DNA from: Halobacillus karajensis
GTDB taxonomy: Bacteria; Bacillota; Bacilli; Bacillales; Halobacillaceae
Direction: 5' to 3'
Length of the DNA stretch: 64,000 nucleotides
Assembly (NCBI RefSeq): GCF_900108515.1
Contig: NZ_FNWW01000001.1
Coordinates: 186,001-250,000, forward strand
In this document: positions 1 to 64,000 of the stretch, piece after piece
Position numbering within the stretch: the stretch's first letter is position 1
How the letters are laid out: each line of letters begins with the position of its first letter
Made by a program: the position numbers and the translations under genes
The notes under the pieces: model-generated
Told to the model about the DNA's origin: nothing
Database searches by the model: none
Seen by the model: the letters and a program-made list of their open reading frames with translations, nothing else

Positions 1-71
1 CGATCAGCTAGCGTTGTCAGCACCTGGTTTTCTGGAATCCATTCCTGCAATTCTTTCAGCCACTTTCCCAT
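1..71 (-). CDS. N-terminus of an unidentified protein (cut by window edge)
   Basis: Only the first 23 codons are inside the window, starting with MGKWLKELQEWIPENQV and running off base 1. The ATG at 71 is preceded by AAGGAGG with 9-nt spacing, so the start is well supported. It follows the RpiR regulator by 14 bases and is probably the next gene of the MurNAc operon. In Bacillus subtilis the comparable cluster also carries a serine hydrolase and glycosidases, but 23 residues are too few to name a family. Confidence 0.6.
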   Translation of the reverse strand, partial: MGKWLKELQEWIPENQVLTTLAD

Positions 72-85
72 CTCATCATTCCTCC

Positions 86-973
86 TTATCCCTTTCCGTT
101 CTTCGTTTTTTTCCCTTTCAATAGATCCATCACATCTGTGATTTCATGGAAATAATTCGAGGCCTCATCCCATTGCTCTGTCACAATATTCACAAAAAGA
201 ATATCAATCATATGCAGCTGAGCTAACCGGGAGGAAGTGGCCCCACTTCGAAACGGAGCTGGAATTTCCCTCGACGCAGAAATGAATAAGGAAACATCCG
301 CATGCGCGGTCACCGGGGACTGACCATACCGAGTCAAACTGATGGTACGCGCCCCCTTCTTCTTGGCAATTTCCATAATTTCAGCCGTTTCATACGTTTC
401 CCCTGAAAAAGAAATCCCGAAGACGACATCCTTTTCACTGACATTTGCTATATTCATTGCCGCATTATGCATGTCGGTAAAAGCAGATGTCGGTTTGTTT
501 ATTCGCAGGAATTTTTGCTGGGCATCTTGGGCAATAATACCTGAAGCTCCCACCCCGAAGAAATGAATGTTCTCTGCTTCCTTCAAAACGTTCACCGCTT
601 CTGCCAGTGTCCTGTAATCCACCATTTCTGTCGTTTCCCTGATTGCCTGCAGGCTGTTATTCGTAACTTTTTCAACGATGGAATCGGAAGCTTCTCCAGG
701 TTGAATGTCGCGATACCTGGCTTCCGGTTTCTTTTGCAAATCTCCTGAAATTCTTAACTTCAACTCCTGGAGCCCTTTTAGCCCCAAGGACTTGCATAAG
801 CGGATAACCGCCGCACTGCTTGTTGAACTGAGTCTGCCGAGCTGTGTCGCTGTACAATGAATCGCTTCATGCGGTTGAGCGATAATGAATTCTGCAATCT
901 TTTTTTCTGACGGCGGGAGCTTATCCTTCATTTCATTCAAAATAACAAGCCCGCCTGTTAAGGAATTTTTCAT
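86..973 (-). CDS. RpiR/MurR-family transcriptional regulator
   Basis: 295 aa. An N-terminal RpiR-type helix-turn-helix (residues about 1-80, with LPPSEKKIAEFI and a TSSAAVIRLCKSLGLKG recognition region) is followed by a SIS sugar-phosphate-binding domain (about 115-255, containing FFGVGASGI and GISFSGET). RpiR proteins sense phosphosugars; in this operon with MurQ the likely effector is MurNAc-6-phosphate or a related ester. The start is the ATG at 973, which directly follows GGTGGAACT and gives the family-typical N-terminus; the reading frame stays open upstream to 1003 but overlaps the permease gene. It lies 13 bases after the permease stop and so is cotranscribed. Family is certain; the effector is inferred. 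Confidence 0.88.
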   Translation of the reverse strand: MKNSLTGGLVILNEMKDKLPPSEKKIAEFIIAQPHEAIHCTATQLGRLSSTSSAAVIRLCKSLGLKGLQELKLRISGDLQKKPEARYRDIQPGEASDSIVEKVTNNSLQAIRETTEMVDYRTLAEAVNVLKEAENIHFFGVGASGIIAQDAQQKFLRINKPTSAFTDMHNAAMNIANVSEKDVVFGISFSGETYETAEIMEIAKKKGARTISLTRYGQSPVTAHADVSLFISASREIPAPFRSGATSSRLAQLHMIDILFVNIVTEQWDEASNYFHEITDVMDLLKGKKTKNGKG

Positions 974-986
974 AGTTCCACCACTC

Positions 987-1820
987 TTATCCTTTAATTG
1001 CACCTTCTGTCATCCCTTTAACGATCCGTCGTTGGAAGATCGCATACAAGACGATGACTGGAACGATCGCGATGACTAGACTAGCAAACAGCGTCCCCCA
1101 CGCGTTCGTATATTGTGTTTCATTGCTAATATAGTCAATCGCCAGTGCCAGTGTATAGTTCCCTTCGGTTTGTAAAAAAATCAAGGCCATGAAATATTCA
1201 TTCCAAAACTGAATCATGTTCATGATAGTGACGGTAATAATCCCCGTTGTTGATAGCGGAGTAATGATCTTCCATAAGATGCCGTAGGGTGACATCCCGT
1301 CTATCGCTGCTGCTTCTTCGAGCGATTTTGGAATCGTTGCCATGAAACTCGTTAAAACGAAAATACTGAACGGCAATTGACTCACCGCATAAACAATACT
1401 AAGACCGAAAATGTTATCAAGCAGATTCAACTGCATGAGTAAAAAGAACAACGGAATCCATCCAAGAACCATCGGGATCATCATCGCAGAAATATAAAGG
1501 GTAAACAACAACCGATTCCCGCGAAAACGCATCCGCTCTAATGCATAAGAAGTTGGAATCGCCATAGCAAGCGTTAAAGTCGCCCCAAGTCCTGTGACAA
1601 TAAAGCTGTTGAAAACGCTTGAATCAATATTGTAATTGCTCCACGCATTCACAAAATTACTGAAACTGAATGAGTCCGGCAGCCCCCAAGGATTTGCATA
1701 GATTTCCGCATTTGATTTAAAAGCTCCAAGAATCATCCAAAAAATCGGATATAAGACGGCTAAAGACCAGATGATTAATGGAATACGTACAATCGTCCGT
1801 GAAAAAAATTTTTTATTCAC
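987..1820 (-). CDS. Carbohydrate ABC transporter permease (MalG type)
   Basis: 277 aa inner-membrane subunit of a CUT1-type sugar importer. About six membrane segments are visible, beginning with IIWSLAVLYPIFWMILGAF. The EAA loop that docks on the ATPase is EEAAAIDGMSPYGILWKI, and the C-terminus QRRIVKGMTEGAIKG is typical of MalG-like permeases. The start is a GTG at 1820 preceded by AGGAGG. It lies 18 bases after its MalF-type partner. No ATPase gene is present in this operon, so a shared MsmX-type ATPase encoded elsewhere is likely. Substrate is inferred from the neighbours (MurNAc or a muropeptide sugar). Confidence 0.93.
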   Translation of the reverse strand: MNKKFFSRTIVRIPLIIWSLAVLYPIFWMILGAFKSNAEIYANPWGLPDSFSFSNFVNAWSNYNIDSSVFNSFIVTGLGATLTLAMAIPTSYALERMRFRGNRLLFTLYISAMMIPMVLGWIPLFFLLMQLNLLDNIFGLSIVYAVSQLPFSIFVLTSFMATIPKSLEEAAAIDGMSPYGILWKIITPLSTTGIITVTIMNMIQFWNEYFMALIFLQTEGNYTLALAIDYISNETQYTNAWGTLFASLVIAIVPVIVLYAIFQRRIVKGMTEGAIKG

Positions 1821-1838
1821 TCGTTTCCCTCCTGTCTG

Positions 1839-2732
1839 TTAATACTCCACTTTCTCTCTTCTCATGAGGAATTGCATGATCAATACGGTAATCAAGGACA
1901 GAATTAGAATCATCACGCCAATCGTCGCTCCATAACCAAAGTTGTATTTGACGAAAGCCTGCTCATACAAATAGGACCCCATTACATGAGTCGAATTGTT
2001 TGGTCCCCCTTTGGTCATGACCTGGACGATAATAAAAGATCCGTTTAATGTCGTAATGATAATGTACAAAATGGAGATCTTAATTTGCGGCCAGATTAGA
2101 GGAAGTGTTACTTTCCAAAACTGCTGCCATTCGGTCGCCCCGTCAATTTCAGCCGCTTCATAGTAACTCTTCGATATGTTCGATATGCCTCCCATTAGCA
2201 TAAGCATGAATAAGCCAATCCCTGCCCAGACAGAAGGCAGGACCAGACTTGTCAGTGCCCAATCTTCACTTCCAAGCCATGGACGTGTCCAGCTCTCGAG
2301 ACCAATCAATTCAAGTCCTGAATTGACGAGGCCGAGACTAGGGTTATAGATGAACATCCACAAGATTCCAATCACGACCACGGACATGATATTCGGGAAA
2401 AAGAAGACAATCCGATAAAATGGGGCTTCTTTTATTTTCATTTGTGTTAAAGCGACCGCAAAAAAAGTAGATAGAATCATAATGCCAATCACTTTTGTAA
2501 TCACGAGGAAATAGTCATGCCAAATCGTTTTCGGGATAATCCCGTCACTGAACAACCTTCTGTAATTATCAAACCCTACGAACTCCGCCAGCGATGAGGC
2601 CCCTGACCATTTAAAAAAAGAGTAATAAAGACCGTTAAATAATGGATAAAGTGTAAACACAGCAAATAAGATAAACGTCGGGACAAGGCAGAATGCTAGA
2701 AATAGATTCCGTTGTCGACTGGACTGGACCAT
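1839..2732 (-). CDS. Carbohydrate ABC transporter permease (MalF type)
   Basis: 297 aa inner-membrane permease with about six transmembrane segments (first: LFLAFCLVPTFILFAVFTLY). The EAA loop is YYEAAEIDGATEWQQFWKV. It pairs with the MalG-type permease downstream and the lipoprotein upstream as one CUT1 importer. The ATG at 2732 is chosen because AGGGGTG sits 6 bases upstream; a GTG at 2738 falls inside that ribosome site. A hairpin at 2914-2953 separates it from the binding-protein gene, which would lower permease relative to binding protein. Confidence 0.92.
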   Translation of the reverse strand: MVQSSRQRNLFLAFCLVPTFILFAVFTLYPLFNGLYYSFFKWSGASSLAEFVGFDNYRRLFSDGIIPKTIWHDYFLVITKVIGIMILSTFFAVALTQMKIKEAPFYRIVFFFPNIMSVVVIGILWMFIYNPSLGLVNSGLELIGLESWTRPWLGSEDWALTSLVLPSVWAGIGLFMLMLMGGISNISKSYYEAAEIDGATEWQQFWKVTLPLIWPQIKISILYIIITTLNGSFIIVQVMTKGGPNNSTHVMGSYLYEQAFVKYNFGYGATIGVMILILSLITVLIMQFLMRREKVEY

Positions 2733-2913
2733 AAACACACCCCTTTTTTTCTATGATTTAGTATTATCCTTGTCTGCTTCTGTCTGCTTCGATCGGCATA
2801 AGACAAGCAACAGAGGGAGACTATCCCCCAGTTGATTGACTTATGACTCGAAGCACCCTTAAGTTTTGTAGACTTTCGTCTAACACCTCTCAACATTTTG
2901 AAAAAGGCCGCTA

Positions 2914-2953
2914 TAAAAAATGGAATGCGAAGACATTGCGCCTCCACATTCCA
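2914..2953 (-). terminator. Intercistronic stem-loop between binding protein and permease
   Basis: On the minus strand GGAATG pairs with CATTCC around a 19-base interior, followed by ATTTTTT. The stem is short, so this is probably a partial terminator or mRNA-stabilising hairpin. The rest of 2733-2960 shows nothing else I can support. Confidence 0.4.
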
Positions 2954-2960
2954 CCTGTTT

Positions 2961-4343
2961 TTACTCCAAGCTGCTGCGGTATTCTGCGGCCGCTTGTTCA
3001 GCTTCTTCCACAAACTCTTCTGCCGTAATGTTACCAAGCATTAGAGAAACGAGAGAGTTGCTGATAGGAGTTTCCAGCTCTGAACTCATTGGGTGAGGCT
3101 TTTGATAAATCTGTACCTGTTCAGGATCATTGATCATTTTATTCGCTTCAATTAAGAATGGAGGAACTTCCTCACTCGAAGCAAGATCGACACCTTGTAA
3201 GTTCATAATCGCTCCCGTATGTTCAGAGAAGCTCTTCGCATATTCTCTTGTAAAGACGAACTCAACAAACGCTTTCGCTGCTTCCGGGTTTTCCGCTTTT
3301 TCAGCGATGGCAAGTGGGCGAAGGTCCGGTACAATCGCATATGGATCTCCTTCATCCTGCATTGGAGATGGAACGAAACCATACTCGAAGTCTTCTGGTG
3401 TATCATTTGCCATCTCATTCGGAAGCCAGAACCCTACTGGAATAAACGCATTGTCATGAAGCAAGAAATTCATTTGTGACTGGGTATGGTTCAAAGCACC
3501 GAACCCTGAATCAATCAATCCTTCCTGCTGCATTTGTTCCACTTTCTTCATGACATTAAGCACAGGCTCGCTCGTCCATGCTCCTTCTTTCCCTGTGATG
3601 ACATCGTTAAGCAGTTTATCTCCACCTGCGGCACCGAAGGCAGGATAAAGAACCCCACGCAAGAAGTAGTATGGATATTGACCAGTTGTAACAAATGGCT
3701 CGATACCTTCATCTTCTTTTATCTGATTCATCGTATCCATGAAGCTTGGGAAATCTGTTGGTACCTCCCAGCCATTTTCTTCAAACCAAGCATTGTCGTA
3801 CCATGTTCCCCACGTATCAAAAACAAGTGGAAGGCTGTAAATATCGCCATTATACGTAGAAGGTTCAACAATGAAACTTTCACTTAAAGGAGATCCATCT
3901 TCAAGCTCAATTCCGCTTACCCAGTCCGACAAATTCATCAATTGGCCATCTTCGACCATCTGTGTTTCACTGGAACCGGCACCGTCGATATAAACGACAT
4001 CAGGTGGATCATCGGAAACCCAACGGGAGCGCATCTCTTCATTAATATTAGGCCCTGCATGTTCCGTGACTGTTACATCCGGGTATTCTTCCTGGAAATC
4101 ACCAATAACCTCTTTCCACCAAGAATCCCCGTAACCTCCAACAAAATACTGGATCTCTAGCTCTCCGGAAATCTCCCCGGATTCTCCGGAATCGGAAGTT
4201 TCTTCAGAGGAGGTATCCTCTTCGGTCCCTTCACTATCTGTTTCTTCCGTTCCTCCTCCTGGCGCACAACCGACCAGCAACAAGAAAGCGAACAAAACCG
4301 ACATCATCAACCAAGCAGATGTTTTCCGCCACATGTTCAACAT
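2961..4343 (-). CDS. Sugar ABC transporter substrate-binding lipoprotein
   Basis: 460 aa. A signal peptide ending in a lipobox (FLLLVGC) is followed by a Glu/Ser/Asp-rich acidic linker and a SBP_bac_1/MalE-type fold (IQYFVGGYGDSWW, DVVYIDGAG). The mature protein would be anchored outside the membrane and pass sugar to the two permeases downstream. GGGGGAG precedes the ATG at 4343; a second ATG at 4334 is possible. It follows murQ by about 55 bases. The placement in a MurQ operon suggests MurNAc, a MurNAc-containing disaccharide or another cell-wall sugar; the sequence alone cannot say which. The acidic linker fits a salt-tolerant organism. Confidence 0.9.
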   Translation of the reverse strand: MLNMWRKTSAWLMMSVLFAFLLLVGCAPGGGTEETDSEGTEEDTSSEETSDSGESGEISGELEIQYFVGGYGDSWWKEVIGDFQEEYPDVTVTEHAGPNINEEMRSRWVSDDPPDVVYIDGAGSSETQMVEDGQLMNLSDWVSGIELEDGSPLSESFIVEPSTYNGDIYSLPLVFDTWGTWYDNAWFEENGWEVPTDFPSFMDTMNQIKEDEGIEPFVTTGQYPYYFLRGVLYPAFGAAGGDKLLNDVITGKEGAWTSEPVLNVMKKVEQMQQEGLIDSGFGALNHTQSQMNFLLHDNAFIPVGFWLPNEMANDTPEDFEYGFVPSPMQDEGDPYAIVPDLRPLAIAEKAENPEAAKAFVEFVFTREYAKSFSEHTGAIMNLQGVDLASSEEVPPFLIEANKMINDPEQVQIYQKPHPMSSELETPISNSLVSLMLGNITAEEFVEEAEQAAAEYRSSLE

Positions 4344-4397
4344 AAGCTCCCCCTTTTGATTGAAAAATTTATTTGAAACCATGGAATGGTCTTCAAA

Positions 4398-5303
4398 TCA
4401 AGATGATTCTTCCACTGCTTTTCTTAAATTTCCTCCTGCCCCTTGAAGCAGTTGTTTCGCTTTTTCATAAGAAACACTTCTCTTCAACATAACGATGGCA
4501 GGCTTCACTTCAAGCTTCGCATCTTTCAATGTTTGTTCCGCTTCTTCATATGAGGCCGTTGTACATTCCATCAAAATGCTTTTAGCTCGTTCGCGAAGTT
4601 TATGGTTACTTGCATGAACATCCACCATCAAATTTTCGTACACTTTTCCAAGCTTAATCATCGCAGTTGTACTCATCATATTCAGGACCATTTTGTGAGC
4701 AGTGGCTGATTTAAGTCTTGTGGATCCTGTTAATACTTCAGGTCCAACGACAACTTCAATCGGACACTCAGCATAGTCACTGATCTCTGAAGATCTATTA
4801 CAAGATAACGAAATAGTATAAGCACCGACCTTGCTGGCATGCTCTAAGGCCCCGATCGGATAAGGAGTCCTACCACTAGCAGTAATCCCTACGACTACAT
4901 CTTGGTTCGTTAGCTTTTTCGCTTGAATATCACGTCCACCCTGGAGGACATCGTCTTCGGAATTTTCCTTCGCTTTTGTAAACGCCTGCCCTCCCCCGGC
5001 CATCACCGCTTGGACCATTTCCGGATCGGCCATAAATGTGGGCGGACACTCGGAAGCATCTAAAATGCCTAATCGACCACTTGTGCCGGCACCGACATAA
5101 AAAAGACGGCCCCCTTTTTTCAAAGCGGAAGCAATATGATCGACAGCTGTCGTAATCGCCGGCAACACCTGTTTGACAGCTTCCGCCACTTTGTGGTCCT
5201 CTTCATTCATCACGGACAGGATTTCTGAAGTAGACATCTGGTCCATGTGGTTCGTACGTTCATTCCGTTTTTCTGTTGTCAGACATGTCAATGAATCCGT
5301 CAT
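4398..5303 (-). CDS. murQ: N-acetylmuramic acid 6-phosphate etherase
   Basis: 301 aa, the normal MurQ length. It cleaves the D-lactyl ether of MurNAc-6-P to GlcNAc-6-P and D-lactate in the cytoplasm. Diagnostic features are the N-terminal LTTEKRNERT, the SIS-domain motif GAGTSGRLGILDASECPPTF, and GITASGRTPYPIGAL. The ATG at 5303 is chosen from the family N-terminus and GGTGG 7 bases upstream. The gene overlaps the upstream kinase by 44 bases, which suggests translational coupling. The kinase makes the phosphorylated substrate and the ABC system downstream supplies the sugar, a different arrangement from the PTS-based MurP-MurQ route of B. subtilis. Confidence 0.95.
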   Translation of the reverse strand: MTDSLTCLTTEKRNERTNHMDQMSTSEILSVMNEEDHKVAEAVKQVLPAITTAVDHIASALKKGGRLFYVGAGTSGRLGILDASECPPTFMADPEMVQAVMAGGGQAFTKAKENSEDDVLQGGRDIQAKKLTNQDVVVGITASGRTPYPIGALEHASKVGAYTISLSCNRSSEISDYAECPIEVVVGPEVLTGSTRLKSATAHKMVLNMMSTTAMIKLGKVYENLMVDVHASNHKLRERAKSILMECTTASYEEAEQTLKDAKLEVKPAIVMLKRSVSYEKAKQLLQGAGGNLRKAVEESS

Positions 5304-6267
5304 TATGAGCACCACCTTCCTTTGATCTCATCGGGGCCGCAAGCAGCGCTGCTCCAAATTCTGGTGGAGCATAAGCTTCACTGAACTGGCCAAGCCCCCT
5401 TTGTTCCAGTTGTTCAATGAAATGGTGTTTCAGAACGCTTGAATGCTTGAATATCGATCCTGCAACCGCGACCATCGTGTCCCGGGCGAAACCTCTCCCT
5501 GCAAGGCTTTCCACATGAGCAATAAGTTGATCAGCCCCCTCTTTTAATAAGTGAACCGCTACCTCATCATTTTGTTCCGAAGCTTCAATCACACAGGCTG
5601 CCAATTTGGCCATTTCTTGTTTTTCATGGGGCTGACCATATATGTAACGAACAAGTTGGGCAGGTTCTGAAAGCTGTAACTTTCTTAAAATCAATGGGGT
5701 AAGCAAAGTACTTCTCCCACGTCCATCTGCTTCCATCGCTACTTTTGATAACGCTTTCACAGAAAGGTAATAACCACTTCCTTCATCGCCAATAAGGTGT
5801 CCCCAGCCTCCACATTTATGAATTGCCCCTTCTCGGTTAATCCCAACCGCATTTGAACCTGTACCAGAAATGACAAGAATTCCTGAGTCAACCTTTGGAG
5901 GGAGTGCTCCTTTTAATGCCGCAAGACTATCCGATCCCATAAAAAGATGGGAATTTTCTGAAAAATGAAGGTCAAAAAAAATTTCCCGGGCGATCCGAGT
6001 CATTTCCCACTCATCTTCCGTTCGGCCAACACCTGCAAGTCCAAACCCCACACCCGTAATTTGAGAAGGCTTAAGAGAAAACTTCTCCATCCCTTCGAAG
6101 AGTAAAGCTTTCAAACGCTTTCCTGCCTCATGAAAGCCGATGATATGAGGGTTGGTCCCGTTTCCTGTGATCTTCATCGGTTTTTCCGGGAAAGTGCTTT
6201 GGTTTTCTTGAAGAAAGAGGCAGGTTGTCTTCGTTCCTCCTCCATCAATACCAATCACATACTTCAT
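5260..6267 (-). CDS. BadF/BadG-type amino-sugar kinase (GlcNAc/MurNAc kinase candidate)
   Basis: 335 aa cytoplasmic kinase of the BadF/BadG/BcrA/BcrD ATPase family within the actin-like ASKHA fold. The phosphate-1 loop GIDGGGTKTTCLF is at residues 5-17, and ISGTGSNAVGINREG plus GDEGSGYYL form the sugar/phosphate-binding centre. Known family members include GlcNAc kinase and the clostridial MurNAc/GlcNAc kinase MurK. As first gene of the operon, directly coupled to murQ, MurNAc is the most likely substrate. The ATG at 6267 has GAGGAAG just upstream; a GTG at 6279 has no room for a ribosome site. A consensus promoter lies at 6304-6332. Confidence 0.87.
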   Translation of the reverse strand: MKYVIGIDGGGTKTTCLFLQENQSTFPEKPMKITGNGTNPHIIGFHEAGKRLKALLFEGMEKFSLKPSQITGVGFGLAGVGRTEDEWEMTRIAREIFFDLHFSENSHLFMGSDSLAALKGALPPKVDSGILVISGTGSNAVGINREGAIHKCGGWGHLIGDEGSGYYLSVKALSKVAMEADGRGRSTLLTPLILRKLQLSEPAQLVRYIYGQPHEKQEMAKLAACVIEASEQNDEVAVHLLKEGADQLIAHVESLAGRGFARDTMVAVAGSIFKHSSVLKHHFIEQLEQRGLGQFSEAYAPPEFGAALLAAPMRSKEGGAHNDGFIDMSDNRKTE

Positions 6268-6303
6268 GGACTTCCTCACTTCCTCTAAACCTTTATTGGC
6301 TTT

Positions 6304-6332
6304 ATTATAAATTTTATGAATTTTTATGTCAA
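6304..6332 (-). promoter_or_regulatory. Consensus sigma-A promoter of the MurNAc operon
   Basis: Reading the minus strand, TTGACA (6332-6327) and TATAAT (6309-6304) are separated by exactly 17 bases. Both hexamers match the consensus perfectly, and the predicted start site is about 30 bases before the kinase ATG. A promoter this strong implies tight repression, presumably by the RpiR protein. I could not identify its operator with confidence. Confidence 0.85.
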
Positions 6333-6401
6333 TGTATGTTTTTTATTTTTGTAATGATATTTCAGATGAGCGAAAGGTGAGGAATGAAGTTACAAAAATT
6401 A

Positions 6402-6428
6402 CCACACCAGGTCATACAAATAATGGAA
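6402..6428 (+). repeat. Dispersed intergenic repeat, copy 1
   Basis: Contains the core ACCAGGTCAT (6406-6415) followed by ACAAATAATGGAA. It matches copies at 11538-11580, 17335-17366 and, inverted, 29742-29795. It sits between the MurNAc operon promoter and the ykvI terminator. Confidence 0.6.
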
Positions 6429-6460
6429 AAAAGACCACCTTCATTAAGGTAGTCTTTTAT
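6426..6460 (-). terminator. Terminator of the ykvI-like gene
   Basis: AAGAC-ACCTT pairs with AAGGT-GTCTT around a CATTA loop, with a T-run on the minus strand after the stem. It lies 11-45 bases past the ykvI-like stop codon. Confidence 0.8.
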
Positions 6461-6470
6461 GTCTTTTGGT

Positions 6471-7550
6471 TTATGCTGATAAGCGTTGGGTATCGTTTTG
6501 TTTTCCGTTCTTCAGTCGGAATGGTGCCGTCACTAAGGCAAAGATAAGGAAAAGCCCCATATAGCCAATGAATGGATAGAAGAAGGCAACAAGATCTGTA
6601 AAACCTACAAAGCTGAGACCAAAAGCCGCCAGCCCTGTAATAAGTACAAACTTCTTGTGTTGGCTTGTCCCCACCGTGGCAAAACGGGCGGCAAAAGAAA
6701 AGAACATGCTGACAGCGGTATTAAAGACCATCCCGAACAATACAATGGAATAAAATGTACCCAGTACCGGCGAAAGGCCATCGACAAGGGCCAGGATCGG
6801 CATGTCATAAGCCGCAACCGTATCGACTTTAGAGAAAATTGCCAAGTGACTCAAGACGATCATGCTTCCAAGCCCTAATCCCCCAAGCAATCCTCCAAGG
6901 GCAGATATTTTTTCATCTTTCTCATTTCCACCCATAAGCAATGACATCGAAGCCCCTACAGCCACGTTAAACGAAACATAGTTGATTGCAGAAATAAACC
7001 AGTTTGATAACGAAGATGGTTGATCCACGGCAACAGGGTTCAATTCACTAAATGACTGATCCATCGTAAACAGGCTGTACACCGAAATCATGACAACTGT
7101 AATGATCAGAAATGGCGTGATGCTCCCAATGACATTAACCACTTTATCCACATTCATCATGATGATAGCTACAACAAGAATGCTCATAAAAATGACACCA
7201 ACTAACGATGGAAGACCAAATTGCTGACTTGGAATCGATCCCGCTCCAGCGACCATGACGACACCTACACCAAATAAGGTGAGTATAATAACATAGTCGA
7301 CAATGAGTCCAAGGAATTTGTTTCCACTTACCTTGTAGACCGCTTCTTTATGCGATGTGGCTTGTGTGCGTGTCCCAAGTTTAACGAGCATCATTCCCAT
7401 ATAAGCAAATAGAGCCGTCGAGATTATGGTTCCGATCGTCCCTAAATATCCAAAACTTGTAAAGTATTGCAAAATTTCCTGTCCGGATGCAAAACCTGCT
7501 CCGACAATAATTCCTATAAAAGCGCTGGCAATTTTAAGGATTTTTTTCAT
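6471..7550 (-). CDS. YkvI-family multi-pass membrane protein (possible amino-acid transporter)
   Basis: 359 aa with about ten hydrophobic segments. The N-terminus IGIIVGAGFASGQEILQYF is the hallmark of the YkvI family, distant relatives of the amino-acid/polyamine/organocation transporters whose unwound first helix carries GxGxxxG-like motifs. AGGAGG precedes the ATG by 8 bases. It is divergent from adeR-ald, so a link to alanine or another amino acid is possible but only inferred. A near-match to a cre box (one mismatch) is at 7595-7609 upstream. Substrate is unknown. Confidence 0.8.
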   Translation of the reverse strand: MKKILKIASAFIGIIVGAGFASGQEILQYFTSFGYLGTIGTIISTALFAYMGMMLVKLGTRTQATSHKEAVYKVSGNKFLGLIVDYVIILTLFGVGVVMVAGAGSIPSQQFGLPSLVGVIFMSILVVAIIMMNVDKVVNVIGSITPFLIITVVMISVYSLFTMDQSFSELNPVAVDQPSSLSNWFISAINYVSFNVAVGASMSLLMGGNEKDEKISALGGLLGGLGLGSMIVLSHLAIFSKVDTVAAYDMPILALVDGLSPVLGTFYSIVLFGMVFNTAVSMFFSFAARFATVGTSQHKKFVLITGLAAFGLSFVGFTDLVAFFYPFIGYMGLFLIFALVTAPFRLKNGKQNDTQRLSA

Positions 7551-7781
7551 GAAAACGTCCTCCTACCTCTCCTGATGTCTAACTTCCACACAATGCAAAA
7601 CGCTTTCATAAGAAAGGATTGAATCAAGTGTGTCGTGAATGCGCTCCCCTTCATTTGGTTAAATACACAAACACCACTCCCTATATTCGTTCAAAACTAC
7701 AAATATTTCAATAGGAAAATGGATGCTTATATATAGGAAACAATGATATTATAAAGATATTCCACTATAAGGAGTACCGCT

Positions 7782-9032
7782 ATGAGAGATACATCACGTC
7801 TAACGTATTCATATAAAGATTTCATTGATTCCCCTGAAGGGCTGGCTGACAGGATTGCAGAGAGTTTAGGGTGTCCGGTTACGATCGAAGATGCCAACCA
7901 TCGGATTATTTCCTACAGCAAACATGAAACCAATGTGGATGACGCTAGAACAGCTACCATCATGAGGCGGAAAGTGCCTGAGCAAGTCATTAATGGATTA
8001 TGGAAGCATGGGATCATGTCCAAGCTCTTCGAGAGCGATCAACCGCTGATCGTAGAAAAAATCGAAGAGATCGGGCTCGGTAACCGTTTAGCCATTTCCG
8101 TCCATAAAAACAAGGAACTCCTTGGCTTTATCTGGGCACAGACGAATGACCTTTCTGTAACGTCTGAACATTTGGAAGAGATCAAAGAAGCAGCCCAGTG
8201 GGTAAGCCACCACTTGCTTCGTCAACAAGCTAAAAAGAAGAAGACTGATGAAAATCGCAAAGAATTTTTCTGGCAGCTGCTGACAGGTTCTCTTGAAAAT
8301 CAGTCAGAGATTAAACGTTTAGCAAAAAAGTATCAAATGAATCTTCAGGGTCAGCTTTGTGTGGCTGTCTTTGAATTCAAAGAAGAAATGAGCCAAGCCG
8401 TTGAGCGTCATGCATACTATCTAACAGAGACGCTCCATCAAACACGTATTGTCAATCGTATTTTCGATGACCAGCAGCTCATTCTGCTTGTGCGGACAGA
8501 TGATCAGGAAGACGCAAATGAAATGAACCAGGCGTTTATTCGTGAGTTCACCCAAAAAATGAAAGAACGCCTTCACTTTGAAGATTTAAAAGGGGCTTTC
8601 GGACTCATCTATGATTCTCCGACTTTAATCGGCGATAGCTATAAACAGGCGTTAAAAGTATTAGAATTGAAAGAGCAATACCCTGATGGTCTTCACCATG
8701 TCGACAACTATCAGGATCTCGGGGTCTACCAATTCATCAACGAGCTGGCCGCCTTACAAAAAAAAGAAAACTACAAAAATGACGCGTTGAGGCACATCAA
8801 GGCCTATGATGATCGAAATAAATCGATGCTGCTTGAAACATTGAAGGTCTTTTTGGAAAAAAACAGCAATGTTCACCAAGCAGCAGCTCATATGCACATC
8901 CATACCAATACCTTGAATTACCGTTTGAAGCGGATCAAAGAAATTGGAAATATCGATTTTAAAGATGTGAATCAGAAAACGATGCTTTACCTAGATTTAC
9001 TCATTTATGAAAGCGAACAGGAGGATTTGTGA
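7782..9032 (+). CDS. adeR: PucR-family regulator, AdeR-like activator of alanine dehydrogenase
   Basis: 416 aa. An N-terminal sensory region (residues about 20-150, with [20 protein letters not shown]) and a central GGDEF-like/CdaR region lead to the C-terminal PucR helix-turn-helix, [20 protein letters not shown] near residue 365. AAGGAGT precedes the ATG. In B. subtilis the PucR-family protein AdeR is encoded next to ald and activates it in response to alanine; the same adjacency is seen here. The stop codon lies inside a perfect terminator stem. The divergent ykvI-like gene may share the control region. Confidence 0.85.
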
Positions 9033-9061
9033 TTTTCCACAAATCCTCCTGTTTATTTTTT
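9016..9061 (+). terminator. Terminator overlapping the adeR stop codon
   Basis: A 16-bp perfect stem (AACAGGAGGATTTGTG at 9016-9031 with its complement at 9038-9053, six-base loop) is followed by TATTTTTTC. The adeR stop TGA at 9030-9032 is within the 5' arm, so a translating ribosome may affect folding. Confidence 0.9.
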
Positions 9062-9138
9062 CATTTTCACCTAAACAAAAATCCTACAAAGCGGGCTATA
9101 CTTTTCTTACATTCAATTTTGAAAGGTGGACGTTCCCC

Positions 9139-10269
9139 ATGATTATCGGAATTCCAAAAGAAATAAAAAACAATGAAAACCGCGTAGCGATCACGCCTTC
9201 TGGTGTTGTCAATCTCATCAAAGCTGGTCATACTATCCGCATCGAGACACAAGCAGGCTTGGGCAGTAATTTTACCGACGAAGAATATCTAGCGGCTGGT
9301 GCTGAAATTGTTGAAAACGCTTCCGAGGTCTGGTCAGATTCTGAAATGGTGATGAAAGTAAAAGAACCACTGCCATCAGAATACGGCTATTTCCGCAAAG
9401 GTCTCATTTTATTCACGTACCTGCACCTTGCTGCAGAACCTGAATTGACGAAAGCATTGGTAGAAAACGAAGTAACAGCGATTGCTTATGAAACGGTCAC
9501 CGTTGATCAAAAACTCCCTCTTCTCACTCCAATGAGTGAGGTTGCCGGACGTATGGCCACACAAGTAGGAGCGCAGTACCTTGAGAAATCTTTCGGTGGA
9601 AAAGGCATTCTGCTCAGCGGTGTACCAGGCGTTTCCCGCGGTAAAGTCGTTATCATCGGCGGGGGAATCGTAGGAACAAACGCCGCTAAAATTGCAATCG
9701 GACTTGGTGCCCATGTAACAGTGTTGGACCTGAACCCGAACCGTCTTCGTGAACTGGATGATCAGTTTGGGTCTGATATTCAAACACTGATGTCCAACCC
9801 GTACAACATTGCAGAATCCGTGAAAGACGCTGACCTCGTTGTTGGTGCTGTCCTTATTCCTGGCGCGAAAGCACCCAAACTAGTGACGGAAGATATGGTT
9901 AAAGAAATGAAAGCAGGTTCTGTCATCGTAGACGTGGCTATTGACCAGGGTGGAAACTTCGAAACAGTTGATCACATTACCACTCACGACAATCCGATTT
10001 ATGAAAAACATGGAGTCTTACACTATGCTGTCGCTAACATTCCTGGGGCTGTTCCACGCACTTCAACGATCGCGCTTACAAACGTTACGATCCCTTATGC
10101 CGTGCAGATTGCCTCTAAAGGGGTAACAAAAGCAGTCGAAGAAAATAAAGCCATTGAAGAAGGAGTCAATACAGCGAATGGCCATCTGACATATGAAGCT
10201 GTTGCCCGTGACCTTGGTTATGATTATAAACCCGTCCATGAAGCGCTCCAATCTTTGGCCCACGCATAA
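9139..10269 (+). CDS. ald: Alanine dehydrogenase
   Basis: 376 aa, the family length. It catalyses NAD-dependent reversible deamination of L-alanine to pyruvate and ammonium. Visible signatures are the N-terminal [20 protein letters not shown], the substrate-site region [22 protein letters not shown], and the Rossmann motif [21 protein letters not shown] at about residues 170-190. The ATG at 9139 is chosen because it gives the family N-terminus and follows AAGGTGG; upstream in-frame codons run through the adeR terminator. It is bracketed by terminators at 9016 and 10276, so it is probably a single-gene transcript activated by AdeR. Confidence 0.97.
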
Positions 10270-10275
10270 TTTAGC

Positions 10276-10308
10276 AGCTCCTCCACTATGTTGGAGGGGC
10301 TTTTTTTC
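10276..10308 (+). terminator. Terminator of ald
   Basis: AGCTCCTCCA pairs with TGGAGGGGCT (one G-T pair) around CTATGT, followed by seven T residues. It separates ald from alr by 20 bases, so some read-through into alr is likely. Confidence 0.9.
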
Positions 10309-10329
10309 TAGAAAGGAGAGAGTACTACC

Positions 10330-11448
10330 ATGCCCCATTACCGTCCAACATGGACTGAAATTTCAAGAAGCGCCCTCGCTCATAATGTAAGGACATTCAA
10401 AAAATACATAGACGAAGATTGTCAGCTGATGGCTGTCGTTAAAGCCGATGCTTACGGACACGGTCTTATTGATTCTGCTCAAACGATGCTTGAAGCAGGA
10501 GCCGACCGTTTGGGTGTCGCTATTGTAGAAGAAGCCATTCAACTAAGACAGGCCGGTTTTGATGTCCCGATCCTTATCTTTGGTTTCACACCGAAGGATG
10601 CGGTTCAGGAAGCGGCTGCTTACGATCTTACGTTAACCGTGTTTACAGAGGACGTTTTAACGGAAGTTGTGCAAGTAGCAGAGAGAATGGAAAAACAGGT
10701 GAATATTCATATCAAGGTAGATAGTGGGATGCATCGCATCGGTCTTAAACAGACGGAAGCGCTTCACTCTCTTCTGGAAAAGAACACTTCTTCGTATGTT
10801 TATGTCGAAGGTATTTTCACCCATTTTTCGGACGCAGATAATGAAGACATAGCGTATACGAATCAACAGTTTAGCCACTTTTTACATGTAGTTGAAGAGG
10901 TGGAGAAATCTTATGGCCCTATTCCTGTGAAACACTGCTGTAATAGTGCCGCCACCATCGCTTTTCCCCACATGCATATGGATATGGTGAGAGTCGGAGT
11001 AAGCTTATACGGGCTCTATCCAGGAGAGCATATGAAGGAAATGATACAACTGCAGCAAGTGATGAGTTTGAAAACAATGCCGGTTATGATTAAGGACGTT
11101 TTACCGGGTGAGCCGATCAGTTATGGAAGATCTTATGCCCCTGCTACTCCATCCATCATTGCAACCGTTCCCATCGGTTATGGCGATGGTCTTCCCCGCG
11201 CCCTGTCTAATAAGGGAGCTGTGATTATAAATGAAAAGCGTGCGCCTATCGTCGGAAGGGTTTGTATGGATCAGACAATGATCGATATTACATCTATCGA
11301 AGAAGTCGATGAAAGAACCGCCTTCACTTTCTTCGGAGATCCACACAAGGGACACATCTCCCTCCAGGAAGTAGCCGATCAACTCGACACCATCCACTAC
11401 GAAATCACATGCCAAATCGGAAAGCGCATCCCCAGATACTACATCTAA
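10330..11448 (+). CDS. alr: Alanine racemase
   Basis: 372 aa PLP-dependent fold-type III enzyme interconverting L- and D-alanine. The PLP lysine is K38 in AVVKADAYGHG. Other signatures are VDSGMHRIGL, NSAAT, the second-domain motifs SYGRSY and IGYGDG, and GRVCMDQ. AAAGGAG precedes the ATG. Its position straight after ald suggests a catabolic role, converting D-alanine for Ald, or supply of D-alanine for the wall. Whether the genome has another alr cannot be seen here. Confidence 0.97.
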   Translation: MPHYRPTWTEISRSALAHNVRTFKKYIDEDCQLMAVVKADAYGHGLIDSAQTMLEAGADRLGVAIVEEAIQLRQAGFDVPILIFGFTPKDAVQEAAAYDLTLTVFTEDVLTEVVQVAERMEKQVNIHIKVDSGMHRIGLKQTEALHSLLEKNTSSYVYVEGIFTHFSDADNEDIAYTNQQFSHFLHVVEEVEKSYGPIPVKHCCNSAATIAFPHMHMDMVRVGVSLYGLYPGEHMKEMIQLQQVMSLKTMPVMIKDVLPGEPISYGRSYAPATPSIIATVPIGYGDGLPRALSNKGAVIINEKRAPIVGRVCMDQTMIDITSIEEVDERTAFTFFGDPHKGHISLQEVADQLDTIHYEITCQIGKRIPRYYI

Positions 11449-11462
11449 GCTGCACAGTTACT

Positions 11463-11580
11463 ATGGAAAATAATGCAACACCTGGTCACCCAGTATTTTA
11501 CAAGGGTGACCTTTTGTTTAGATTCAGGTTCTTCGGTGCTGTCAAAATCTGGTGTACCAGGTCATCCAAATTATTCCATA
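11463..11580. repeat. Possible miniature element with imperfect inverted ends (repeat copies 2a and 2b)
   Basis: The left end (11463-11491, TATGGAAAATAATG then CACCTGGTCAC) and the right end read on the minus strand (11580-11538, TATGGAATAATTTGG then ATGACCTGGTACACC) are imperfect inverted copies. The right end carries the dispersed core ACCAGGTCAT at 11556-11565. The interior holds the alr terminator. I see no coding capacity and no clear target-site duplication. Confidence 0.45.
11484..11520 (+). terminator. Terminator of alr
   Basis: GGTCACCC (11484-11491) pairs with GGGTGACC (11504-11511), followed by TTTTGTTT. The 5' arm is part of the repeat end at 11463-11491, so the repeat may have supplied the terminator. 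Confidence 0.8.
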
Positions 11581-11833
11581 AAGACACCCAAAATACTCAC
11601 ACCACTACACTCCGTCACTTCTTGTCCCTCTCACACCTAGTACTAAAGACTTAATTTATTTCGTTTATCGAAATGTTAGCGGAGCGGAATTTATCGGACT
11701 AAACTGTGATTATAGTCATGGTTCTATATACTTCCCGGATCCATTTTCAGAATATACAAACAGTTCGATATACTCTGTATAATTCATCCTTTCTTCCCTA
11801 TAATTGGATACATTCTTACAAGGAGGTTGTTTA
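11581..11833. other. Untranslated region before the M4 protease gene
   Basis: AT-rich, no gene seen. It holds the AAGGAGGTTG ribosome site of the protease gene (from 11820) and a TATAATT-like stretch near 11777-11803 that may be part of the promoter. I could not fix a convincing -35/-10 pair. Confidence 0.4.
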
Positions 11834-13537
11834 ATGAAAAAGAACCATGTCATTCCTATGGCCGTATTGTCGTCCGCATTATTTATAGGTACTGTAGCTC
11901 CCACACCATCCTATGCTATCAGCCAAGAGGCTAGCCCCAAGGCCCATGAGCAAATTCAGCAAAATGTACATAAAGACAAGGATCCCCGTCCGTTTTTTGT
12001 ACAGGAAAAGCAGAAAGTCAAATACACGAAAGCAAATGAGAACTCTGCTAAGGCACACCTCAAAAAGAATAAAGCTAAATTCAAAGTACATGCACCTGAC
12101 CAAAGTTTAGGAAACGCAGAGGTCACAAAAGATGACCTTGGTATGACTCACGTCAAACTTCAACAAGAAAAGAATGGCGTTCCTGTCGAAGGCCATCAAG
12201 TAATCGTACACTATGATAAGGAAAACCAAGTCCAAAGCGTAAACGGACATTTTAATGAGGCGGTTGAAAAAGAGAACTTCTCCACCAAAGCTTCTGTAAG
12301 CAAGACAGAAAGCCTGGCGGTCGCTAAACAATCGGTCGAGGCTCCAGACGATCTTGTAGAACCACCTTCATCCAATCTAGTCATCTATCCTTTTAATGAT
12401 AAAAATCATCTGGCTTATAAAGTAAATGTGAACTTCCTTGGTGAGAATCCAGGAAACTGGTTCGTATATGTAGACGCCCATACGGGTGAAGTGATTGATC
12501 AATACAATGCCCTCATGCATGCTGATGGTGATGGATACAAGGCGTCTAAAGGAGCAGGTACCGGTGTCCTCGGAGAAAACCGCAACCTTCACATTTCCCA
12601 CAAGAACGAGAAAGGTTCGGGTTCAAAGGGGACAAACTTCTTTTTATATGATAAGTCTCATGAGAATATAGATGGGATTTACACCTATGATGCAAAAAAC
12701 AGCTGGGACTATGCTGATTTACAAAACCATCTTTTCTCATCACGTGATGCTTCATTCAAAGATGAGTATGAAAGACCTGCGGTAGATGCCCACTATAATT
12801 CTGAAAAAGTGTATGAGTATTACCTAGAAGAGCATGACAGAAATTCGATTGATGGAGAAGGAATGGCCATTAAGTCAACCGTCCACTTCGGTGAAGACTA
12901 CGCAAACGCGTTTTGGAACGGGGAGCAAATGACCTATGGAGACGGCGACGGAGAATTCTTCATCCCGCTTTCTGCCGGTCTTGATGTAGCGGCACACGAA
13001 ATGGCCCACGGGGTAACCACCCATTCTGCCGGTCTTAAATACCGCTTCCAATCCGGTGCCTTGAACGAAGCCTTTTCAGATATCTTTGGGGCTCTTGTCG
13101 ATGAAGAAGACTGGGAAATCGGGGAAGATATCATGGCGGAAGATGCGATTACATCAGGCAGAACTTCACTTAGAAGCTTAAGCAACCCTAGTAAATATCC
13201 AGTTGGGGAAGACTATGTCCCATACGGTGATGGAAGCGGCATGTACCCTTCCCATATGGATGAATATTATGACCTTCCTCTTCAATTGGATAATGGCGGT
13301 GTCCATATTAACTCTTCCATCATCAACCACGCCGCCTACATCACAGGTGAGCAGATTGGTAAAGAAAAACTTGGCCAAATCTATTACCGTGCCTTGACCG
13401 TTTATTTGCATCCAGAATCTGATTTTAGTCATGCCAGAGAGTCATTAATTCAATCAGCCATCGATCTTTACGGGGAAGGCAGTGAAGAAGTTTTGGCCAC
13501 AGAAGATGGTTTCAACCAAGTCGGAATAACAGAATAA
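11834..13537 (+). CDS. Secreted thermolysin-type neutral metalloprotease (bacillolysin, M4)
   Basis: 567 aa extracellular prepropeptidase. A signal peptide covers about residues 1-28 (ending PTPSYA), followed by the FTP and PepSY propeptide (about 60-230) and the M4 catalytic domain. The zinc site is H388-E389-M-A-H392 with E412 in NEAFSDIFG, and the catalytic histidine is H491 in DNGGVHINSSI. AAGGAGG directly upstream fixes the ATG at 11834. The mature chain is rich in Asp and Glu, as expected in a salt-adapted enzyme. The next gene, 13 bases on, is a secreted carboxypeptidase, so the two probably digest external protein together. Confidence 0.96.
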   Translation: MKKNHVIPMAVLSSALFIGTVAPTPSYAISQEASPKAHEQIQQNVHKDKDPRPFFVQEKQKVKYTKANENSAKAHLKKNKAKFKVHAPDQSLGNAEVTKDDLGMTHVKLQQEKNGVPVEGHQVIVHYDKENQVQSVNGHFNEAVEKENFSTKASVSKTESLAVAKQSVEAPDDLVEPPSSNLVIYPFNDKNHLAYKVNVNFLGENPGNWFVYVDAHTGEVIDQYNALMHADGDGYKASKGAGTGVLGENRNLHISHKNEKGSGSKGTNFFLYDKSHENIDGIYTYDAKNSWDYADLQNHLFSSRDASFKDEYERPAVDAHYNSEKVYEYYLEEHDRNSIDGEGMAIKSTVHFGEDYANAFWNGEQMTYGDGDGEFFIPLSAGLDVAAHEMAHGVTTHSAGLKYRFQSGALNEAFSDIFGALVDEEDWEIGEDIMAEDAITSGRTSLRSLSNPSKYPVGEDYVPYGDGSGMYPSHMDEYYDLPLQLDNGGVHINSSIINHAAYITGEQIGKEKLGQIYYRALTVYLHPESDFSHARESLIQSAIDLYGEGSEEVLATEDGFNQVGITE

Positions 13538-13550
13538 GGAGGAGAACATA

Positions 13551-14750
13551 TTGAAAAAACAAGCATTAGCTGTTGCCAGTTCACTCGTACTTGCCACAAG
13601 TATCGCAGTTCCTACGTATGCGGCAGGTAACCATCCAGGGACACCGGAACAACAAACATACAACAGCTCAGGGTGGACAGATCACACCCAGCTGACAAAG
13701 AAATTAAAACAGCTTGAAGAATCCAGCCAGGGAGTTATTGAAGTTGACGTTGTCGGCCAATCGAATAATGACCTTGATATCTATCAGGCGCGGGTAGGAA
13801 ATGGCGACAAAGTTATTCTCATAGAAAGTGAGATCCATGGAAATGAAAAAACAGGAACAGAGGCAATTCTGAATCTGTTAAACTATCTCGGTTCAAGCAA
13901 TTCTCCTCACGCCAAAAAACTCAGGGAGGAAATCACGCTGGTGGCCTTGCCGAAAATAAACCCGGATGCTTCGGAATTGGACCGTCGTGGTAATGATATG
14001 TCATGGGAGGAAGTCGTTGAGAACTTCCCGCAACTGGCTTCGGCAGAAGGGCCGACTTGGAACCATTACTTCAACCGCACACTCCAGGGTGACGATTATA
14101 CATCTAAACCAGGATTTGATGTGAACCGCGACTTCAACCCGGATTTGAATTATGTTCCACAAGCAGAGGATGTACCAGGGTCTTCTTCTGAGCCTGGATG
14201 GTACGTTACTCCAGAAGCTCAAACTGTTCGTGATGTATATAAAAACCTTCAGGATGAATTTGGCACCGTGGATGTTTTTGTAGACTTACACCACCAGGGA
14301 CTTTATTATGTAGATGGAACAAGTGAACCTGTGACACTATCCTTATCCGGCCAGTTTGTACCACACCCGGAAACAGAGGAAGGTTCCAAATATTCCCAAT
14401 ACGCGGACAACTACGACTATGATTTCTCAAGACAGTTGAATCTCGCTGCCTACGATGCACTGCAGGAAATGGGCAACTCTCCATTTGATAATATTACGCT
14501 ATACAGCCAGGGGCTAGATCTCCCGGGTACAGCTTTAGGCTCCTTTGCACTCAATGGCAGCGGCACAGTCCTCTTTGAAGTCACAGGCCAAACACAAAGT
14601 ATGGGCCAAAAGAAAAAAGGGATGCTCGTCAAAGCTGTAGAAACTGGGTTGAGAGGTATTATTGATGGAGTCGCCGAAGATACAATTGAAGAATTAAATC
14701 CGGAAGATTATGAAGACATTCCTGAAACGTCGTATCGGCCAAGTTTATAA
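13551..14750 (+). CDS. Secreted zinc carboxypeptidase (M14)
   Basis: 399 aa. A signal peptide (residues about 1-25, ending PTYAAG) precedes an M14 domain. Zinc ligands are H96 and E99 in IHGNEKTG and a histidine of DLHHQG (residues 247-248); E343 in VLFEVTGQ is the expected general base. Translation starts at TTG 13551, preceded by AAGGAGGAG. The gene follows the M4 protease by 13 bases and ends at a strong terminator, so they form a two-gene secreted-protease operon. It should trim C-terminal residues from peptides made by the endoprotease; side-chain specificity is not evident. Confidence 0.9.
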   Translation: MKKQALAVASSLVLATSIAVPTYAAGNHPGTPEQQTYNSSGWTDHTQLTKKLKQLEESSQGVIEVDVVGQSNNDLDIYQARVGNGDKVILIESEIHGNEKTGTEAILNLLNYLGSSNSPHAKKLREEITLVALPKINPDASELDRRGNDMSWEEVVENFPQLASAEGPTWNHYFNRTLQGDDYTSKPGFDVNRDFNPDLNYVPQAEDVPGSSSEPGWYVTPEAQTVRDVYKNLQDEFGTVDVFVDLHHQGLYYVDGTSEPVTLSLSGQFVPHPETEEGSKYSQYADNYDYDFSRQLNLAAYDALQEMGNSPFDNITLYSQGLDLPGTALGSFALNGSGTVLFEVTGQTQSMGQKKKGMLVKAVETGLRGIIDGVAEDTIEELNPEDYEDIPETSYRPSL

Positions 14751-14752
14751 AA

Positions 14753-14793
14753 AAAGAGCGAGGGACTGAAAATGGTCTCTCGCTCTTTTTTTT
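14753..14793 (+). terminator. Terminator of the secreted protease operon
   Basis: AAGAGCGAGGGAC pairs with GTCTCTCGCTCTT (one G-T pair) around an eight-base loop, followed by a run of T residues. Confidence 0.92.
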
Positions 14794-14975
14794 CTTTTAA
14801 GATGTGAGGAATGAAAAAAACAACTTCAAATGAAGAGTGGGATTGAAAAAGGCTTTACTAAATCACTCGCCAGGATATAACGTAGCGAGTCCTATCCACT
14901 TTTTGTACCAAATAAGCACGGGAAAAGTGATTGTTAGCACCTCGAAAAGCGTCATTTCCAAACCGACATGATACA

Positions 14976-15779
14976 TTAAAAAATACCAAAGAAGTCATAC
15001 CTTAAACGAGTCATCCAATCACTCACCACTGTCACTAAGAAAATAGAATAGCACACAATCACTAATACTTGTAAAATCAACACTCCGTAATAAAGGTCAA
15101 GCCCCCCTCTTTCCTCACGCTCTTCATTAATCAAAAACAACAAAGCCATACTAGAAATCACCAACAAACATAAAGACAGAAAAGAGAAAAAGGTACTGAA
15201 GATGTTCATCGATAAAAGGATACAGAGATCAGCTAAAATCAAACCTGTTATTGGAAGGATATTCAACGCTCCAAATTTAGCCACAACGGACATATAACTG
15301 ATATTCACCCTCATAAGACGGGCGATGATGAAATTAAATGCTGCTGATACAGCGAGAAAAGTAAGCAAATAAATAAAAAGCTGAAACAACGGCGTTTCGA
15401 CTATTCCATAACTTATACTTTTGGAAGCGGAATAGAAATAGAATGATAAAAGAAAAGCAAGTAAGAGATGCGAAAAGATCCCATTCGTTTTCTGTTTCTC
15501 ATCTATATTTCGTGACACATGATAAGGGTTCTTGAGGATTTCAAAAGCGAAAGAATAAAACTGCTTTCCGGTATGAGCTACTTTAGCTGCATACTTCCTC
15601 GGTTGAATGGAAGGAGAAGCAGCCATTGGAGACCGTAGAGCTCTTTGCTGTTGTTGGGGCAATATATTCTCCTTATAAGCTATATCCTTGTTGTTCTGAT
15701 CATCCAGTTCAGCCCCGCACACTCCACAAAATAAGGCTTCTCCATGCATCTTTGATCCACATGCTGAGCAAACCAACAT
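14976..15779 (-). CDS. Zinc-ribbon multi-pass membrane protein
   Basis: 267 aa. The N-terminus has a four-cysteine zinc ribbon (CSACGSKMHGEALFCGVCGAE, residues 4-24), then a polar linker to about residue 85. The C-terminal part has about five to six membrane segments resembling YIP1-like membrane proteins. GGGGAGG supports the ATG. It lies 22 bases after the YvbJ/TcaA-like gene with the same kind of zinc ribbon, so both are likely one operon acting at the membrane, perhaps in envelope stress or drug response as for TcaA. Function is not known. Confidence 0.75.
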   Translation of the reverse strand: MLVCSACGSKMHGEALFCGVCGAELDDQNNKDIAYKENILPQQQQRALRSPMAASPSIQPRKYAAKVAHTGKQFYSFAFEILKNPYHVSRNIDEKQKTNGIFSHLLLAFLLSFYFYSASKSISYGIVETPLFQLFIYLLTFLAVSAAFNFIIARLMRVNISYMSVVAKFGALNILPITGLILADLCILLSMNIFSTFFSFLSLCLLVISSMALLFLINEEREERGGLDLYYGVLILQVLVIVCYSIFLVTVVSDWMTRLRYDFFGIF

Positions 15780-15801
15780 CCTTCATTCCTCCCCTACACG
15801 G

Positions 15802-17214
15802 TTATACTTTCTCCCTTTTGGTGTCATTGATTTTTATATCCACGATCTTAAATCCATGGGAACTAAAATAAACCGTATATACTTTATAGCGTTCATAATG
15901 GGTTTGAACACCATCAGCATCTGTAAAAGTAAACTTTTCTTTTGTCTGTACTTCAAAAAATTCCTGACTGATTTTTTCAGCACCCTCTACAAAGTTCTCA
16001 TGGAAATCAAAAATAAAACCATTCCCAGCCACATCTCCAATATATTTTTCCAGATCAATAGCTGCATCACTTCCCTGCTCTAAATAACGAGCAGCTATCG
16101 AAAAATCATCCTCATTTAAAGCTTGTTCATAGTCATCCCTGAATTTAAGCACAAACTCTTCGATCTGTGGAAGTAGTTCTTCCTTTGGAATTTCATAGAT
16201 ATTCATCATTTGTTCATCTATAGCGTCCTCTACAGGTGCCTCTTCTGCCAAAGAAGTCTCTAATTCAAACATGAAAGATAACGGCCCGGGAAGGGCGGGT
16301 TCCAGACTCACTTCTTCCGTCCTCAAGATCTTTCCGTTTTCATCCCTCCATTCCGCATCCAAGAAAGCATCCTCAGCCTCTGGAAAGGATCCTATCTTCT
16401 CAAAGTCACTCCACTTTTTATTTCTACTGTTTTCATTATAAAAAAGGGCTGTATCCATATTATTACTATTCAAATTATAAGTTTCCAGAGGAAAATTCAC
16501 ATATATTTTCCTGGAATGACCCATCATAGGAAAAACATTAACCTCTTCCTCATGCCGAATGTCTCCGAACTCATTCTCTTCTCCATACCCCTCAATCCTA
16601 TAAACGCCCGGGTAAGCTTGAGCGATTTCCATTTCCTTATCTGCTTCCTTCATTTCAATCAAAGGGTCGCCATTTATTGTTACTGTCATGGGGACACGTG
16701 TCGTCGAAGCGATAATTTCCTGAATGATGCCCTCGACCTTGTACGTTTTATATAAGCCGAACAGCCACGCTTTTTCCTCCACTTGGAATACTTTTCGATT
16801 GTCCCGTCCTTTGATAAGAATATCGTCGCCAGCTTTTTCTGAGGATGTAACTTCTTCTAATTGTGCTGAAATAAAATCCCAATCCCCTTCCTGAATAAAC
16901 TGGAAGTAGTCCTCTTCATTTATTAGAACACCATCCTCAAGATTCACGTGATCAAAGAAGGCATAAACATCTTCTTTATGGATCGCATCCGTCATCGCTT
17001 CGAATTTATCAGCCGGATCGATACTCTTTTGAATCGATATATGGGCCACGATCACAAGGAAAACGATCACCCCGATCCCCATCGCCTTTTTCTTTCTTGG
17101 TGGACGATTAAGTGGTTGGTTTTCTGCATAAGCCTTTCCACAATAAGTACAAAACTGCAGTTCATCATCTCGAGGCTTTCCGCAATGTGTACAAAACCTT
17201 TTCACCTTTTTCAC
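15802..17214 (-). CDS. Zinc-ribbon, single-pass YvbJ/TcaA-like protein
   Basis: 470 aa. An N-terminal zinc ribbon (FCTHCGKPRDDELQFCTYCG, residues 7-26) is followed by a basic stretch, one membrane helix (about 46-62, IGVIVFLVIVAHI) and a large extracytoplasmic part made of TcaA-like repeats and a C-terminal NTF2-like domain (from about 345). The architecture matches B. subtilis YvbJ and staphylococcal TcaA, linked to glycopeptide response and wall integrity. Translation starts at GTG 17214 with GGAGGT 7 bases upstream. It is the first gene of a probable two-gene operon. Confidence 0.8.
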   Translation of the reverse strand: MKKVKRFCTHCGKPRDDELQFCTYCGKAYAENQPLNRPPRKKKAMGIGVIVFLVIVAHISIQKSIDPADKFEAMTDAIHKEDVYAFFDHVNLEDGVLINEEDYFQFIQEGDWDFISAQLEEVTSSEKAGDDILIKGRDNRKVFQVEEKAWLFGLYKTYKVEGIIQEIIASTTRVPMTVTINGDPLIEMKEADKEMEIAQAYPGVYRIEGYGEENEFGDIRHEEEVNVFPMMGHSRKIYVNFPLETYNLNSNNMDTALFYNENSRNKKWSDFEKIGSFPEAEDAFLDAEWRDENGKILRTEEVSLEPALPGPLSFMFELETSLAEEAPVEDAIDEQMMNIYEIPKEELLPQIEEFVLKFRDDYEQALNEDDFSIAARYLEQGSDAAIDLEKYIGDVAGNGFIFDFHENFVEGAEKISQEFFEVQTKEKFTFTDADGVQTHYERYKVYTVYFSSHGFKIVDIKINDTKREKV

Positions 17215-17334
17215 ACTTCACACCTCCACGCAAATAAAAGCAATACCCTATGTATATGACCAAGCATCCCCGGTAAAGAACCACCTACCATTCCCAATTT
17301 ATTAACGATCAGTTAAGTTTATTTACAATTACTT

Positions 17335-17366
17335 ACGTACCAGGTCATACAGAAATTGGTAATGAT
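17335..17366 (+). repeat. Dispersed intergenic repeat, copy 3
   Basis: Holds the same core ACCAGGTCAT (17339-17348) followed by ACAGAAATTGG, as at 6402 and 11538. It lies between the zinc-ribbon operon and the gene relics at 17412-17684. Confidence 0.55.
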
Positions 17367-17411
17367 GCTTAAAAAGGAAGCGTTAGACTTTTAACACTTC
17401 TAAAAGATTGA

Positions 17412-17528
17412 TCATAGGAAGATTGCTCCACGTACTAATGCGGCTAATATAACAAAGGCAGGATGAAGTTTCACTTTCTCCAAAAATATAAAACTTCCAA
17501 TGATTAGAAAAATCGTTTGCCACAAAAT
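17412..17528 (-). pseudogene. Relic of the C-terminus of a chromate transporter (chrA)
   Basis: The minus strand reads AILWQTIFLIIGSFIFLEKV, then KLHPAFVILAALVRGAIFL and a stop. This looks like the last transmembrane part of a CHR-family transporter, where a HPxxVI-AA pattern near the C-terminus is usual. Only about 39 codons remain and the sequence then changes abruptly into the ggt relic. The assignment is from memory of the family pattern. Confidence 0.5.
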
Positions 17529-17529
17529 A

Positions 17530-17684
17530 GCGCTAAATTGGCTGCGGCTTCCCAGCTTATGGTTCCGCAAGCGGGATTAACGATTATGCAACAAGGAGGA
17601 AACGCTGTCGATGCAGCTATTTACACGGCTTCCACGCTCCCTGTTCTCGAGACGACATCAAATGGCATCAATTGTAATTCCTAG
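17530..17684 (+). pseudogene. Relic of the N-terminal part of gamma-glutamyltransferase (ggt)
   Basis: The plus strand reads AKLAAASQLMVPQAGLTIMQ, then QGGNAVDAAIYTASTLPVLE and a stop soon after. The pattern AGL-I-QGGNAVDAA is the conserved N-terminal motif of gamma-glutamyltranspeptidases. About 50 codons survive of a gene usually over 500 codons long, with neither the catalytic threonine region nor a plausible start. It abuts the chrA relic, so the stretch is a scar of deletions. Confidence 0.7.
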
Positions 17685-17726
17685 GGGAAGGGGATGTTAG
17701 AATAATAGAAAAAAGGAGGGTCTTAT

Positions 17727-18773
17727 ATGGAGCTTACTGCTCAGTTAGGGCAAGAAATTATTCATCGCCTATCCAGATACATCGATGTATCCATTAACCT
17801 TATGGATCCAACCGGCAAAATCGTCGCCAGCACCGATCGTTCTCGGGTCAACCAAATTCATGGGGGTGCCCAATCAGTTATTCACACATTAGAGGCACAA
17901 AAAATCAGACCAGAAGATTGCCGCCATTTTCCCAATACAAAGCCCGGTATGAATTTACCTATTTTCCATCGAGGTGAACTTGCAGGGGTAGTGGGCTTAA
18001 CAGGTGACCCTAATGAGGTCTTTCAAGCAGCAGGCATGACACAAGGTTCCGTAGAAATTGCATTAGACCAGCTCTATATCCAAAAGCAGAGCTTTTATCA
18101 GGAAAGACAATGGAACCACTGGTTCCACCGCCTGATGAGCTTTGAAGATACAGATAAGTTAGAAAAAGAAGCTCTCTATGCTTTACGGACAGACGTAAAG
18201 AAAACATGGCAAGTGATGGTTTTTCAAACGGACGCCCCTTATGACCTAACGGAAAACCTTCGACTGCAAACTGGACCAAAAGAACTGGACCCACTATTTA
18301 TCCTCCCTTACCAAGAAAATTTGGTGGTTATGCCCCTTCCCTTCGGCAAAAGCCATCCCAATTTGAAGGTAGAGGCACCTGCAGCTATCGGCGAACCTGG
18401 GTATAATGCTAAAGGGATCCGGACCTCTTTTGAACAGGCCAAACAATCAATAGACATAGCAGGGAAAAAAGGGACCGTTGCTTACAGTGCTTCCCTAAAA
18501 ATGGAACGCCTTCTTGCAAACATTGCAGACGAAACATATCACGATGTGACAGACCCATACACTAATCGTTTGAATCGGTTAGAGAGGGCTTATTTACGAA
18601 CATTACAAGCATATTTTAACCATGACTTAAAAATAAACCGAACAGCTGAGCACCTGCACATCCACCGAAATACACTCAACTATCGCCTGGATCAAATCTA
18701 TAAAAAAGTTGGATTAGATGCGCGAAAATTTAAGGATGCTGTTTTACTCCAAAGCATTTTAATCAACCTGTAA
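17727..18773 (+). CDS. cdaR: CdaR-family sugar-diacid/glycerate regulator
   Basis: 348 aa. The N-terminal putative sugar-diacid recognition domain (residues 5-135, with RYIDVSINLMDPTGKIVAST) and the C-terminal PucR-type helix-turn-helix (about 300-340, HIHRNTLNYRLDQIYKK) are both clear. AAAAAAGGAGGG precedes the ATG. In E. coli CdaR (SdaR) activates glucarate, galactarate and glycerate genes in response to glycerate. Here it stands before a glycerate kinase and a GntP permease. A perfect palindrome just past its stop (18775-18790) is a candidate binding site. Confidence 0.9.
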   Translation: MELTAQLGQEIIHRLSRYIDVSINLMDPTGKIVASTDRSRVNQIHGGAQSVIHTLEAQKIRPEDCRHFPNTKPGMNLPIFHRGELAGVVGLTGDPNEVFQAAGMTQGSVEIALDQLYIQKQSFYQERQWNHWFHRLMSFEDTDKLEKEALYALRTDVKKTWQVMVFQTDAPYDLTENLRLQTGPKELDPLFILPYQENLVVMPLPFGKSHPNLKVEAPAAIGEPGYNAKGIRTSFEQAKQSIDIAGKKGTVAYSASLKMERLLANIADETYHDVTDPYTNRLNRLERAYLRTLQAYFNHDLKINRTAEHLHIHRNTLNYRLDQIYKKVGLDARKFKDAVLLQSILINL

Positions 18774-18774
18774 T

Positions 18775-18790
18775 TTGTGCATTTGCACAA
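18775..18790. promoter_or_regulatory. Candidate CdaR operator
   Basis: Perfect inverted repeat TTGTGC-ATTT-GCACAA, two bases after the cdaR stop and about 100 bases before the glycerate kinase start. Its only clear client is the glxK-gntP transcript. The binding protein is inferred from position. Confidence 0.6.
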
Positions 18791-18804
18791 GTTTACGCTT
18801 ACAT
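18790..18804 (-). promoter_or_regulatory. cre box (CcpA) before glycerate kinase
   Basis: The minus strand reads ATGTAAGCGTAAACT, matching every fixed position of the consensus WTGNAANCGNWNNCW. It abuts the candidate CdaR palindrome, so activation and catabolite repression would meet at the same promoter. Confidence 0.65.
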
Positions 18805-18892
18805 TTTTCAGATTCTTTGTTGATTTTATCAATTGTTTTCTTTTGCCATTTACGATTGAATAAAAGTAAGCAGAAAGTAGGGAGGGATCAAC

Positions 18893-20011
18893 ATGAAGGT
18901 CGTTTTTGCACCTGATTCGTATAAAGGGAGCTTATCTTCCATGGAAGTGGCTGAAACCATGGACAAAGCCTTTCAATCCGTCAACCCTCAAGTGGAAACC
19001 ATATTAAAACCGATGGCAGACGGCGGTGAAGGCACATTAGGAGCTTTTTCAAAAGCGGTATCTCATGAGAAAGTTCACTTTTCCTGTACCGGTCCGATGG
19101 GAGAAAGTAGAGACAGCTGGTACTTAATATTAGATCGTAACCGTGCTGTGATCGAAGGAGCTGTGATTGCCGGGTTACCACTGGTCGCTGAGGAGAAACG
19201 TAACCCAGACAATACGACAAGTTATGGGATAGGTGAGGCCATTAAGCATGCACTCGATCATGGCTGTACCGATATACTTGTGGCCATTGGTGGAAGTTCG
19301 ACGAATGATGGCGGGCTTGGGATGCTCCAAGCGCTTGGGATGAAAGCTTATAGTCAGGACGGGAAGGAAGCCGATATCTACGGGCGAGATGTACACAGTA
19401 TTAAAGCCATTGACTTTTCTACACTCGATCATCGTCTCGAAGAAGTCACCATACGAGTGGCTTCAGATGTCGATAACCCGCTCACCGGAAAGAATGGGGC
19501 GAGTTATGTATATGGTCCCCAGAAAGGGGCTACGGAAGCACAGGTGGTTACATATGACCATGCGCTAGAAAACTACGGAAAATTGGTTGAAATTGCATGT
19601 GGGAAAAGTATTATGGAGGTCCCTGGAGCAGGAGCTGCTGGAGGACTGGGTTTTGCCTTTTTATCCATTGGTGCCACACTCCAATCGGGAGCGAAACTCG
19701 TTGCAGAAGCTATTCACCTGGACGAAGACATCCAACAAGCTGATTACGTCATAACTGGAGAAGGGCAAAGTGATGCACAGACATTGTTTGGAAAAGCGCC
19801 CGGTTATGTAGCCGATCTTGCAAACAAATACAAAAAGCCTGTCATTCTAATCTCCGGTGGATTAGGAGAGGAATACACACAGTTAAACACTGTTTTTACA
19901 AGTTGTTTCTCAATCACCCCTGCACCGACACTATTGGAAGATAGCTTAAAAAACGCGGAAGATTACCTATTTCAAACCACTGTACAGATTGCAAGATTAT
20001 TATCCATATAA
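18893..20011 (+). CDS. glxK: Glycerate kinase (GlxK/GarK family)
   Basis: 372 aa, family length. It phosphorylates D-glycerate with ATP, yielding 2-phosphoglycerate in this family, which feeds lower glycolysis. Signatures are VVFAPDSYKGSLSS at the N-terminus, PMADGGEGT, AIGGSSTNDGGLGML and the ITGEGQSDAQTLFGKAP motif. GGGAGGG precedes the ATG. The gntP permease starts 13 bases after its stop. The order cdaR-glxK-gntP points to uptake and use of glycerate or a related sugar acid. Confidence 0.95.
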   Translation: MKVVFAPDSYKGSLSSMEVAETMDKAFQSVNPQVETILKPMADGGEGTLGAFSKAVSHEKVHFSCTGPMGESRDSWYLILDRNRAVIEGAVIAGLPLVAEEKRNPDNTTSYGIGEAIKHALDHGCTDILVAIGGSSTNDGGLGMLQALGMKAYSQDGKEADIYGRDVHSIKAIDFSTLDHRLEEVTIRVASDVDNPLTGKNGASYVYGPQKGATEAQVVTYDHALENYGKLVEIACGKSIMEVPGAGAAGGLGFAFLSIGATLQSGAKLVAEAIHLDEDIQQADYVITGEGQSDAQTLFGKAPGYVADLANKYKKPVILISGGLGEEYTQLNTVFTSCFSITPAPTLLEDSLKNAEDYLFQTTVQIARLLSI

Positions 20012-20024
20012 AAGGAGTGGAATC

Positions 20025-21383
20025 ATGGAAGGTTTCGGACTTGTTCTTATCATCGTTTTAGGCGTTTTATTTGTCATTTTTGCAACAGCTAAATTCAACC
20101 TGCACCCTTTCTTGTCTTTATTAATCTCCGCTTTTGCCATAGGAATTTTATCCGGCATGCCCCTTAATGAAGTAGTCGAAGCTGTCAACGGCGGTTTCGG
20201 AGGATTAATGGGGGGAATCGGACTCGTAATCGTCTTTGGTACCATTATTGGTGTTATTTTGGAAAATTCTGGAGCAGCCTTACGTATGGCAGAAGTCGTC
20301 TTACGAATCGTTGGTGAAAAACGTCCCCAGCTCGCGATGAGTGCCATCGGTAGTATCGTCAGTATACCTGTATTCTGTGATTCAGGTTATGTTATTTTAT
20401 CCTCTTTAAAGAAAGCGCTTGCAAATAAAACGAAAGTAACGGTCGCCTCGATGGCTATTGCTCTTTCCACGGGTTTATTTGCTACGCACACCTTAGTCCC
20501 GCCGACCCCAGGACCTATTGCAGCTGCAGGTAACATAGGAGCACAAAATTATTTAGGAACCGTTATTTTATTCGGGATCATTGTTGCTGTTCCAGCCATC
20601 CTGATGGGTTACATATGGGCAATCAAAGCAGGTCAAAATATTCATATAAGTAATAAAGAAGATGATCACTTGTATGATTATGATGAAGTCGTCAGCAGCT
20701 TTGGTGATATGCCGTCCGCTACTAAATCCTTTGCCCCGATTTTAGTGCCTATTCTATTGATCGCTTTTAGTTCAATCATTACATTTGCAGGTTGGGAAGG
20801 GGCGATTTTTTCTTTTTTCCTCTTCTTAGGTTCTCCCGTTGTAGCATTGCTTGTTGGTGTCCTGATTGCATTCACCCTTCTTCCAAAATATGATGAAGAA
20901 ACGTTAACCAAATGGGTAGGAATAGGCATTAAGGAGTCCGCTCCCATCCTTCTTATTACTGGAGCGGGTGGCGCATTCGGTTCTGTCATCAGCTCTACAA
21001 GTATTGCGGATTTAATTAAAGGAATAGCTGGGAATGAAGTCGCTATTGGAGCCGTATTTATATTCATACCATTTATCATCGCAGCCGCTCTTAAGAGTGC
21101 TCAAGGCTCATCGACAGCAGCCATCGTCATTACATCTACCTTAATTGCACCATTGCTGCCTCAGATTGGAATCGAAGGAGCAGTCCCGCTCTCCCTTGTT
21201 GTTATGGCGGTCGGAGCAGGCGCTATGGTTGTTTCTCATGTAAACGATAGTTACTTTTGGGTAGTAAAAGAATTCAGCGGGATGTCCATTACACAAGCCT
21301 ACAAAGCCCAAACGATGGGTACACTCCTGCAGGGATTAACTGCTATTGTTGTAACATCGATTCTCTGGTTCATTCTAGTTTGA
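20025..21383 (+). CDS. GntP-family sugar-acid permease
   Basis: 452 aa proton-coupled permease with about twelve membrane segments. Family signatures are AVNGGFGGLMGGIGLVIVFG, PVFCDSGYVILSSL, THTLVPPTPGPIAAAGNIGA and the C-terminal ALKSAQGSSTAA and SHVNDSYFW motifs. The ATG at 20025 is preceded by AAAGGAGTGG. As partner of a glycerate kinase it most likely imports D-glycerate, although GntP proteins also carry gluconate. It ends at a strong terminator. Confidence 0.93.
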   Translation: MEGFGLVLIIVLGVLFVIFATAKFNLHPFLSLLISAFAIGILSGMPLNEVVEAVNGGFGGLMGGIGLVIVFGTIIGVILENSGAALRMAEVVLRIVGEKRPQLAMSAIGSIVSIPVFCDSGYVILSSLKKALANKTKVTVASMAIALSTGLFATHTLVPPTPGPIAAAGNIGAQNYLGTVILFGIIVAVPAILMGYIWAIKAGQNIHISNKEDDHLYDYDEVVSSFGDMPSATKSFAPILVPILLIAFSSIITFAGWEGAIFSFFLFLGSPVVALLVGVLIAFTLLPKYDEETLTKWVGIGIKESAPILLITGAGGAFGSVISSTSIADLIKGIAGNEVAIGAVFIFIPFIIAAALKSAQGSSTAAIVITSTLIAPLLPQIGIEGAVPLSLVVMAVGAGAMVVSHVNDSYFWVVKEFSGMSITQAYKAQTMGTLLQGLTAIVVTSILWFILV

Positions 21384-21385
21384 CT

Positions 21386-21424
21386 AAAAAGGGACGACCT
21401 CTCGAAAGGTCGTCTCTTTCCCTT
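21386..21424 (+). terminator. Terminator of the cdaR-glxK-gntP region
   Basis: GACGACCT (21393-21400) pairs with AGGTCGTC (21407-21414), extended outwards by A-T pairs, and followed by CTCTTTCCC. Confidence 0.85.
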
Positions 21425-21845
21425 ACCTTAGTATGATTACATAACCCAAAATATCAATAAACGAAGTTATACCCAAACTGGCAAAGGAAAAATGAGCACC
21501 CAAGTGAGTCCTTGAAAAAAGCGCACATCCTATTTTCTTCCTATCACCCTTCTTGGTGACAGGATGGCCATTATAGAAGCAAACGTTACTCGATCAAGAA
21601 TATTTCACAAAAACAGACATGTATTTCCCAGGTAATAATCATTTCGCTATTTCCCTACAAAATCAGGGATTATCCATAACCTGAAGCAGTCAACATGCTA
21701 GTAACGAATGAAGGGCGCCTTTCTGACAGAAGAGTGAAAGCCTCCCTCGAGTTAGAGCTCTATAGCCACTATCCCCACAGGCTAAATCATTCGCTTACAG
21801 AAGAAGACAAGATTTAAAAGCCCATTCATAATACGATATCAATAG
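21425..21845. other. 420 bases without an identifiable gene
   Basis: No homology I can name on either strand. One short open frame at 21695-21817 (40 codons, with LSDRRVKASLELELYSHYPH) has no ribosome site and may be a decayed gene fragment. No repeat, RNA element or transposon end was recognised. Confidence 0.4.
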
Positions 21846-21872
21846 AAAAAGCCACTCCAAAAAGAGCGGCTT
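21846..21872 (-). terminator. Terminator of the LCP gene
   Basis: Minus strand AAGCCGCTC and GAGTGGCTT pair across TTTTTG, followed by TTTCTATT. The stem starts at the stop codon of the LCP gene. Confidence 0.75.
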
Positions 21873-22812
21873 AGGAATTATAATCTAGTATCATCTCACG
21901 TACCTCTTGCACTTCCTGATCAGGAACTTCCAAGTAGTAGATTCCACCAATCTTAGTTCCTGTACCTGTCATCTGGTAAGTAGATAGATTTTCTCTTGCA
22001 TCACTATAGTTCTTCATCAAATCCTGCATTGTGCTGAAGTTCATATTAGTGGAAACATTCTTGCCAAGGACATCCATGACATCATCGATTTTGTTAATCG
22101 ATCCGACGTTCATCCCTTTATCTACGATCCCCTGGATGACTTTGCGTTGACGTTCATTACGCCCCATATCTCCTTTTGGATCATCATAACGCATACGAAC
22201 ATAACCAAGGGCTTCTTTACCATTCATGGTCAGTTCACCTTTTTTATAATGGAAATTGTCTTTTCCATACCATTCAATTTCATTCTGGATTGTTATGCCT
22301 CCAACGGCATCAACCATTTCTTCCAGACCTTCCATGTTTACCTGTACATAGTAATCAAGGTCTATATCAAGAAAGTTCTCGACTGTCAGAATGGCCATAT
22401 CAGCTCCACCAAAGGCGTAAGCATGATTGATTTTATCAAGAGTTCCTGCGTGCGCAGAATCTCCCACCATTTCAGTACGTGTGTCACGAGGGATACTAAT
22501 CATTTGGCTGCGGTTATTGTTGGGATCAAGAGACAAAACCATTAATGCATCGGATCGTCCTGAATCCCCTGCCCTCTCGTCGACACCCATTAATAAAATA
22601 TTAAGAGGCTCCCGTTCTTTCCTCTTTTTCTCCGTCACTTTATGATCGATCGAGGCTACTTGTTTATGCATCTTCGAGTCTACAGTACTCTTTGCCCCAC
22701 TATAAAGAGAGTACGCGTAAACTCCTGCCGGAACCAATAATAAGATCAATAAAACAAGCGAGACTTTCCACCATCTTCCCTTCTTTTTCTTATGCTTTTG
22801 AGAACGACTCAT
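21871..22812 (-). CDS. LytR-CpsA-Psr (LCP) family cell-wall glycopolymer transferase
   Basis: 313 aa. A very basic cytoplasmic tail (KHKKKKGRWWK), one membrane helix (about residues 18-40) and an extracellular LCP domain follow in order. The pyrophosphate/lipid-binding arginines and aspartates lie in ILLMGVDER, RSDALMVLSLD and ISIPRDTRTE, with GYVRMRYDDPKGDMGRNERQ further on. LCP proteins (TagTUV) transfer wall teichoic acid or other polymers from a lipid carrier to peptidoglycan. The ATG at 22812 is chosen by spacing to GGAG; a GTG at 22824 is also possible. It has its own terminator and stands alone. Confidence 0.92.
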   Translation of the reverse strand: MSRSQKHKKKKGRWWKVSLVLLILLLVPAGVYAYSLYSGAKSTVDSKMHKQVASIDHKVTEKKRKEREPLNILLMGVDERAGDSGRSDALMVLSLDPNNNRSQMISIPRDTRTEMVGDSAHAGTLDKINHAYAFGGADMAILTVENFLDIDLDYYVQVNMEGLEEMVDAVGGITIQNEIEWYGKDNFHYKKGELTMNGKEALGYVRMRYDDPKGDMGRNERQRKVIQGIVDKGMNVGSINKIDDVMDVLGKNVSTNMNFSTMQDLMKNYSDARENLSTYQMTGTGTKIGGIYYLEVPDQEVQEVREMILDYNS

Positions 22813-23124
22813 CTTCCGTTTCACTCCATCTTTTAAGAAAATCTATCTCTATTATATAGTCAACATCCTCTACTTACAATTATATAAGGATAAAATTCTA
22901 TTACGAATGATTAATTTCAACAAAATTTTACAGCCAATAGTATAATCTATTTATATAATTTCTTGATTACTCTGAATCATCGTTAAAAGGACAATAAACC
23001 ACCCTATTCTCTTTTCTCCACCAGGATACGGGACAGAAGGGACTTCACTTGAATGAGGTGGGAGCGGATCAATCATAAAGCTTCCACGTCCTTTTTTAAA
23101 TCGTGCTCTTTTTTTATGGAAAAA
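22813..23124. other. Intergenic region between the LCP gene and gnd
   Basis: About 310 bases. It is very AT-rich near 22850-22970, where the LCP promoter must lie, and more GC-rich at 23000-23100. No gene, repeat or RNA element was recognised; frames spanning it run into gnd on its own strand and are not convincing. Confidence 0.4.
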
Positions 23125-23160
23125 CAAAAAGCGCACCCTTGAAGAGGGTTGCGCTTTGTT
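23125..23160 (-). terminator. Terminator of zwf-gnd
   Basis: Minus strand AAAGCGCAACCCT pairs with AGGGTGCGCTTT (one bulged base), followed by TTGTTTTTC. It lies just past the gnd stop. Confidence 0.88.
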
Positions 23161-23164
23161 GTTA

Positions 23165-24577
23165 TTAGCCATTGATCCAGTCCGTGTGGAAAGTACCTTC
23201 TTTATCAATACGCTGATAGGTGTGGGCACCAAAATAGTCGCGCTGGGCTTGCAGCAGGTTAGCTGGAAGCTTGGCCGTACGATAGCTGTCATAATAAGCG
23301 AGTGCGCTTGAAAACGCTGGTACTGGAACACCATGTTGGATGGCAAGAGCAAGCGTTTCGCGCAGCTCTTTTTGATAGGATGTTGCGATATCCTGGAAGT
23401 ATGGATCCAGAAGCAGGTTCGTCAAGCTCTCGTCTTTGTCATAGGCATCTTTAATCTTCTGCAGGAACTGAGCACGGATGATGCAGCCACCACGGAAGTT
23501 CATGGCGATATCCCCATATTGAAGATCCCAGCCTTTTTCTTCCGATTGGGCACGCATTTGAGCAAAGCCTTGAGCGTAGGAACAGATTTTACTCATGTAC
23601 AACGCTTTACGAAGGGATTCGATCACTTCTTCTTTACTGCCGTTAAACGTGATTTCAGGACCTGTCAGGTATTGGCTTGCTTTCTGGCGCTCTTCTTTCA
23701 TCGCAGAGATAAAACGTGAGAATACAGATTCTGTGATAATTGGAAGTGGGACGCCAAGGTCAAGGGCACTCTTACTTGTCCATTTCCCTGTTCCTTTTTG
23801 ACCTGCCGTATCAAGAATAACTTCGACAAGCGGTTTGCCTGTTTCTTCATCCACTTTTGTGAAGATATCTGCTGTAATTTCAATCAAATAGCTGTCAAGT
23901 TCGCCTTCGTTCCACTCTTTGAACACTTCGTGAAGTTCTTGAGCAGAAAGGCCAAGAATGTTCTTCATGATGAAGTACGCTTCACAAATCAGCTGCATGT
24001 CCCCATACTCAATACCGTTGTGGACCATTTTTACATAGTGGCCCGCTCCACCTCGACCCATATACGCTGCACATGCAGTGCCTTCTACATTAGCTGCAAT
24101 CGCATCAAAAATCGGTTTTACTTCCGCATATGCTTCACTCGGGCCGCCTGGCATTATGGAAGGTCCTTTTCGAGCCCCTTCTTCCCCGCCAGAGAATCCT
24201 GTTCCAATGAAGTGTATGCCTTTTTCTTCTAAGTACTTGCCACGACGTTCGGTATCTTCATAATACGTGTTTCCACCATCAATCAACATGTCGCCTTCTT
24301 CCAAATGTGGCACAAGACTTTCGATGACTTTATCCGTTGTTTCTCCAGCTTTCACCATCATCAAGATTTTGCGTGGCTTTTCAAGAGAGGATACAAACTC
24401 CTCTGCACTATAAGCACCTGAGATGTTACCTGTGTTTTCATTGTTCCCAACCAATTCGTCTACACGGTCTGTCCAGTAATCGTAGACAGACACGGTGTAG
24501 CCATTATCATGGATGTTAAGGGCTAAGTTTGCACCCATAACCCCTAAACCGATAACTCCAATATTCTGCTTGTCCAT
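23165..24577 (-). CDS. gnd: 6-phosphogluconate dehydrogenase, decarboxylating
   Basis: 470 aa cytoplasmic enzyme making ribulose-5-phosphate, CO2 and NAD(P)H from 6-phosphogluconate. The Rossmann motif is [17 protein letters not shown] near the N-terminus. Catalytic regions are [21 protein letters not shown] and [20 protein letters not shown], and the C-terminal [11 protein letters not shown] is the substrate-binding tail of the partner subunit. The start at 24577 follows AAAGGA; it lies 39 bases after zwf, so both oxidative pentose phosphate enzymes are made from one transcript. Confidence 0.97.
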
Positions 24578-24616
24578 GTTCCGATCAATCCTTTCCATTC
24601 TATCTATAAAAATTAT

Positions 24617-26110
24617 TTACCACCATGTAAAGCCATCTTCGTTTAACAGCTTCTCAGCCGCTTCCGGTCCATCAGTACCTGCTTTGTAACCATGAAGGGG
24701 AAGGGTATCATTTTCGAATGCTTCAAGAATTGGCTGTACCCATTTCCAGGAGAGCTCCACTTCACTCCAGTGAGCGAAATACGTAGAGTTTCCAAGCATT
24801 GCATCATTTAAGAGATTCTCATAAGCTTCTGGCTGTGCGTCGAGATTTTTCGAGAAGTTGATGTAGGCAGGTTCGAATTTCTCGTTACCATCATCTTTCA
24901 AGTTGATTCTTAATCCGACGCTTTCGTTCGGGTTAATCTCAATCATCAGAAGGTTGGATACTGCACCTTGAGCATCTTCATCTTCTTCGACTTCGTTCTT
25001 AAATTCAATGATGATTCGTGTTGACTTCTTCTCCAAACGCTTTCCTGTCCGAATATAGAATGGAATCCCTTTCCAATAGTTGTTATCGATATATAATCGA
25101 GCCGCAAAGTACGTATCATTATTGGAATTTTCAGCTACTCCGTCTTCCTCTAAATAGCCTGGAATCGGTTCTGCGTTCATTTCGCCTGCTTCGTACTGTC
25201 CGCGGACGACATGTTGAGGCATCTCATTTTCATCAATCGGGCGTAGAGATTCCATGATCGCTTTCTTCTTCTCTTCAATCTGTTTTGGCGTCAGTTTCTC
25301 AGGGTGGTGAAGCGCCGTCATCATCACTAATTGTAACAGATGATTTTGGACCATATCGCGAATCGCTCCGGCTTTATCGTAATACCCCGCTCTCGTTCCT
25401 ACACCGACGGTTTCACTTGCCGTTATCTGCACGTTTGCAATCTGTTCATGATTCCACAGCGAACTCAAAATCGGGTTCGGACGAATCAATGATTCAAGGT
25501 TCTGGACCATCGGTTTTCCAAGGTAATGGTCAATTCGGAAGATTTCTTCCTCCTGGAAAACTTTTGTTAATTCATCATTCAGGTGACGAGCGGAATGCAA
25601 GTCACTGCCAAATGGCTTCTCAACAATCAGCCGCTTCCACCCCGCCGTATTGGTTATGCCGCTTTCGTGCAGTGATTCAGTAATCGGCTCGACAAGCTTC
25701 GGTGCGACAGATAAATAGAACAAACGATTTTCAGGAACGGAGCGTTCACTTTCCCGCTCTTCGATGAATGCTTTCAAATCCTGATAAGATTCCGTCTTCA
25801 TTGCATCAAAAATGAAGTAGCGGAAGGCCTCTAAAAATTCATCGAGATTCTCTTCCTTTACGTCTCTTCTGGAAAACGTTTCGAGTGACTCCCGAATGAT
25901 GGCATGGAAGTCTTCTTTTGTATAAGGTCTGCGTCCAAGCCCTACGACCGAAAGGGCATGTGGCATTTTCCCTTCAATATATAGGTTATAGAGAGCCGGG
26001 TAAATTTTACGTTTCGCTAAGTCCCCACTGGCTCCGAATAAAACAAACGTCATATCGTCCATCATTTCTACGGTATCGATTCCATGACGTTTCGTGTTGT
26101 GCTGATCCAT
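24617..26110 (-). CDS. zwf: Glucose-6-phosphate 1-dehydrogenase
   Basis: 497 aa. It oxidises glucose-6-phosphate to 6-phosphogluconolactone with NADP. The nucleotide loop is FGASGDLAKRKIYPALY, the active site is RIDHYLGK, and the substrate region is IVEKPFGSDL. AGGAGG lies 11 bases before the ATG at 26110; the open frame continues upstream without a better site. It is the first gene of zwf-gnd; no 6-phosphogluconolactonase gene is adjacent. Confidence 0.97.
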   Translation of the reverse strand: MDQHNTKRHGIDTVEMMDDMTFVLFGASGDLAKRKIYPALYNLYIEGKMPHALSVVGLGRRPYTKEDFHAIIRESLETFSRRDVKEENLDEFLEAFRYFIFDAMKTESYQDLKAFIEERESERSVPENRLFYLSVAPKLVEPITESLHESGITNTAGWKRLIVEKPFGSDLHSARHLNDELTKVFQEEEIFRIDHYLGKPMVQNLESLIRPNPILSSLWNHEQIANVQITASETVGVGTRAGYYDKAGAIRDMVQNHLLQLVMMTALHHPEKLTPKQIEEKKKAIMESLRPIDENEMPQHVVRGQYEAGEMNAEPIPGYLEEDGVAENSNNDTYFAARLYIDNNYWKGIPFYIRTGKRLEKKSTRIIIEFKNEVEEDEDAQGAVSNLLMIEINPNESVGLRINLKDDGNEKFEPAYINFSKNLDAQPEAYENLLNDAMLGNSTYFAHWSEVELSWKWVQPILEAFENDTLPLHGYKAGTDGPEAAEKLLNEDGFTWW

Positions 26111-26506
26111 GATTATGTCAACCTCCTGTACATTTACGCTTTTTTCAGTATAAAACATGAACAATAAATATGTAAGTAAACAGGCTTATATCCAACCAGG
26201 TCCTATTTATTGTTAGCCTCATTGTTACAATTTATCAAATGTGTCGAAAATGTGTATGGTACTATGAAAATTATTTTACTGAAAATTCAATGGTTTTTAA
26301 AGAGACTACAGGAGGCAAACAGCAGGCGTCAGGTCTAATTTCAGCATTGTGGGAGACGTGACGCTTTGTATGTCGACTATACTCTTAGTGTGAGCGTTTT
26401 CCCTTCCAATTGCAACAAAAAGAAAAAATTTTTCATGAATGAGTGAAGGATTAAGGGGGGTAAGGGGGGTTTCTTCCTTTTGCACAATTATCATTCGTTC
26501 AACAAA
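26111..26506. other. Intergenic region between zwf and tctA
   Basis: About 400 bases with no recognised gene. It holds the zwf promoter region (AT-rich, 26150-26290), a weak relative of the dispersed repeat (CCAACCAGGTCC near 26193), and two G6 runs separated by TAA at 26454-26468. No hairpin other than the tctA terminator was found. Confidence 0.4.
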
Positions 26507-26545
26507 ATAAGCCGGACCCTCTTTTTTAAGAGGCGTCCGACTTTT
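26507..26545 (-). terminator. Terminator of tctCBA
   Basis: Minus strand AAGTCGGACGCCTCTT pairs with AAGAGGGTCCGGCTT around AAAA, followed by ATTTTGTTG. It overlaps the tctA stop codon. Confidence 0.85.
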
Positions 26546-28040
26546 CTTCCTGATCGGATTGTTTTTCCTTACGGTTCCGGATGATCGGAACAATGAATGA
26601 TAAAATGCTGACAATATAGAGTCCAATGGATACAGGATCAGAAATAAGTATCATCATATCTCCTCCTGCCGATGTTAATGACTGTCTTAGCGACTGTTCC
26701 ATCATCCCACCAAGAATGAAAGCTAAGATAAATGGTGCAGCAGGAAAGCTGAATAGCCTCATTAAGTAACCCAGAACCCCGAAAATCAGAAGTAAGTACA
26801 AATCAAACGTACTGAAACTGATTGCATAAACACCGATCAAACTGAAGATAGCCACCAGTGAAATCAGCATCGGTCGTGCGATTTTTAAAATTTTTGCTAT
26901 ATAAGGGATTAAAGGCAAGTTTAAAACCAACAAGAAAATGTTCCCGATGTACATACTTGCTATAATGCCCCAGAATACTTCAGGACGATCTGCCATAAGA
27001 AGCGGCCCAGGCTGGATACCTAAAACAAGAAAAGCACCCAGCATGACAGCTGTTGTTCCTGAACCTGGTATACCAAGACTCAGCAATGGTACGAAGGCTC
27101 CGCTTGTAGCAGCATTATTGGCTGTTTCTGGAGCGGACAATCCTTTGACAGACCCTTTGCCAAATTCTTTAGGATTTTTAGAGATTTTCTTTTCGGTTAT
27201 ATAGCCAATGAAGGATGCAATTGTCGCACCGGCACCTGGCAAGACACCAAGAATAAAACCAAGGAAAGACTGCCTTCCCATTGGACCTCGCATTTCTTTG
27301 AAATCTTTTTTGCTAAGTTTGAGACTGCCGATATCCCCTTGGTTTTGCAAAGAAGTATCTTTTCTCTTAATAACAAGAAAACAGATTTCGGCAAGTGCAA
27401 AGAGGCCGAGTGCAATGACGAGAAAGTCGATTCCTTCAAGCAGGTTCGGATTCCCAAATGTAAACCGGGTCGTTCCAGTCTGTCCATCAATTCCAATGGT
27501 TGCTACCATGAATCCGAGCGTTGCTGTAATAAGTGCTTTAATTGTCGAGCCATCAGACAAGCTCGCAATAGCGGTCAATCCTAAGAACATTAATGCGAAA
27601 TATTGCGGCGGTCCAAAAGAAACAGCGACTGCCGATAATGCCGGTGCGAAAAGCATTAAAAGGACCACCGAAACCGTTCCCCCTACGAAGGAGGATATTG
27701 CAGCGATGGCCAGCGCTTTTCCTGCTTCCCCCCGTTGGGCCATCGGATAGCCATCAAATGATGTCGCTACCGTCCCGGAAATCCCCGGGGCATTTAGTAA
27801 AATCGATGACGTAGAACCTCCAAAAACAGCTCCGTAGTAGACTCCTGCCATCATCACTAACGCGGTTGATGGATCCATTCCATACGTAATCGGAATCATG
27901 ATCGCAATTGCACTGATAGGCCCGAGTCCCGGCATCATTCCGATTAGCGTACCGGCCACGACTCCGATTAAAACGAATAAGATTCCCTGCCAGCTGAAAG
28001 CAACCTGGATTCCCTGCATTAAACCTTCCATAGCACCCAT
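26526..28040 (-). CDS. tctA: Tripartite tricarboxylate transporter, large permease TctA
   Basis: 504 aa with about twelve membrane segments. Duplicated TctA signatures are GTLIGMMPGLGPISAIAIMI near residue 30 and GFILGVLPGAGATIASFIGY near 260, with PGISGTVATSFDGYPMAQRGEAG between. It is the channel of a secondary binding-protein-dependent carboxylate importer. GGGAGGTGAG precedes the ATG. It follows tctB by 16 bases and ends the operon. Substrate is likely a di- or tricarboxylate such as citrate, judged from the adjacent CitA/CitB-type regulators. Confidence 0.95.
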   Translation of the reverse strand: MGAMEGLMQGIQVAFSWQGILFVLIGVVAGTLIGMMPGLGPISAIAIMIPITYGMDPSTALVMMAGVYYGAVFGGSTSSILLNAPGISGTVATSFDGYPMAQRGEAGKALAIAAISSFVGGTVSVVLLMLFAPALSAVAVSFGPPQYFALMFLGLTAIASLSDGSTIKALITATLGFMVATIGIDGQTGTTRFTFGNPNLLEGIDFLVIALGLFALAEICFLVIKRKDTSLQNQGDIGSLKLSKKDFKEMRGPMGRQSFLGFILGVLPGAGATIASFIGYITEKKISKNPKEFGKGSVKGLSAPETANNAATSGAFVPLLSLGIPGSGTTAVMLGAFLVLGIQPGPLLMADRPEVFWGIIASMYIGNIFLLVLNLPLIPYIAKILKIARPMLISLVAIFSLIGVYAISFSTFDLYLLLIFGVLGYLMRLFSFPAAPFILAFILGGMMEQSLRQSLTSAGGDMMILISDPVSIGLYIVSILSFIVPIIRNRKEKQSDQEEKSDAS

Positions 28041-28056
28041 AATGACTCACCTCCCT

Positions 28057-28512
28057 TTAAAATGGTAGTAATCCTTGCGGTAAACGGATTTGTAATAAGT
28101 AGTTGAATGATAGGTACATAATCAATGGAAAAAGAATGGCAACGAGAAGAGTTGTTTTAAGCTTGCGGTATCCTAAGAACCAGGAACACGCAAAGATAAA
28201 TAAACTTGAGCTCAACACGAAACCAATGATTTCCAATAGGAAAATATAAAGGAAAATCATCCCGCCAACGGCTAGCAAGACAAAGATCTCCTTCTTTGGG
28301 ACTTGCCGTTTTTCTTTCTCTTCTTCCGTCTCCGAGGATTTATCAAAAAACAAAAAGACCGCAAGAACGATTAATACATAACCTAACACCTTAGGAAGAA
28401 AGTCAGAATCCACGGGAACATAAGGGTATTCCTTTAAGTTGTAACTTAAATAAAGATAACCAGCAGACAATAAAATTAAGAAGACGCTTAACTTCTGGTT
28501 CAATGTTTTCAA
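28057..28512 (-). CDS. tctB: Tripartite tricarboxylate transporter, small permease TctB
   Basis: 151 aa with four predicted membrane segments (first: VFLILLSAGYLYLSY) and an acidic/basic loop around SSETEEEKEKRQ, as usual for TctB. No ATG fits; TTG codons at 28515 or 28512 follow GAAGGTGA and give a proper length. An upstream GTG at 28566 lies inside a hairpin and has no ribosome site. It sits between tctC and tctA. Confidence 0.85.
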   Translation of the reverse strand: MKTLNQKLSVFLILLSAGYLYLSYNLKEYPYVPVDSDFLPKVLGYVLIVLAVFLFFDKSSETEEEKEKRQVPKKEIFVLLAVGGMIFLYIFLLEIIGFVLSSSLFIFACSWFLGYRKLKTTLLVAILFPLIMYLSFNYLLQIRLPQGLLPF

Positions 28513-28538
28513 CAAAAAATCACCTTCTATTAATAAGG

Positions 28539-28562
28539 AAAGGGCCTGTTGGCAGACCCTTT
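28539..28562 (-). terminator. Intercistronic hairpin between tctC and tctB
   Basis: AAAGGGTCTG pairs with CAGGCCCTTT (one G-T pair) around CCAA on the minus strand, without a T-run. It probably stabilises the tctC message or lowers downstream expression, giving more binding protein than permease. Confidence 0.55.
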
Positions 28563-28570
28563 TCACTTAA

Positions 28571-29584
28571 TTATTGATTCAACCCGAGTTCTTCCATCAA
28601 GCTTCCTAGTTCTTCTCTTTGTTCATCAAGGAACTTGCTATATTCTTCACTGTCCATGTAGGACTCGTCCCATCCATAGTTATTACGGATATCAGCAAAA
28701 GCTTCAGATTCACTTACTTCTTTCAATTTTTCTTCGTAATAAGCGACTTGTCCCTCTGTCATATCTCCTGGACCAAAGAACCCTCTCCAGTTTACAAATG
28801 TTGCGTCAATTCCCTGCTCTGTTGCAGTTGGGAAATCTTCCAGTACCTCTCCTTCAAGGCGTTCTTCCGCTGTAATTCCAAGAACACGGATTTTCCCTGC
28901 TTTGACCTGTTCAACCGTTTCCGCTACACCTGTTGAGAAAACATCCGCACTTCCGTTCAGGATTTGTGTCATACCGCCACCATCTTGGGCAGAAACATAC
29001 TTAATTTTCTGGATGTCGACGCCTGCCTCCTTAGCTATTTTGACAAATTGCATATGGTCCATCGACCCAGGGGAAGACGTTCCGACAACCGTCACGCTGG
29101 ATGGGTCCTCTTTCATGTCTTCAAACAGCTCGTTCAAATTCTCCCATTTCGCGTCATCTGCTACGGCAAACGCTGCATAATCTGCAATCATGTTGGCAAG
29201 AGGTGTAAAATCATCATGAGACAAATCAGACTGACCGTTCAATGGAACGAAAATCAATGGAGGTGAAGATACAAAGATGTTGTGAGGATCATTTGTGCTG
29301 TTTATGTAAGACCAGCCGACGGCTCCCCCGCCACCTTCTTTATTCACAACCCCAACATTCTGTTCTGTGATACCTTCTTCTTCAAGCACTTTACCGACAG
29401 AGCGTGCTGTCGTATCCCAGCCACCGCCAGCACCTGCAGGAGCGACAATTTCAATATTTTGATCCGGTGTCCATTCACCGTCGCCCCCCTCTCCACTGTC
29501 TCCACTTGTTTCCGAAGAGTCACCGCCACAAGCAGCTAAAATTAAAACAAAAAATAAACTACCAAACATCAATAAACGCTTCAT
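28571..29584 (-). CDS. tctC: Tripartite tricarboxylate transporter substrate-binding lipoprotein TctC
   Basis: 337 aa. A lipoprotein signal (VLILAACGG, cysteine near residue 19) and a Gly/Ser/Asp-rich linker precede a Bug/TctC-type binding domain with IEIVAPAGAGGGWDTTAR, VVNKEGGGGAVGW and VVGTSSPGSMDHM. The start at 29584 has GAGGGG 9 bases upstream. A cre box at 29651-29665 indicates catabolite repression, and the two-component system encoded just upstream likely activates it. Confidence 0.95.
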   Translation of the reverse strand: MKRLLMFGSLFFVLILAACGGDSSETSGDSGEGGDGEWTPDQNIEIVAPAGAGGGWDTTARSVGKVLEEEGITEQNVGVVNKEGGGGAVGWSYINSTNDPHNIFVSSPPLIFVPLNGQSDLSHDDFTPLANMIADYAAFAVADDAKWENLNELFEDMKEDPSSVTVVGTSSPGSMDHMQFVKIAKEAGVDIQKIKYVSAQDGGGMTQILNGSADVFSTGVAETVEQVKAGKIRVLGITAEERLEGEVLEDFPTATEQGIDATFVNWRGFFGPGDMTEGQVAYYEEKLKEVSESEAFADIRNNYGWDESYMDSEEYSKFLDEQREELGSLMEELGLNQ

Positions 29585-29650
29585 ATAATAAATCCCCTCT
29601 CTCTTCAACTAATTGTTGTTATTGGATAGTTTATAAGATAAACAAACCTT

Positions 29651-29665
29651 TGTAACCGTTTTCAA
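29651..29665 (-). promoter_or_regulatory. cre box (CcpA) before tctC
   Basis: The minus strand reads TTGAAAACGGTTACA, matching all fixed positions of WTGNAANCGNWNNCW. It lies about 70 bases upstream of the tctC start in the only sizeable gap of the region. Confidence 0.7.
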
Positions 29666-29741
29666 AATATTCTGTATTAAATACATAAAAACAATTAACC
29701 AAATAAAATTCACAGCCAATCTCGCATTTCTATGTCATGTT

Positions 29742-29795
29742 ATATGGGAAAATATGTATGACCAGGTACACCAAAATCTGTCATACCTAGTACAG
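29742..29795 (-). repeat. Dispersed intergenic repeat, copy 4 (inverted)
   Basis: Read on the minus strand it gives GACAGATTTTGGTGTACCTG followed by GTCATACATATTTTCCCATA. This parallels the copy at 11538-11580 over some 35 bases. It lies between the response-regulator terminator and the tctC promoter. Confidence 0.6.
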
Positions 29796-29841
29796 AGGAA
29801 TTTCGATAATTCCCAAGAAAGGAACAACTCCCCCTTTAACC

Positions 29842-29871
29842 AAAAAAACTCGTCCGCACGACGAGTTTTCT
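29842..29871 (-). terminator. Terminator of the two-component system genes
   Basis: AAAACTCGTC pairs with GACGAGTTTT around a five-base loop; the minus-strand product ends in TTTTTTGG. It lies just past the response-regulator stop. Confidence 0.88.
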
Positions 29872-29881
29872 CCTTGCTCTT

Positions 29882-30559
29882 CTATGATTTTTTGTAGTAT
29901 TTCCGCTGTGGACGGCCGACTTTTCCGTAGTTCATTTCTGCCTTACCTTTTTGAATACTGATCAAATATTCCAAATAGCGGCGGGCGGTTGTTTTCGATG
30001 CCCCCATCTGTGTACTCGCTTGGTCGGCAGTCAATCCATCATCTTTGGCTTCATCCAACATCGCTTCGACCTTTTCAAGTGTGAGCGGATCAATCCCTTT
30101 TGGAACAGCCACCGGAGTCGATCCAGATTTTACCGACGGTTTGATCAATTGATCAATAGCCGCTTGGTCAAAGGTCTCGATGTTGGCCATCTTCTCTTTT
30201 CTCTCCATATACCTTTGGATCGTCTCCTGAAATCGATCCAACGTAATTGGCTTAATAATATAGTCAAGGACCCCATATTTCATTGCCTTTTCGACGACTT
30301 CTTTTTCTTTGGCTGCCGTAATCATAATGACGTCCACATGGGGAACTTTTTCACGAACTTGATGGAGAAGATTGACACCTAGCTGATCTGGCATATACAC
30401 ATCCAGAAGGAGCAGGTCGGGCTGCGTTTCTTCCAGAAGCCTCATTGTCTCTTCTGCATTTAATGCTTTTCCGACCATGTCCACACCTTCCATCATTCGC
30501 AAAAACTGTGCGTGCAGCTCGGCTACTCTGAAATCATCCTCGCTGATCATCACCTTCAT
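29882..30559 (-). CDS. CitB/DcuR-family response regulator
   Basis: 225 aa. The receiver domain spans residues 1-120 with the acidic pair E7-D8-D9, the phosphoacceptor in LLLLDVYMPD and the conserved lysine in YIIKPI. A C-terminal winged helix of the CitT/DcuR/MalR type follows (LTADQASTQMGASKTTARRYLEYL). Its ATG overlaps the kinase stop by four bases. Family members control citrate, malate and fumarate uptake, matching the TctCBA genes directly downstream. Confidence 0.93.
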   Translation of the reverse strand: MKVMISEDDFRVAELHAQFLRMMEGVDMVGKALNAEETMRLLEETQPDLLLLDVYMPDQLGVNLLHQVREKVPHVDVIMITAAKEKEVVEKAMKYGVLDYIIKPITLDRFQETIQRYMERKEKMANIETFDQAAIDQLIKPSVKSGSTPVAVPKGIDPLTLEKVEAMLDEAKDDGLTADQASTQMGASKTTARRYLEYLISIQKGKAEMNYGKVGRPQRKYYKKS

Positions 30560-32151
30560 CGGCTTCCCCCCCTTGTGTTTTTTGGTAAAAAGATAGAGAA
30601 GACGGCACCGCCTTTCTCTCCATTGGTCACTTCCATCATACCGGATCGACGTTCAATAACTTCTCTAACGTTTGCTAACCCGTAGCCCCTCAACTCACCC
30701 TTTTTCGTTGAGAAGCCTCTCATAAACAGCCTTTGGTAAACATCATCCGGGATTCCAGGGCCATTATCTGTCACTTCAAAAACGATATCCTCTCCCATAT
30801 CTGTAACAAAGAAATCAACCTTTTTCACATTCTGCTGAGAAACAGCTTCAAAAGCATTGTCTATGATATTTCCTAACATCGTCACAATGTCAGCACGGTT
30901 GATGTGATCCGGCATACGCTCCAATTCGGATTCTTCATGTATCGAAAAGTTAATTTTCTTTTCCGAAGCCCGGCTCATTTTTCCAGTAAGGATAGCCTGG
31001 ACAGTTTCATCCTGGATTTGATCAAAAATGACCGTCTGATATTTCTGTGACATATGATATTCTTCCTCAATCATCGCCACTGCTTCCTCTTGCTTTCCCA
31101 GCTGGAGGAGTCCGAGCAGGACGTACATTTTATTTGCATGTTCATGCGTCTGGGAGCGCAGTCCTTCCGAGTGTCGTTTCACTTCAGACAAGGCCTGGAC
31201 CATATCCCTTACTTCCGTCTTATCACGGAAACTGGATACAACCCCAGCTACCTTCCCGTCATGGGTGATAGGCGTACGATTAACAATGACCACTTTATCG
31301 CGTAAGATCATCTCATCATCTCTTGTCGGCACACCTGTCTTCAGCACCTTCAACATTTCCGTATTCGGAAACACCTCTGTAATAAGACGCCCGACAGCTC
31401 CACCCGATAAATTCAGAAGGTCTATCGCCGACTGATTGATCATCGTCACCTTCCCCTGTGCATCTATGGAGATGATCCCTTCCTTAATGGAAGAAAGAAT
31501 CGCCTCTCGTGTCTGATAAAAAGATGTGATTTCGTGTGGCTCAAGACCAAGCGTATCTTTACGAATACTTCGGGCCAATAAAAGGCTTCCGATTGCGCCT
31601 ACGACTAACACGAGGACAGCCACACCAAAAACATTCTCAAGCTTATTCCATACGATCGTTCGGACATCCTCCAAAAGGAATCCGACGGAAACGATACCAA
31701 TTATTTCTCCATCCTCACCGATGATCGGGGCTTTTCCTCTTAACGAAGGACCAAGAGTTCCTTCGGCTTTTGATATGTAATATTCCCCATTATTCAAGGC
31801 ACGCTCATTATCTCCCCCGACCATTCGCCTGCCTATTTTCCACTCATCAGGGTGGGCATAACGAATACTATGTTTATTCCCGACCACAATGAACTCCGCC
31901 CCTGATTCCCGTTGTACACTTAATGCAATCGGTTGAATGATTTCAGAGGGATTCTCTCTGTCAAAAGCTTCTTTTATTGTCGGCATAAAAGAGACCGTAC
32001 TCGCGACCTGGAGCGCCAGCTGCCCTACCTGGTCTTCTACATCCCTTTTCTCCATATAGGCAAAAACCCCGGCCAACAGCCCGATGACTATGATTAATAA
32101 AGAAAGAATCAGTCCCATGATTTTCGTGCGCAGCGAAACCTTCACTTTCAT
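30556..32151 (-). CDS. CitA/DcuS-family sensor histidine kinase
   Basis: 531 aa membrane kinase. Two membrane helices (about residues 10-30 and 175-195) bracket an extracytoplasmic PAS-like sensor domain that binds carboxylates in CitA and DcuS. A cytoplasmic PAS domain (about 215-315), the phosphoacceptor region SQTHEHANKMYVLLGLLQLG and an ATPase domain with NIIDNAFEA and GPGIPDDVY follow. GGTGG lies almost against the ATG at 32151; a GTG two codons later has better spacing. Together with the regulator it probably senses external citrate or a similar acid for tctCBA. Confidence 0.93.
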   Translation of the reverse strand: MKVKVSLRTKIMGLILSLLIIVIGLLAGVFAYMEKRDVEDQVGQLALQVASTVSFMPTIKEAFDRENPSEIIQPIALSVQRESGAEFIVVGNKHSIRYAHPDEWKIGRRMVGGDNERALNNGEYYISKAEGTLGPSLRGKAPIIGEDGEIIGIVSVGFLLEDVRTIVWNKLENVFGVAVLVLVVGAIGSLLLARSIRKDTLGLEPHEITSFYQTREAILSSIKEGIISIDAQGKVTMINQSAIDLLNLSGGAVGRLITEVFPNTEMLKVLKTGVPTRDDEMILRDKVVIVNRTPITHDGKVAGVVSSFRDKTEVRDMVQALSEVKRHSEGLRSQTHEHANKMYVLLGLLQLGKQEEAVAMIEEEYHMSQKYQTVIFDQIQDETVQAILTGKMSRASEKKINFSIHEESELERMPDHINRADIVTMLGNIIDNAFEAVSQQNVKKVDFFVTDMGEDIVFEVTDNGPGIPDDVYQRLFMRGFSTKKGELRGYGLANVREVIERRSGMMEVTNGEKGGAVFSIFLPKNTRGGSR

Positions 32152-32434
32152 CTCCACCTATGAAAACGTTATCTTCCTCTATCGTAACACATGACTTAAT
32201 TTGATAGATATCTATAGTCAGAATTTTGTCTCATTTTATCATTTTATAGAATTTTAAGCTATGTGAACAGAAATAAAGAAAATTCTTTAATATTCATTCA
32301 AAAAAACCCTAACATCAGTGAAAATAAACACTAAAAACGAACAATAACACAAAAAATAAGATAAATGTTCGAAAAAAAGGTTGTCATTGTCCACTATCCT
32401 CTGCTATAGTAATCATGTCATCCAATTACATCCT

Positions 32435-32616
32435 ACTCGTATATTCTCAGTAATAAGGTCTGAGCGTTTCTACCTGGTTCCCATTGAAAGAACTAGACTA
32501 CGAGTTAAAGCATATCGCTGTACGCAGCTGCAGTATTCTTAAGCATACCCATTTATGCAAACCATGCTTTAACTTTAGGTCTGGAAGGTAGAAACTCTAC
32601 TTTCCAGACCTCTTTT
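32435..32616 (+). ncRNA. Guanine-class purine riboswitch with terminator platform
   Basis: The P1 helix pairs ACTCGTA (32435-32441) with TACGAGT (32499-32505). The core GTTTCTACC (32466-32474), P2 CTCAG/CTGAG and P3 with loop CCATTGAAA match the purine aptamer. The specificity base just before the P1 3' strand is C498 (position 74 in standard numbering), which selects guanine/hypoxanthine rather than adenine. A 15-bp terminator stem follows (32577-32611, with one G-U pair) and then CTTTTATTT. GTTTCTACCT (32466-32475) is the exact complement of AGGTAGAAAC (32586-32595), giving a 10-bp alternative pairing that would block both aptamer and terminator, so guanine should switch the gene off. Confidence 0.93.
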
Positions 32617-32673
32617 ATTTCTGAATGATGAGAAGGGATGCGATGGCCAAACAAACACGAAGGAGAGTCACGC

Positions 32674-33564
32674 ATGAAAGACATCTTTACAGCACGCACC
32701 CTTACACTTGCACTTGCACTCTTATCTATTCTTTTCTTGTTCCTGCTTGCCGGGTGTCAAACCTCTACGAAAAGTGGGGCCCTCACTGCAGACGAAAAGG
32801 ATGCACAACCCATCCTCGTTCAAGGACCCATGCCAATTGAAGCTCAAAACTTTGCAGAAAAACTAGAGAATGTGGAAGAAGAGAAATCCGGGAATTTCGT
32901 CTTTTATAAAGGAACGGTGAACGATTATCCGGTCATCGTAATGAAAACAGGCAAAGGTATGGAAAACACAGCAGCGGCAACAGCCCTTGCCATTGAAAAA
33001 TTCGATCCTCTTGCTATTATTAATCAAGGAACCTCTGGTGGGCACGACCCTGATTTACATGTTTTTGATATCGTTCTTGGAAAAAGAACCGTCAACATCG
33101 GATCACTGAAAACAGGGAGCCTAGAAGATGGCGAAGGGATCGCTCCAAAAGAATGGATTCCGATGGACTTGATGGCATCCGAAGGAAGTGCTGGCGAGGA
33201 CCTGGACGCTGAGAATATCCGTTATTTTGAAGGGGATAAAGAGTTGCTGGCTGCAGCGAAGTCCGTTAAGAATACCCATGAGAAAGGAAAAGTTGTGGAA
33301 GGTACGATTGGTTCCGCCGATGTATGGAATAACGAAGTTGACCGCATCCAATGGTTCCATGAGAACTTCGGAACATCTGTGGAAGAGATGGAAGGAGCTG
33401 CGGGGGCACAAATCGCGAAAGCCTATGAGGTTCCTTATCTAGGGATCCGCATTTTATCTAACAACAAAACGAATGATGGAGAATATAACCCTGATACGGC
33501 TGAGACAAATCAGGAATATGTTTATGAAGTCGTGAAAAAATATATCGCTTCGAAAGCGAAGTAA
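32674..33564 (+). CDS. Purine-riboswitch-controlled nucleoside phosphorylase/nucleosidase-family lipoprotein
   Basis: 296 aa. A signal peptide with lipobox LLAGC (residues about 1-27) precedes a PNP_UDP_1/MTA-SAH nucleosidase-type fold: VIVMKTGKGMENTAAATALAI, IINQGTSGG and the purine-site motif VEEMEGAAGAQIA. The mature protein should sit on the outer face of the membrane. AAGGAG supports the ATG at 32674; an upstream ATG at 32638 lacks a site. Control by a guanine riboswitch suggests a role in salvaging external purine nucleosides, releasing base for uptake. Exported members of this family are uncommon; whether it is a hydrolase or phosphorylase is not decided by sequence. Confidence 0.88.
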   Translation: MKDIFTARTLTLALALLSILFLFLLAGCQTSTKSGALTADEKDAQPILVQGPMPIEAQNFAEKLENVEEEKSGNFVFYKGTVNDYPVIVMKTGKGMENTAAATALAIEKFDPLAIINQGTSGGHDPDLHVFDIVLGKRTVNIGSLKTGSLEDGEGIAPKEWIPMDLMASEGSAGEDLDAENIRYFEGDKELLAAAKSVKNTHEKGKVVEGTIGSADVWNNEVDRIQWFHENFGTSVEEMEGAAGAQIAKAYEVPYLGIRILSNNKTNDGEYNPDTAETNQEYVYEVVKKYIASKAK

Positions 33565-33616
33565 CGGAAAGCACCAAGATGATCAGCCTCATTTTTCTAT
33601 CATCCAAGGTGGATCC

Positions 33617-33660
33617 AAAAAGTCGGATGTCCTTTTAAGGGAGCATCCGACTTTCTTATT
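33617..33660 (+). terminator. Terminator of the nucleosidase lipoprotein gene
   Basis: AAAGTCGGATG pairs with CATCCGACTTT around a 14-base loop, followed by CTTATT. Confidence 0.82.
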
Positions 33661-33711
33661 GGATATCCTCACCTTAAGCTTACCAGAGGGGAGCATGGTC
33701 CTTTACTTGGC

Positions 33712-34923
33712 TTAATTTAAGAAGTTCAAAGCTGCCTGTCTATAAATCTCCGTTGTTTCTGCTAGTTCCTCTATATCCACATACTCATCAATCTGGTGAG
33801 GAACTTCTCGGTCTCCCGCACCAATGGTTACGATCGGCACACCGGCTACATGAAGAAAAGTTCCATCCGTAGCCCCTGGCACGCCGTTGTATATCGGATC
33901 TTTAACTAAAACACTTTGAACCGCTTCTGCCACAGCTTCCACAACGGGTTCCTCTTTATCCGTTGATGTCCATGGGCGATCTTCGATTACATCAAAGTCA
34001 GCCTTAAATTCCGGATCATCTTGGGCAAGTCGGGCAAAAATATGATGGATCTCTTCTTGTAATCTATCATGATCCTGACCTGGAACTGTACGAATATCAA
34101 GTGTTGTCATACATTGCTCAGGAATCACATTGATTTGTGCATCCCCTTTCGCAGGTGCCTGTAATATAGTAGGAGTGATGCTCGGCCAACCGAGAGTCGG
34201 ATGTTTTCCTAACCGTTCTTGTTCCCGTTTCTCTAGCTTCTCCAATTCGACAATAACTTTAGCCATCCTGAGATTCGGGTTGATTCCACTCCATGAAATA
34301 GCCCCGTGAGCCATCTTCCCGTAAGTCTTCAAAACGAGACGCATGGCTCCGCGTTGGGCTATACATACCTGGTTTTCTTCGGGTTCGCAGATGATGGCTC
34401 CATCGGCTTGATCCGCCCACCCTTGTTTAATAAAATGTTTGATACCGATCATCATGCCTTCTTCATCACATGGAATGCAGAGGATAATTTTCCCACTCCA
34501 TTCTTCTTTATCCTCTAAAAGAGATTGGACCGCCGTAATCATACAGGCTAAATTGCCTTTGGTATCATTGGTTCCCCGGCCATACATCAGCCCATCAACG
34601 ATTTCTGCCCCAAAAGGGTCATACTTCCACGAATGAGAATCTCCTTCTGTCACTACATCCGTATGACCTTCAAATATAAGGGTCTTCCCTGGTTTTCCAG
34701 AATCAATAACTCCAATGACATTAGGGCGGCCAGCTTCCACCTCTTCAATATGGACCTCAATACCAAGCTTACTTAAATGTTCAGCCACAAAGGCTGCACA
34801 TTTTTTTTCATTCCCGCCTTCTTCACCTGGACGGTAAACACTTGGGATGCGTACTAACGATTGAGTCAGTGCTATAACTCTTTCTCGATCTCGGGTAGAC
34901 CTTGTTTCTATTCTTGTGTGCAT
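33712..34923 (-). CDS. M20-family amidohydrolase (pantothenase candidate)
   Basis: 403 aa zinc-dependent ArgE/DapE/ACY1-like enzyme. Metal-site motifs are IFEGHTDVV, GRGTNDTKGNLACMI, the catalytic glutamates in PCDEEGMM, and CEPEENQV; a dimerisation domain with KMAHGAISWSGINPNL lies in the middle. It has no signal peptide, so it acts in the cytoplasm. It starts 4 bases after the PanF-like symporter and is last in the six-gene operon. Family members cleave N-acyl amino acids; pantothenate is N-pantoyl-beta-alanine, so it is the natural candidate to release beta-alanine and pantoate. The family is sure, the substrate inferred. Confidence 0.85.
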   Translation of the reverse strand: MHTRIETRSTRDRERVIALTQSLVRIPSVYRPGEEGGNEKKCAAFVAEHLSKLGIEVHIEEVEAGRPNVIGVIDSGKPGKTLIFEGHTDVVTEGDSHSWKYDPFGAEIVDGLMYGRGTNDTKGNLACMITAVQSLLEDKEEWSGKIILCIPCDEEGMMIGIKHFIKQGWADQADGAIICEPEENQVCIAQRGAMRLVLKTYGKMAHGAISWSGINPNLRMAKVIVELEKLEKREQERLGKHPTLGWPSITPTILQAPAKGDAQINVIPEQCMTTLDIRTVPGQDHDRLQEEIHHIFARLAQDDPEFKADFDVIEDRPWTSTDKEEPVVEAVAEAVQSVLVKDPIYNGVPGATDGTFLHVAGVPIVTIGAGDREVPHQIDEYVDIEELAETTEIYRQAALNFLN

Positions 34924-34927
34924 TTGG

Positions 34928-36400
34928 TTAAACGCTCCTTTCTATTTTCTCTTGGTTCATAGAACTTTGAATGACGAAAGATTTCGTTAAGAGACTTACG
35001 ATTACAAAAGCGATAAGCGATAGAAGGATAGGAAGAACAACGTTATGCAGGCCGAATAAGTTGGGGAAAAATTGATCCACAATGATGTAAGAAGCAATCC
35101 CTACGACCATTGAGGATAACGCTCCATATTTGTTACCTGCCTCCCAATACAATCCAAGAACGACGGGCCATATAAATGTCGCTTCAAGCCCTCCAAATGC
35201 AAACAAGTTGAGCCAGATCAATAAATCAGGGGGACTCAACGCCATTAAGAAAACAAGAATTCCCAGAATCGCGGTTACACCGAAGCTCATCTGCTTCACC
35301 CTGGTATTGGATGCATCCGGTTTGATATAATTTAAATAGACATCTTTAACGACAGCGGAACTTACAATCAAAAGCAAGGAGTCAACCGTGGACATAATCG
35401 CAGCCATCGGGGCAGCCAGTACAATCCCTGCCAGCCATGGAGGCAGTACTTCTTGAGCAATTAGCGGCATAACTTTATCTCCGACCTCAATTCCTGGAAG
35501 AATCGGCCGTGCGAATACACCAATCAAGTGCATATTCAACATAATAAATCCGACAACAACCGTCCCGATAATGAGAGCCCTGTGCATAGAACGTGAGCTT
35601 TTATAGGACATAGCCCGGACAGTTACTTGAGGCAGACCAACGACGGCCACACCGACTAGAATCCAGAATGAAGATACATAAGTAGGGCTCAAACTTCCTT
35701 CCGCACCATATGGAGTGACTAAATTAGGGTTCTCGGCTGTTAGATCCGCCATGATGTTTCCGATTCCCCCACCGGCAGCAATCGTAGCAATTAACAAAAT
35801 AAGCGTCCCGCCAAACATAACCACACCTTGTACCGTATCGGTCAGCGCAACAGCTCTGAATCCACCAATAATGACATAGACGAGGACAGACACAGCAAAG
35901 ATAAATAGGGCAGTCGTATAATTAAGTCCTGTCAGTGATTCGATCAATCTTGCTCCGCCCACCCATTGAGCTGCCATCGCAGCAAAAAGGAAAATAATAA
36001 TGCTGAAAGCAGCAGTCAGCACTACCCATTTGCTTTGGTAACGACCTTTCAAATAATCAATAAGTGTAACAGCCTTATATCTTCGTGCCATTATCGCAAA
36101 CTTCTTACCAAGAATCATCAGTACAAAATATCCCGTGGCCACTTGGGACATCGAAAGAAGCACCCAACCGAATCCTTCTGTATAAGCCACTCCTGGTCCA
36201 CCGATAAAACTACTTGCACTTCCATAAGTAGCAATCATCGTCATCGCGAGAATAAATCCCCCCAGCTGACGCCCTCCAAGGAAATATTCTTGGAGAAAGG
36301 ACTCTTCTGCTGTATTTTTCAATGATCGGCTCGACCAAAAGCCAATGACGAAGATGATGACAAGGAAAATGAGTAAGGATATAACAACAGCGGTATTCAT
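34928..36400 (-). CDS. panF: Sodium:solute symporter, PanF-like (Na+/pantothenate)
   Basis: 490 aa with about thirteen membrane helices. The region EYFLGGRQLGGFILAMTMIA and the following SSFIGGPG-AYTEGFGWVL, KKFAIMARRYKAVTL, QWVGGARL, LAAPMAAIMST and IIWLNLFAFGGLEA-type motifs follow E. coli PanF closely from end to end as I remember it, more than other SSS members such as PutP. Its ATG overlaps the YhdT-like stop by four bases, and yhdT-panF adjacency is also seen in E. coli. It should import pantothenate or a close analogue using the sodium gradient. Confidence 0.87.
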   Translation of the reverse strand: MNTAVVISLLIFLVIIFVIGFWSSRSLKNTAEESFLQEYFLGGRQLGGFILAMTMIATYGSASSFIGGPGVAYTEGFGWVLLSMSQVATGYFVLMILGKKFAIMARRYKAVTLIDYLKGRYQSKWVVLTAAFSIIIFLFAAMAAQWVGGARLIESLTGLNYTTALFIFAVSVLVYVIIGGFRAVALTDTVQGVVMFGGTLILLIATIAAGGGIGNIMADLTAENPNLVTPYGAEGSLSPTYVSSFWILVGVAVVGLPQVTVRAMSYKSSRSMHRALIIGTVVVGFIMLNMHLIGVFARPILPGIEVGDKVMPLIAQEVLPPWLAGIVLAAPMAAIMSTVDSLLLIVSSAVVKDVYLNYIKPDASNTRVKQMSFGVTAILGILVFLMALSPPDLLIWLNLFAFGGLEATFIWPVVLGLYWEAGNKYGALSSMVVGIASYIIVDQFFPNLFGLHNVVLPILLSLIAFVIVSLLTKSFVIQSSMNQEKIERSV

Positions 36401-36684
36401 GACTTCTCTCCCTCCTCATCATCAAGCGGAACTTCCACAAACCATACTTTCACCACAATGATGACAAGTAAAGCCATCACGATAAATCCTATGACACTGC
36501 TGTAAAAGAACCATGCTGGCAAACCAAAGACATACGTATAAGTTTCAGGGGATTGACCACCAAGTCCGTAAGCGAAAGCAAACCACCAAACAAAGTTAAA
36601 AATAGCGAGAGCTAGGCCTATTAATGCTTCCCGGTTGGCAATTTTAAACCGATCATCCTGTTTACTCTTTTGTTCTTTTTTCAA
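36397..36684 (-). CDS. yhdT: YhdT-family small membrane protein (DUF997)
   Basis: 95 aa with two membrane helices (about 22-45 and 56-80) and charged ends. The tryptophan-rich FNFVWWFAFAYGLGG and LPAWFFYSSVIGFI stretches are typical of YhdT. Translation starts at TTG 36684, preceded by AAGGAG; the ATG just before it runs into a stop after three codons. It overlaps the symporter gene by four bases. YhdT is thought to be an accessory subunit of PanF-like transporters, judged from its constant neighbourhood; its exact role is unknown. Confidence 0.85.
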   Translation of the reverse strand: MKKEQKSKQDDRFKIANREALIGLALAIFNFVWWFAFAYGLGGQSPETYTYVFGLPAWFFYSSVIGFIVMALLVIIVVKVWFVEVPLDDEEGEKS

Positions 36685-36781
36685 CTCCCCATCTCCTTTT
36701 TAATAAGCTCTGAGCAATTCAGAGTTTTGGACGATTTGAAATCAAGACTCTCTCATCTCTGGGTAAATGAAAAAACAGAGC

Positions 36782-38236
36782 TCACATTTTTAAGGCAACA
36801 TTCTTCAATGTGGTGTAATTTCTTAGCGCTTCAAGACCTTTTTCCCTTCCAAAACCACTTTTTTTGTAGCCGCCAAAAGGCATTTGAATGCCGCCCCCAG
36901 CTCCATAATTGTTAATAAATACTTGGCCAGACCTGATTTTTTTCGCTACACGATGAGCGCGTCCAACATTCTCTGTCCAGACTCCTGTGACTAATCCATA
37001 AGGCGTATCATTGGCTAACTTAATCGCTTCCTCTTCATTCTGGAAGGAAAATACACTAAGAACTGGTCCGAAAATTTCTTCTTGAGCTACCTGGCTGTGT
37101 GGATCAAGCTGATCAATCATCGTGGGTTGGAGGAAATAACCTGCTTCACAGCCCTCCACTAGAGCGCGTTCTCCACCCGTTAAAAAGATGGCCTGTTCTT
37201 TCCGGGCTACATTCAAAAATGTCTCAATCCTTTCAAACTGCTTACGCGATAAGACAGGTCCAAGATCTGGGTCCTCTAATCCATGACCGATCTTCAATGA
37301 AAGCATGCGACTCTTCACTTTATCTATAAATATTTCTTTTACATCCTCTTCTACAAGCAGCCTGGAACCTGCCGAACACGTTTGTCCCGCATTTTGAATC
37401 ACAGATTTAACCACCCAATCGGCAGCATGATCCAAGATGCTGTCCTTGAATACAATGTTTGGAGACTTACCCCCAAGCTCCAATGTGATGGGAATAACAT
37501 TCTTTGAAGCAGCTTCCATTACCGCCATACCAGTCTGAACGGACCCAGTGAATGTGATGTGATTCACATCTGGATGGTGAACCAACGCATCACCTGCTTC
37601 TCTTCCATAACCTGTCACAACGTTGAATACGCCTTTAGGAAGTGATGTTTCTTCCATGAGTTCAGCTAATTTCAGACCCGTTAAGGGGGTATCTTCCGCA
37701 GGTTTCACTACCACCGTATTCCCTGTCGCAATAGCCGCCGCAGTACTTCTTGAGGTAATTTGAATGGGATAATTCCATGGGATAATATGAGCGGTTACAC
37801 CTACAGGTTCTCTGACAGTATAATCCAAAATATTCGCTTGGATAGGAATCGTTTCACCCAAAATTTTGTCAGCCATTCCTGCGTAGTATTCAAAATATCT
37901 TGCTGCTGCTTCGGCATCGTTTCTTCCTTGAGAAATCGGCTTTCCTGTATCCATTGTTTCGAGTTTTGCTATTTCTTCAGCATCCCTTCTTATCTTTGAA
38001 GCCACTTCATTCAGGACCCTCCCCCTCTCATCAGGAGGGAATGCCTGCCATTCTTCTGACTCAAAGGTATCCCGTGCCATTCCAACTGCCTGTTCCACAT
38101 CTTCTTTCCTTCCACGTGGTACTTCAGCAATTACTTCTTGATTCGCAGGGTTCCTGATTGGAAGCCCCTCATTCGTTTCACTTTCTCTCCACTCGCCACC
38201 GATATACATCCGCTTCATACCTTCACCTGCTTTCAT
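36782..38236 (-). CDS. NAD(P)-dependent aldehyde dehydrogenase
   Basis: 484 aa. Signatures in order are HIIPWNYPIQI, TFTGSVQTG, the glutamate loop LELGGKSPN and the catalytic cysteine in NAGQTCSAGSR, with [11 protein letters not shown] towards the C-terminus. The ATG overlaps the stop of the preceding SDR gene (TAATG), implying coupled translation; an ATG at 38218 after AGGTGA is an alternative start. In the proposed pantothenate pathway it would oxidise 4-dehydropantoate to 3,3-dimethylmalate. Betaine-aldehyde-like enzymes look similar, so substrate rests on context. Confidence 0.88.
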   Translation of the reverse strand: MKAGEGMKRMYIGGEWRESETNEGLPIRNPANQEVIAEVPRGRKEDVEQAVGMARDTFESEEWQAFPPDERGRVLNEVASKIRRDAEEIAKLETMDTGKPISQGRNDAEAAARYFEYYAGMADKILGETIPIQANILDYTVREPVGVTAHIIPWNYPIQITSRSTAAAIATGNTVVVKPAEDTPLTGLKLAELMEETSLPKGVFNVVTGYGREAGDALVHHPDVNHITFTGSVQTGMAVMEAASKNVIPITLELGGKSPNIVFKDSILDHAADWVVKSVIQNAGQTCSAGSRLLVEEDVKEIFIDKVKSRMLSLKIGHGLEDPDLGPVLSRKQFERIETFLNVARKEQAIFLTGGERALVEGCEAGYFLQPTMIDQLDPHSQVAQEEIFGPVLSVFSFQNEEEAIKLANDTPYGLVTGVWTENVGRAHRVAKKIRSGQVFINNYGAGGGIQMPFGGYKKSGFGREKGLEALRNYTTLKNVALKM

Positions 38237-38994
38237 TAAAGTCCACGGCCTCCATCCACATTCAATACGCTTCCAGTCACCATTTTCGCTTGATCAGAAC
38301 TCAAATAAAGGACCGCTTCTGCAATATCTTCCGGCATGACCAACTGACCGAGAGGGACACTCTGCTTAAACGTTTCCTCCTTTACTTTATTGACATCTCC
38401 TCCTAGAGGACTGAATTTCCCAAGCATATTCGTATCTGAGGGCCCTGGATTAATGGCATTTACACGGATGTTGAACTCCGCTAATTCAATGGCTAATGCC
38501 TTTGTAAAAGAAATCGCACCACCTTTCGAAGTTACATAAGCATTCAGACCAGGGCGTGGGCGCTCAGCTGCAATCGAAGCGATATTTGTAATCGCACCTG
38601 ATCCTTTCGTTTTCATCACTTTCACCACTTCTTTATTAACCAGAAAAAGCGATGTCATATTGACAGCCATCAACTTGTCCCACTCATCTAAGGTAACTTC
38701 TTCAATTGGGGTAGCGGATTGAGCTATTCCCAATGTATTGACTAAAATTGAAATTCTGCCTCCTAGAAAATCGGCTGCCTGCTGTATCGCATTGGTCACT
38801 TGCTTTTCATCTGTCAAATTTGCAGGAATAGCTAACAATTGAGATAGATAGTCTTCTTTCCCCACCTCAAGTTCATCCACATGCAGATCAAGCGCCGCTA
38901 CTTTAGCTCCTTCCTTTAGGAAACGCTCCGTAATGACTTTGCCCATTCCTCCATTAGCACCCGTAACAACAACCGTTTTATTCTTAAAGTTCAT
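38236..38994 (-). CDS. Short-chain dehydrogenase/reductase (pantoate 4-dehydrogenase candidate)
   Basis: 252 aa classical SDR. The cofactor loop is VVVTGANGGMGKVI, the aspartate in ALDLHVDEL suggests NAD preference, and the catalytic motif is AYVTSKGG with an upstream serine in TNIASIA. The C-terminal NVDGGRGL is usual for the family. AGGAGG supports the ATG at 38994. It lies 10 bases after the decarboxylating dehydrogenase gene and overlaps the aldehyde dehydrogenase. An alcohol-to-aldehyde step followed by ALDH oxidation fits conversion of pantoate to 4-dehydropantoate. Confidence 0.87.
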   Translation of the reverse strand: MNFKNKTVVVTGANGGMGKVITERFLKEGAKVAALDLHVDELEVGKEDYLSQLLAIPANLTDEKQVTNAIQQAADFLGGRISILVNTLGIAQSATPIEEVTLDEWDKLMAVNMTSLFLVNKEVVKVMKTKGSGAITNIASIAAERPRPGLNAYVTSKGGAISFTKALAIELAEFNIRVNAINPGPSDTNMLGKFSPLGGDVNKVKEETFKQSVPLGQLVMPEDIAEAVLYLSSDQAKMVTGSVLNVDGGRGL

Positions 38995-39004
38995 ACATTC
39001 CCTC

Positions 39005-40072
39005 CTACGTTTGCTTATGAATGTGTTGCACGATTGCATCTCCTGTCTCAAACGTGCGAGCTGTGCCTCCTAAATCAGGGGTTAAAGCCGTCTTTTCATT
39101 CACTACATTTTCTATGGCCTTCATAACTATAGAAGCTAAATCTTCTCGACCCAAATGCTCAAGCATTAGAGCAGCAGACCATATTTGAGCGATAGGATTA
39201 GCTGTCTGCTTCCCACTAATATCAGGGGCCGACCCATGAATCGGTTCAAACATCGAAGGATAATTCCGTTCAGGATTAAGGTTAGCTGACGGTGAAAGAC
39301 CAAGCCCCCCAACTAGGGCCGCTCCAAGATCACTCAGGATATCTCCAAATAAATTGGAGGCAACAATGACATCAAACGTTTCCGGACGCTGAACCAAGTG
39401 CGCAGCAAGGGCATCAATGTAGGTATCTTCCACTTCGATTTCAGGAAAGGAAGCGGCTACACTTTTCACGGATTCATCCCACAAGTTCATTGAATGAATG
39501 ATGGCGTTGGATTTCGTCGCATTCACTACTTTTTTGACACCAGTCTTCTCTGCATATTCAAAGGCATATCTGGCCAGTCGCTCTACACCCTTTTTCGTAA
39601 TAACTGTATTCTGGATAGCTAGTTCATCAGAGGTTCCTTGATATAAACGGCCGCCACTGTTCGAATATTCTCCTTCCGCATTTTCACGATACACATAAAA
39701 ATCAATCAGCCCTTTAGCATGAATCGGACTTTTCACCCCGGGCAATTGCTTGATTGGACGTAAGTTCACATATTGATGGAAGTTCTTTCTTATCGGCATG
39801 ATCAACTCCCATATGGGAATATGTTCAGGTACACGTGGATCCCCAACGGCTCCAAAGTAAATCGCATCATAGTTCTCTAAAATAGATAAACCATTTTCCG
39901 GCATCATACGGTTATGCTTTAAGTAATACTCGGAGTTCCATTCTAAGGTTGTGCTCTCAAATTGAAAGGAAGAGTCAGCTTCTGAAAGCGCTTGTACAAC
40001 TTTCATCCCTTCGTTTACCACTTCCGGGCCGATGCCATCACCAGGCAATACGGCTAGATGATAGGTTTTCAT
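39005..40072 (-). CDS. Tartrate/D-malate-type decarboxylating dehydrogenase (dimethylmalate dehydrogenase candidate)
   Basis: 355 aa member of the isocitrate/isopropylmalate dehydrogenase family, tartrate dehydrogenase (TtuC/DmlA/YcsA) branch. Signatures are LPGDGIGPEVV at the N-terminus, DFYVYRENAEGEY in the substrate site, NLFGDILSDLGA for the metal, and FEPIHGSAPDI for NAD. AGGAGGG precedes the ATG at 40072. It is the first gene of the six-gene operon. Enzymes of this branch oxidise a 2-hydroxy acid and lose the beta-carboxyl group; (R)-3,3-dimethylmalate is such a substrate and would give 2-oxoisovalerate. D-malate or tartrate remain possible. Confidence 0.9.
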   Translation of the reverse strand: MKTYHLAVLPGDGIGPEVVNEGMKVVQALSEADSSFQFESTTLEWNSEYYLKHNRMMPENGLSILENYDAIYFGAVGDPRVPEHIPIWELIMPIRKNFHQYVNLRPIKQLPGVKSPIHAKGLIDFYVYRENAEGEYSNSGGRLYQGTSDELAIQNTVITKKGVERLARYAFEYAEKTGVKKVVNATKSNAIIHSMNLWDESVKSVAASFPEIEVEDTYIDALAAHLVQRPETFDVIVASNLFGDILSDLGAALVGGLGLSPSANLNPERNYPSMFEPIHGSAPDISGKQTANPIAQIWSAALMLEHLGREDLASIVMKAIENVVNEKTALTPDLGGTARTFETGDAIVQHIHKQT

Positions 40073-40185
40073 TGAACCCTCCTCCAAACGTTATGTAATC
40101 AGATATTCCGTAAAAAAAGAAGGAACCAAACTAGGCAGGAGTAATAAGGCTGGATCATCACAAAGTAGAAGAAAAAATCGATGCG

Positions 40186-40205
40186 TACATCATACATATG
40201 ATGTA
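40186..40205. promoter_or_regulatory. Candidate operator of the GntR/FadR regulator
   Basis: Inverted repeat TACATCAT-ACAT-ATGATGTA between the divergent operon and its regulator gene. It is the only strong palindrome in the 230-base gap, about 115 bases from either start codon. The surroundings are AT-rich as expected for back-to-back promoters. Confidence 0.6.
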
Positions 40206-40302
40206 TTATGTATAGTATATTATCTGAATTTTTCAAAAAAGTAAATATATTTTAAAGAAAATTCTGATTTATAAAATATTTATTCAGGCAAGGATGATCA
40301 CA

Positions 40303-41004
40303 TTGAATATCTCATTTAACAGAATCCACTCCAATCAAACGAAAACCATGGGGATTGTATCTATTATCAAAGATCATTTGATAGAAGGGAAATTAAAACC
40401 AGGAGATAAATTACCAACAGAAATGGAATTGATCGAGCAGCTTGGGGTAAGCCGAACCCCCGTTCGTGAGGCCATTAAAATCCTCGAATCCATTGGTGTT
40501 ATCCAAATCAAACGTGGGGAAGGAATGTTCATCACAAATCATTCATCTAAGTTAACAATGAATCCACTCATTTTCAGTTTGATTATGCACAGTCACAATG
40601 TGGAACAACTGATCGAATTCCGCCAGCACTTTGAAATGCTGCTCATGAATATGATTATTTCCAAAGAAGAAAAGAATTTAGATCCCATCGAATCTGTATA
40701 CCTCTCCCAGGTAGAACGGATGAAACCCGAACTTACTCCAGAGGAACTCGTCGACATTGATTTAGAATTCCACTATGCGATTTTGGAAGAAACCAAGAAC
40801 CCCTTTACCATCGAAATCGGGCGAACTATTTATGAATTGATTCGTCCAAAAATGGTCCATTTTAAAGACCCTGGGGCTATCAACCGAACACTTGCGACAC
40901 ACAAAGAACATCTCGACTTATTAAAAGGGGAAAAAACGTGGGACCCAACTGAAGTGGTAACGAAGATGATAAAAAATAATGAAGAAATGATTAAAGATGA
41001 ATAG
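40303..41004 (+). CDS. GntR/FadR-family transcriptional regulator
   Basis: 233 aa. The N-terminal winged helix (residues about 15-75, KLPTEMELIEQLGVSRTPVREAIKIL) is followed by an FCD helical effector domain (about 90-230), which in this subfamily binds carboxylic acids with a metal through histidines such as those in LEFHYAILEE and THKEHLDLL. A TTG at 40303 with AAGGA 8 bases upstream is favoured; an ATG at 40294 lies inside the ribosome site. It is divergent from the six-gene operon and probably represses it until a pathway acid binds. Confidence 0.9.
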   Translation: MNISFNRIHSNQTKTMGIVSIIKDHLIEGKLKPGDKLPTEMELIEQLGVSRTPVREAIKILESIGVIQIKRGEGMFITNHSSKLTMNPLIFSLIMHSHNVEQLIEFRQHFEMLLMNMIISKEEKNLDPIESVYLSQVERMKPELTPEELVDIDLEFHYAILEETKNPFTIEIGRTIYELIRPKMVHFKDPGAINRTLATHKEHLDLLKGEKTWDPTEVVTKMIKNNEEMIKDE

Positions 41005-41088
41005 CTCATATCCAATTTTCAAAACAAGAAATCGCCATCGCCATTACCAAATGATCCAATGAAAGAAACCAGTAAAGGGAAGATGGAT

Positions 41089-41604
41089 ATGAAGATCAGA
41101 GAGGAAAAGGGAACAAATGGGTGGACGCAATACACCCTTTTGGACGATAAAGAAATGTCGGTAAAAGTTTTGAATGACGGAGGAATCATCAAGGAGATTA
41201 ACGTTCCTGATAACAAAGGGAACATCGAGAATGTCGTCCTTCATTATCAGAAAGACGAGGATGACCGAACGGACATGAATTTTTTCGGTGCCCTGATCGG
41301 AAGAGTAGCTGGCCGCATTGCCTGGGTCTACCTTTGCTATCAAAAGAAAGACGTACACGCTCGATGCAAATGATGGCGAAAGTCATATTCACTGTGGTTC
41401 GAAGGAGTTTCACACACAGCTATGGGAGACAAAAACATTCCAGGAGAAAACCGACCATCTGATAAATATTTAGGCGTTTGTTTTGAAACGCAAGGATCGC
41501 CAGCCTCTCTTCATCATCAAGGGCTTCCTTCCATCACATTAGCAGCGGATACGATCTATTCACAGCAAACCGTCTTCACTTTTCAAAGTGGATCAGCTGC
41601 CTAA
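41089..41604 (+). pseudogene. galM: Aldose 1-epimerase (galM) pseudogene
   Basis: The first 80 codons (MKIREEKGTNGW to FFGALIGRVAGRIA) match the N-terminus of galactose mutarotase. The frame then shifts near 41325 and continues as STFAIKRKTYTLDANDGES and FHTQLWET, where the family has its catalytic histidine region. After about 41445 it jumps to the C-terminal part GVCFETQGSPASLHHQG-LPSI, so roughly half of the gene is missing. AGGGAAG precedes the ATG at 41089. It stands beside xylAB, where mutarotases are common. It is non-functional as it stands. Confidence 0.85.
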
Positions 41605-41648
41605 TAAAAAGAACGCCTTCATCCAAATAATGAGGCGTTCTTTTTATT
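41605..41648. terminator. Bidirectional terminator between galM relic and xylB
   Basis: AAAAAGAACGCCT pairs with AGGCGTTCTTTTT around a 14-base loop. Both strands end in T-runs. It lies 4 bases from the xylB stop. Confidence 0.9.
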
Positions 41649-41651
41649 GAG

Positions 41652-43148
41652 TTACCTGAAGGATTGAAGACGTTCATTCAACGTTTTTGTTTGTCCATAT
41701 ACATCCTGATAAATTTTGAATAACGCTTGATATTGCTCGACTTTTTCCCCGTCTGGCGAGAAAGTCTTTTCAACCGTCAAAAAAGCATCCGCACAATCTT
41801 CTAAGGTATCAAACCAGCCACAGCCGTATGCAGCAAGCATAGCGGCTCCTACTCCTGGGCCTTGTTCACTCGAAAGTTTGACGACTTCTGCATTAAAGAT
41901 ATCCGCCTGCATTTGCAGCCAATATTCATTCTTCGTTCCTCCGCCTGTCGAAACAATCGTATCAATCGTTTTGCCATTCTCTCGAAAAATTTCTAGCGAT
42001 TCATTTAACGAAAAAGTGATCCCTTCCATGATAGCATGGACGAAATCTTTCCTTGTATGAGAGTGATTCATTCCGATAAAACTCCCACGTATATTGGCAT
42101 CGGCGTGGGGCGTTCTTTCTCCTGAAATATAGGGAGTGAACAATAATCCTCTGGACCCGACAGGAACTTCTTCCACTCCTTGGGCAAAATCGGCAAAGCT
42201 CTCTTGTGGTGCATAGACATCTTTAAACCAACGCAGGCTGTCTCCAGCCGCAAGTGTAACGCCCATCGTATAATAGGCCTCAGGTGCCCCATGGTTGAAA
42301 TAATGGACTTTGCCCTCAAAATCCTTATCTCTGCTGGCCTCATAGGAAAGAAGGACACCCGAAGTTCCAATACTGCACAGCGTCTTTCCATCCGTCAAAA
42401 TCCCCGAACCAATTGCACCACAGGCATTATCGGCACCACCAGCAAAAACTTTCGTTTGTGTACGAAGCCCCGTTTGATCTGCCGCCTTATTTCCTAAAAA
42501 GCCTGTCTGCTCACTGGAGTCGACTAAAGGAGGACAGATGCCAACATCGATCCCCACCGCATCACAAACTTCCTGACTCCATTTATTACCCGATAAATCA
42601 AGCAAAAGGGTACCAGCGGCGTCCGAATAATCCATGGCTAATTCATCCGTCAGTCGATACCGTAAATAGTCCTTCGGCAAGACGAACACAGAGGCTTCTT
42701 TATAAAGTTCTGGTTCGTTTTCTTTCACCCATAAAACCTTCGGAAGTGTGAACCCCTCCAAAGCAGGATTTTTCGTAATCTCAAGCAGACGCTTTTCTCC
42801 TACTTGTTGAATAATATCCCGGCACTGTTTCGTTGTGCGTGTGTCATTCCAAAGAATGGCATTCCTTAATGGTTTGCCCTCCTTATCCAACAGAACAAGC
42901 CCATGCATCTGCCCTGAAAAACTAATGGCTTCAATCTCAGAAGAGGAACAAGGTGCTTGCTGGACAAGCTCTTTCAATCCAGCAAGTGTCTCTTCTACCC
43001 ATACATCCGGGTCCTGTTCACTATATCCATTTTTTTCTTGAATAAGAGGATAGGACTTCGACACTTCTGATGCAATCTCACCATTTTGGTCAACAAGTAA
43101 CAGTTTTACTGCACTTGTCCCTAAATCAATCCCGATTACATAGTTCAT
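41652..43148 (-). CDS. xylB: Xylulokinase
   Basis: 498 aa FGGY-family kinase converting D-xylulose to xylulose-5-phosphate. Signatures are GIDLGTSAVKLLLVD at the N-terminus, FSGQMHGLVLLD, NAILWNDTR, the GGADNACGAIGSG region and the FGGY signature around GERTPHADANIRGSF and STGGGTKNEYWLQ. GAGGAGAAG sits inside the end of xylA and the ATG follows the xylA stop by three bases, so the two are coupled. The XylR-type operator at 44640 controls the pair. Confidence 0.96.
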   Translation of the reverse strand: MNYVIGIDLGTSAVKLLLVDQNGEIASEVSKSYPLIQEKNGYSEQDPDVWVEETLAGLKELVQQAPCSSSEIEAISFSGQMHGLVLLDKEGKPLRNAILWNDTRTTKQCRDIIQQVGEKRLLEITKNPALEGFTLPKVLWVKENEPELYKEASVFVLPKDYLRYRLTDELAMDYSDAAGTLLLDLSGNKWSQEVCDAVGIDVGICPPLVDSSEQTGFLGNKAADQTGLRTQTKVFAGGADNACGAIGSGILTDGKTLCSIGTSGVLLSYEASRDKDFEGKVHYFNHGAPEAYYTMGVTLAAGDSLRWFKDVYAPQESFADFAQGVEEVPVGSRGLLFTPYISGERTPHADANIRGSFIGMNHSHTRKDFVHAIMEGITFSLNESLEIFRENGKTIDTIVSTGGGTKNEYWLQMQADIFNAEVVKLSSEQGPGVGAAMLAAYGCGWFDTLEDCADAFLTVEKTFSPDGEKVEQYQALFKIYQDVYGQTKTLNERLQSFR

Positions 43149-43151
43149 AAA

Positions 43152-44480
43152 TTACTTCTCCTCTGCATACAACGTCAGCAGGTATTGATTAATCTTAGCT
43201 TTAATTTTTTCTAAACCTCCTGATTGATTCTCGATCCTATCCAATCCTAACGCATGTTCCTCCAGCTTATGGAAATCTGCTTTTCCTTCCACGATTTCCT
43301 TTCCAATTCCTTCACGGAAACTGCTGTATCTTTCAGCTATAAAGTCATCAAGGATACCATCATCCAGCAACTTCTGAGCGACCTTTAAGCCAACAGCAAA
43401 ACTATCCATTCCAGCAATGTGGGCATGGAATAAATCTTCCGGCGCAAAGGATCCACGGCGCACTTTGGCATCGAAATTCAATCCACCGGAACCTAGTCCG
43501 CCATTTTTAATAATCTCATACATAGCTAGAGTTGTAGAATAGAGATCGGAAGGAAATTCATCTGTATCCCAACCTAATAGTGGGTGACCCTGGTTAGCAT
43601 CAACCGACCCTAACATATTATTGACTCGAGCGTAACGAAGTTCATGTTCAAATGTATGACCAGCTAGTGTCGCATGGTTTGCTTCTATATTGAATTTGAA
43701 ACGATCAGCCAGATCGTACTTTTGTAAGAAGGCATATCCTGAGGCTACGTCAAAATCATATTGATGTGTGGTTGGCTCTTTCGGCTTCGGTTCAATGAGA
43801 AATTGACCATCATAACCAATTTCCTTCGCATAATCAACTCCCATACGGAAGAAGCGTCCCAGGTTATCAAGTTCCAGCTTCATATCTGTATTCAACAGAG
43901 TTTCGTAACCTTCACGGCCTCCCCAGAACACATAGTTTTCGGAACCTAACTCTTTCCCAACTTCTAAACCTTTCTTCACTTTAGCCGCCGCATAGGCGAA
44001 GACATCTGCATTGTTCGATGATGCGGCCCCATGGACGAATCGAGGATGAGTGAAGTTATTTACCGTATTCCAAAGCAATTTCGTCTTACTGTCTTTCATA
44101 TACTCTTTGATCATTGCTACAATTGTATCCAAGTTTTGGTTCGACTCTCTTAAATTGCTTCCCTCCGGGGCGATGTCCACATCATGGAAACAGAAATAAG
44201 GAACATTCAGTTTTTCAAAAAATTCAAAAGCCGCTTCCACTCTAGCTTTCGCTAAATCCATGCCATCATATTTATCCCATGATCGAAGAGCGGTACCTGT
44301 ACCGAAAGGGTCAGATAAATCTTCTGTGAATGTGTGCCAGTAAGCTACCCCAAACCGGAGATATTCTTCCATCGTACGTCCGCCTACTTTTTCGTCAGGA
44401 TTATAGAATTTGAATGCAAATGGATTCGTCGATTGAGGACCTTCATACTTGATTTTGTCTATATTATTAAAATAAGTCAT
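43152..44480 (-). CDS. xylA: Xylose isomerase
   Basis: 442 aa, the class II length, with an N-terminal extension ([22 protein letters not shown]). It interconverts D-xylose and D-xylulose with two divalent metals. The catalytic histidine lies in [13 protein letters not shown], metal ligands in [17 protein letters not shown] and [17 protein letters not shown], and [17 protein letters not shown] follows. AGGAGG precedes the ATG. It heads xylAB and is divergent from xylR. Confidence 0.98.
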
Positions 44481-44542
44481 TAAAAAAACCTCCTGATCGT
44501 TACGTTTAGATTAAAAATGGATCGAAACGAGAATTGAATCTA

Positions 44543-44557
44543 CGAAACCGCTTTCTT
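44543..44557 (-). promoter_or_regulatory. Possible cre box in the xylA leader
   Basis: The minus strand reads AAGAAAGCGGTTTCG, with two mismatches to WTGNAANCGNWNNCW. Its place about 65 bases before xylA is reasonable for CcpA control, but the match is imperfect. Confidence 0.35.
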
Positions 44558-44639
44558 TACTGTACAACCTCCTCCTAGAAAGGGACTTAATATTCTATTT
44601 TTCATCCATGTTTAACCAAAGACTACCAAAGAAATCTTT

Positions 44640-44658
44640 GTTTGTCCAATGGATAAAC
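44640..44658. promoter_or_regulatory. XylR-type operator between xylA and xylR
   Basis: GTTTGTCCAATGGATAAAC is a near-perfect palindrome, longer when flanking TTT/AAA are included (44637-44661). It aligns base by base with 50611-50629 and 59130-59148. It also covers the putative -35 region of xylR, so autoregulation is likely. Confidence 0.85.
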
Positions 44659-44678
44659 AAATAAAATTATGCTATACT
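44650..44678 (+). promoter_or_regulatory. Putative xylR promoter
   Basis: TATACT (44673-44678) is a good -10; TGGATA (44650-44655) 17 bases upstream is a poor -35 and lies in the operator. The leader that follows has an inverted repeat GGAGGT...ACCTCC at 44741-44777 of unknown meaning. Confidence 0.45.
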
Positions 44679-44845
44679 CTAAAAAATAGTTCTGTTAAAC
44701 GCACGTTTTATTTCAATCGGTCCCTTGTTCCAACAAAGTGGGAGGTTCGTAGAAACACTCGCTTTCGATTCACCTCCAACCTTCCCCCCATAACGGGATC
44801 CCCTCGTTTGACAGAGCCAAAAAATAGAAAGCGATGGGAAAAGAG

Positions 44846-46033
44846 ATGAATAAAAAAAACACATGGAATCAGTACACGATTAAAAATGTCAACAAATCAC
44901 TAGTCTTAGAAACCATTTTAAACAAATCCCCGATTTCTCGTGCTGATATCGCCAACGAAACCAACTTAAATAAAGGGACCGTTTCCTCACAGGTCACTGA
45001 ATTATTAGGGGAAGGATTAATCCATGAAAAAGGCCCCGGCGAATCGAAAGGCGGAAGAAGACCTGTTATGCTGCTCTTCAATGAAAAAGCGGGGTATTCC
45101 ATCGGCATTGATATCGGCGTAAATTACATCCTAGGGATTCGAACAGACCTCGTCGGCAACATTTGTGAAGAGTCAAAGACTTACTTTCATGATCTTTCGT
45201 TTGATCACATTAAAGAAAAACTATTTAACGTCATCGACCAACTCATTCAATCAGCCCCGCCAAGTGAATACGGAATTGTTGGAATCGGGATCGGTGTCCC
45301 AGGTGCTGTCAACAAAGAAGGTAAAATTCTGCTTGCCCCAAACCTGGGATGGGAAAATGTAGACATCAAGGAAATGATTCACCACCGCTATGCATGTCCA
45401 GTCATTATAGAAAATGAAGCGAATGCAGGCGTTTATGGTGAAAAAAACTTTGGTCCCGGGCGTTGGGAAGAGGATATCGTCTATGTAAGTGTTGGAGTCG
45501 GGATCGGTGTCGGCTTATTTTTGAATGGGGAACTCTACAGAGGGGCCGACGGTTTTTCAGGAGAGCTCGGCCATATGACCGTCGAAGGGACTGGATACAG
45601 GTGCAGATGCGGCAATCAAGGCTGCTGGGAATTATACGCTTCCGAACAGGCATTGGGTTCTTCTTCCCATGTAAATGGAAAGAAGAACCTGGAGGACCCA
45701 TTAACCCACATGATTGAAAAAGCAGAAAAAGGGGACCAGGATGCGGTGGATACCTTTCATTCCATAGGTACTTACTTAGGTATAGGTCTGACGAACATTA
45801 TTAATTCATTCAACCCCAAACGGGTCATTATAGGAAATCGAATTACTGCTGCCCAATCATGGATCGAACAGCCCATGATGGAAAAAACAAACCAAAACGC
45901 GCTTTGGTTTCATCAGGAATCACTGAAAATCCACTTCTCAGAATTTCACTCCCACTCCTCAGCTTTAGGAATGGCAGCTTTCACATTTGAAAAGTTCCTG
46001 AAAGTCAATATTCACGAACATATGATGGTTTAA
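44846..46033 (+). CDS. xylR: XylR-type ROK-family repressor (copy 1)
   Basis: 395 aa. An N-terminal winged helix (residues about 15-75, SPISRADIANETNLNKGTVS) precedes a ROK sugar-binding domain with GIGIGVPGAVNKEG, IENEANAGVYGE and the zinc site in RCRCGNQGCWELYAS. XylR binds DNA without xylose and lets go when xylose is bound. The ATG at 44846 gives the family N-terminus; the ribosome site is weak, and an ATG at 44834 is possible. It is divergent from xylAB and 21 bases before the GH43 xylosidase. A second XylR copy lies at 47774. Confidence 0.93.
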   Translation: MNKKNTWNQYTIKNVNKSLVLETILNKSPISRADIANETNLNKGTVSSQVTELLGEGLIHEKGPGESKGGRRPVMLLFNEKAGYSIGIDIGVNYILGIRTDLVGNICEESKTYFHDLSFDHIKEKLFNVIDQLIQSAPPSEYGIVGIGIGVPGAVNKEGKILLAPNLGWENVDIKEMIHHRYACPVIIENEANAGVYGEKNFGPGRWEEDIVYVSVGVGIGVGLFLNGELYRGADGFSGELGHMTVEGTGYRCRCGNQGCWELYASEQALGSSSHVNGKKNLEDPLTHMIEKAEKGDQDAVDTFHSIGTYLGIGLTNIINSFNPKRVIIGNRITAAQSWIEQPMMEKTNQNALWFHQESLKIHFSEFHSHSSALGMAAFTFEKFLKVNIHEHMMV

Positions 46034-46054
46034 AAAATTATAGAGGTGATCATT

Positions 46055-47668
46055 ATGACAACCATACAAAATCCGATTCTGACAGGGTTCCATCCTGATC
46101 CCAGTATTTGTCGGGCAGGAAAGGATTATTACATCGCAGTATCCACGTTCGAATGGTTCCCTGGTGTCGGAATCTATCATTCTAAAGATTTGAAAAACTG
46201 GCGGTTAATCTCTCGTCCATTAAACCGGCTGGAGCAGCTCGACATGCGTGGAAACCCTGATTCTGGTGGAATATGGGCCCCTGCACTATCCTACAATAAC
46301 GGGAAATTTTGGCTCATCTATACAGATGTAAAAGTCGTCGATGGACAATGGAAAGACTCCCACAATTACCTTGTCACCTGCGATACCATTGATGGAGAAT
46401 GGTCAAATCCTATTCATTTAAATAGCTCCGGATTTGATCCTTCACTGTTTCATGATGATGATGGACGAAAATACTTAGTGAATATGATGTGGGACCATCG
46501 GATCGGTCACCATAACTTTTATGGAATCGTCCTCCAGGAGTATAGTCATGAGAAGAAAAAGCTTATCGGTAAACCTGAAATCATCTTCAAAGGAACAGAT
46601 GTAAAGCTTACAGAAGCTCCCCACCTTTATAAAATGAACGGCTATTATTATTTATTAACAGCCGAAGGCGGCACGAAGTACGACCACCAAGCTACACTGG
46701 CACGTTCCACTAACTTAACTGGTCCTTATGAGGTCCACCCAGATAATCCATTAATTACGACGTGGCCCTACCCGAGAAATCCTCTTCAAAAAGCGGGGCA
46801 CGCCTCGATGGTCAAAACCCATACAGGTGAATGGTTCCTTGTTCATCTTACGGGGCGGCCGCTTCCTAAAGAAAATGAAGCCCTTCTTGATCCCAGAGGC
46901 TATTGTCCGCTAGGTCGGGAAACGGCCATTCAACGATTGGAATGGAAAAATGACTGGCCCTATGTGGTTGACGGAAATCAACCCTCTTTTGAAATCGAAG
47001 GACCAGAAGTCCCTGAAGTCAAGTGGGAAGATGATGTGGATAGAAAAGATGATTTCGATGGCTGTGAACTGAACCGTCATTTTCAATCCTTACGAATACC
47101 GCTTGATAAGAACATCGCTTCCCTTAGTGAACGTTCAAGTCATTTGCGTCTTTATGGAAAAGAATCTTTGACTTCCACTTTCACACAGGCTTTTGTGGCA
47201 AGAAGATGGCAGCATTTTAACTTTAGAGCAGAAACGAAAGTAGATTTCAGACCCGATACATTCCAGCAAGCAGCCGGCCTTATCAATTATTACAATACAA
47301 AAAATTGGACAGCCCTCCAAATCACCTGGGATGAAGAACGGAAGACTAGAGTTCTAGATTTAACAATCTGTGATCATTTTTCATTCAGCCAACCTCTGAA
47401 TAACCAAGTCGTGATCCCGAATGATGTGGACGATGTTTATCTCAGAGTGGATGTGAAAACAAATATCTACACGTACGCTTATTCCTTTGATGGCGAGGCA
47501 TGGAACAAACTTCCAATCTCCCTCCCGTCCTATAAACTGTCCGATGATTATGTGGAAGGCGGCGGCTTCTTCACAGGCGCGTTTGTAGGAATGCAATGCC
47601 AAGACACGTCAGGTCAAAGCCGCCCCGCGGACTTCGATTACTTCCTCTATGAAGCAAAAGAGAATTAA
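46055..47668 (+). CDS. xynB: GH43 beta-xylosidase (copy 1)
   Basis: 537 aa. An N-terminal five-bladed propeller has the catalytic base in [15 protein letters not shown] and the general acid in [16 protein letters not shown], with [20 protein letters not shown] between. A C-terminal concanavalin-like GH43 domain begins near residue 330. There is no signal peptide, so it splits imported xylo-oligosaccharides in the cytoplasm. GAGGTGATC precedes the ATG at 46055. It follows xylR directly and ends at a terminator. It is a paralogue of the gene at 54191, and of almost equal length. Confidence 0.94.
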
Positions 47669-47678
47669 ATCAAAAGTT

Positions 47679-47715
47679 AAGCCCTGGCCGTGTTACCGAC
47701 CAGGGCTTTTTCTAA
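47679..47715 (+). terminator. Terminator of the xylR-xynB unit
   Basis: AAGCCCTGG pairs perfectly with CCAGGGCTT around a 12-base loop, followed by TTTCT. Confidence 0.88.
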
Positions 47716-47773
47716 CTAAAATATGATACAATAATGCATACAAATATAGACAGATAGTCTGGAGGATGTACTC

Positions 47774-48931
47774 ATGTCTTGGTCTCAACAGTCCATCAAA
47801 TCGCAAAATAAAAAAAGAATATTAGAGACGATCATGAATGATGCCCCGGTATCACGTACAGCGATCGCCAAAAAACTAGGAATTACTAAAGGTACCGTTT
47901 CTTCTTTAACCACAGAACTGATGGAAGAAGAAATCATTATTGAACATGGGCCTGGTTCTTCCAGCGGCGGAAGAAGACCTCTGATGCTACTCTTCAATGA
48001 AAAGGCGGGTTATTCCATCGGCATCAACCTTGGAGTGAATTATATCATTGGCGTATTGACTAACTTAAATGGTGAAATCATTGCCGAGCAACGCCAAAGT
48101 ATTTCTAAAGAAGACTTCAAACAATGGCTCCCTGTCATTACAGAAACTATTCAAAGTTTAATCAATCAAGCCCCTGCCTCCCCTTATGGTGTTGTCGGAA
48201 TCGGTATAGGGGTTCCCGGGATGGTCGATAAAAACGGCCTTATTCTCCTGGCTCCAAACTTGAAGTGGCAAAACGTTCACTTGAAACAAGAATTGGAACA
48301 ACTCTTTAACCTTCCTGTTACCATTGATAATGAAGCGAATGCAGGGGCTTACCAAGAAAAAAATCACCACTCTACACCTGCCGACGCAAATAATATCGTC
48401 TATGTAAGTGCAGGAATCGGAATTGGTGTCGGGCTGATTATTGATGGAGAATTATACAGTGGTAATAAAGGCTTTTCTGGTGAATTGGGTCATATGATGA
48501 TTGATATTAACGGCCGCCAATGCTCATGTGGAAGTCAGGGCTGCTGGGAAATGTATGCTTCAGAAAAGGCCCTAGTGTTGGAAGCAGAAAGGCAAACCAA
48601 TTCTACAGTGGATAACCATTTGGAAGCCTTAATTGAAGAAGCCTATAGGAATGATCGTGTAGCCGCCCTATTCACTGACATCGGCTATTATTTGGGAATC
48701 GGGATCAGCAATATTCTTCATACATTCAACCCTGAAAAAGTGGTCATCGGTAACCGTCTCGCTATGGCTAAAGACCTTCTTCAACCATCAGTAAAAGAAG
48801 CTGTAGAACGCCACAGTTTAAGTTTTCACAAAACAGATGTCGAAATCAGTTTCTCTCAAGCACCGCAATACTCCACCGCCCTGGGTTCATGTCATTATAT
48901 GATCGAAAAATTTATAGAAAACTCTTATTAA
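47774..48931 (+). CDS. XylR-type ROK-family repressor (copy 2)
   Basis: 385 aa paralogue of the regulator at 44846 with the same order: winged helix (APVSRTAIAKKLGITKGTVS), ROK domain (GIGIGVPGMVDKNG, IDNEANAGAYQE) and zinc-site motif QCSCGSQGCWEMYAS. Blocks such as GGRRP-MLLFNEKAGYSIGI are shared between both copies, so it is a duplication within one family. GGAGG precedes the ATG. No XylR-type operator was found in its own upstream region. It may answer a different pentose or xylobiose, or divide control of the same operators. Confidence 0.9.
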   Translation: MSWSQQSIKSQNKKRILETIMNDAPVSRTAIAKKLGITKGTVSSLTTELMEEEIIIEHGPGSSSGGRRPLMLLFNEKAGYSIGINLGVNYIIGVLTNLNGEIIAEQRQSISKEDFKQWLPVITETIQSLINQAPASPYGVVGIGIGVPGMVDKNGLILLAPNLKWQNVHLKQELEQLFNLPVTIDNEANAGAYQEKNHHSTPADANNIVYVSAGIGIGVGLIIDGELYSGNKGFSGELGHMMIDINGRQCSCGSQGCWEMYASEKALVLEAERQTNSTVDNHLEALIEEAYRNDRVAALFTDIGYYLGIGISNILHTFNPEKVVIGNRLAMAKDLLQPSVKEAVERHSLSFHKTDVEISFSQAPQYSTALGSCHYMIEKFIENSY

Positions 48932-48937
48932 GATAAT

Positions 48938-48976
48938 GGATGAAAGCATGGAAGAGCCCCCTTCATGCTTCCATCC
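48938..48976 (+). terminator. Hairpin after the second xylR copy
   Basis: GGATGAAAGCATG and CATGCTTCCATCC pair with one mismatch around a 13-base loop. There is no T-run on either strand, so it may be a weak terminator or stability element. The remaining gap to 49099 shows nothing else. Confidence 0.4.
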
Positions 48977-49099
48977 CATTGATCTAGAGAGGATAAATGT
49001 AATCGATTTTCTAACCCTCTCCTCCTTGGAAGGTTCCAAGTTTTATGCCACTCGTTTTTCAGTGAAGGCCTCCCTCTGAACGGATTTTTTGATCACGGA

Positions 49100-50524
49100 C
49101 TATTTAGACTTAGCCATTGGCTTGTCCCCTTCTTCCCTTCCTTTATCTCTACGCAATCGCATTTCTAACTGCTCCAAGGATTTCCCTTTCGTCTCCGGTA
49201 CGAACTTCCAAACAAATATACCGGATAGAATACTCATCACACCGTAAAAGGTATATGTCAAACCGCCGCTGAACTCCATCATCATTGGGTAAGTCGATGA
49301 GATGAAATAATTCGCAGCCCACTGAGCCGCTACGGCAATCGCCACCGCTTGGCCGCGAATCTTATTCGGGAAAATCTCAGAAATCAATACCCATACGATT
49401 GGTCCCCAGGACATCATAAAGGAAGCTGTGTAAATGATAATGAAGACAAGTGTAGCGATTCCAATGGCATTTGCATAAGCAAGACCGGCAACACCAAACA
49501 TCCCGATCGTCATCCCAAGTGAGCCTATGATCAATAATGGCTTACGTCCGAATTTATCCACCGTTAAAATCGCAATGATGGTGAAGATTACATTCACAAG
49601 CCCCATAATAATCGTCTGGAACATGGAGGCATCACGTGCCGCTCCCATACTTTCAAAAATTCTCGGAGCATAATACAAAGCAACATTGATGCCGACGAAT
49701 TGCTGAAATACCGAAAGTAAAATTCCGACTACAATGATAGAAACGCCGAAAGAAAATAGTTTCCCTCTTTTCGTGTCAAAAGAATGATTGATTTCATACA
49801 ATGTCGCTTTCGCCATCGTCTTATCATAAATTTTGTTCAAGATAGAAAGTGCTTCATCACTCTTATTCTGGGAAGCTAGGTAACGAGGTGTTTCAGGCAC
49901 TGTCAATAATAGGAGAAGGAACAAGAGCGCTGGAATCGATTCTGATGCAAACATCATACGCCATCCGATTTCATTGACCCACTCTGCCGTCTGCCCCCTG
50001 GCGATACCCCAGTTGACAAAATAAACAACAAGCATACCGAAAATGATAGCAAATTGATTCAACGAAACTAAACGCCCGCGAAGATGAGATGGCGCAATTT
50101 CACCGATATACATGGGCGCAACCGCAGAGGCTAGACCAACACCAATCCCACCGATAATTCTGTAGAGGTTAAATACTAATAGAAGGGCATAACTTGGTTC
50201 ACCAGCCGTAAAGAATAGAAATTCCGGGTAGGCAGAACCAAGGGCAGAAAGCAAGAAAAGAGCAGCAGCTAATATCAATGTACGTTTACGTCCAAATCGG
50301 GTGGCAAAATAGCCGGAAATTAATCCACCCACAATACATCCAATTAACGCGCTGGAAACAGTTAAGCCATGCACAAGCGAGCTTAAGTTCAAATTGTCAG
50401 CAAAATAGTTTTGTAAAGAACCTTCCGCTCCAGATATGACTGCCGTATCATATCCGAATAATAAACCACCTAGTGTAGCAACCAAAGTTATTAAAACGAT
50501 ATACAAGTTCTTATGCTTTTTCAT
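49100..50524 (-). CDS. xylE: Sugar:proton symporter, XylE-like (MFS sugar porter)
   Basis: 474 aa with twelve membrane helices. Sugar-porter signatures are GGLLFGYDTAVISGAEGSL, RFGRKRTL, EIAPSHLRGRLVSLNQ, the sugar-site motif QQFVGIN, PETPRYL and the C-terminal VPETKGKSLEQLE. The inserted loop YPEFLFFTAGEPSYALLL resembles E. coli XylE, a D-xylose symporter. A cre box and an XylR-type operator lie upstream, tying it to xylose. The start codon is ATG 50524; the ribosome site is weak. Confidence 0.9.
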   Translation of the reverse strand: MKKHKNLYIVLITLVATLGGLLFGYDTAVISGAEGSLQNYFADNLNLSSLVHGLTVSSALIGCIVGGLISGYFATRFGRKRTLILAAALFLLSALGSAYPEFLFFTAGEPSYALLLVFNLYRIIGGIGVGLASAVAPMYIGEIAPSHLRGRLVSLNQFAIIFGMLVVYFVNWGIARGQTAEWVNEIGWRMMFASESIPALLFLLLLLTVPETPRYLASQNKSDEALSILNKIYDKTMAKATLYEINHSFDTKRGKLFSFGVSIIVVGILLSVFQQFVGINVALYYAPRIFESMGAARDASMFQTIIMGLVNVIFTIIAILTVDKFGRKPLLIIGSLGMTIGMFGVAGLAYANAIGIATLVFIIIYTASFMMSWGPIVWVLISEIFPNKIRGQAVAIAVAAQWAANYFISSTYPMMMEFSGGLTYTFYGVMSILSGIFVWKFVPETKGKSLEQLEMRLRRDKGREEGDKPMAKSK

Positions 50525-50571
50525 TTTCTAACAGAGTAGAAGACAAAACTACTCCTTCCTCCTCTCAATCT

Positions 50572-50586
50572 AGTAATCGCTTTCAT
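50572..50586 (-). promoter_or_regulatory. cre box (CcpA) before xylE
   Basis: The minus strand reads ATGAAAGCGATTACT, matching all fixed positions of the cre consensus. It lies about 50 bases upstream of the xylE start, on the downstream side of the XylR-type operator. Confidence 0.75.
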
Positions 50587-50610
50587 TTTCATTGTATCAA
50601 CACTTACTTT

Positions 50611-50629
50611 GTTTGTACAGTGAATGAAC
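50611..50629. promoter_or_regulatory. XylR-type operator before xylE
   Basis: GTTTGTACAGTGAATGAAC aligns with the operators at 44640 and 59130; both half-sites (GTTTGT and its partner ending AAC) are kept. Confidence 0.75.
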
Positions 50630-50797
50630 TAAGTATTTTATAATTTGTTTTGATCTTATAGTCCAACCTGTCGAATGATGTTTTGTTTCCGAAACCAAAG
50701 GCCACGTTTAAATGCTTTGTTAACTGATCATAAGCGCAGAACTAACACGACATTGTTTTGGTTGGTCCATAATTACGAATAGTTACAAATTCCCAGA

Positions 50798-50834
50798 CAA
50801 AAAAAGCAAAGCCAGCAACAAACTGGCTTTGCTT
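50798..50834 (-). terminator. Terminator of the semialdehyde dehydrogenase gene
   Basis: On the minus strand AAGCAAAGCCAG pairs perfectly with CTGGCTTTGCTT around a seven-base loop, followed by TTTTTGTC. Confidence 0.92.
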
Positions 50835-50854
50835 CCTTTAACATTTTTTATGTC

Positions 50855-52315
50855 TTATCCTTTCAAAAAGACGGTTTTCATGGTTGTAAAAAATTCTTTC
50901 GCGGCTTCGCCTTGTTCTCGTGAATAGGAACTAGAAGCTTTCATACCACCGAATGGAGCTTGCAGCTCTACCCCCGCTGTCTCTGAGTTAATTCGGACGA
51001 GGCCAGCTTCAATGTCATCAATAAATGATAGAATATGATTGATATTTTTCGAGAAGATCGATGCGCTCAATCCGAAATCCACATCGTTCGCTAGTTCAAT
51101 GGCTTCCTCGATGGTTTCTACTTTCATCAAAGCAAGAACCGGACCGAAAATTTCTTCCTGGGCAATCGTCATGGATGACGTGACTTGATCAAAGACCGTA
51201 GGCTCGATGTAATACCCTTTAGAATCGCTTTGGACCAGGCGTCCCCCGTAAACCAATTCAGCCCCTTCTTTTTGGCCGATTTCAATATACTTTTGGACGG
51301 TTTCATATTGCTCTTTTGTCGCACAAGGCCCCATCCAGGTTTGCTCCTCAAGGCCATCTCCCACATTTATTTCACTGACTTTTTCCAATAGTTTCTGCTT
51401 GAATTGATCATACACGCCTTCCTGGACGATAACGCGACTGCTGCACGTACATTTTTGGCCAGTGGATTTCAATCCCCCGCTGATCGCGGCATCGACAGCC
51501 AGATCCAGATCGCAATCATCAGCTACAATCAATGGGTTTTTTCCGCCCATTTCCAGTTGATACTTTCCACCACGCGCCGCAACCGTCTGACCAATATGAT
51601 TGCCGGTGGCATTGGATCCTGTGAAAGTAACGGCAGTCACATCCTTATGCTCCGCTAACCCTTGACCAATGACAGAACCTTTTCCAGTTACAAAGTTGAT
51701 GACACCTTCCGGCAAGCCTGCTTGATCAAAACACTCAATAACTTTGGCCGCGGTTACAGCTGCTTCCGTCGCCGGCTTTAGGATCACAGCATTGCCATAA
51801 ATTAAGGCTGGAGCCATCTTCCATAAAGGAATGGCAACCGGAAAATTCCATGGTGTAATGACTCCTACTACCCCTAGAGGTACACGCTTACTGAACATGA
51901 GAGCAGAACGGTCTGTAGAAGGGATCACATCTCCATCTTTTCTCATCCCCTCGCCGGCATAATACCTTAAGATAGCCACCCCCCGGGCTGTTTCCCCTTT
52001 TGCTTCAGGCAGGGTTTTTCCCATTTCCCTAGTCATCGTTTCTGCAACCTCATCTAAATTCTTTTCTAAAATATCCGCTACTTTAAATAATAGATTTCCA
52101 CGTTCCGCTCCTGATTGTTTTTTCCATTTTTTTTGTCCTGCTTTCGCAGCTTCTACTGCTTTTTCCAAATCTTGCTTTGTAGACGCTTGCACATGACCTA
52201 AGAGTTCAGAAGGGTTCGCAGGACTTGTACTTTTCAGTTGTTCACTGGATTCAGACTCGCTCCACTTTCCATTAATATAATTCAAATAATTTTGGGTTTC
52301 TGTGGTTACACTCAT
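50855..52315 (-). CDS. 2-oxoglutarate semialdehyde (2,5-dioxovalerate) dehydrogenase
   Basis: 486 aa aldehyde dehydrogenase. Motifs are [31 protein letters not shown], the catalytic cysteine region [11 protein letters not shown] and [11 protein letters not shown]. The whole protein resembles the YcbD/GucD-type enzymes that finish sugar-acid pathways. It lies 21 bases after a 2-keto-3-deoxypentonate dehydratase-like gene, so oxidation of 2-oxoglutarate semialdehyde to 2-oxoglutarate, the last Weimberg step, is the obvious role. AGGAGG precedes the ATG; a terminator closes the transcript. Confidence 0.9.
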
Positions 52316-52336
52316 CTTTATACCTCCTAAGTAAAA

Positions 52337-53245
52337 TTAAGATAAAGTTACTGGTTTTGTAATCTCTAATCTCTCAACAGGGTTACTCAGTGTTCCTACT
52401 TCCGGGATGGTGATTTCAATCAAATCTCCTTCTTGTAAAGTGAATTCATTGTCTGGGACGATACAAGTGCCCGTAAACAGGACGGTTCCATCGAAAATAA
52501 CATTATCGCGCATTAAATACTCCACGAGCTCATCATACCTGCGTTTTAGCTGTGATGTGCTGGCCCTGTCTTCAAACACTTTCGTTCCATTTCTAGTAAT
52601 CTTACAAGTAATCATTAGGTTATAGGCATCCTCCACTGTTTCAGCTAAGCGGATGGCTGGACCGAATGAACACGAATGCTTCCAAATTTTTGCCTGAGGC
52701 AGATACAACGGGTTTTCCCCTTCGATATCCCGACTGCTCATATCATTGCCGACAGTGTAACCAACGACCTTCCCGCTTTTGTTTAACACAAGCCCTAATT
52801 CAGGTTCAGGGATTTGCCAGTGGGAATCATTGCGAAGATAAACCGGCTGTTCCGGCCCAATCGTCCGTTTACTCGTAGACTTCAGGAAAATCTCCGGACG
52901 ATCGGCATCGTAGACCTTGTCATAATACGAATCCTCTACGATCTCCTTCCCATCATAAGCCTCATAATTCCTCGCATTCTTACTCTTTAAATATGTAACT
53001 CCTGATGCCCATACTTCCTGTGCATCCAAAGGAAGAAGTAAGCTCAATTCCTCTACAGCGACTGGAAGCGCCTCCACTTGATCGATCGCTTCTTCCACAA
53101 CGGCAAGACAAGACACCTCCTGTTCTTCAGATTTCTGGATAACCTCAAGAAAGTCCTTGTGGGGAAGGGGATAAACAACGGTTTCATTTTTTACTGCTGC
53201 CAACTGAGGGGTACCATCATTTTTTTTGAATTTAATTACTTTCAT
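52337..53245 (-). CDS. Fumarylacetoacetase-family 2-keto-3-deoxypentonate dehydratase
   Basis: 302 aa. The C-terminal FAH fold carries the metal-binding acidic residues in PEPELGLVLNKSGKVVGYTV and NDMSSRDIEGENPLYLPQAK, and the N-terminal half contains VWASGVTYLKSKNAR. This match is to the xylonate/arabinonate-pathway dehydratases (KdaD, XylX type), which form 2-oxoglutarate semialdehyde. GGAGGCG precedes the ATG, and the palindrome GTTTTATATTATAAAAC sits directly before that ribosome site. The IclR gene is immediately upstream and the semialdehyde dehydrogenase directly downstream. Confidence 0.88.
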   Translation of the reverse strand: MKVIKFKKNDGTPQLAAVKNETVVYPLPHKDFLEVIQKSEEQEVSCLAVVEEAIDQVEALPVAVEELSLLLPLDAQEVWASGVTYLKSKNARNYEAYDGKEIVEDSYYDKVYDADRPEIFLKSTSKRTIGPEQPVYLRNDSHWQIPEPELGLVLNKSGKVVGYTVGNDMSSRDIEGENPLYLPQAKIWKHSCSFGPAIRLAETVEDAYNLMITCKITRNGTKVFEDRASTSQLKRRYDELVEYLMRDNVIFDGTVLFTGTCIVPDNEFTLQEGDLIEITIPEVGTLSNPVERLEITKPVTLS

Positions 53246-53256
53246 GAAATCGCCTC

Positions 53257-53279
53257 CGTTTTATAATATAAAACACCGT
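53257..53279. promoter_or_regulatory. Candidate IclR operator, copy 1 (before the FAH dehydratase)
   Basis: The palindrome at 53258-53274 (minus strand GTTTTATATTATAAAAC) is a perfect 8-1-8 inverted repeat. It recurs exactly at 59208-59224 before xylonate dehydratase, and the match extends to 23 bases with two differences. It ends at the ribosome site of the FAH gene, a position suited to repression. Confidence 0.78.
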
Positions 53280-53309
53280 TTTGATATATGGGTTAAAATA
53301 TAATCTACC

Positions 53310-54083
53310 TTATGCTTGAGATAAAGTAGATGGATAACCCAGCTTCCTGGAAATCGCCTCCCCCGTCTGTTTCAGTTTGGATATGACAGGATGAATTTGA
53401 TCGCCTGAGAAACGCGTGGATGGAGCAGATATGCTGACAGCAGCGGTTACACGCCCGGTATGATCATAAATCGGAATGGCAAGACATGTAATCCCGGGTT
53501 CATTTTCTTCTGCATCTATGGCATATCCTTTGGTTAATACGTTTTGAAGTTCTTCCTGAAAGTCTTCTGCATTCGTAATCGTCTTTTCGGTTTGTTTCTT
53601 GAAATCATAATGCTTAAGAGTCTCATTTCTTTCTTCCTCCGATTGATAAGCGACCAATACTTTCCCAACAGCACTGGAGTGGACTGGAACCCGTCTGCCC
53701 ACCCGGGAATAACCAATGATGGCGGTAGGGCTGTCGACTTTATCGATATAGACCCCTGTCTGTCCATCCAATATGACTAAATGGACAACAAGGGTTGTTT
53801 CCATGGATAGTTCCACTAACGATGGTTTAGCGATTGATCGTATATCCATGCTGTTCATAAGGAAGTTTGATCGCTCAACAAGTTTCATGCCCAGGCTGTA
53901 CTTCCCAGAGTCCGAGTCTTGTCTTACATAATCATGCTCTTTCAACGTTTTGAGTAAGGAGTGGACCGTACTTTTATTTAAACTGAGTTTTGAGCTGATT
54001 TCTGATACTTTAAGTTCAGGATTCAATTCATTGAATAAATCCAGTATCTTAAAAGCTCTGTCTACGGATTGTATGATTGGCAT
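53310..54083 (-). CDS. IclR-family transcriptional regulator
   Basis: 257 aa. The N-terminal winged helix (residues about 5-70, LKVSEISSKLSLNKSTVHSLLKTL) is followed by the IclR effector domain (about 75-250, with RRVPVHSSAVGKVLVA and GITCLAIPIYDHTGRVTAAVSISAP). GGAGG precedes the ATG. It lies between a GH43 gene and the two Weimberg genes. An IclR protein (XacR) controls the xylose Weimberg genes of Haloferax volcanii, so a comparable role is likely here, with the palindromes at 53258 and 59208 as candidate sites. Confidence 0.9.
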   Translation of the reverse strand: MPIIQSVDRAFKILDLFNELNPELKVSEISSKLSLNKSTVHSLLKTLKEHDYVRQDSDSGKYSLGMKLVERSNFLMNSMDIRSIAKPSLVELSMETTLVVHLVILDGQTGVYIDKVDSPTAIIGYSRVGRRVPVHSSAVGKVLVAYQSEEERNETLKHYDFKKQTEKTITNAEDFQEELQNVLTKGYAIDAEENEPGITCLAIPIYDHTGRVTAAVSISAPSTRFSGDQIHPVISKLKQTGEAISRKLGYPSTLSQA

Positions 54084-54097
54084 CTCCGGCCTCCTCC

Positions 54098-54127
54098 AAT
54101 TAAGTGAAAATGTGAAACCACTTAATT
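54098..54127. promoter_or_regulatory. Inverted repeat before the IclR gene
   Basis: AATTAAGTG (54098-54106) and CACTTAATT (54119-54127) are perfect inverted arms with a 12-base spacer, 15 bases upstream of the IclR start. It could be an autoregulatory site, but it does not resemble the shared 17-bp palindrome. Confidence 0.45.
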
Positions 54128-54190
54128 ACATACAATATATAACTTGCGAATTGTGCAGTCAAGTCTTACAATTCTGACAAATCACTAAGC

Positions 54191-55813
54191 CTACAGTCCA
54201 TCCTCCCCAGACTTCCCTGTTTCAACGGCTTTTTGTCCTGTCCTTTGTTTATCCTCATAAATAAAATAGTCGAAATCTGCTTGTTTCTTTTTCCCACTAA
54301 GATCTTGCACACACACACCAACAAATGTACCAGTAAACCGAATGAGTTCAGCATCGTCGTCAGATAAGTGGCTGGCATCCATCTCATTGCCGACAGGTTC
54401 CCAATTTTCACCATCCAATGAATAGAAAAAACGAAGCCATTCTTTATCCAACCGTGCTTTTAGACCATAATAGGGTTGATCCGGGAGTGAAATTTCTTTG
54501 GTTAAACATTCATCGTATTCTCCATGTTTGGACTGGATAATGCCCAGTACTTTCCCGTCATCTTCGTGATGGGTAATTCTTAAGTACAAATAATCTCTTG
54601 TATCATAATAAAAGATTAAACCAGCCATTTGTTGAAAATGATCCGGTTGGAAATCAAGACTTGTTTCAACTTCCACATCCAAACTTTCCAACCTTCTTGC
54701 AACCATACTCTGTCTATGAAAAGAGCTCATCGACTCCTGGCCTTTTAATCGAAGATGCCCAGGGCGTTCTTCCAGTGATATCCAATCTTCGGAAAAGGGG
54801 ATGCGTAAGGAGTTCCAATTCGCGTTTAGCTCTGCCCCAGAAAAATCATCATACATCTGGTCAATCTTTTGAATTGGAGCTGGTTTCAAATCTGGACCAG
54901 CTACAGACATCTGAGGCCGCGGTCCGCCTTCTACTCTCAACCAATCATCCTCGGTCCAATAACATTTCTGCAGCGCTGTTTCACGTCCAAGCATACATTT
55001 CTGTTCTTTCACAGGCCGTGCACACAAATGGGCCAAGTACCACTCACCAGTCTGTGTTTCGACTAAACTCGCATGACCAGCTTTCTGCAGGACATCCTCT
55101 TCACCAGAGGTAAGAATAGGGTTTTGTGGGTCTACTTCATAAGGACCGCCGAGATTTTTTGAACGGGCAACGGTTACCGCATGATTATACCCCGTTCCTC
55201 CCTCAGCTGTTACCAAGTAATACCAGCCCTTTCGTTTATAAATATGAGGGGCCTCTGTAAGTCCCAGCTCTGTGCCCTTAAAAATATTCTTCACGGGACC
55301 GACGACCTTCTTTTCTTCCACAGAGTATTCCTGCATAGCAATGCCCGCGAAAGAATTTTTCCCTTTTCGATGATCCCATATCATATTGACGAGCCATTTC
55401 GATCCATCCTCTTCATGGTAGAGCGAAGGGTCGAACCCGCTACTATTTAAATAAATCGGCTCTGACCACGGCCCTGTGATATCTTTAGCGGTGACAAGGT
55501 AGTTGTGTGTATCTTTAAAAGCTCCCGCTCTACTTTTTACATCGGTATAGATTAAATAAAACCATCCATCTGCATAACTTAAACAAGGGGCCCATACCCC
55601 TCCCGAATCAATGTTTCCAACCATGTTCAATTGAGAGGAACGCGTCAATGGATACGTCAGTAGTTTCCAATGAACCATATCCTTCGAATGATAGATTTGC
55701 ACACCAGGGAACCATTCAAACGTAGAAACAGCGATATAATAATCCCCCCCCACTCTCAAGATAGAGGGATCCGGGTGATACCCAGGCAAGACAGGATTCA
55801 AAATGGTACTCAT
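54191..55813 (-). CDS. GH43 beta-xylosidase (copy 2)
   Basis: 540 aa. Same architecture as the gene at 46055: propeller domain with the catalytic base in NPVLPGYHPDPSILR, general acid in LTEAPHIYKRKGWYYL, and a C-terminal GH43 lectin-like domain. Long blocks are shared ([24 protein letters not shown]). No signal peptide, so it is cytoplasmic. It lies 36 bases after the MalG-type permease, last in an ABC operon, so it should hydrolyse the xylo-oligosaccharides that the transporter brings in. The two copies may differ in side-chain preference, for example xylose versus arabinose. Confidence 0.93.
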   Translation of the reverse strand: MSTILNPVLPGYHPDPSILRVGGDYYIAVSTFEWFPGVQIYHSKDMVHWKLLTYPLTRSSQLNMVGNIDSGGVWAPCLSYADGWFYLIYTDVKSRAGAFKDTHNYLVTAKDITGPWSEPIYLNSSGFDPSLYHEEDGSKWLVNMIWDHRKGKNSFAGIAMQEYSVEEKKVVGPVKNIFKGTELGLTEAPHIYKRKGWYYLVTAEGGTGYNHAVTVARSKNLGGPYEVDPQNPILTSGEEDVLQKAGHASLVETQTGEWYLAHLCARPVKEQKCMLGRETALQKCYWTEDDWLRVEGGPRPQMSVAGPDLKPAPIQKIDQMYDDFSGAELNANWNSLRIPFSEDWISLEERPGHLRLKGQESMSSFHRQSMVARRLESLDVEVETSLDFQPDHFQQMAGLIFYYDTRDYLYLRITHHEDDGKVLGIIQSKHGEYDECLTKEISLPDQPYYGLKARLDKEWLRFFYSLDGENWEPVGNEMDASHLSDDDAELIRFTGTFVGVCVQDLSGKKKQADFDYFIYEDKQRTGQKAVETGKSGEDGL

Positions 55814-55849
55814 AAAATACCTCCTTTAGTATTGGAACATTGATTTCAT

Positions 55850-56671
55850 TCACCCTTTTACAGAACCAGCAGCAATCCCTTTTACAATCTTCTCCTGCGC
55901 GACAAGGTAAATAAGTAACAATGGAAGACTACCAAGTGTTAAGGCAGCCATAATTCCAGGAACGTTCACAGAAAACTGGCCGTAGAATTCCCGTAAGCCT
56001 AAAGGGAGGGTCGCATTCTCCTCAGAGTTCGTCAGCACAAGAGCGAAGATGAACTCATTCCATATTTGAATAAAATTATAAATGGCTACAGTGGCAACTG
56101 CCGGAGTCAATAACGGAAAAAGAATCTTCCAGAACAACCGAAAGGGCCCGCACCCATCCATTTTTGCCGACTCTTCCAACTCCTTCGGTAAATCCTTCAG
56201 GAATTGAGTGAAAATAACGATAGAAACAGGTAAAGCAAAGGCGATATAAGGTCCCGGCAGTGCCCAAATCGTATCATAGAGCCCCATATTTTTCGTTAAT
56301 AGAAAAATCGGAATCAATGTTGTATGAATGGGGATCATCATCCCGACTAAGAAGAGAATGAACAGAGGTCTGTTTAACTTGAAGCGCATCCGCGCCAATG
56401 GATAACTAGCCATAGCACCGAGAACAATCACCGCTACAACGGAAATCACGGACACAATGACACTATTAAAGAAGAATCGAAAGAACTCTGATTCCAGCAG
56501 TAAACGATAATTTTCGAAAGAAAAACTTTCCGGCAAGGACCATGGAGCGCTCATAAACTCTATCTGGGTCTTAAAGGATGTACTCACCATGACGAAAAAA
56601 GGAAGGCCGGTGAATAGTAATAAAAGGATCGCTAAAATATATAGAGGAATTTGTCGTATTCGATTCAGCAT
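55850..56671 (-). CDS. Carbohydrate ABC transporter permease (MalG type, xylo-oligosaccharide)
   Basis: 273 aa with about six membrane helices (first: IPLYILAILLLLFTGLPFFVM). The EAA loop is LEESAKMDGCGPFRLFWKI, with glycine and alanine changes usual in CUT1 permeases, and the tail is VAQEKIVKGIAAGSVKG. AAAGGAG supports the ATG, which directly follows the stop codon of the MalF-type gene. It closely resembles the partial permease at 63693, pointing to a related second transporter. Confidence 0.92.
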   Translation of the reverse strand: MLNRIRQIPLYILAILLLLFTGLPFFVMVSTSFKTQIEFMSAPWSLPESFSFENYRLLLESEFFRFFFNSVIVSVISVVAVIVLGAMASYPLARMRFKLNRPLFILFLVGMMIPIHTTLIPIFLLTKNMGLYDTIWALPGPYIAFALPVSIVIFTQFLKDLPKELEESAKMDGCGPFRLFWKILFPLLTPAVATVAIYNFIQIWNEFIFALVLTNSEENATLPLGLREFYGQFSVNVPGIMAALTLGSLPLLLIYLVAQEKIVKGIAAGSVKG

Positions 56672-57658
56672 CTAGTTAGCTCCTTTCCTTTTTTGATCAA
56701 ACACGATGATGATAAGAGTGACAAACAGAGCAATAATGAACATACTAAAGGAAATACTACTTCCATAGCCCATATTGAAATTGGTGAATGTCTGTTCATA
56801 CATATAAGTGGCCATCAGCTCTGTAGAGTTGTTGGGTCCCCCATCTGTCATCACATAAATGAGATCAAAGTACTTCAATGCTCCGATAATAGAAAGAATC
56901 GAAGAAGTAATAATGGTAGGGATCAATAATGGCAGGGTGATCTTCAAAAACTTCTTCCTCGAACTGGCACCATCCATTTCAGCAGCTTCATACAATTCTT
57001 CCGGAATCCCTACGATTGCTGCTCTGAATAAAATCATATAGAAAGGAGCAAATTGCCAGCATACTGTGGCGATCACCGCCCAAATGGCTGTCTCCTCATT
57101 TCCAAGCCACCCCCTCTGCCAGGATTCCAGTCCCAATTGACCAAGGATTTGGTTGACGATTCCAAAGTTTCCATCGTAAATATAGATGAACAAAATACCG
57201 ATCGCGACTGTAGACATCAAGAAAGGCATGAAGTAAATCGAACGGAAGAACCTCATTCCTTTGATAGGACTGAATAAAAGCAAGGCCATAATCAAACCGA
57301 GCGGAAGTTGAGTCAACAACGAAGCTGCCACAAGTAAAAAGTTATTCTGTAAGGAAGTCCAAAACACATGGTCCCCAATCAAGGTGATATAATTTTGCAA
57401 TCCAGCAAATACCATATGGGTATCTATTCCTGACCACTCAAATAAGCTGTAATAGAAAGTCATCGCTATCGAATAAATCACATACAAACCATAAATGAGC
57501 AGGGCCGGACCTAAAAACCCGACGATCACCCAGAAATCCTGTTTCTTTCGTTTCTTTTTCGTTTGATCTACGCGAACAGGAGCAGGCGGGGGATAGACTT
57601 TACTACTCCCGCGGTCATCACCTTGTTCAACGTTCCATTTCTTTGCATTATTCTCCAA
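56672..57658 (-). CDS. Carbohydrate ABC transporter permease (MalF type, xylo-oligosaccharide)
   Basis: About 328 aa. A long polar, proline-rich cytoplasmic N-terminus precedes six membrane helices. The EAA loop is LYEAAEMDGASSRKKFLKI, and TDGGPNNSTELMATYMYEQ is conserved in xylose-type CUT1 permeases. The first ATG (57676) has no ribosome site, whereas GAGGTGA sits 5 bases before a TTG at 57658, so that start is preferred. A strong hairpin at 57687-57722 separates it from the binding-protein gene. Confidence 0.88.
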   Translation of the reverse strand: MENNAKKWNVEQGDDRGSSKVYPPPAPVRVDQTKKKRKKQDFWVIVGFLGPALLIYGLYVIYSIAMTFYYSLFEWSGIDTHMVFAGLQNYITLIGDHVFWTSLQNNFLLVAASLLTQLPLGLIMALLLFSPIKGMRFFRSIYFMPFLMSTVAIGILFIYIYDGNFGIVNQILGQLGLESWQRGWLGNEETAIWAVIATVCWQFAPFYMILFRAAIVGIPEELYEAAEMDGASSRKKFLKITLPLLIPTIITSSILSIIGALKYFDLIYVMTDGGPNNSTELMATYMYEQTFTNFNMGYGSSISFSMFIIALFVTLIIIVFDQKRKGAN

Positions 57659-57686
57659 GTCTCTCACCTCACTCATAATGGATAAT

Positions 57687-57722
57687 AAACTACACCAAGA
57701 AAACGTTTCCTTGATGTAGTTT
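57687..57722 (-). terminator. Intercistronic hairpin between xylo-oligosaccharide binding protein and permease
   Basis: AAACTACATCAAG pairs with CTTGGTGTAGTTT (one G-T pair) around a ten-base loop on the minus strand. There is no long T-run. It likely sets a high ratio of binding protein to permease. The loop GGAAACGTTTTC also resembles a cre box with one or two mismatches. Confidence 0.65.
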
Positions 57723-57731
57723 TCCTTTGGA

Positions 57732-59012
57732 TTATTCCAAAACTTCCTTCGCTTTTTCCTCTACTTCTTTTGCCGCTTCTTCAGGAGTCTTAGATAAGCC
57801 GAACAAGGCCTGAGTGGTATCCAGGTGGACCTCTGCTAATTCTGGAGGAAGGGTTTGGTCATAGAATGTCTGCATATATTCCGCTTCTTCCAGCACGTTA
57901 CTAATTTCCTGAACGTATTCATCGTCATATTCGATATCCTTTACAGCTGAAATCGCCCCATCTGTATTGGCTAACTGTTGAGCTGTTGCCTTACTTGTCA
58001 ATTCTTTAACCAACTCTGTCGCAAGTTCTTTGTTCTCACTTTTCTCTGCTACAGAATAGACAGGACTGACGCCACCTACGATATCTTTCTTGGACCCTTG
58101 TCCCCCCTCCATAGCCGGGAATAGAAAGAATCCTAGTTTCTCCTCAAACTCCGGCATATCATTCCTTGTTGTTCCCAACATCCAATTTCCCTGAATAATC
58201 ATGCCGGCTTGCTCTGCATAAAGCAGTTGTCTGGATTGACCTGTGTCAAAGTTCATGCCGTTAAATCCATCTGGGAAAGCCCCCATTTCTGCAAGCTCAC
58301 GAATCTTTTCCCCAGCCTTCACATAGGCTTCATCGTCAAACCCTCTGCCTTCACGTTTATATGCCTCATTGAAAAGATCCGGTCCACCAAACCTCTCAGC
58401 AAAATACATGTAATAGAAAGAACCAGGCCATTTCGATTGGTTCGCTAACGAGAAAGGAACGATGTCATTGGACTTTAATGTCTCTATAATTTCTATTAAT
58501 TCTTCGTACGTTTCGGGCTCTTCTAATCCAAACTTTTCAAACATCCCTTTGTTATACCAAACAGGTACAATGTCCATCGCCAGCGGGGCACCGTAGTTCT
58601 TTCCCTCAAATTCAGCCGGTGATAAGGCCGCTGGAAGGAATTGTTCTGGATCAATATCATCCGAAAGATCTTTTACCTGGCCAGCTTCTACAAATTTCTC
58701 TAACCAGCCGCCTCCCCAAGAATGAAAAACATCTGGAGGAGTGCCTCCGCCCATCGCTACCGAAAGTTTCGTTTTATAAGGGTCGTTCTCCTGTCTGACC
58801 ACTTCTACATTTACACCTTCATGATTTTCCTCAAAGCGTTTAACCGCATCTTCGATCGCTACTTCTGATTCCCCTGTTTCAATGTGCCATAGTGTCAAAG
58901 TTTTAGAAGTGTCATCTCCTGAGCCACCATCTGTAGAACTCTCACTATCCGAACAACCGGCCGTAATAAACAAAATAATTAGTGCCGTTACCCATACTTT
59001 TGGTTTCCACAT
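57732..59012 (-). CDS. Xylo-oligosaccharide ABC transporter substrate-binding lipoprotein
   Basis: 426 aa. A signal peptide with lipobox FITAGC (cysteine near residue 20), a Ser/Asp-rich linker and a SBP_bac_1 domain (KTLTLWHIETGESEV, GGTPPDVFHSWGGGW) follow in order. It starts an operon with two permeases and a GH43 xylosidase. The cre box at 59032 and the XylR-type operator at 59130 both lie in its promoter region, supporting xylan fragments as ligand. No ATPase gene is present, so a shared MsmX-like ATPase is assumed. Confidence 0.91.
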   Translation of the reverse strand: MWKPKVWVTALIILFITAGCSDSESSTDGGSGDDTSKTLTLWHIETGESEVAIEDAVKRFEENHEGVNVEVVRQENDPYKTKLSVAMGGGTPPDVFHSWGGGWLEKFVEAGQVKDLSDDIDPEQFLPAALSPAEFEGKNYGAPLAMDIVPVWYNKGMFEKFGLEEPETYEELIEIIETLKSNDIVPFSLANQSKWPGSFYYMYFAERFGGPDLFNEAYKREGRGFDDEAYVKAGEKIRELAEMGAFPDGFNGMNFDTGQSRQLLYAEQAGMIIQGNWMLGTTRNDMPEFEEKLGFFLFPAMEGGQGSKKDIVGGVSPVYSVAEKSENKELATELVKELTSKATAQQLANTDGAISAVKDIEYDDEYVQEISNVLEEAEYMQTFYDQTLPPELAEVHLDTTQALFGLSKTPEEAAKEVEEKAKEVLE

Positions 59013-59031
59013 ACTTTTTCCTCCCCTTAAT

Positions 59032-59046
59032 TGTTAGCGTTTTCAA
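59032..59046 (-). promoter_or_regulatory. cre box (CcpA) before the xylo-oligosaccharide ABC operon
   Basis: The minus strand reads TTGAAAACGCTAACA, a perfect match to WTGNAANCGNWNNCW. It lies 20 bases upstream of the binding-protein start, placing it downstream of the promoter as a likely roadblock. Confidence 0.82.
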
Positions 59047-59129
59047 AGGTTATTAAAAAAATAATGAAGCTTTAGTTGAACTTCCTCGCTTTTAAATATA
59101 AGGCACCTCCTATAAAAATAATAAACTAA

Positions 59130-59148
59130 GTTTGTCCATTGCACGAAC
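59130..59148. promoter_or_regulatory. XylR-type operator before the ABC operon
   Basis: GTTTGTCCATTGCACGAAC shares both half-sites with the operators at 44640 and 50611. It lies about 120 bases upstream of the binding-protein start. Confidence 0.75.
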
Positions 59149-59206
59149 TAATTAACGTCATAATACCTCATAGCTTGTTAGATATCAAGAATATTTCGAA
59201 ATTTAA

Positions 59207-59229
59207 CGTTTTATATTATAAAACAACGT
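59207..59229. promoter_or_regulatory. Candidate IclR operator, copy 2 (before xylonate dehydratase)
   Basis: GTTTTATATTATAAAAC at 59208-59224 is identical to the palindrome before the FAH dehydratase. Its centre lies near -58 relative to the start site predicted from the promoter at 59239, upstream of the -35 box. This is an activator-like position, unlike copy 1. Confidence 0.78.
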
Positions 59230-59238
59230 ACTATATAG

Positions 59239-59267
59239 TTGACAATTATGTTTAGAAAATTCATAAT
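59239..59267 (+). promoter_or_regulatory. Sigma-A promoter of xylonate dehydratase
   Basis: TTGACA (59239-59244) and CATAAT (59262-59267) are separated by 17 bases. The predicted start is about 40 bases before the TTG start codon. Confidence 0.78.
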
Positions 59268-59313
59268 CATTTAATAACTAAGCGTTTACACAAATCAAAA
59301 GGAGTGCTTTCTC

Positions 59314-61311
59314 TTGAGTAACCACCACTTAGATTTAATGGAGTTCACAGACACGGATATCGATGCAATAGAAACAAAAGCACCTGGTCCTTCTGGATCC
59401 CTTCCCCTGACAGATGAAATGCTTCGTAACTCTCCGAGCGGTCATTTATTTGGTCTATCACAAAATGTAGGAATGGGGTGGCAGCCAAATAAGCTGAACG
59501 GAAAACAAGTGCTCATGTTAAGTACACAAGGTGGCATGAAAGATCAGAACGGTGATCCAGTTGCACTTGGCTACCATACAGGACATTGGGAAGTAGACAT
59601 GCTCATGAAAGAAGCTGCTATGGAAGTACATCGAGCGAAAGGGGTTCCTTTTTCAGCGTACGTCAGTGATCCTTGTGATGGTCGAACACAAGGAACCACA
59701 GGGATGTTCGATTCGTTCCCTTATCGAAATGACGCTGCTCAAGTCTACCGGCGATTGATTCGCTCACTCCCGACAAGAAATGCTGTCCTCGGAATCGCTA
59801 CGTGTGACAAAGGACTGCCCGCGATGATGATGGCCCTTGTTTCGATGCATGATTTACCAACTGTCCTCATTCCTGGTGGTGTTACACTTCCCCCTGCATC
59901 CGGAGAAGACGCTGGAAAAATTCAAACGATCGGGGCCCGCTATTCCAATGATGAACTATCTCTCAAAGAAGCGGCAGAGTTAGGCTGTCGTGCTTGTGCG
60001 ACACCAGGTGGAGGATGCCAATTCTTAGGTACAGCTGCCTCTTCTCAAGTCGTCGGCGAAGCTCTGGGCCTATCCATTCCTCATGCAGCTTTAGCCCCTT
60101 CCGGCCAAGATATATGGAAGGAAATGGCACGGAAGTCATCTCTCGCCGTGATTGAAATGATTGAAAAGAAATGGACAACCAAAGATATTATCACTAATGA
60201 ATCGATTAAAAATGCCATGGTCGTCCACGCCGCGTTTGGTGGATCAACAAACCTCCTCCTTCATATCCCTGCAATCGCTCATGCGGCAGGCTGCGATATT
60301 CCGACAGTAGAAGATTGGATAGAAGTGAACAGAAAAACACCTCGAATGGTCAGTGTTCTTCCCAATGGTCCTGATAATCATCCTACTGTAAGAGCTTATC
60401 TTGCAGGCGGTGTTCCTGAAGTGATGTTGCATTTAAAAGAACTCGGTCTCCTTCATCTTGATGTGATGACTGTGACAGGCAAGACTTTAAAAGAAAATCT
60501 CGAATGGTGGGAGCATTCCTCAAGAAGAGCTGAAATGAAACAACGTTTATGGGATGCAGATAAAGTGAAAGCAGAAGAAGTCATTATGTCGCCTGAACGA
60601 GCAAGAGAAAGAGGTCTGACTTCAACGATCACTTTCCCTGTCGGAAACCTCGCACCCGAGGGGTCCATTATAAAATCCACCTCGATAGACCCTGAGGTCA
60701 TCGATGAAGATGGAATCTATTATCACAAGGCAAAGGTAAAAGTGTTTACAAGTGAACGAAAAGCCATAGAAGCCATAAAAAGCAGGGACATCCAAAAAGG
60801 CGACATGATGGTTGTCACCGGGTGCGGTCCTTTAGGGACAGGGATGGAAGAAACCTATCAACTGACCTCTGCTTTGAAGCACTTATCTTACGGGAAATAT
60901 GTAACGCTTCTCACAGATGCGCGCTTTTCTGGTGTATCCACAGGAGCTTGTATCGGACATATCGGTCCTGAGGGGCTCGCAAATGGCCCCATTGGAAAAC
61001 TGAAGAACGGAGATATCGTTGAAGTCTATGTAGATACCCACAATTTAACGGGTCACCTCCATTTCCTTGGAACAGAAAATCACCAAGTCAGTCCAGAAGA
61101 AGGCAGTAATATATTAAAACGCCGAAGGCAAAATCCAGATATTCAACCTTCGGAAAAGCTGCCAGATGATACGCGTTTATGGGCGGAGTTACAAAAAGTA
61201 AGTGGAGGAACCTGGAAAGGCAGTGTATATGATGTCGATCGTATTATTGAGGTGTTACGTGCTGGCGAAAAAGCATTAGAAAACGAGCTAGTGACAGTGA
61301 ACAATAAATGA
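59314..61311 (+). CDS. D-xylonate dehydratase (IlvD/Edd family, YjhG/YagF type)
   Basis: 665 aa, much longer than IlvD (about 560) and matching the YjhG/YagF branch. It dehydrates D-xylonate to 2-keto-3-deoxyxylonate with an iron-sulfur cluster; likely cluster cysteines are C121 (DPCDGRTQG), C164 (GIATCDKGLPAM) and C235 or its neighbours (CRACATPGGGCQFLG). Further motifs are AFGGSTNLLLHIPAIAHAAG and TDARFSGVSTGACIGHIGPE. Translation starts at TTG 59314 after AAAAGGAG. It is divergent from the ABC operon, alone on its transcript, and carries the same palindrome as the FAH dehydratase gene. It supplies the substrate of that enzyme. Confidence 0.93.
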   Translation: MSNHHLDLMEFTDTDIDAIETKAPGPSGSLPLTDEMLRNSPSGHLFGLSQNVGMGWQPNKLNGKQVLMLSTQGGMKDQNGDPVALGYHTGHWEVDMLMKEAAMEVHRAKGVPFSAYVSDPCDGRTQGTTGMFDSFPYRNDAAQVYRRLIRSLPTRNAVLGIATCDKGLPAMMMALVSMHDLPTVLIPGGVTLPPASGEDAGKIQTIGARYSNDELSLKEAAELGCRACATPGGGCQFLGTAASSQVVGEALGLSIPHAALAPSGQDIWKEMARKSSLAVIEMIEKKWTTKDIITNESIKNAMVVHAAFGGSTNLLLHIPAIAHAAGCDIPTVEDWIEVNRKTPRMVSVLPNGPDNHPTVRAYLAGGVPEVMLHLKELGLLHLDVMTVTGKTLKENLEWWEHSSRRAEMKQRLWDADKVKAEEVIMSPERARERGLTSTITFPVGNLAPEGSIIKSTSIDPEVIDEDGIYYHKAKVKVFTSERKAIEAIKSRDIQKGDMMVVTGCGPLGTGMEETYQLTSALKHLSYGKYVTLLTDARFSGVSTGACIGHIGPEGLANGPIGKLKNGDIVEVYVDTHNLTGHLHFLGTENHQVSPEEGSNILKRRRQNPDIQPSEKLPDDTRLWAELQKVSGGTWKGSVYDVDRIIEVLRAGEKALENELVTVNNK

Positions 61312-61469
61312 AGGAGTAGGATGAAAGACAATCCAGATGTGTTTTAACAAAAAACATTGTCCAGGCTGTCCTCTAATCATTTTCAACTCCCACACGCTAA
61401 CCCGGGCTAGGACGAACAGATTAATCCACCGTCCTAGGAGCTGGAACACTAAATATTATCCCCATGCAG
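61312..61469. other. Short gap after xylonate dehydratase
   Basis: About 160 bases. An imperfect inverted repeat (CTAGGACG near 61407 with CGTCCTAG near 61431) might be a small hairpin. No gene seen. Confidence 0.35.
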
Positions 61470-61516
61470 GGACCAAAAAGCAAAAGGGTGATGACCGCCC
61501 TTTTGCTTTTTGGTGA
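61470..61516. terminator. Bidirectional terminator
   Basis: CCAAAAAGCAAAAGGG (61473-61488) pairs perfectly with its complement at 61498-61513 around a nine-base loop. T-rich arms on both strands serve xylonate dehydratase and the oxidoreductase gene. Confidence 0.93.
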
Positions 61517-61527
61517 TTCTTTTAAAG

Positions 61528-62568
61528 TTACACTTTTTCCAAACTGGAAATCCGCTGAATTTGCTTTGTCTCATTTGCCTCTAGTGCAGCTAGAATAACC
61601 TTTAGTGACTTCATCCCTTCTTCACCTGTAATTAATGGTGCACAACGGTTTTGCAACGATTCAATGAAATGGTTAATGACATGTGTCGTCGTTTGCCCAC
61701 CTTCCTCATTTGTTTGAATCTTATCTAAACGATGGTGTACACTTTCACCATTTTTATAGTGGACCTGCAAGGAGTAATCAGGATCGTTTTCCAGCTGCAT
61801 GATCCCTTTTTCACCATAAATCACTGTAGAGTTATCGCTACCTCCCACATAGGACCAGCTGGCTGTTAAGGTACCGACTAAACCCGATTCCATTTTCAAA
61901 ATACAAACCGCGTTATCGTCGACCTCTGTCTGGTCTTTGGCGGATGTTTGAACAAAAGCTCCCACTTCCGTAACCTCCCCCAGCAAGTAACGGATGAGGT
62001 CGGCCTTATGTACCCCAAGGTCTCCCATTGCTCCTACAAAAGCTTTTTCTTTGTCAAAGAACCAGCTATTCTCCCCGTCAATGCTCCAGTTTTCCGGCCC
62101 GCCGTGCCCAAAGGTAGTGCGGAAGGTGTAAATCTTCCCTAAGTCTCCACGTTCAAGAATCTCTTTCGCTTTCTGATGAGAAGAGACAAAACGCTGATTG
62201 TGGGCAATCATCAATGTTTTTTGACTCAAGGCTGCCGCTCTGTTCATCGCCTCCGCTTCCTCAGTAGAAACAGCCATCGGTTTTTCACATAAAACATGTT
62301 TCCCGGCATTTAAAGATTCAATGGTGACCGGGGCGTGCAAATAATTAGGTAAGCAGACACTAACAGCATCCACCTCGTCGAGTTTTACGACTTCCCCGTA
62401 ATCCGTAAAAGCTTTTGCTCCATATTTCTTGGCCATCTCCTCTGCCCGGCTTTCCACCACATCGCAAACAGCTGCGATTTCAACATGTGGATTCGCTTGA
62501 TATTCCGGCAAGTGACGTTTTTGAGCGATACTTCCACAACCAATGACAGCAACTTTGAATTTTTCCAT
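61528..62568 (-). CDS. Gfo/Idh/MocA-family oxidoreductase (copy 1)
   Basis: 346 aa NAD(P)-dependent sugar dehydrogenase family. The Rossmann loop is VAVIGCGSIAQKRHLP, followed by LPNYLHAP and the signature lysine motif HVLCEKPMAV near residue 95. In the C-terminal sheet domain GDLGVHKADLIRYLL supplies the catalytic aspartate and histidine. Weak GGATG precedes the ATG. It is last in a group with a second oxidoreductase and a sugar ABC permease. Known members oxidise inositol, glucose or xylose, so it is one candidate for the missing xylose dehydrogenase of the Weimberg route; this is not shown by sequence. Confidence 0.88.
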   Translation of the reverse strand: MEKFKVAVIGCGSIAQKRHLPEYQANPHVEIAAVCDVVESRAEEMAKKYGAKAFTDYGEVVKLDEVDAVSVCLPNYLHAPVTIESLNAGKHVLCEKPMAVSTEEAEAMNRAAALSQKTLMIAHNQRFVSSHQKAKEILERGDLGKIYTFRTTFGHGGPENWSIDGENSWFFDKEKAFVGAMGDLGVHKADLIRYLLGEVTEVGAFVQTSAKDQTEVDDNAVCILKMESGLVGTLTASWSYVGGSDNSTVIYGEKGIMQLENDPDYSLQVHYKNGESVHHRLDKIQTNEEGGQTTTHVINHFIESLQNRCAPLITGEEGMKSLKVILAALEANETKQIQRISSLEKV

Positions 62569-62587
62569 TAAATATTACATCCTTTCA

Positions 62588-63673
62588 TCATTTAGATTCC
62601 CATTCAAGTAAAGAAGAAGGAGTATCAGCACTTAGCAGTAACACCTGTTTACCTGAGGCGGAAGATTCATGAAATGCGTGCATCACTTCTAATACGTGCA
62701 GGGCTTGTTGACCATCGGCTTCAAACGGAGTTTGCTTCTGAATGGAATCCACCATATGAACGACTCCTAATCCTCGACTGTTTTCGGTATGAGGATACGT
62801 TAATTGGACCTCTTCCCACTTTTCTTCACCCTTTTTCTTCACTAAAACAGGTCCACCGAATGTATTTGGATCCGGCACTTTCAATGTTCCTTCACTGCCG
62901 TAGATTTCAATGAAGGGCATGTCCGTGGCAGGTACGTCAAAACTCATCGTCATGGAAACGATAGGACCCTTTGCGAATTCCAGAACTCCAGAGTAATGAG
63001 TGGGAGTTTTTACATCTATCACGTTCCCTTCTTTAGGACCCTTCATGATTCTTCGTTCGGAAGGATGGATCTTGGCCTTTGCCATCACTGAGCGAATAGG
63101 TCCTAACAGTTGGATAAGTGTGGTTAAATAGTATGGCCCCATATCAAATAACGGTCCTCCACCTTCTTGGTAGAAAAATTCCGGGTCTGCATGCCAACGC
63201 TCAGGTCCAAGTTTCATCATGTATGCTGAACCAGCTACCGGGGTACCGATCATCCCTTGTTGCATGACATCCAAACAGGTTTGAATACCTGCTCCTAAAA
63301 AAGTATCCGGAGCTGCTCCAACATGTAAGTTTCTTTCTTCTGCTAAATTAATAATCTTATGCCCATCATCAAGGGAAACAGCAAGCGGCTTTTCACTATA
63401 TACGTGCTTATCGTGGAGTAAGGATTCAATGATAATATCTGCATGCGACTGTGGGGGAGTCAAGTTGATGATGAGGTCGATATCTGGGCGGTCAAGCAAT
63501 TCATCTACCGAAAGGGCAAGAGGAATATGATACAACTCCGCTTTCCTTTTGGCCCGATTTATATCAATGTCTGCACATGCAACAATATCAAAAGCGGCAT
63601 AACTTATGCTGTTCTTAAAATAAATATCACTGATATTCCCACACCCGACAATGCCCACCTTAAATGGTTCCAA
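62588..63673 (-). CDS. Gfo/Idh/MocA-family oxidoreductase (copy 2)
   Basis: About 361 aa. The cofactor loop VGIVGCGNISDIYFKN, the signature motif HVYSEKPLAVS, and the C-terminal GGGPLFDMGPYYLTTLIQLLG with catalytic residues are visible. The start is likely the TTG at 63673 with CGAGGTG upstream; a GTG at 63682 overlaps that site. It lies 20 bases after the ABC permease gene and 19 bases before copy 1. Two such enzymes beside one transporter suggest a paired oxidation and reduction of an imported sugar or sugar derivative. Confidence 0.86.
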   Translation of the reverse strand: MEPFKVGIVGCGNISDIYFKNSISYAAFDIVACADIDINRAKRKAELYHIPLALSVDELLDRPDIDLIINLTPPQSHADIIIESLLHDKHVYSEKPLAVSLDDGHKIINLAEERNLHVGAAPDTFLGAGIQTCLDVMQQGMIGTPVAGSAYMMKLGPERWHADPEFFYQEGGGPLFDMGPYYLTTLIQLLGPIRSVMAKAKIHPSERRIMKGPKEGNVIDVKTPTHYSGVLEFAKGPIVSMTMSFDVPATDMPFIEIYGSEGTLKVPDPNTFGGPVLVKKKGEEKWEEVQLTYPHTENSRGLGVVHMVDSIQKQTPFEADGQQALHVLEVMHAFHESSASGKQVLLLSADTPSSLLEWESK

Positions 63674-63692
63674 TAAGAACACCTCGCCTTCC

Positions 63693-64000
63693 TTATTCTT
63701 TAACAGCTCCCCCAGCTAGTCCTTTGACCACTTTTTCCTGGGAGAACAAGTAAATCATCAAAATTGGTAAACTTGCTAATGTCAACGCAGCCATGAGACC
63801 TGGAATGTTTACAGAGAACTCGCCTCTGAAATCCTGTAATCCTAACGGCAATGTCATACTTTCTGGACTCGAAATCAAGACAAGAGCGAAGATGAACTCA
63901 TTCCATAAATGAATGAAGTTATAGATCAATACGGTCATCAATGCTGGTGTCAACATGGGGAGAATCACTCGCCAAAACACTCCGAAATGGGTACATCCAT
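63693..64000 (-). CDS. Carbohydrate ABC transporter permease, C-terminal part (cut by window edge)
   Basis: About 102 codons of a MalG-type permease, entering from beyond 64000 within the EAA loop (GCTHFGVFWRVILPML). The tail LFSQEKVVKGLAGGAVKE and the stretch NFIHLWNEFIFALVL resemble the permease at 55850 closely. It should belong to a further CUT1 sugar importer encoded past the window, on the same transcript as the two oxidoreductases. Confidence 0.9.
   Translation of the reverse strand, partial: GCTHFGVFWRVILPMLTPALMTVLIYNFIHLWNEFIFALVLISSPESMTLPLGLQDFRGEFSVNIPGLMAALTLASLPILMIYLFSQEKVVKGLAGGAVKE

Follow-up and report, generated by a model that had tools for sequence, protein, structure and literature searches.

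What compound is broken down by an operon in which a relative of the pantothenate carrier PanF stands beside a metallohydrolase and three dehydrogenases? Such an operon lies in the window, the 64,000-nucleotide stretch of Halobacillus karajensis DNA analyzed here. Degradation of pantothenate (vitamin B5) was described at the enzyme level as early as the 1960s, and in Pseudomonas fluorescens it comprises the activities EC 3.5.1.22, 1.1.1.106, 1.2.1.33, and 1.1.1.84. The window operon likewise has a fitting gene for each step, plus a pantothenate symporter, and very probably encodes a catabolic route for this vitamin. The Pseudomonas route is known from enzymology, whereas the one in the window is predicted from genes.

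Operon layout and proposed pathway

Six minus-strand genes (M20, PanF, YhdT, ALDH, SDR, and DMDH) with gaps of ≤97 nt face a plus-strand GntR/FCD-type regulator. An ORF check found all seven genes where the original prediction had placed them, and searches of the operon proteins against Pfam and NCBIfam profiles bore out the families it had named. Pantothenate would be imported with Na+ by the PanF-type SSS symporter (34928-36400, minus), with YhdT (DUF997; 36397-36684, minus) as its small membrane partner. The M20 metallohydrolase of the ArgE/DapE subfamily (33712-34923, minus), a candidate pantothenase (EC 3.5.1.22) by its TIGR01910 match and context, would cleave pantothenate into beta-alanine and (R)-pantoate. 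The SDR (PF13561, 189 bits; 38236-39051, minus, likelier start 38994), a putative pantoate 4-dehydrogenase (EC 1.1.1.106), would oxidize the 4-hydroxyl of pantoate to the aldehyde, 4-dehydropantoate. From its family (PF00171, 570 bits) and the loci described below, the ALDH (36782-38236, minus) is proposed to be 4-dehydropantoate dehydrogenase (EC 1.2.1.33) and would yield (R)-3,3-dimethylmalate. DMDH (39005-40087, minus, likelier start 40072), a TtuC/DmlA-type beta-decarboxylating dehydrogenase by PF00180 and TIGR02089 and the putative (R)-3,3-dimethylmalate dehydrogenase (EC 1.1.1.84), would oxidize C2 and release the C4 carboxyl as CO2, delivering 2-oxoisovalerate to the branched-chain pool. 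The original prediction had seen one gene of the right chemistry per step, and families fitting every step do stand together in this one operon.

Motifs that we take to be catalytic are present in all four enzymes: TGxxxGxG and YxxxK in the SDR, Glu and Cys motifs in the ALDH, Tyr, Lys, and Asp motifs in DMDH, and HxD, D, EE, E, and H, presumably metal ligands, in M20. Among the best 25 matches listed for each, neither ALDH nor SDR passed an equivalog cut-off; the SDR exceeded that of one broad subfamily model (232 vs 215 bits).

The regulator (40294-41004, plus; PF00392 and PF07729) has homologues (68-86%) in 9 of the 20 regions fetched first. Upstream of it lies the 18-bp palindrome ACATCATACATATGATGT (40187-40204, no strand), one central pair off perfect symmetry. 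A genome-wide pattern search with ≤2 mismatches found it as a single site in the 4.07-Mb genome. Of the 10 loci that carry this GntR, the window among them, 7 have the motif in the interval separating the regulator from the first gene, and 3 lack the exact palindrome. It is proposed as the GntR operator, to which the divergent GntR/FCD protein would be bound until released by a pathway intermediate.

The DMDH-SDR-ALDH trio and its relation to DmlA/TtuC

The trio was surveyed at 81 loci, made up of the window and the best 80 of 140 relatives; counts below refer to this set unless another is named. All 81 loci contain the trio, and in 80 the genes are adjacent and co-directional in the order DMDH-SDR-ALDH, the exception (L122) having the order DMDH-ALDH-SDR. 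The trio was also present in 17 of the 20 regions fetched first. Looked for in other genomes, the same gene set recurred, with the full families together in the window and 28/81 loci. As controls, SDRs and ALDHs of the trio (four of each) served as tblastn queries. The searches covered 15 loci with 1.5-kb flanks, of which 8 came from Bacillota and 7 from the Marinobacter MAG's class, as well as 12 larger regions of distant Bacillota genomes. Neither group had both partners beside a TtuC-type gene (0/15 and 0/12); one distant Bacillota region (L181) had a 37% SDR on the opposite strand. The DMDH-SDR-ALDH linkage is far beyond chance.

DMDH (PF00180, 315 bits) shares family and catalytic motifs with DmlA and TtuC, the D-malate and tartrate dehydrogenase-decarboxylases, and its best solved match is PDB 3FLK (7e-110). 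E. coli DmlA is annotated as D-malate/3-isopropylmalate dehydrogenase, and by analogy its chemistry would be a fitting starting point for the proposed reaction. Under NCBIfam naming, DMDH would be called tartrate dehydrogenase.

The DmlA/TtuC-type enzyme could then be an ordinary D-malate or tartrate dehydrogenase, with SDR and ALDH feeding in a C4 hydroxy acid (threonate or erythronate) and with PanF and M20 incidental. DMDH passes the cut-off of TIGR02089 (TTC/tartrate dehydrogenase; 496 bits against 470), and TRAP transporters (24/81) and GlcD-like oxidases (14/81), both frequent at hydroxy-acid loci, also agree with such a role. However, DMDH forms its own clade apart from the DmlA/TtuC rows (support 100/99), and SDR plus ALDH were found at 0 of the 27 other TtuC-type loci. 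The genes that recur beside DMDH are those for PanF/YhdT/M20, a PanT-like ECF transporter, and aminotransferase/MMSDH, and one distant homologue of DMDH has PanB and a PanE-like gene for neighbors. A D-malate or tartrate dehydrogenase is thus very unlikely, and we retain the assignment to dimethylmalate.

The DMDH loop mostly reads W[ED][LF]IMPIRK, in contrast to the LWG-type loop of DmlA/TtuC. I96 and M97 occur in 81/81 trio DMDH rows and in 0/17 distinct non-trio rows. Both residues, with a LIMPIR loop, are also found in a distant homologue outside the trio clade and without trio partners (L180), and I96 is present in another homologue outside the clade (L178). Membership of DMDH in the characterized DmlA group, with the specificity loop of that group, was considered and is contradicted by the separate clade and the I96/M97 loop, which L180 shares. 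In the class of the Marinobacter MAG, 369 genomes were searched, and only the MAG itself, the genome of the query, had a DMDH of >56% identity; the search thus did not recover the classical Pseudomonas genes.

The L178 locus carries on one strand PanB (357 bits, over the equivalog cut-off), a PanE-like gene (292 bits, over the ApbA/PanE subfamily cut-off only), TRAP, the DMDH homologue, Fe-ADH, and an AOR-like gene. Its alcohol and aldehyde oxidoreductases are non-homologous to the trio SDR and ALDH.

Proposed transport, hydrolysis, and disposal of beta-alanine

The symporter scored 731 bits against TIGR02119 (panF; cut-off 328) and is 50% identical to E. coli PanF over 469 aa, compared with 30% to the genome's own PutP. 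The original prediction had called it very close to PanF, and by the curated model and pairwise identities it sides with PanF. A second PanF, present elsewhere in the host genome, counts against the catabolic reading. YhdT (PF06196, 99 bits) was found in 28/28 PanF loci. The yhdT-panF pairing is shared with E. coli K-12, where yhdT (b3257) adjoins panF (b3258); there the pair sits between accBC and prmA, whereas in the window it sits in the proposed catabolic operon.

Front ends of the trio loci consisted of YhdT-PanF-M20 (n = 28), TRAP (n = 24), oligopeptide ABC (n = 22), and ECF (n = 5) types, and five of the 81 loci had none of the four transporter types. An S-component of the ECF type, which replaces PanF, matched Lactobacillus brevis PanT (4RFS, 1.7e-12) and ECF-PanT (6ZG3, 7e-4), with RibU next (0.6) among the matches listed, which suggests that a PanT-like ECF transporter can take the place of PanF.

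M20 has Peptidase_M20 and dimerisation domains in Pfam and exceeded TIGR01910 (ArgE/DapE deacylase; 275 bits, cut-off 218), the only cut-off, and a broad one, that it passed among the best 25 of 56 matches. Domains and metal-ligand motifs are those of ArgE/DapE-type deacylases (best solved match 7UOI, 1.7e-41). The operon M20 differs from these in its context, as PanF, Opp, or ECF companions occur at 50/52 M20 loci. Catalysis by the pantothenase of Pseudomonas proceeds via an acyl-enzyme, in which it differs from an M20 metalloenzyme. M20 accompanies PanF in 28/28 loci and TRAP without PanF in 0/21. In nine genomes M20 stands away from the trio locus, beside YhdT-PanF in seven and beside Opp genes in two; an aminotransferase adjoins M20 in five of these seven YhdT-PanF-M20 loci. 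An amidase-signature enzyme replaces M20 in four of the five ECF loci, and in three of the four genomes concerned a search at E≤1e-60 gave no M20 match. The same threshold gave none in 14 trio genomes with TRAP, which implies that a further entry compound is fed into the trio.

Known members of the ArgE/DapE group, to which M20 belongs, act on N-acyl amino acids, and the substrate of the operon could be something other than free pantothenate, namely a beta-alanyl or pantothenoyl amide such as pantetheine or a peptide-like conjugate, with PanF import as a special case. An oligopeptide ABC transporter occurs in 22/81 loci, with M20 at 21 of the 22, and most of these 21 also have an S58 peptidase (28/81 loci overall). 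At such loci the real substrate may therefore be a conjugate of pantothenate or another beta-alanyl amide, which suggests substrates wider than pantothenate there. As the general explanation of the route, such a substrate is very unlikely, as PanF (28 loci) and the PanT-like ECF type (5 loci) indicate free pantothenate, and neither Opp nor S58 is among the ORFs adjoining the operon in the window.

Salvage of beta-alanine or pantothenate for coenzyme A, with no degradation for carbon or nitrogen, is another conceivable role, since external pantothenate is reported to be a beta-alanine source for E. coli and other isolates (PMC10393543). The pantoate-oxidizing trio would be needless for salvage, and the host encodes panB, recognized by a profile model, as well as panC and panD, whose ORFs were identified by eye. 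An aminotransferase and/or MMSDH is near in 9/81 loci, all among the 52 M20 loci and none among the 29 without M20 (Fisher 0.014, relatedness ignored). We regard salvage as highly improbable. In the catabolic route that we favor, beta-alanine would be converted to malonate semialdehyde by an aminotransferase encoded elsewhere in the host genome (G000:C7), next to a PucR-type gene (34%) and an alanine-dehydrogenase-like ORF (by eye); the aminotransferase and this ORF we take to handle beta-alanine.

Candidate genes for vitamin B5 catabolism

The route from pantothenate through pantoate, 4-dehydropantoate, and 3,3-dimethylmalate to 2-oxoisovalerate put forward in the original prediction agrees with the PanF identity, the PanT-like ECF substitution, the M20/aminotransferase linkage, and L178. 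Genes for this route were not found among the matches listed in the literature searched. EC 1.1.1.84 and EC 1.2.1.33 are listed as validated orphans in Table 5 of a 2007 survey (PMC1940265), and the protein identity of pantothenase is called unknown in a 2023 paper (PMC10393543), whose reference list includes Nurmikko 1966 and Airas 1979. If correct, our assignments would supply genes for four enzyme activities.

We lean toward the view that with these loci the catabolism of vitamin B5 in bacteria has its first set of genes. DMDH-SDR-ALDH would be the constant core, leading from pantoate to 2-oxoisovalerate, and the front ends would be interchangeable: PanF or PanT-like ECF with M20 or an amidase-signature pantothenase for pantothenate, Opp with S58 for its conjugates, and TRAP, at some loci joined by a GlcD-like oxidase, for pantoate itself. 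A distant Bacillota counterpart would use Fe-ADH and an aldehyde ferredoxin oxidoreductase-like enzyme for both oxidations, beside PanB and a PanE-like protein. In Geobacillus thermodenitrificans (L061) and Bacillus methanolicus (L062) the trio is accompanied by PanF and M20, and in Lysinibacillus sphaericus 2362 (L088) by M20 and Opp; all four steps thereby become testable in named species.

Judged by its sequence, the window operon appears to supply the missing genes for uptake of vitamin B5, for its cleavage, and for conversion of its acid half to an ordinary metabolite. This would bear on the removal of free vitamin B5 from environments and on enzymes that cleave pantothenate-type amides, and also on how "tartrate dehydrogenase" and ArgE/DapE-like genes should be named.

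Operon layout and conservation of its core

The seven genes of the original prediction and their families were confirmed from the window's ORFs and family models. On the minus strand, the operon begins at its 5' end with a TtuC/DmlA-type beta-decarboxylating dehydrogenase, the proposed (R)-3,3-dimethylmalate dehydrogenase (DMDH; 39005-40087, likely true start 40072). It continues with an SDR gene (38236-39051, likely true start 38994), an aldehyde dehydrogenase gene (ALDH; 36782-38236), yhdT (36397-36684), the gene for the symporter PanF (34928-36400) and, as the last gene, the M20 metallohydrolase and proposed pantothenase (33712-34923). A GntR/FCD regulator gene is divergent from the operon (40294-41004, plus strand). 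The window corresponds to G000:C13:186001-250000 in a genome of 4.07 Mb.

Just past the operon's 3' end, 32638-33564 (plus strand) encodes a nucleosidase-like protein (PNP_UDP_1) that by eye seems to carry a lipoprotein signal, and a short ORF at 41059-41373 (plus strand), flanked by the GntR gene and xylose-type genes, resembles by eye an early-ended start of galactose mutarotase. Beyond the operon and on its strand lie genes for a TctA/TctB-like/TctC tripartite tricarboxylate transporter, a sensor kinase and a response regulator (26526-32157; TctB, kinase and regulator by eye). These were dropped as members of the system, since only 2 of 20 regions had a close relative of the sensor kinase (83-84%) in the operon's vicinity.

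Of 150 related genomes, 58 had a DMDH homologue (E<=1e-60), and 20 regions around high-ranking matches were inspected. The search for the same gene set in other genomes, which had been proposed as a check, was successful: DMDH-SDR-ALDH (the trio) was kept in 17 of these regions, with YhdT-PanF-M20 beside it in 12, downstream in the window's order in six (L039-L044) and upstream in six (L048, L049, L052-L055). M20 is present and PanF absent in L046 and L051; L045, L047 and L050 have neither, and carry a TRAP transporter and a GlcD-like oxidase instead. The three regions lacking the trio (L056-L058) have DMDH homologues at 53-54%.

Scanning genome contigs with alignment A1 gave 175 stretches, 140 of them confirmed, and the best 80 of the 140 together with the window made up 81 loci, whose counts are not independent as the genomes are related. 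ORF clustering placed DMDH, SDR and ALDH in all 81, M20 in 52, YhdT and PanF in 28 each, PucR in 19, an aminotransferase in 9 and MMSDH in 7. The trio genes are adjacent, co-directional and in the order DMDH-SDR-ALDH in 80 of 81 loci. Searched by tblastn with trio SDRs and ALDHs, none of 28 control loci around other TtuC-type genes (27 distinct, L190 and L174 being one gene) had SDR and ALDH together; tblastn was used because ORF translations mislead in G+C-rich loci, in which wrong reading frames prevail. Fisher values for gene linkage at the trio loci overstate independence because the loci are related. At L074, a Bacillus-type trio locus is found in a record titled Pseudomonas sp. ISL-84, which is probably mistitled or holds a wrong contig.

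In a sample of the window's phylum, 40 of 398 genomes had a match to DMDH (E<=1e-100), at 60% identity or more only in the window's genome. In the class of a Marinobacter MAG, 8 of 369 genomes matched (E<=1e-120), one being the query's own and the rest at 53-56%; counterparts of the classical Pseudomonas pantothenate genes were not matched among these 369 genomes. Plasmid searches gave 489 records for DMDH, many of the 60 listed being annotated as tartrate dehydrogenase, and 17 for M20, all below 60% identity.

The dehydrogenase clade and its distant counterparts

By family models alone, DMDH would be called a tartrate dehydrogenase, and E. coli DmlA is annotated as a D-malate/3-isopropylmalate dehydrogenase. 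The trio DMDHs were split from DmlA/TtuC rows by a 100/99 branch (27 vs 17 rows), and in a tree with distant rows they stood on one side of a 100/100 branch (17 vs 30 rows). The nearest named rows to that of the window were Halobacillus and Thalassobacillus. All 81 trio rows have I/M at residues 96/97 (window numbering); of the two patterns used to fetch 80 of these loci, one contains this loop. The same residues were seen in 12 of 12 trio rows of A1, from a whole-protein search with rows picked for having the trio. They are L and I/L/V in 17 distinct non-trio rows (20 rows, three being second copies of the same genes). From a LeuB alignment and the LeuB structure, this loop would touch the substrate's C3 substituent, the feature that distinguishes 3,3-dimethylmalate from malate.

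From the 39 other matching genomes of the phylum sample, 12 more regions around DMDH homologues (L178-L189, Bacillota) were opened. The I96/M97 loop is not exclusive to the trio clade: the homologue at L180:7168-8277 (G626:C93), a distant row outside the clade, has both residues, and L178 has I96. The L180 gene has a LIMPIR loop and no adjoining SDR or ALDH. Since L180 bears the loop outside the clade, our confidence in the catabolic reading was lowered slightly, and it stays high.

L178:4669-13680 (G662:C39) carries on one strand PanB (TIGR00222, 357 bits vs a cut-off of 208), a PanE-like protein (TIGR00745 subfamily, 292 bits vs 141, with no equivalog cut-off passed among the matches listed), TRAP P/Q/M, a DMDH homologue that does not belong to the trio clade, an iron alcohol dehydrogenase that passed no model cut-off, and an aldehyde ferredoxin oxidoreductase-like protein (100 bits, below the cut-off of 868). 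At L185, the DMDH homologue comes after a zinc alcohol dehydrogenase and an AOR-like gene. That other enzyme families offer similar chemistry next to PanB and PanE-like genes speaks for pantoate; PanB and PanE-like may also serve biosynthesis at L178. No comparable gene set was seen in the other ten of the 12 regions, where ORF calls were poor in the G+C-rich ones. Elsewhere, at L174/L190:7617-9550 (G478:C4) in the class of the Marinobacter MAG, panC (304 bits) is immediately followed by a DmlA/TtuC-like gene, with a PanB-like stretch before panC by eye.

Importer modules and hydrolases beside the trio

By family models alone, M20 would be a generic deacylase, and its reading as a pantothenase draws on context. 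M20 and YhdT accompany PanF in 28 of 28 loci. M20 is also found in 21 of 22 OppA loci, and it is absent from 21 of 24 TRAP loci, the other three having both PanF and M20. In Halobacillus dabanensis (L041:5394-6864 and L073), PanF is present as two overlapping ORFs, reflecting a broken gene or a sequencing error. A GlcD-like FAD oxidase accompanies the trio at 14 of the 81 loci (L064, L070, L096, L118, L119 and others), of which 13 have TRAP as well; it perhaps oxidises the other pantoate enantiomer.

Among 29 genomes with an M20-less trio locus, a whole-genome search found M20 elsewhere in nine (at least 69% identity) and none in 20 (E<=1e-60); all five genomes added as a positive control, with M20 at the trio locus, were matched. 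All nine separate loci were opened: seven have YhdT-PanF-M20, five of these with an adjoining aminotransferase, and two lie with Opp genes. M20 thus tracks importers of the pantothenate or peptide type, also in genomes that carry the trio at another place.

The aminotransferase and MMSDH genes occur at nine M20 loci and at none of the 29 loci without M20. The aminotransferase of L060 belongs to PRK07678 (764 bits), and the MMSDH of L046 scored 637 bits against TIGR01722 (cut-off 448). We take the pair to serve beta-alanine disposal, a role not stated in their NCBIfam names; among solved structures the aminotransferase is closest to 3N5M, which bears a different title. In the window's genome, M20 has no aminotransferase next to it; a 59% aminotransferase homologue lies beside a PucR-type gene on G000:C7.

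S58 (DmpA-like) peptidases are present in 28 of 81 trio loci. Lysinibacillus-type loci (L088, L097, L098 and others) have an Opp-type ABC transporter and such a peptidase beside M20 and the trio, which suggests a wider substrate range.

The five ECF loci have M20 in one and an amidase-signature enzyme in four. Such enzymes are found at five trio loci without M20 (L068, where it is PF01425, L069, L071, L076 and L085), and may be pantothenases of a second kind. The ECF S-component of L046 has PDB chain 4RFS_S as its best match (1.4e-7), and a profile of six S-components retrieved 4RFS (1.7e-12) and 6ZG3 (7e-4), followed by RibU (0.6 and 1.2). PMC7755397 gives 4RFS as the structure published for L. 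brevis PanT and 6ZG3 as ECF-PanT. That the same trio can stand next to two unrelated types of pantothenate-like importer is the strongest argument from context. The match is distant and does not establish the ligand.

Regulation and role in the host

The palindrome ACATCATACATATGATGT (40187-40204) is a candidate operator. It is the sole match in the window at up to three mismatches (shuffles, mean 0.09) and the sole site in the genome at up to two. The motif lies between GntR and the next gene in 7 of 10 loci with the same GntR gene, window counted; the exact palindrome is absent from the other three (L090, L092, L121). Its 16-bp core was found in 17 of 177 compared loci, or about ten distinct places, and precedes DMDH, GlcD or YhdT, which suggests that the TRAP/GlcD, trio and PanF/M20 modules share one regulator; the GntR/FCD protein is the predicted binder.

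A second YhdT-PanF pair (L146:3339-9893, G000:C7), apart from the aminotransferase homologue on that contig, has a further SSS transporter, an M20 carbamoylase-like gene and an Amidohydro_3-like gene in its neighborhood. Genes of the last kind recur near 8 of 81 trio loci.

The literature matches listed, with most subscription journals and bioRxiv outside the coverage, held no assignment of genes to the pantothenate-breakdown route and nothing relevant for the name PanX. EC 1.1.1.84 and EC 1.2.1.33 are validated orphans in Table 5 of PMC1940265, and PMC10393543 describes pantothenate as split into pantoate and beta-alanine prior to re-use and states that the pantothenase protein is still unidentified.

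The window's genome has panB by model, with panC and panD ORFs beside it by eye, so the host is probably able to make its own pantothenate. Operation of the trio in the biosynthetic direction was dropped, given these genes and the fact that the modules beside the trio are importers. Judged by gene content and neighborhood, the operon is probably a catabolic route for vitamin B5.
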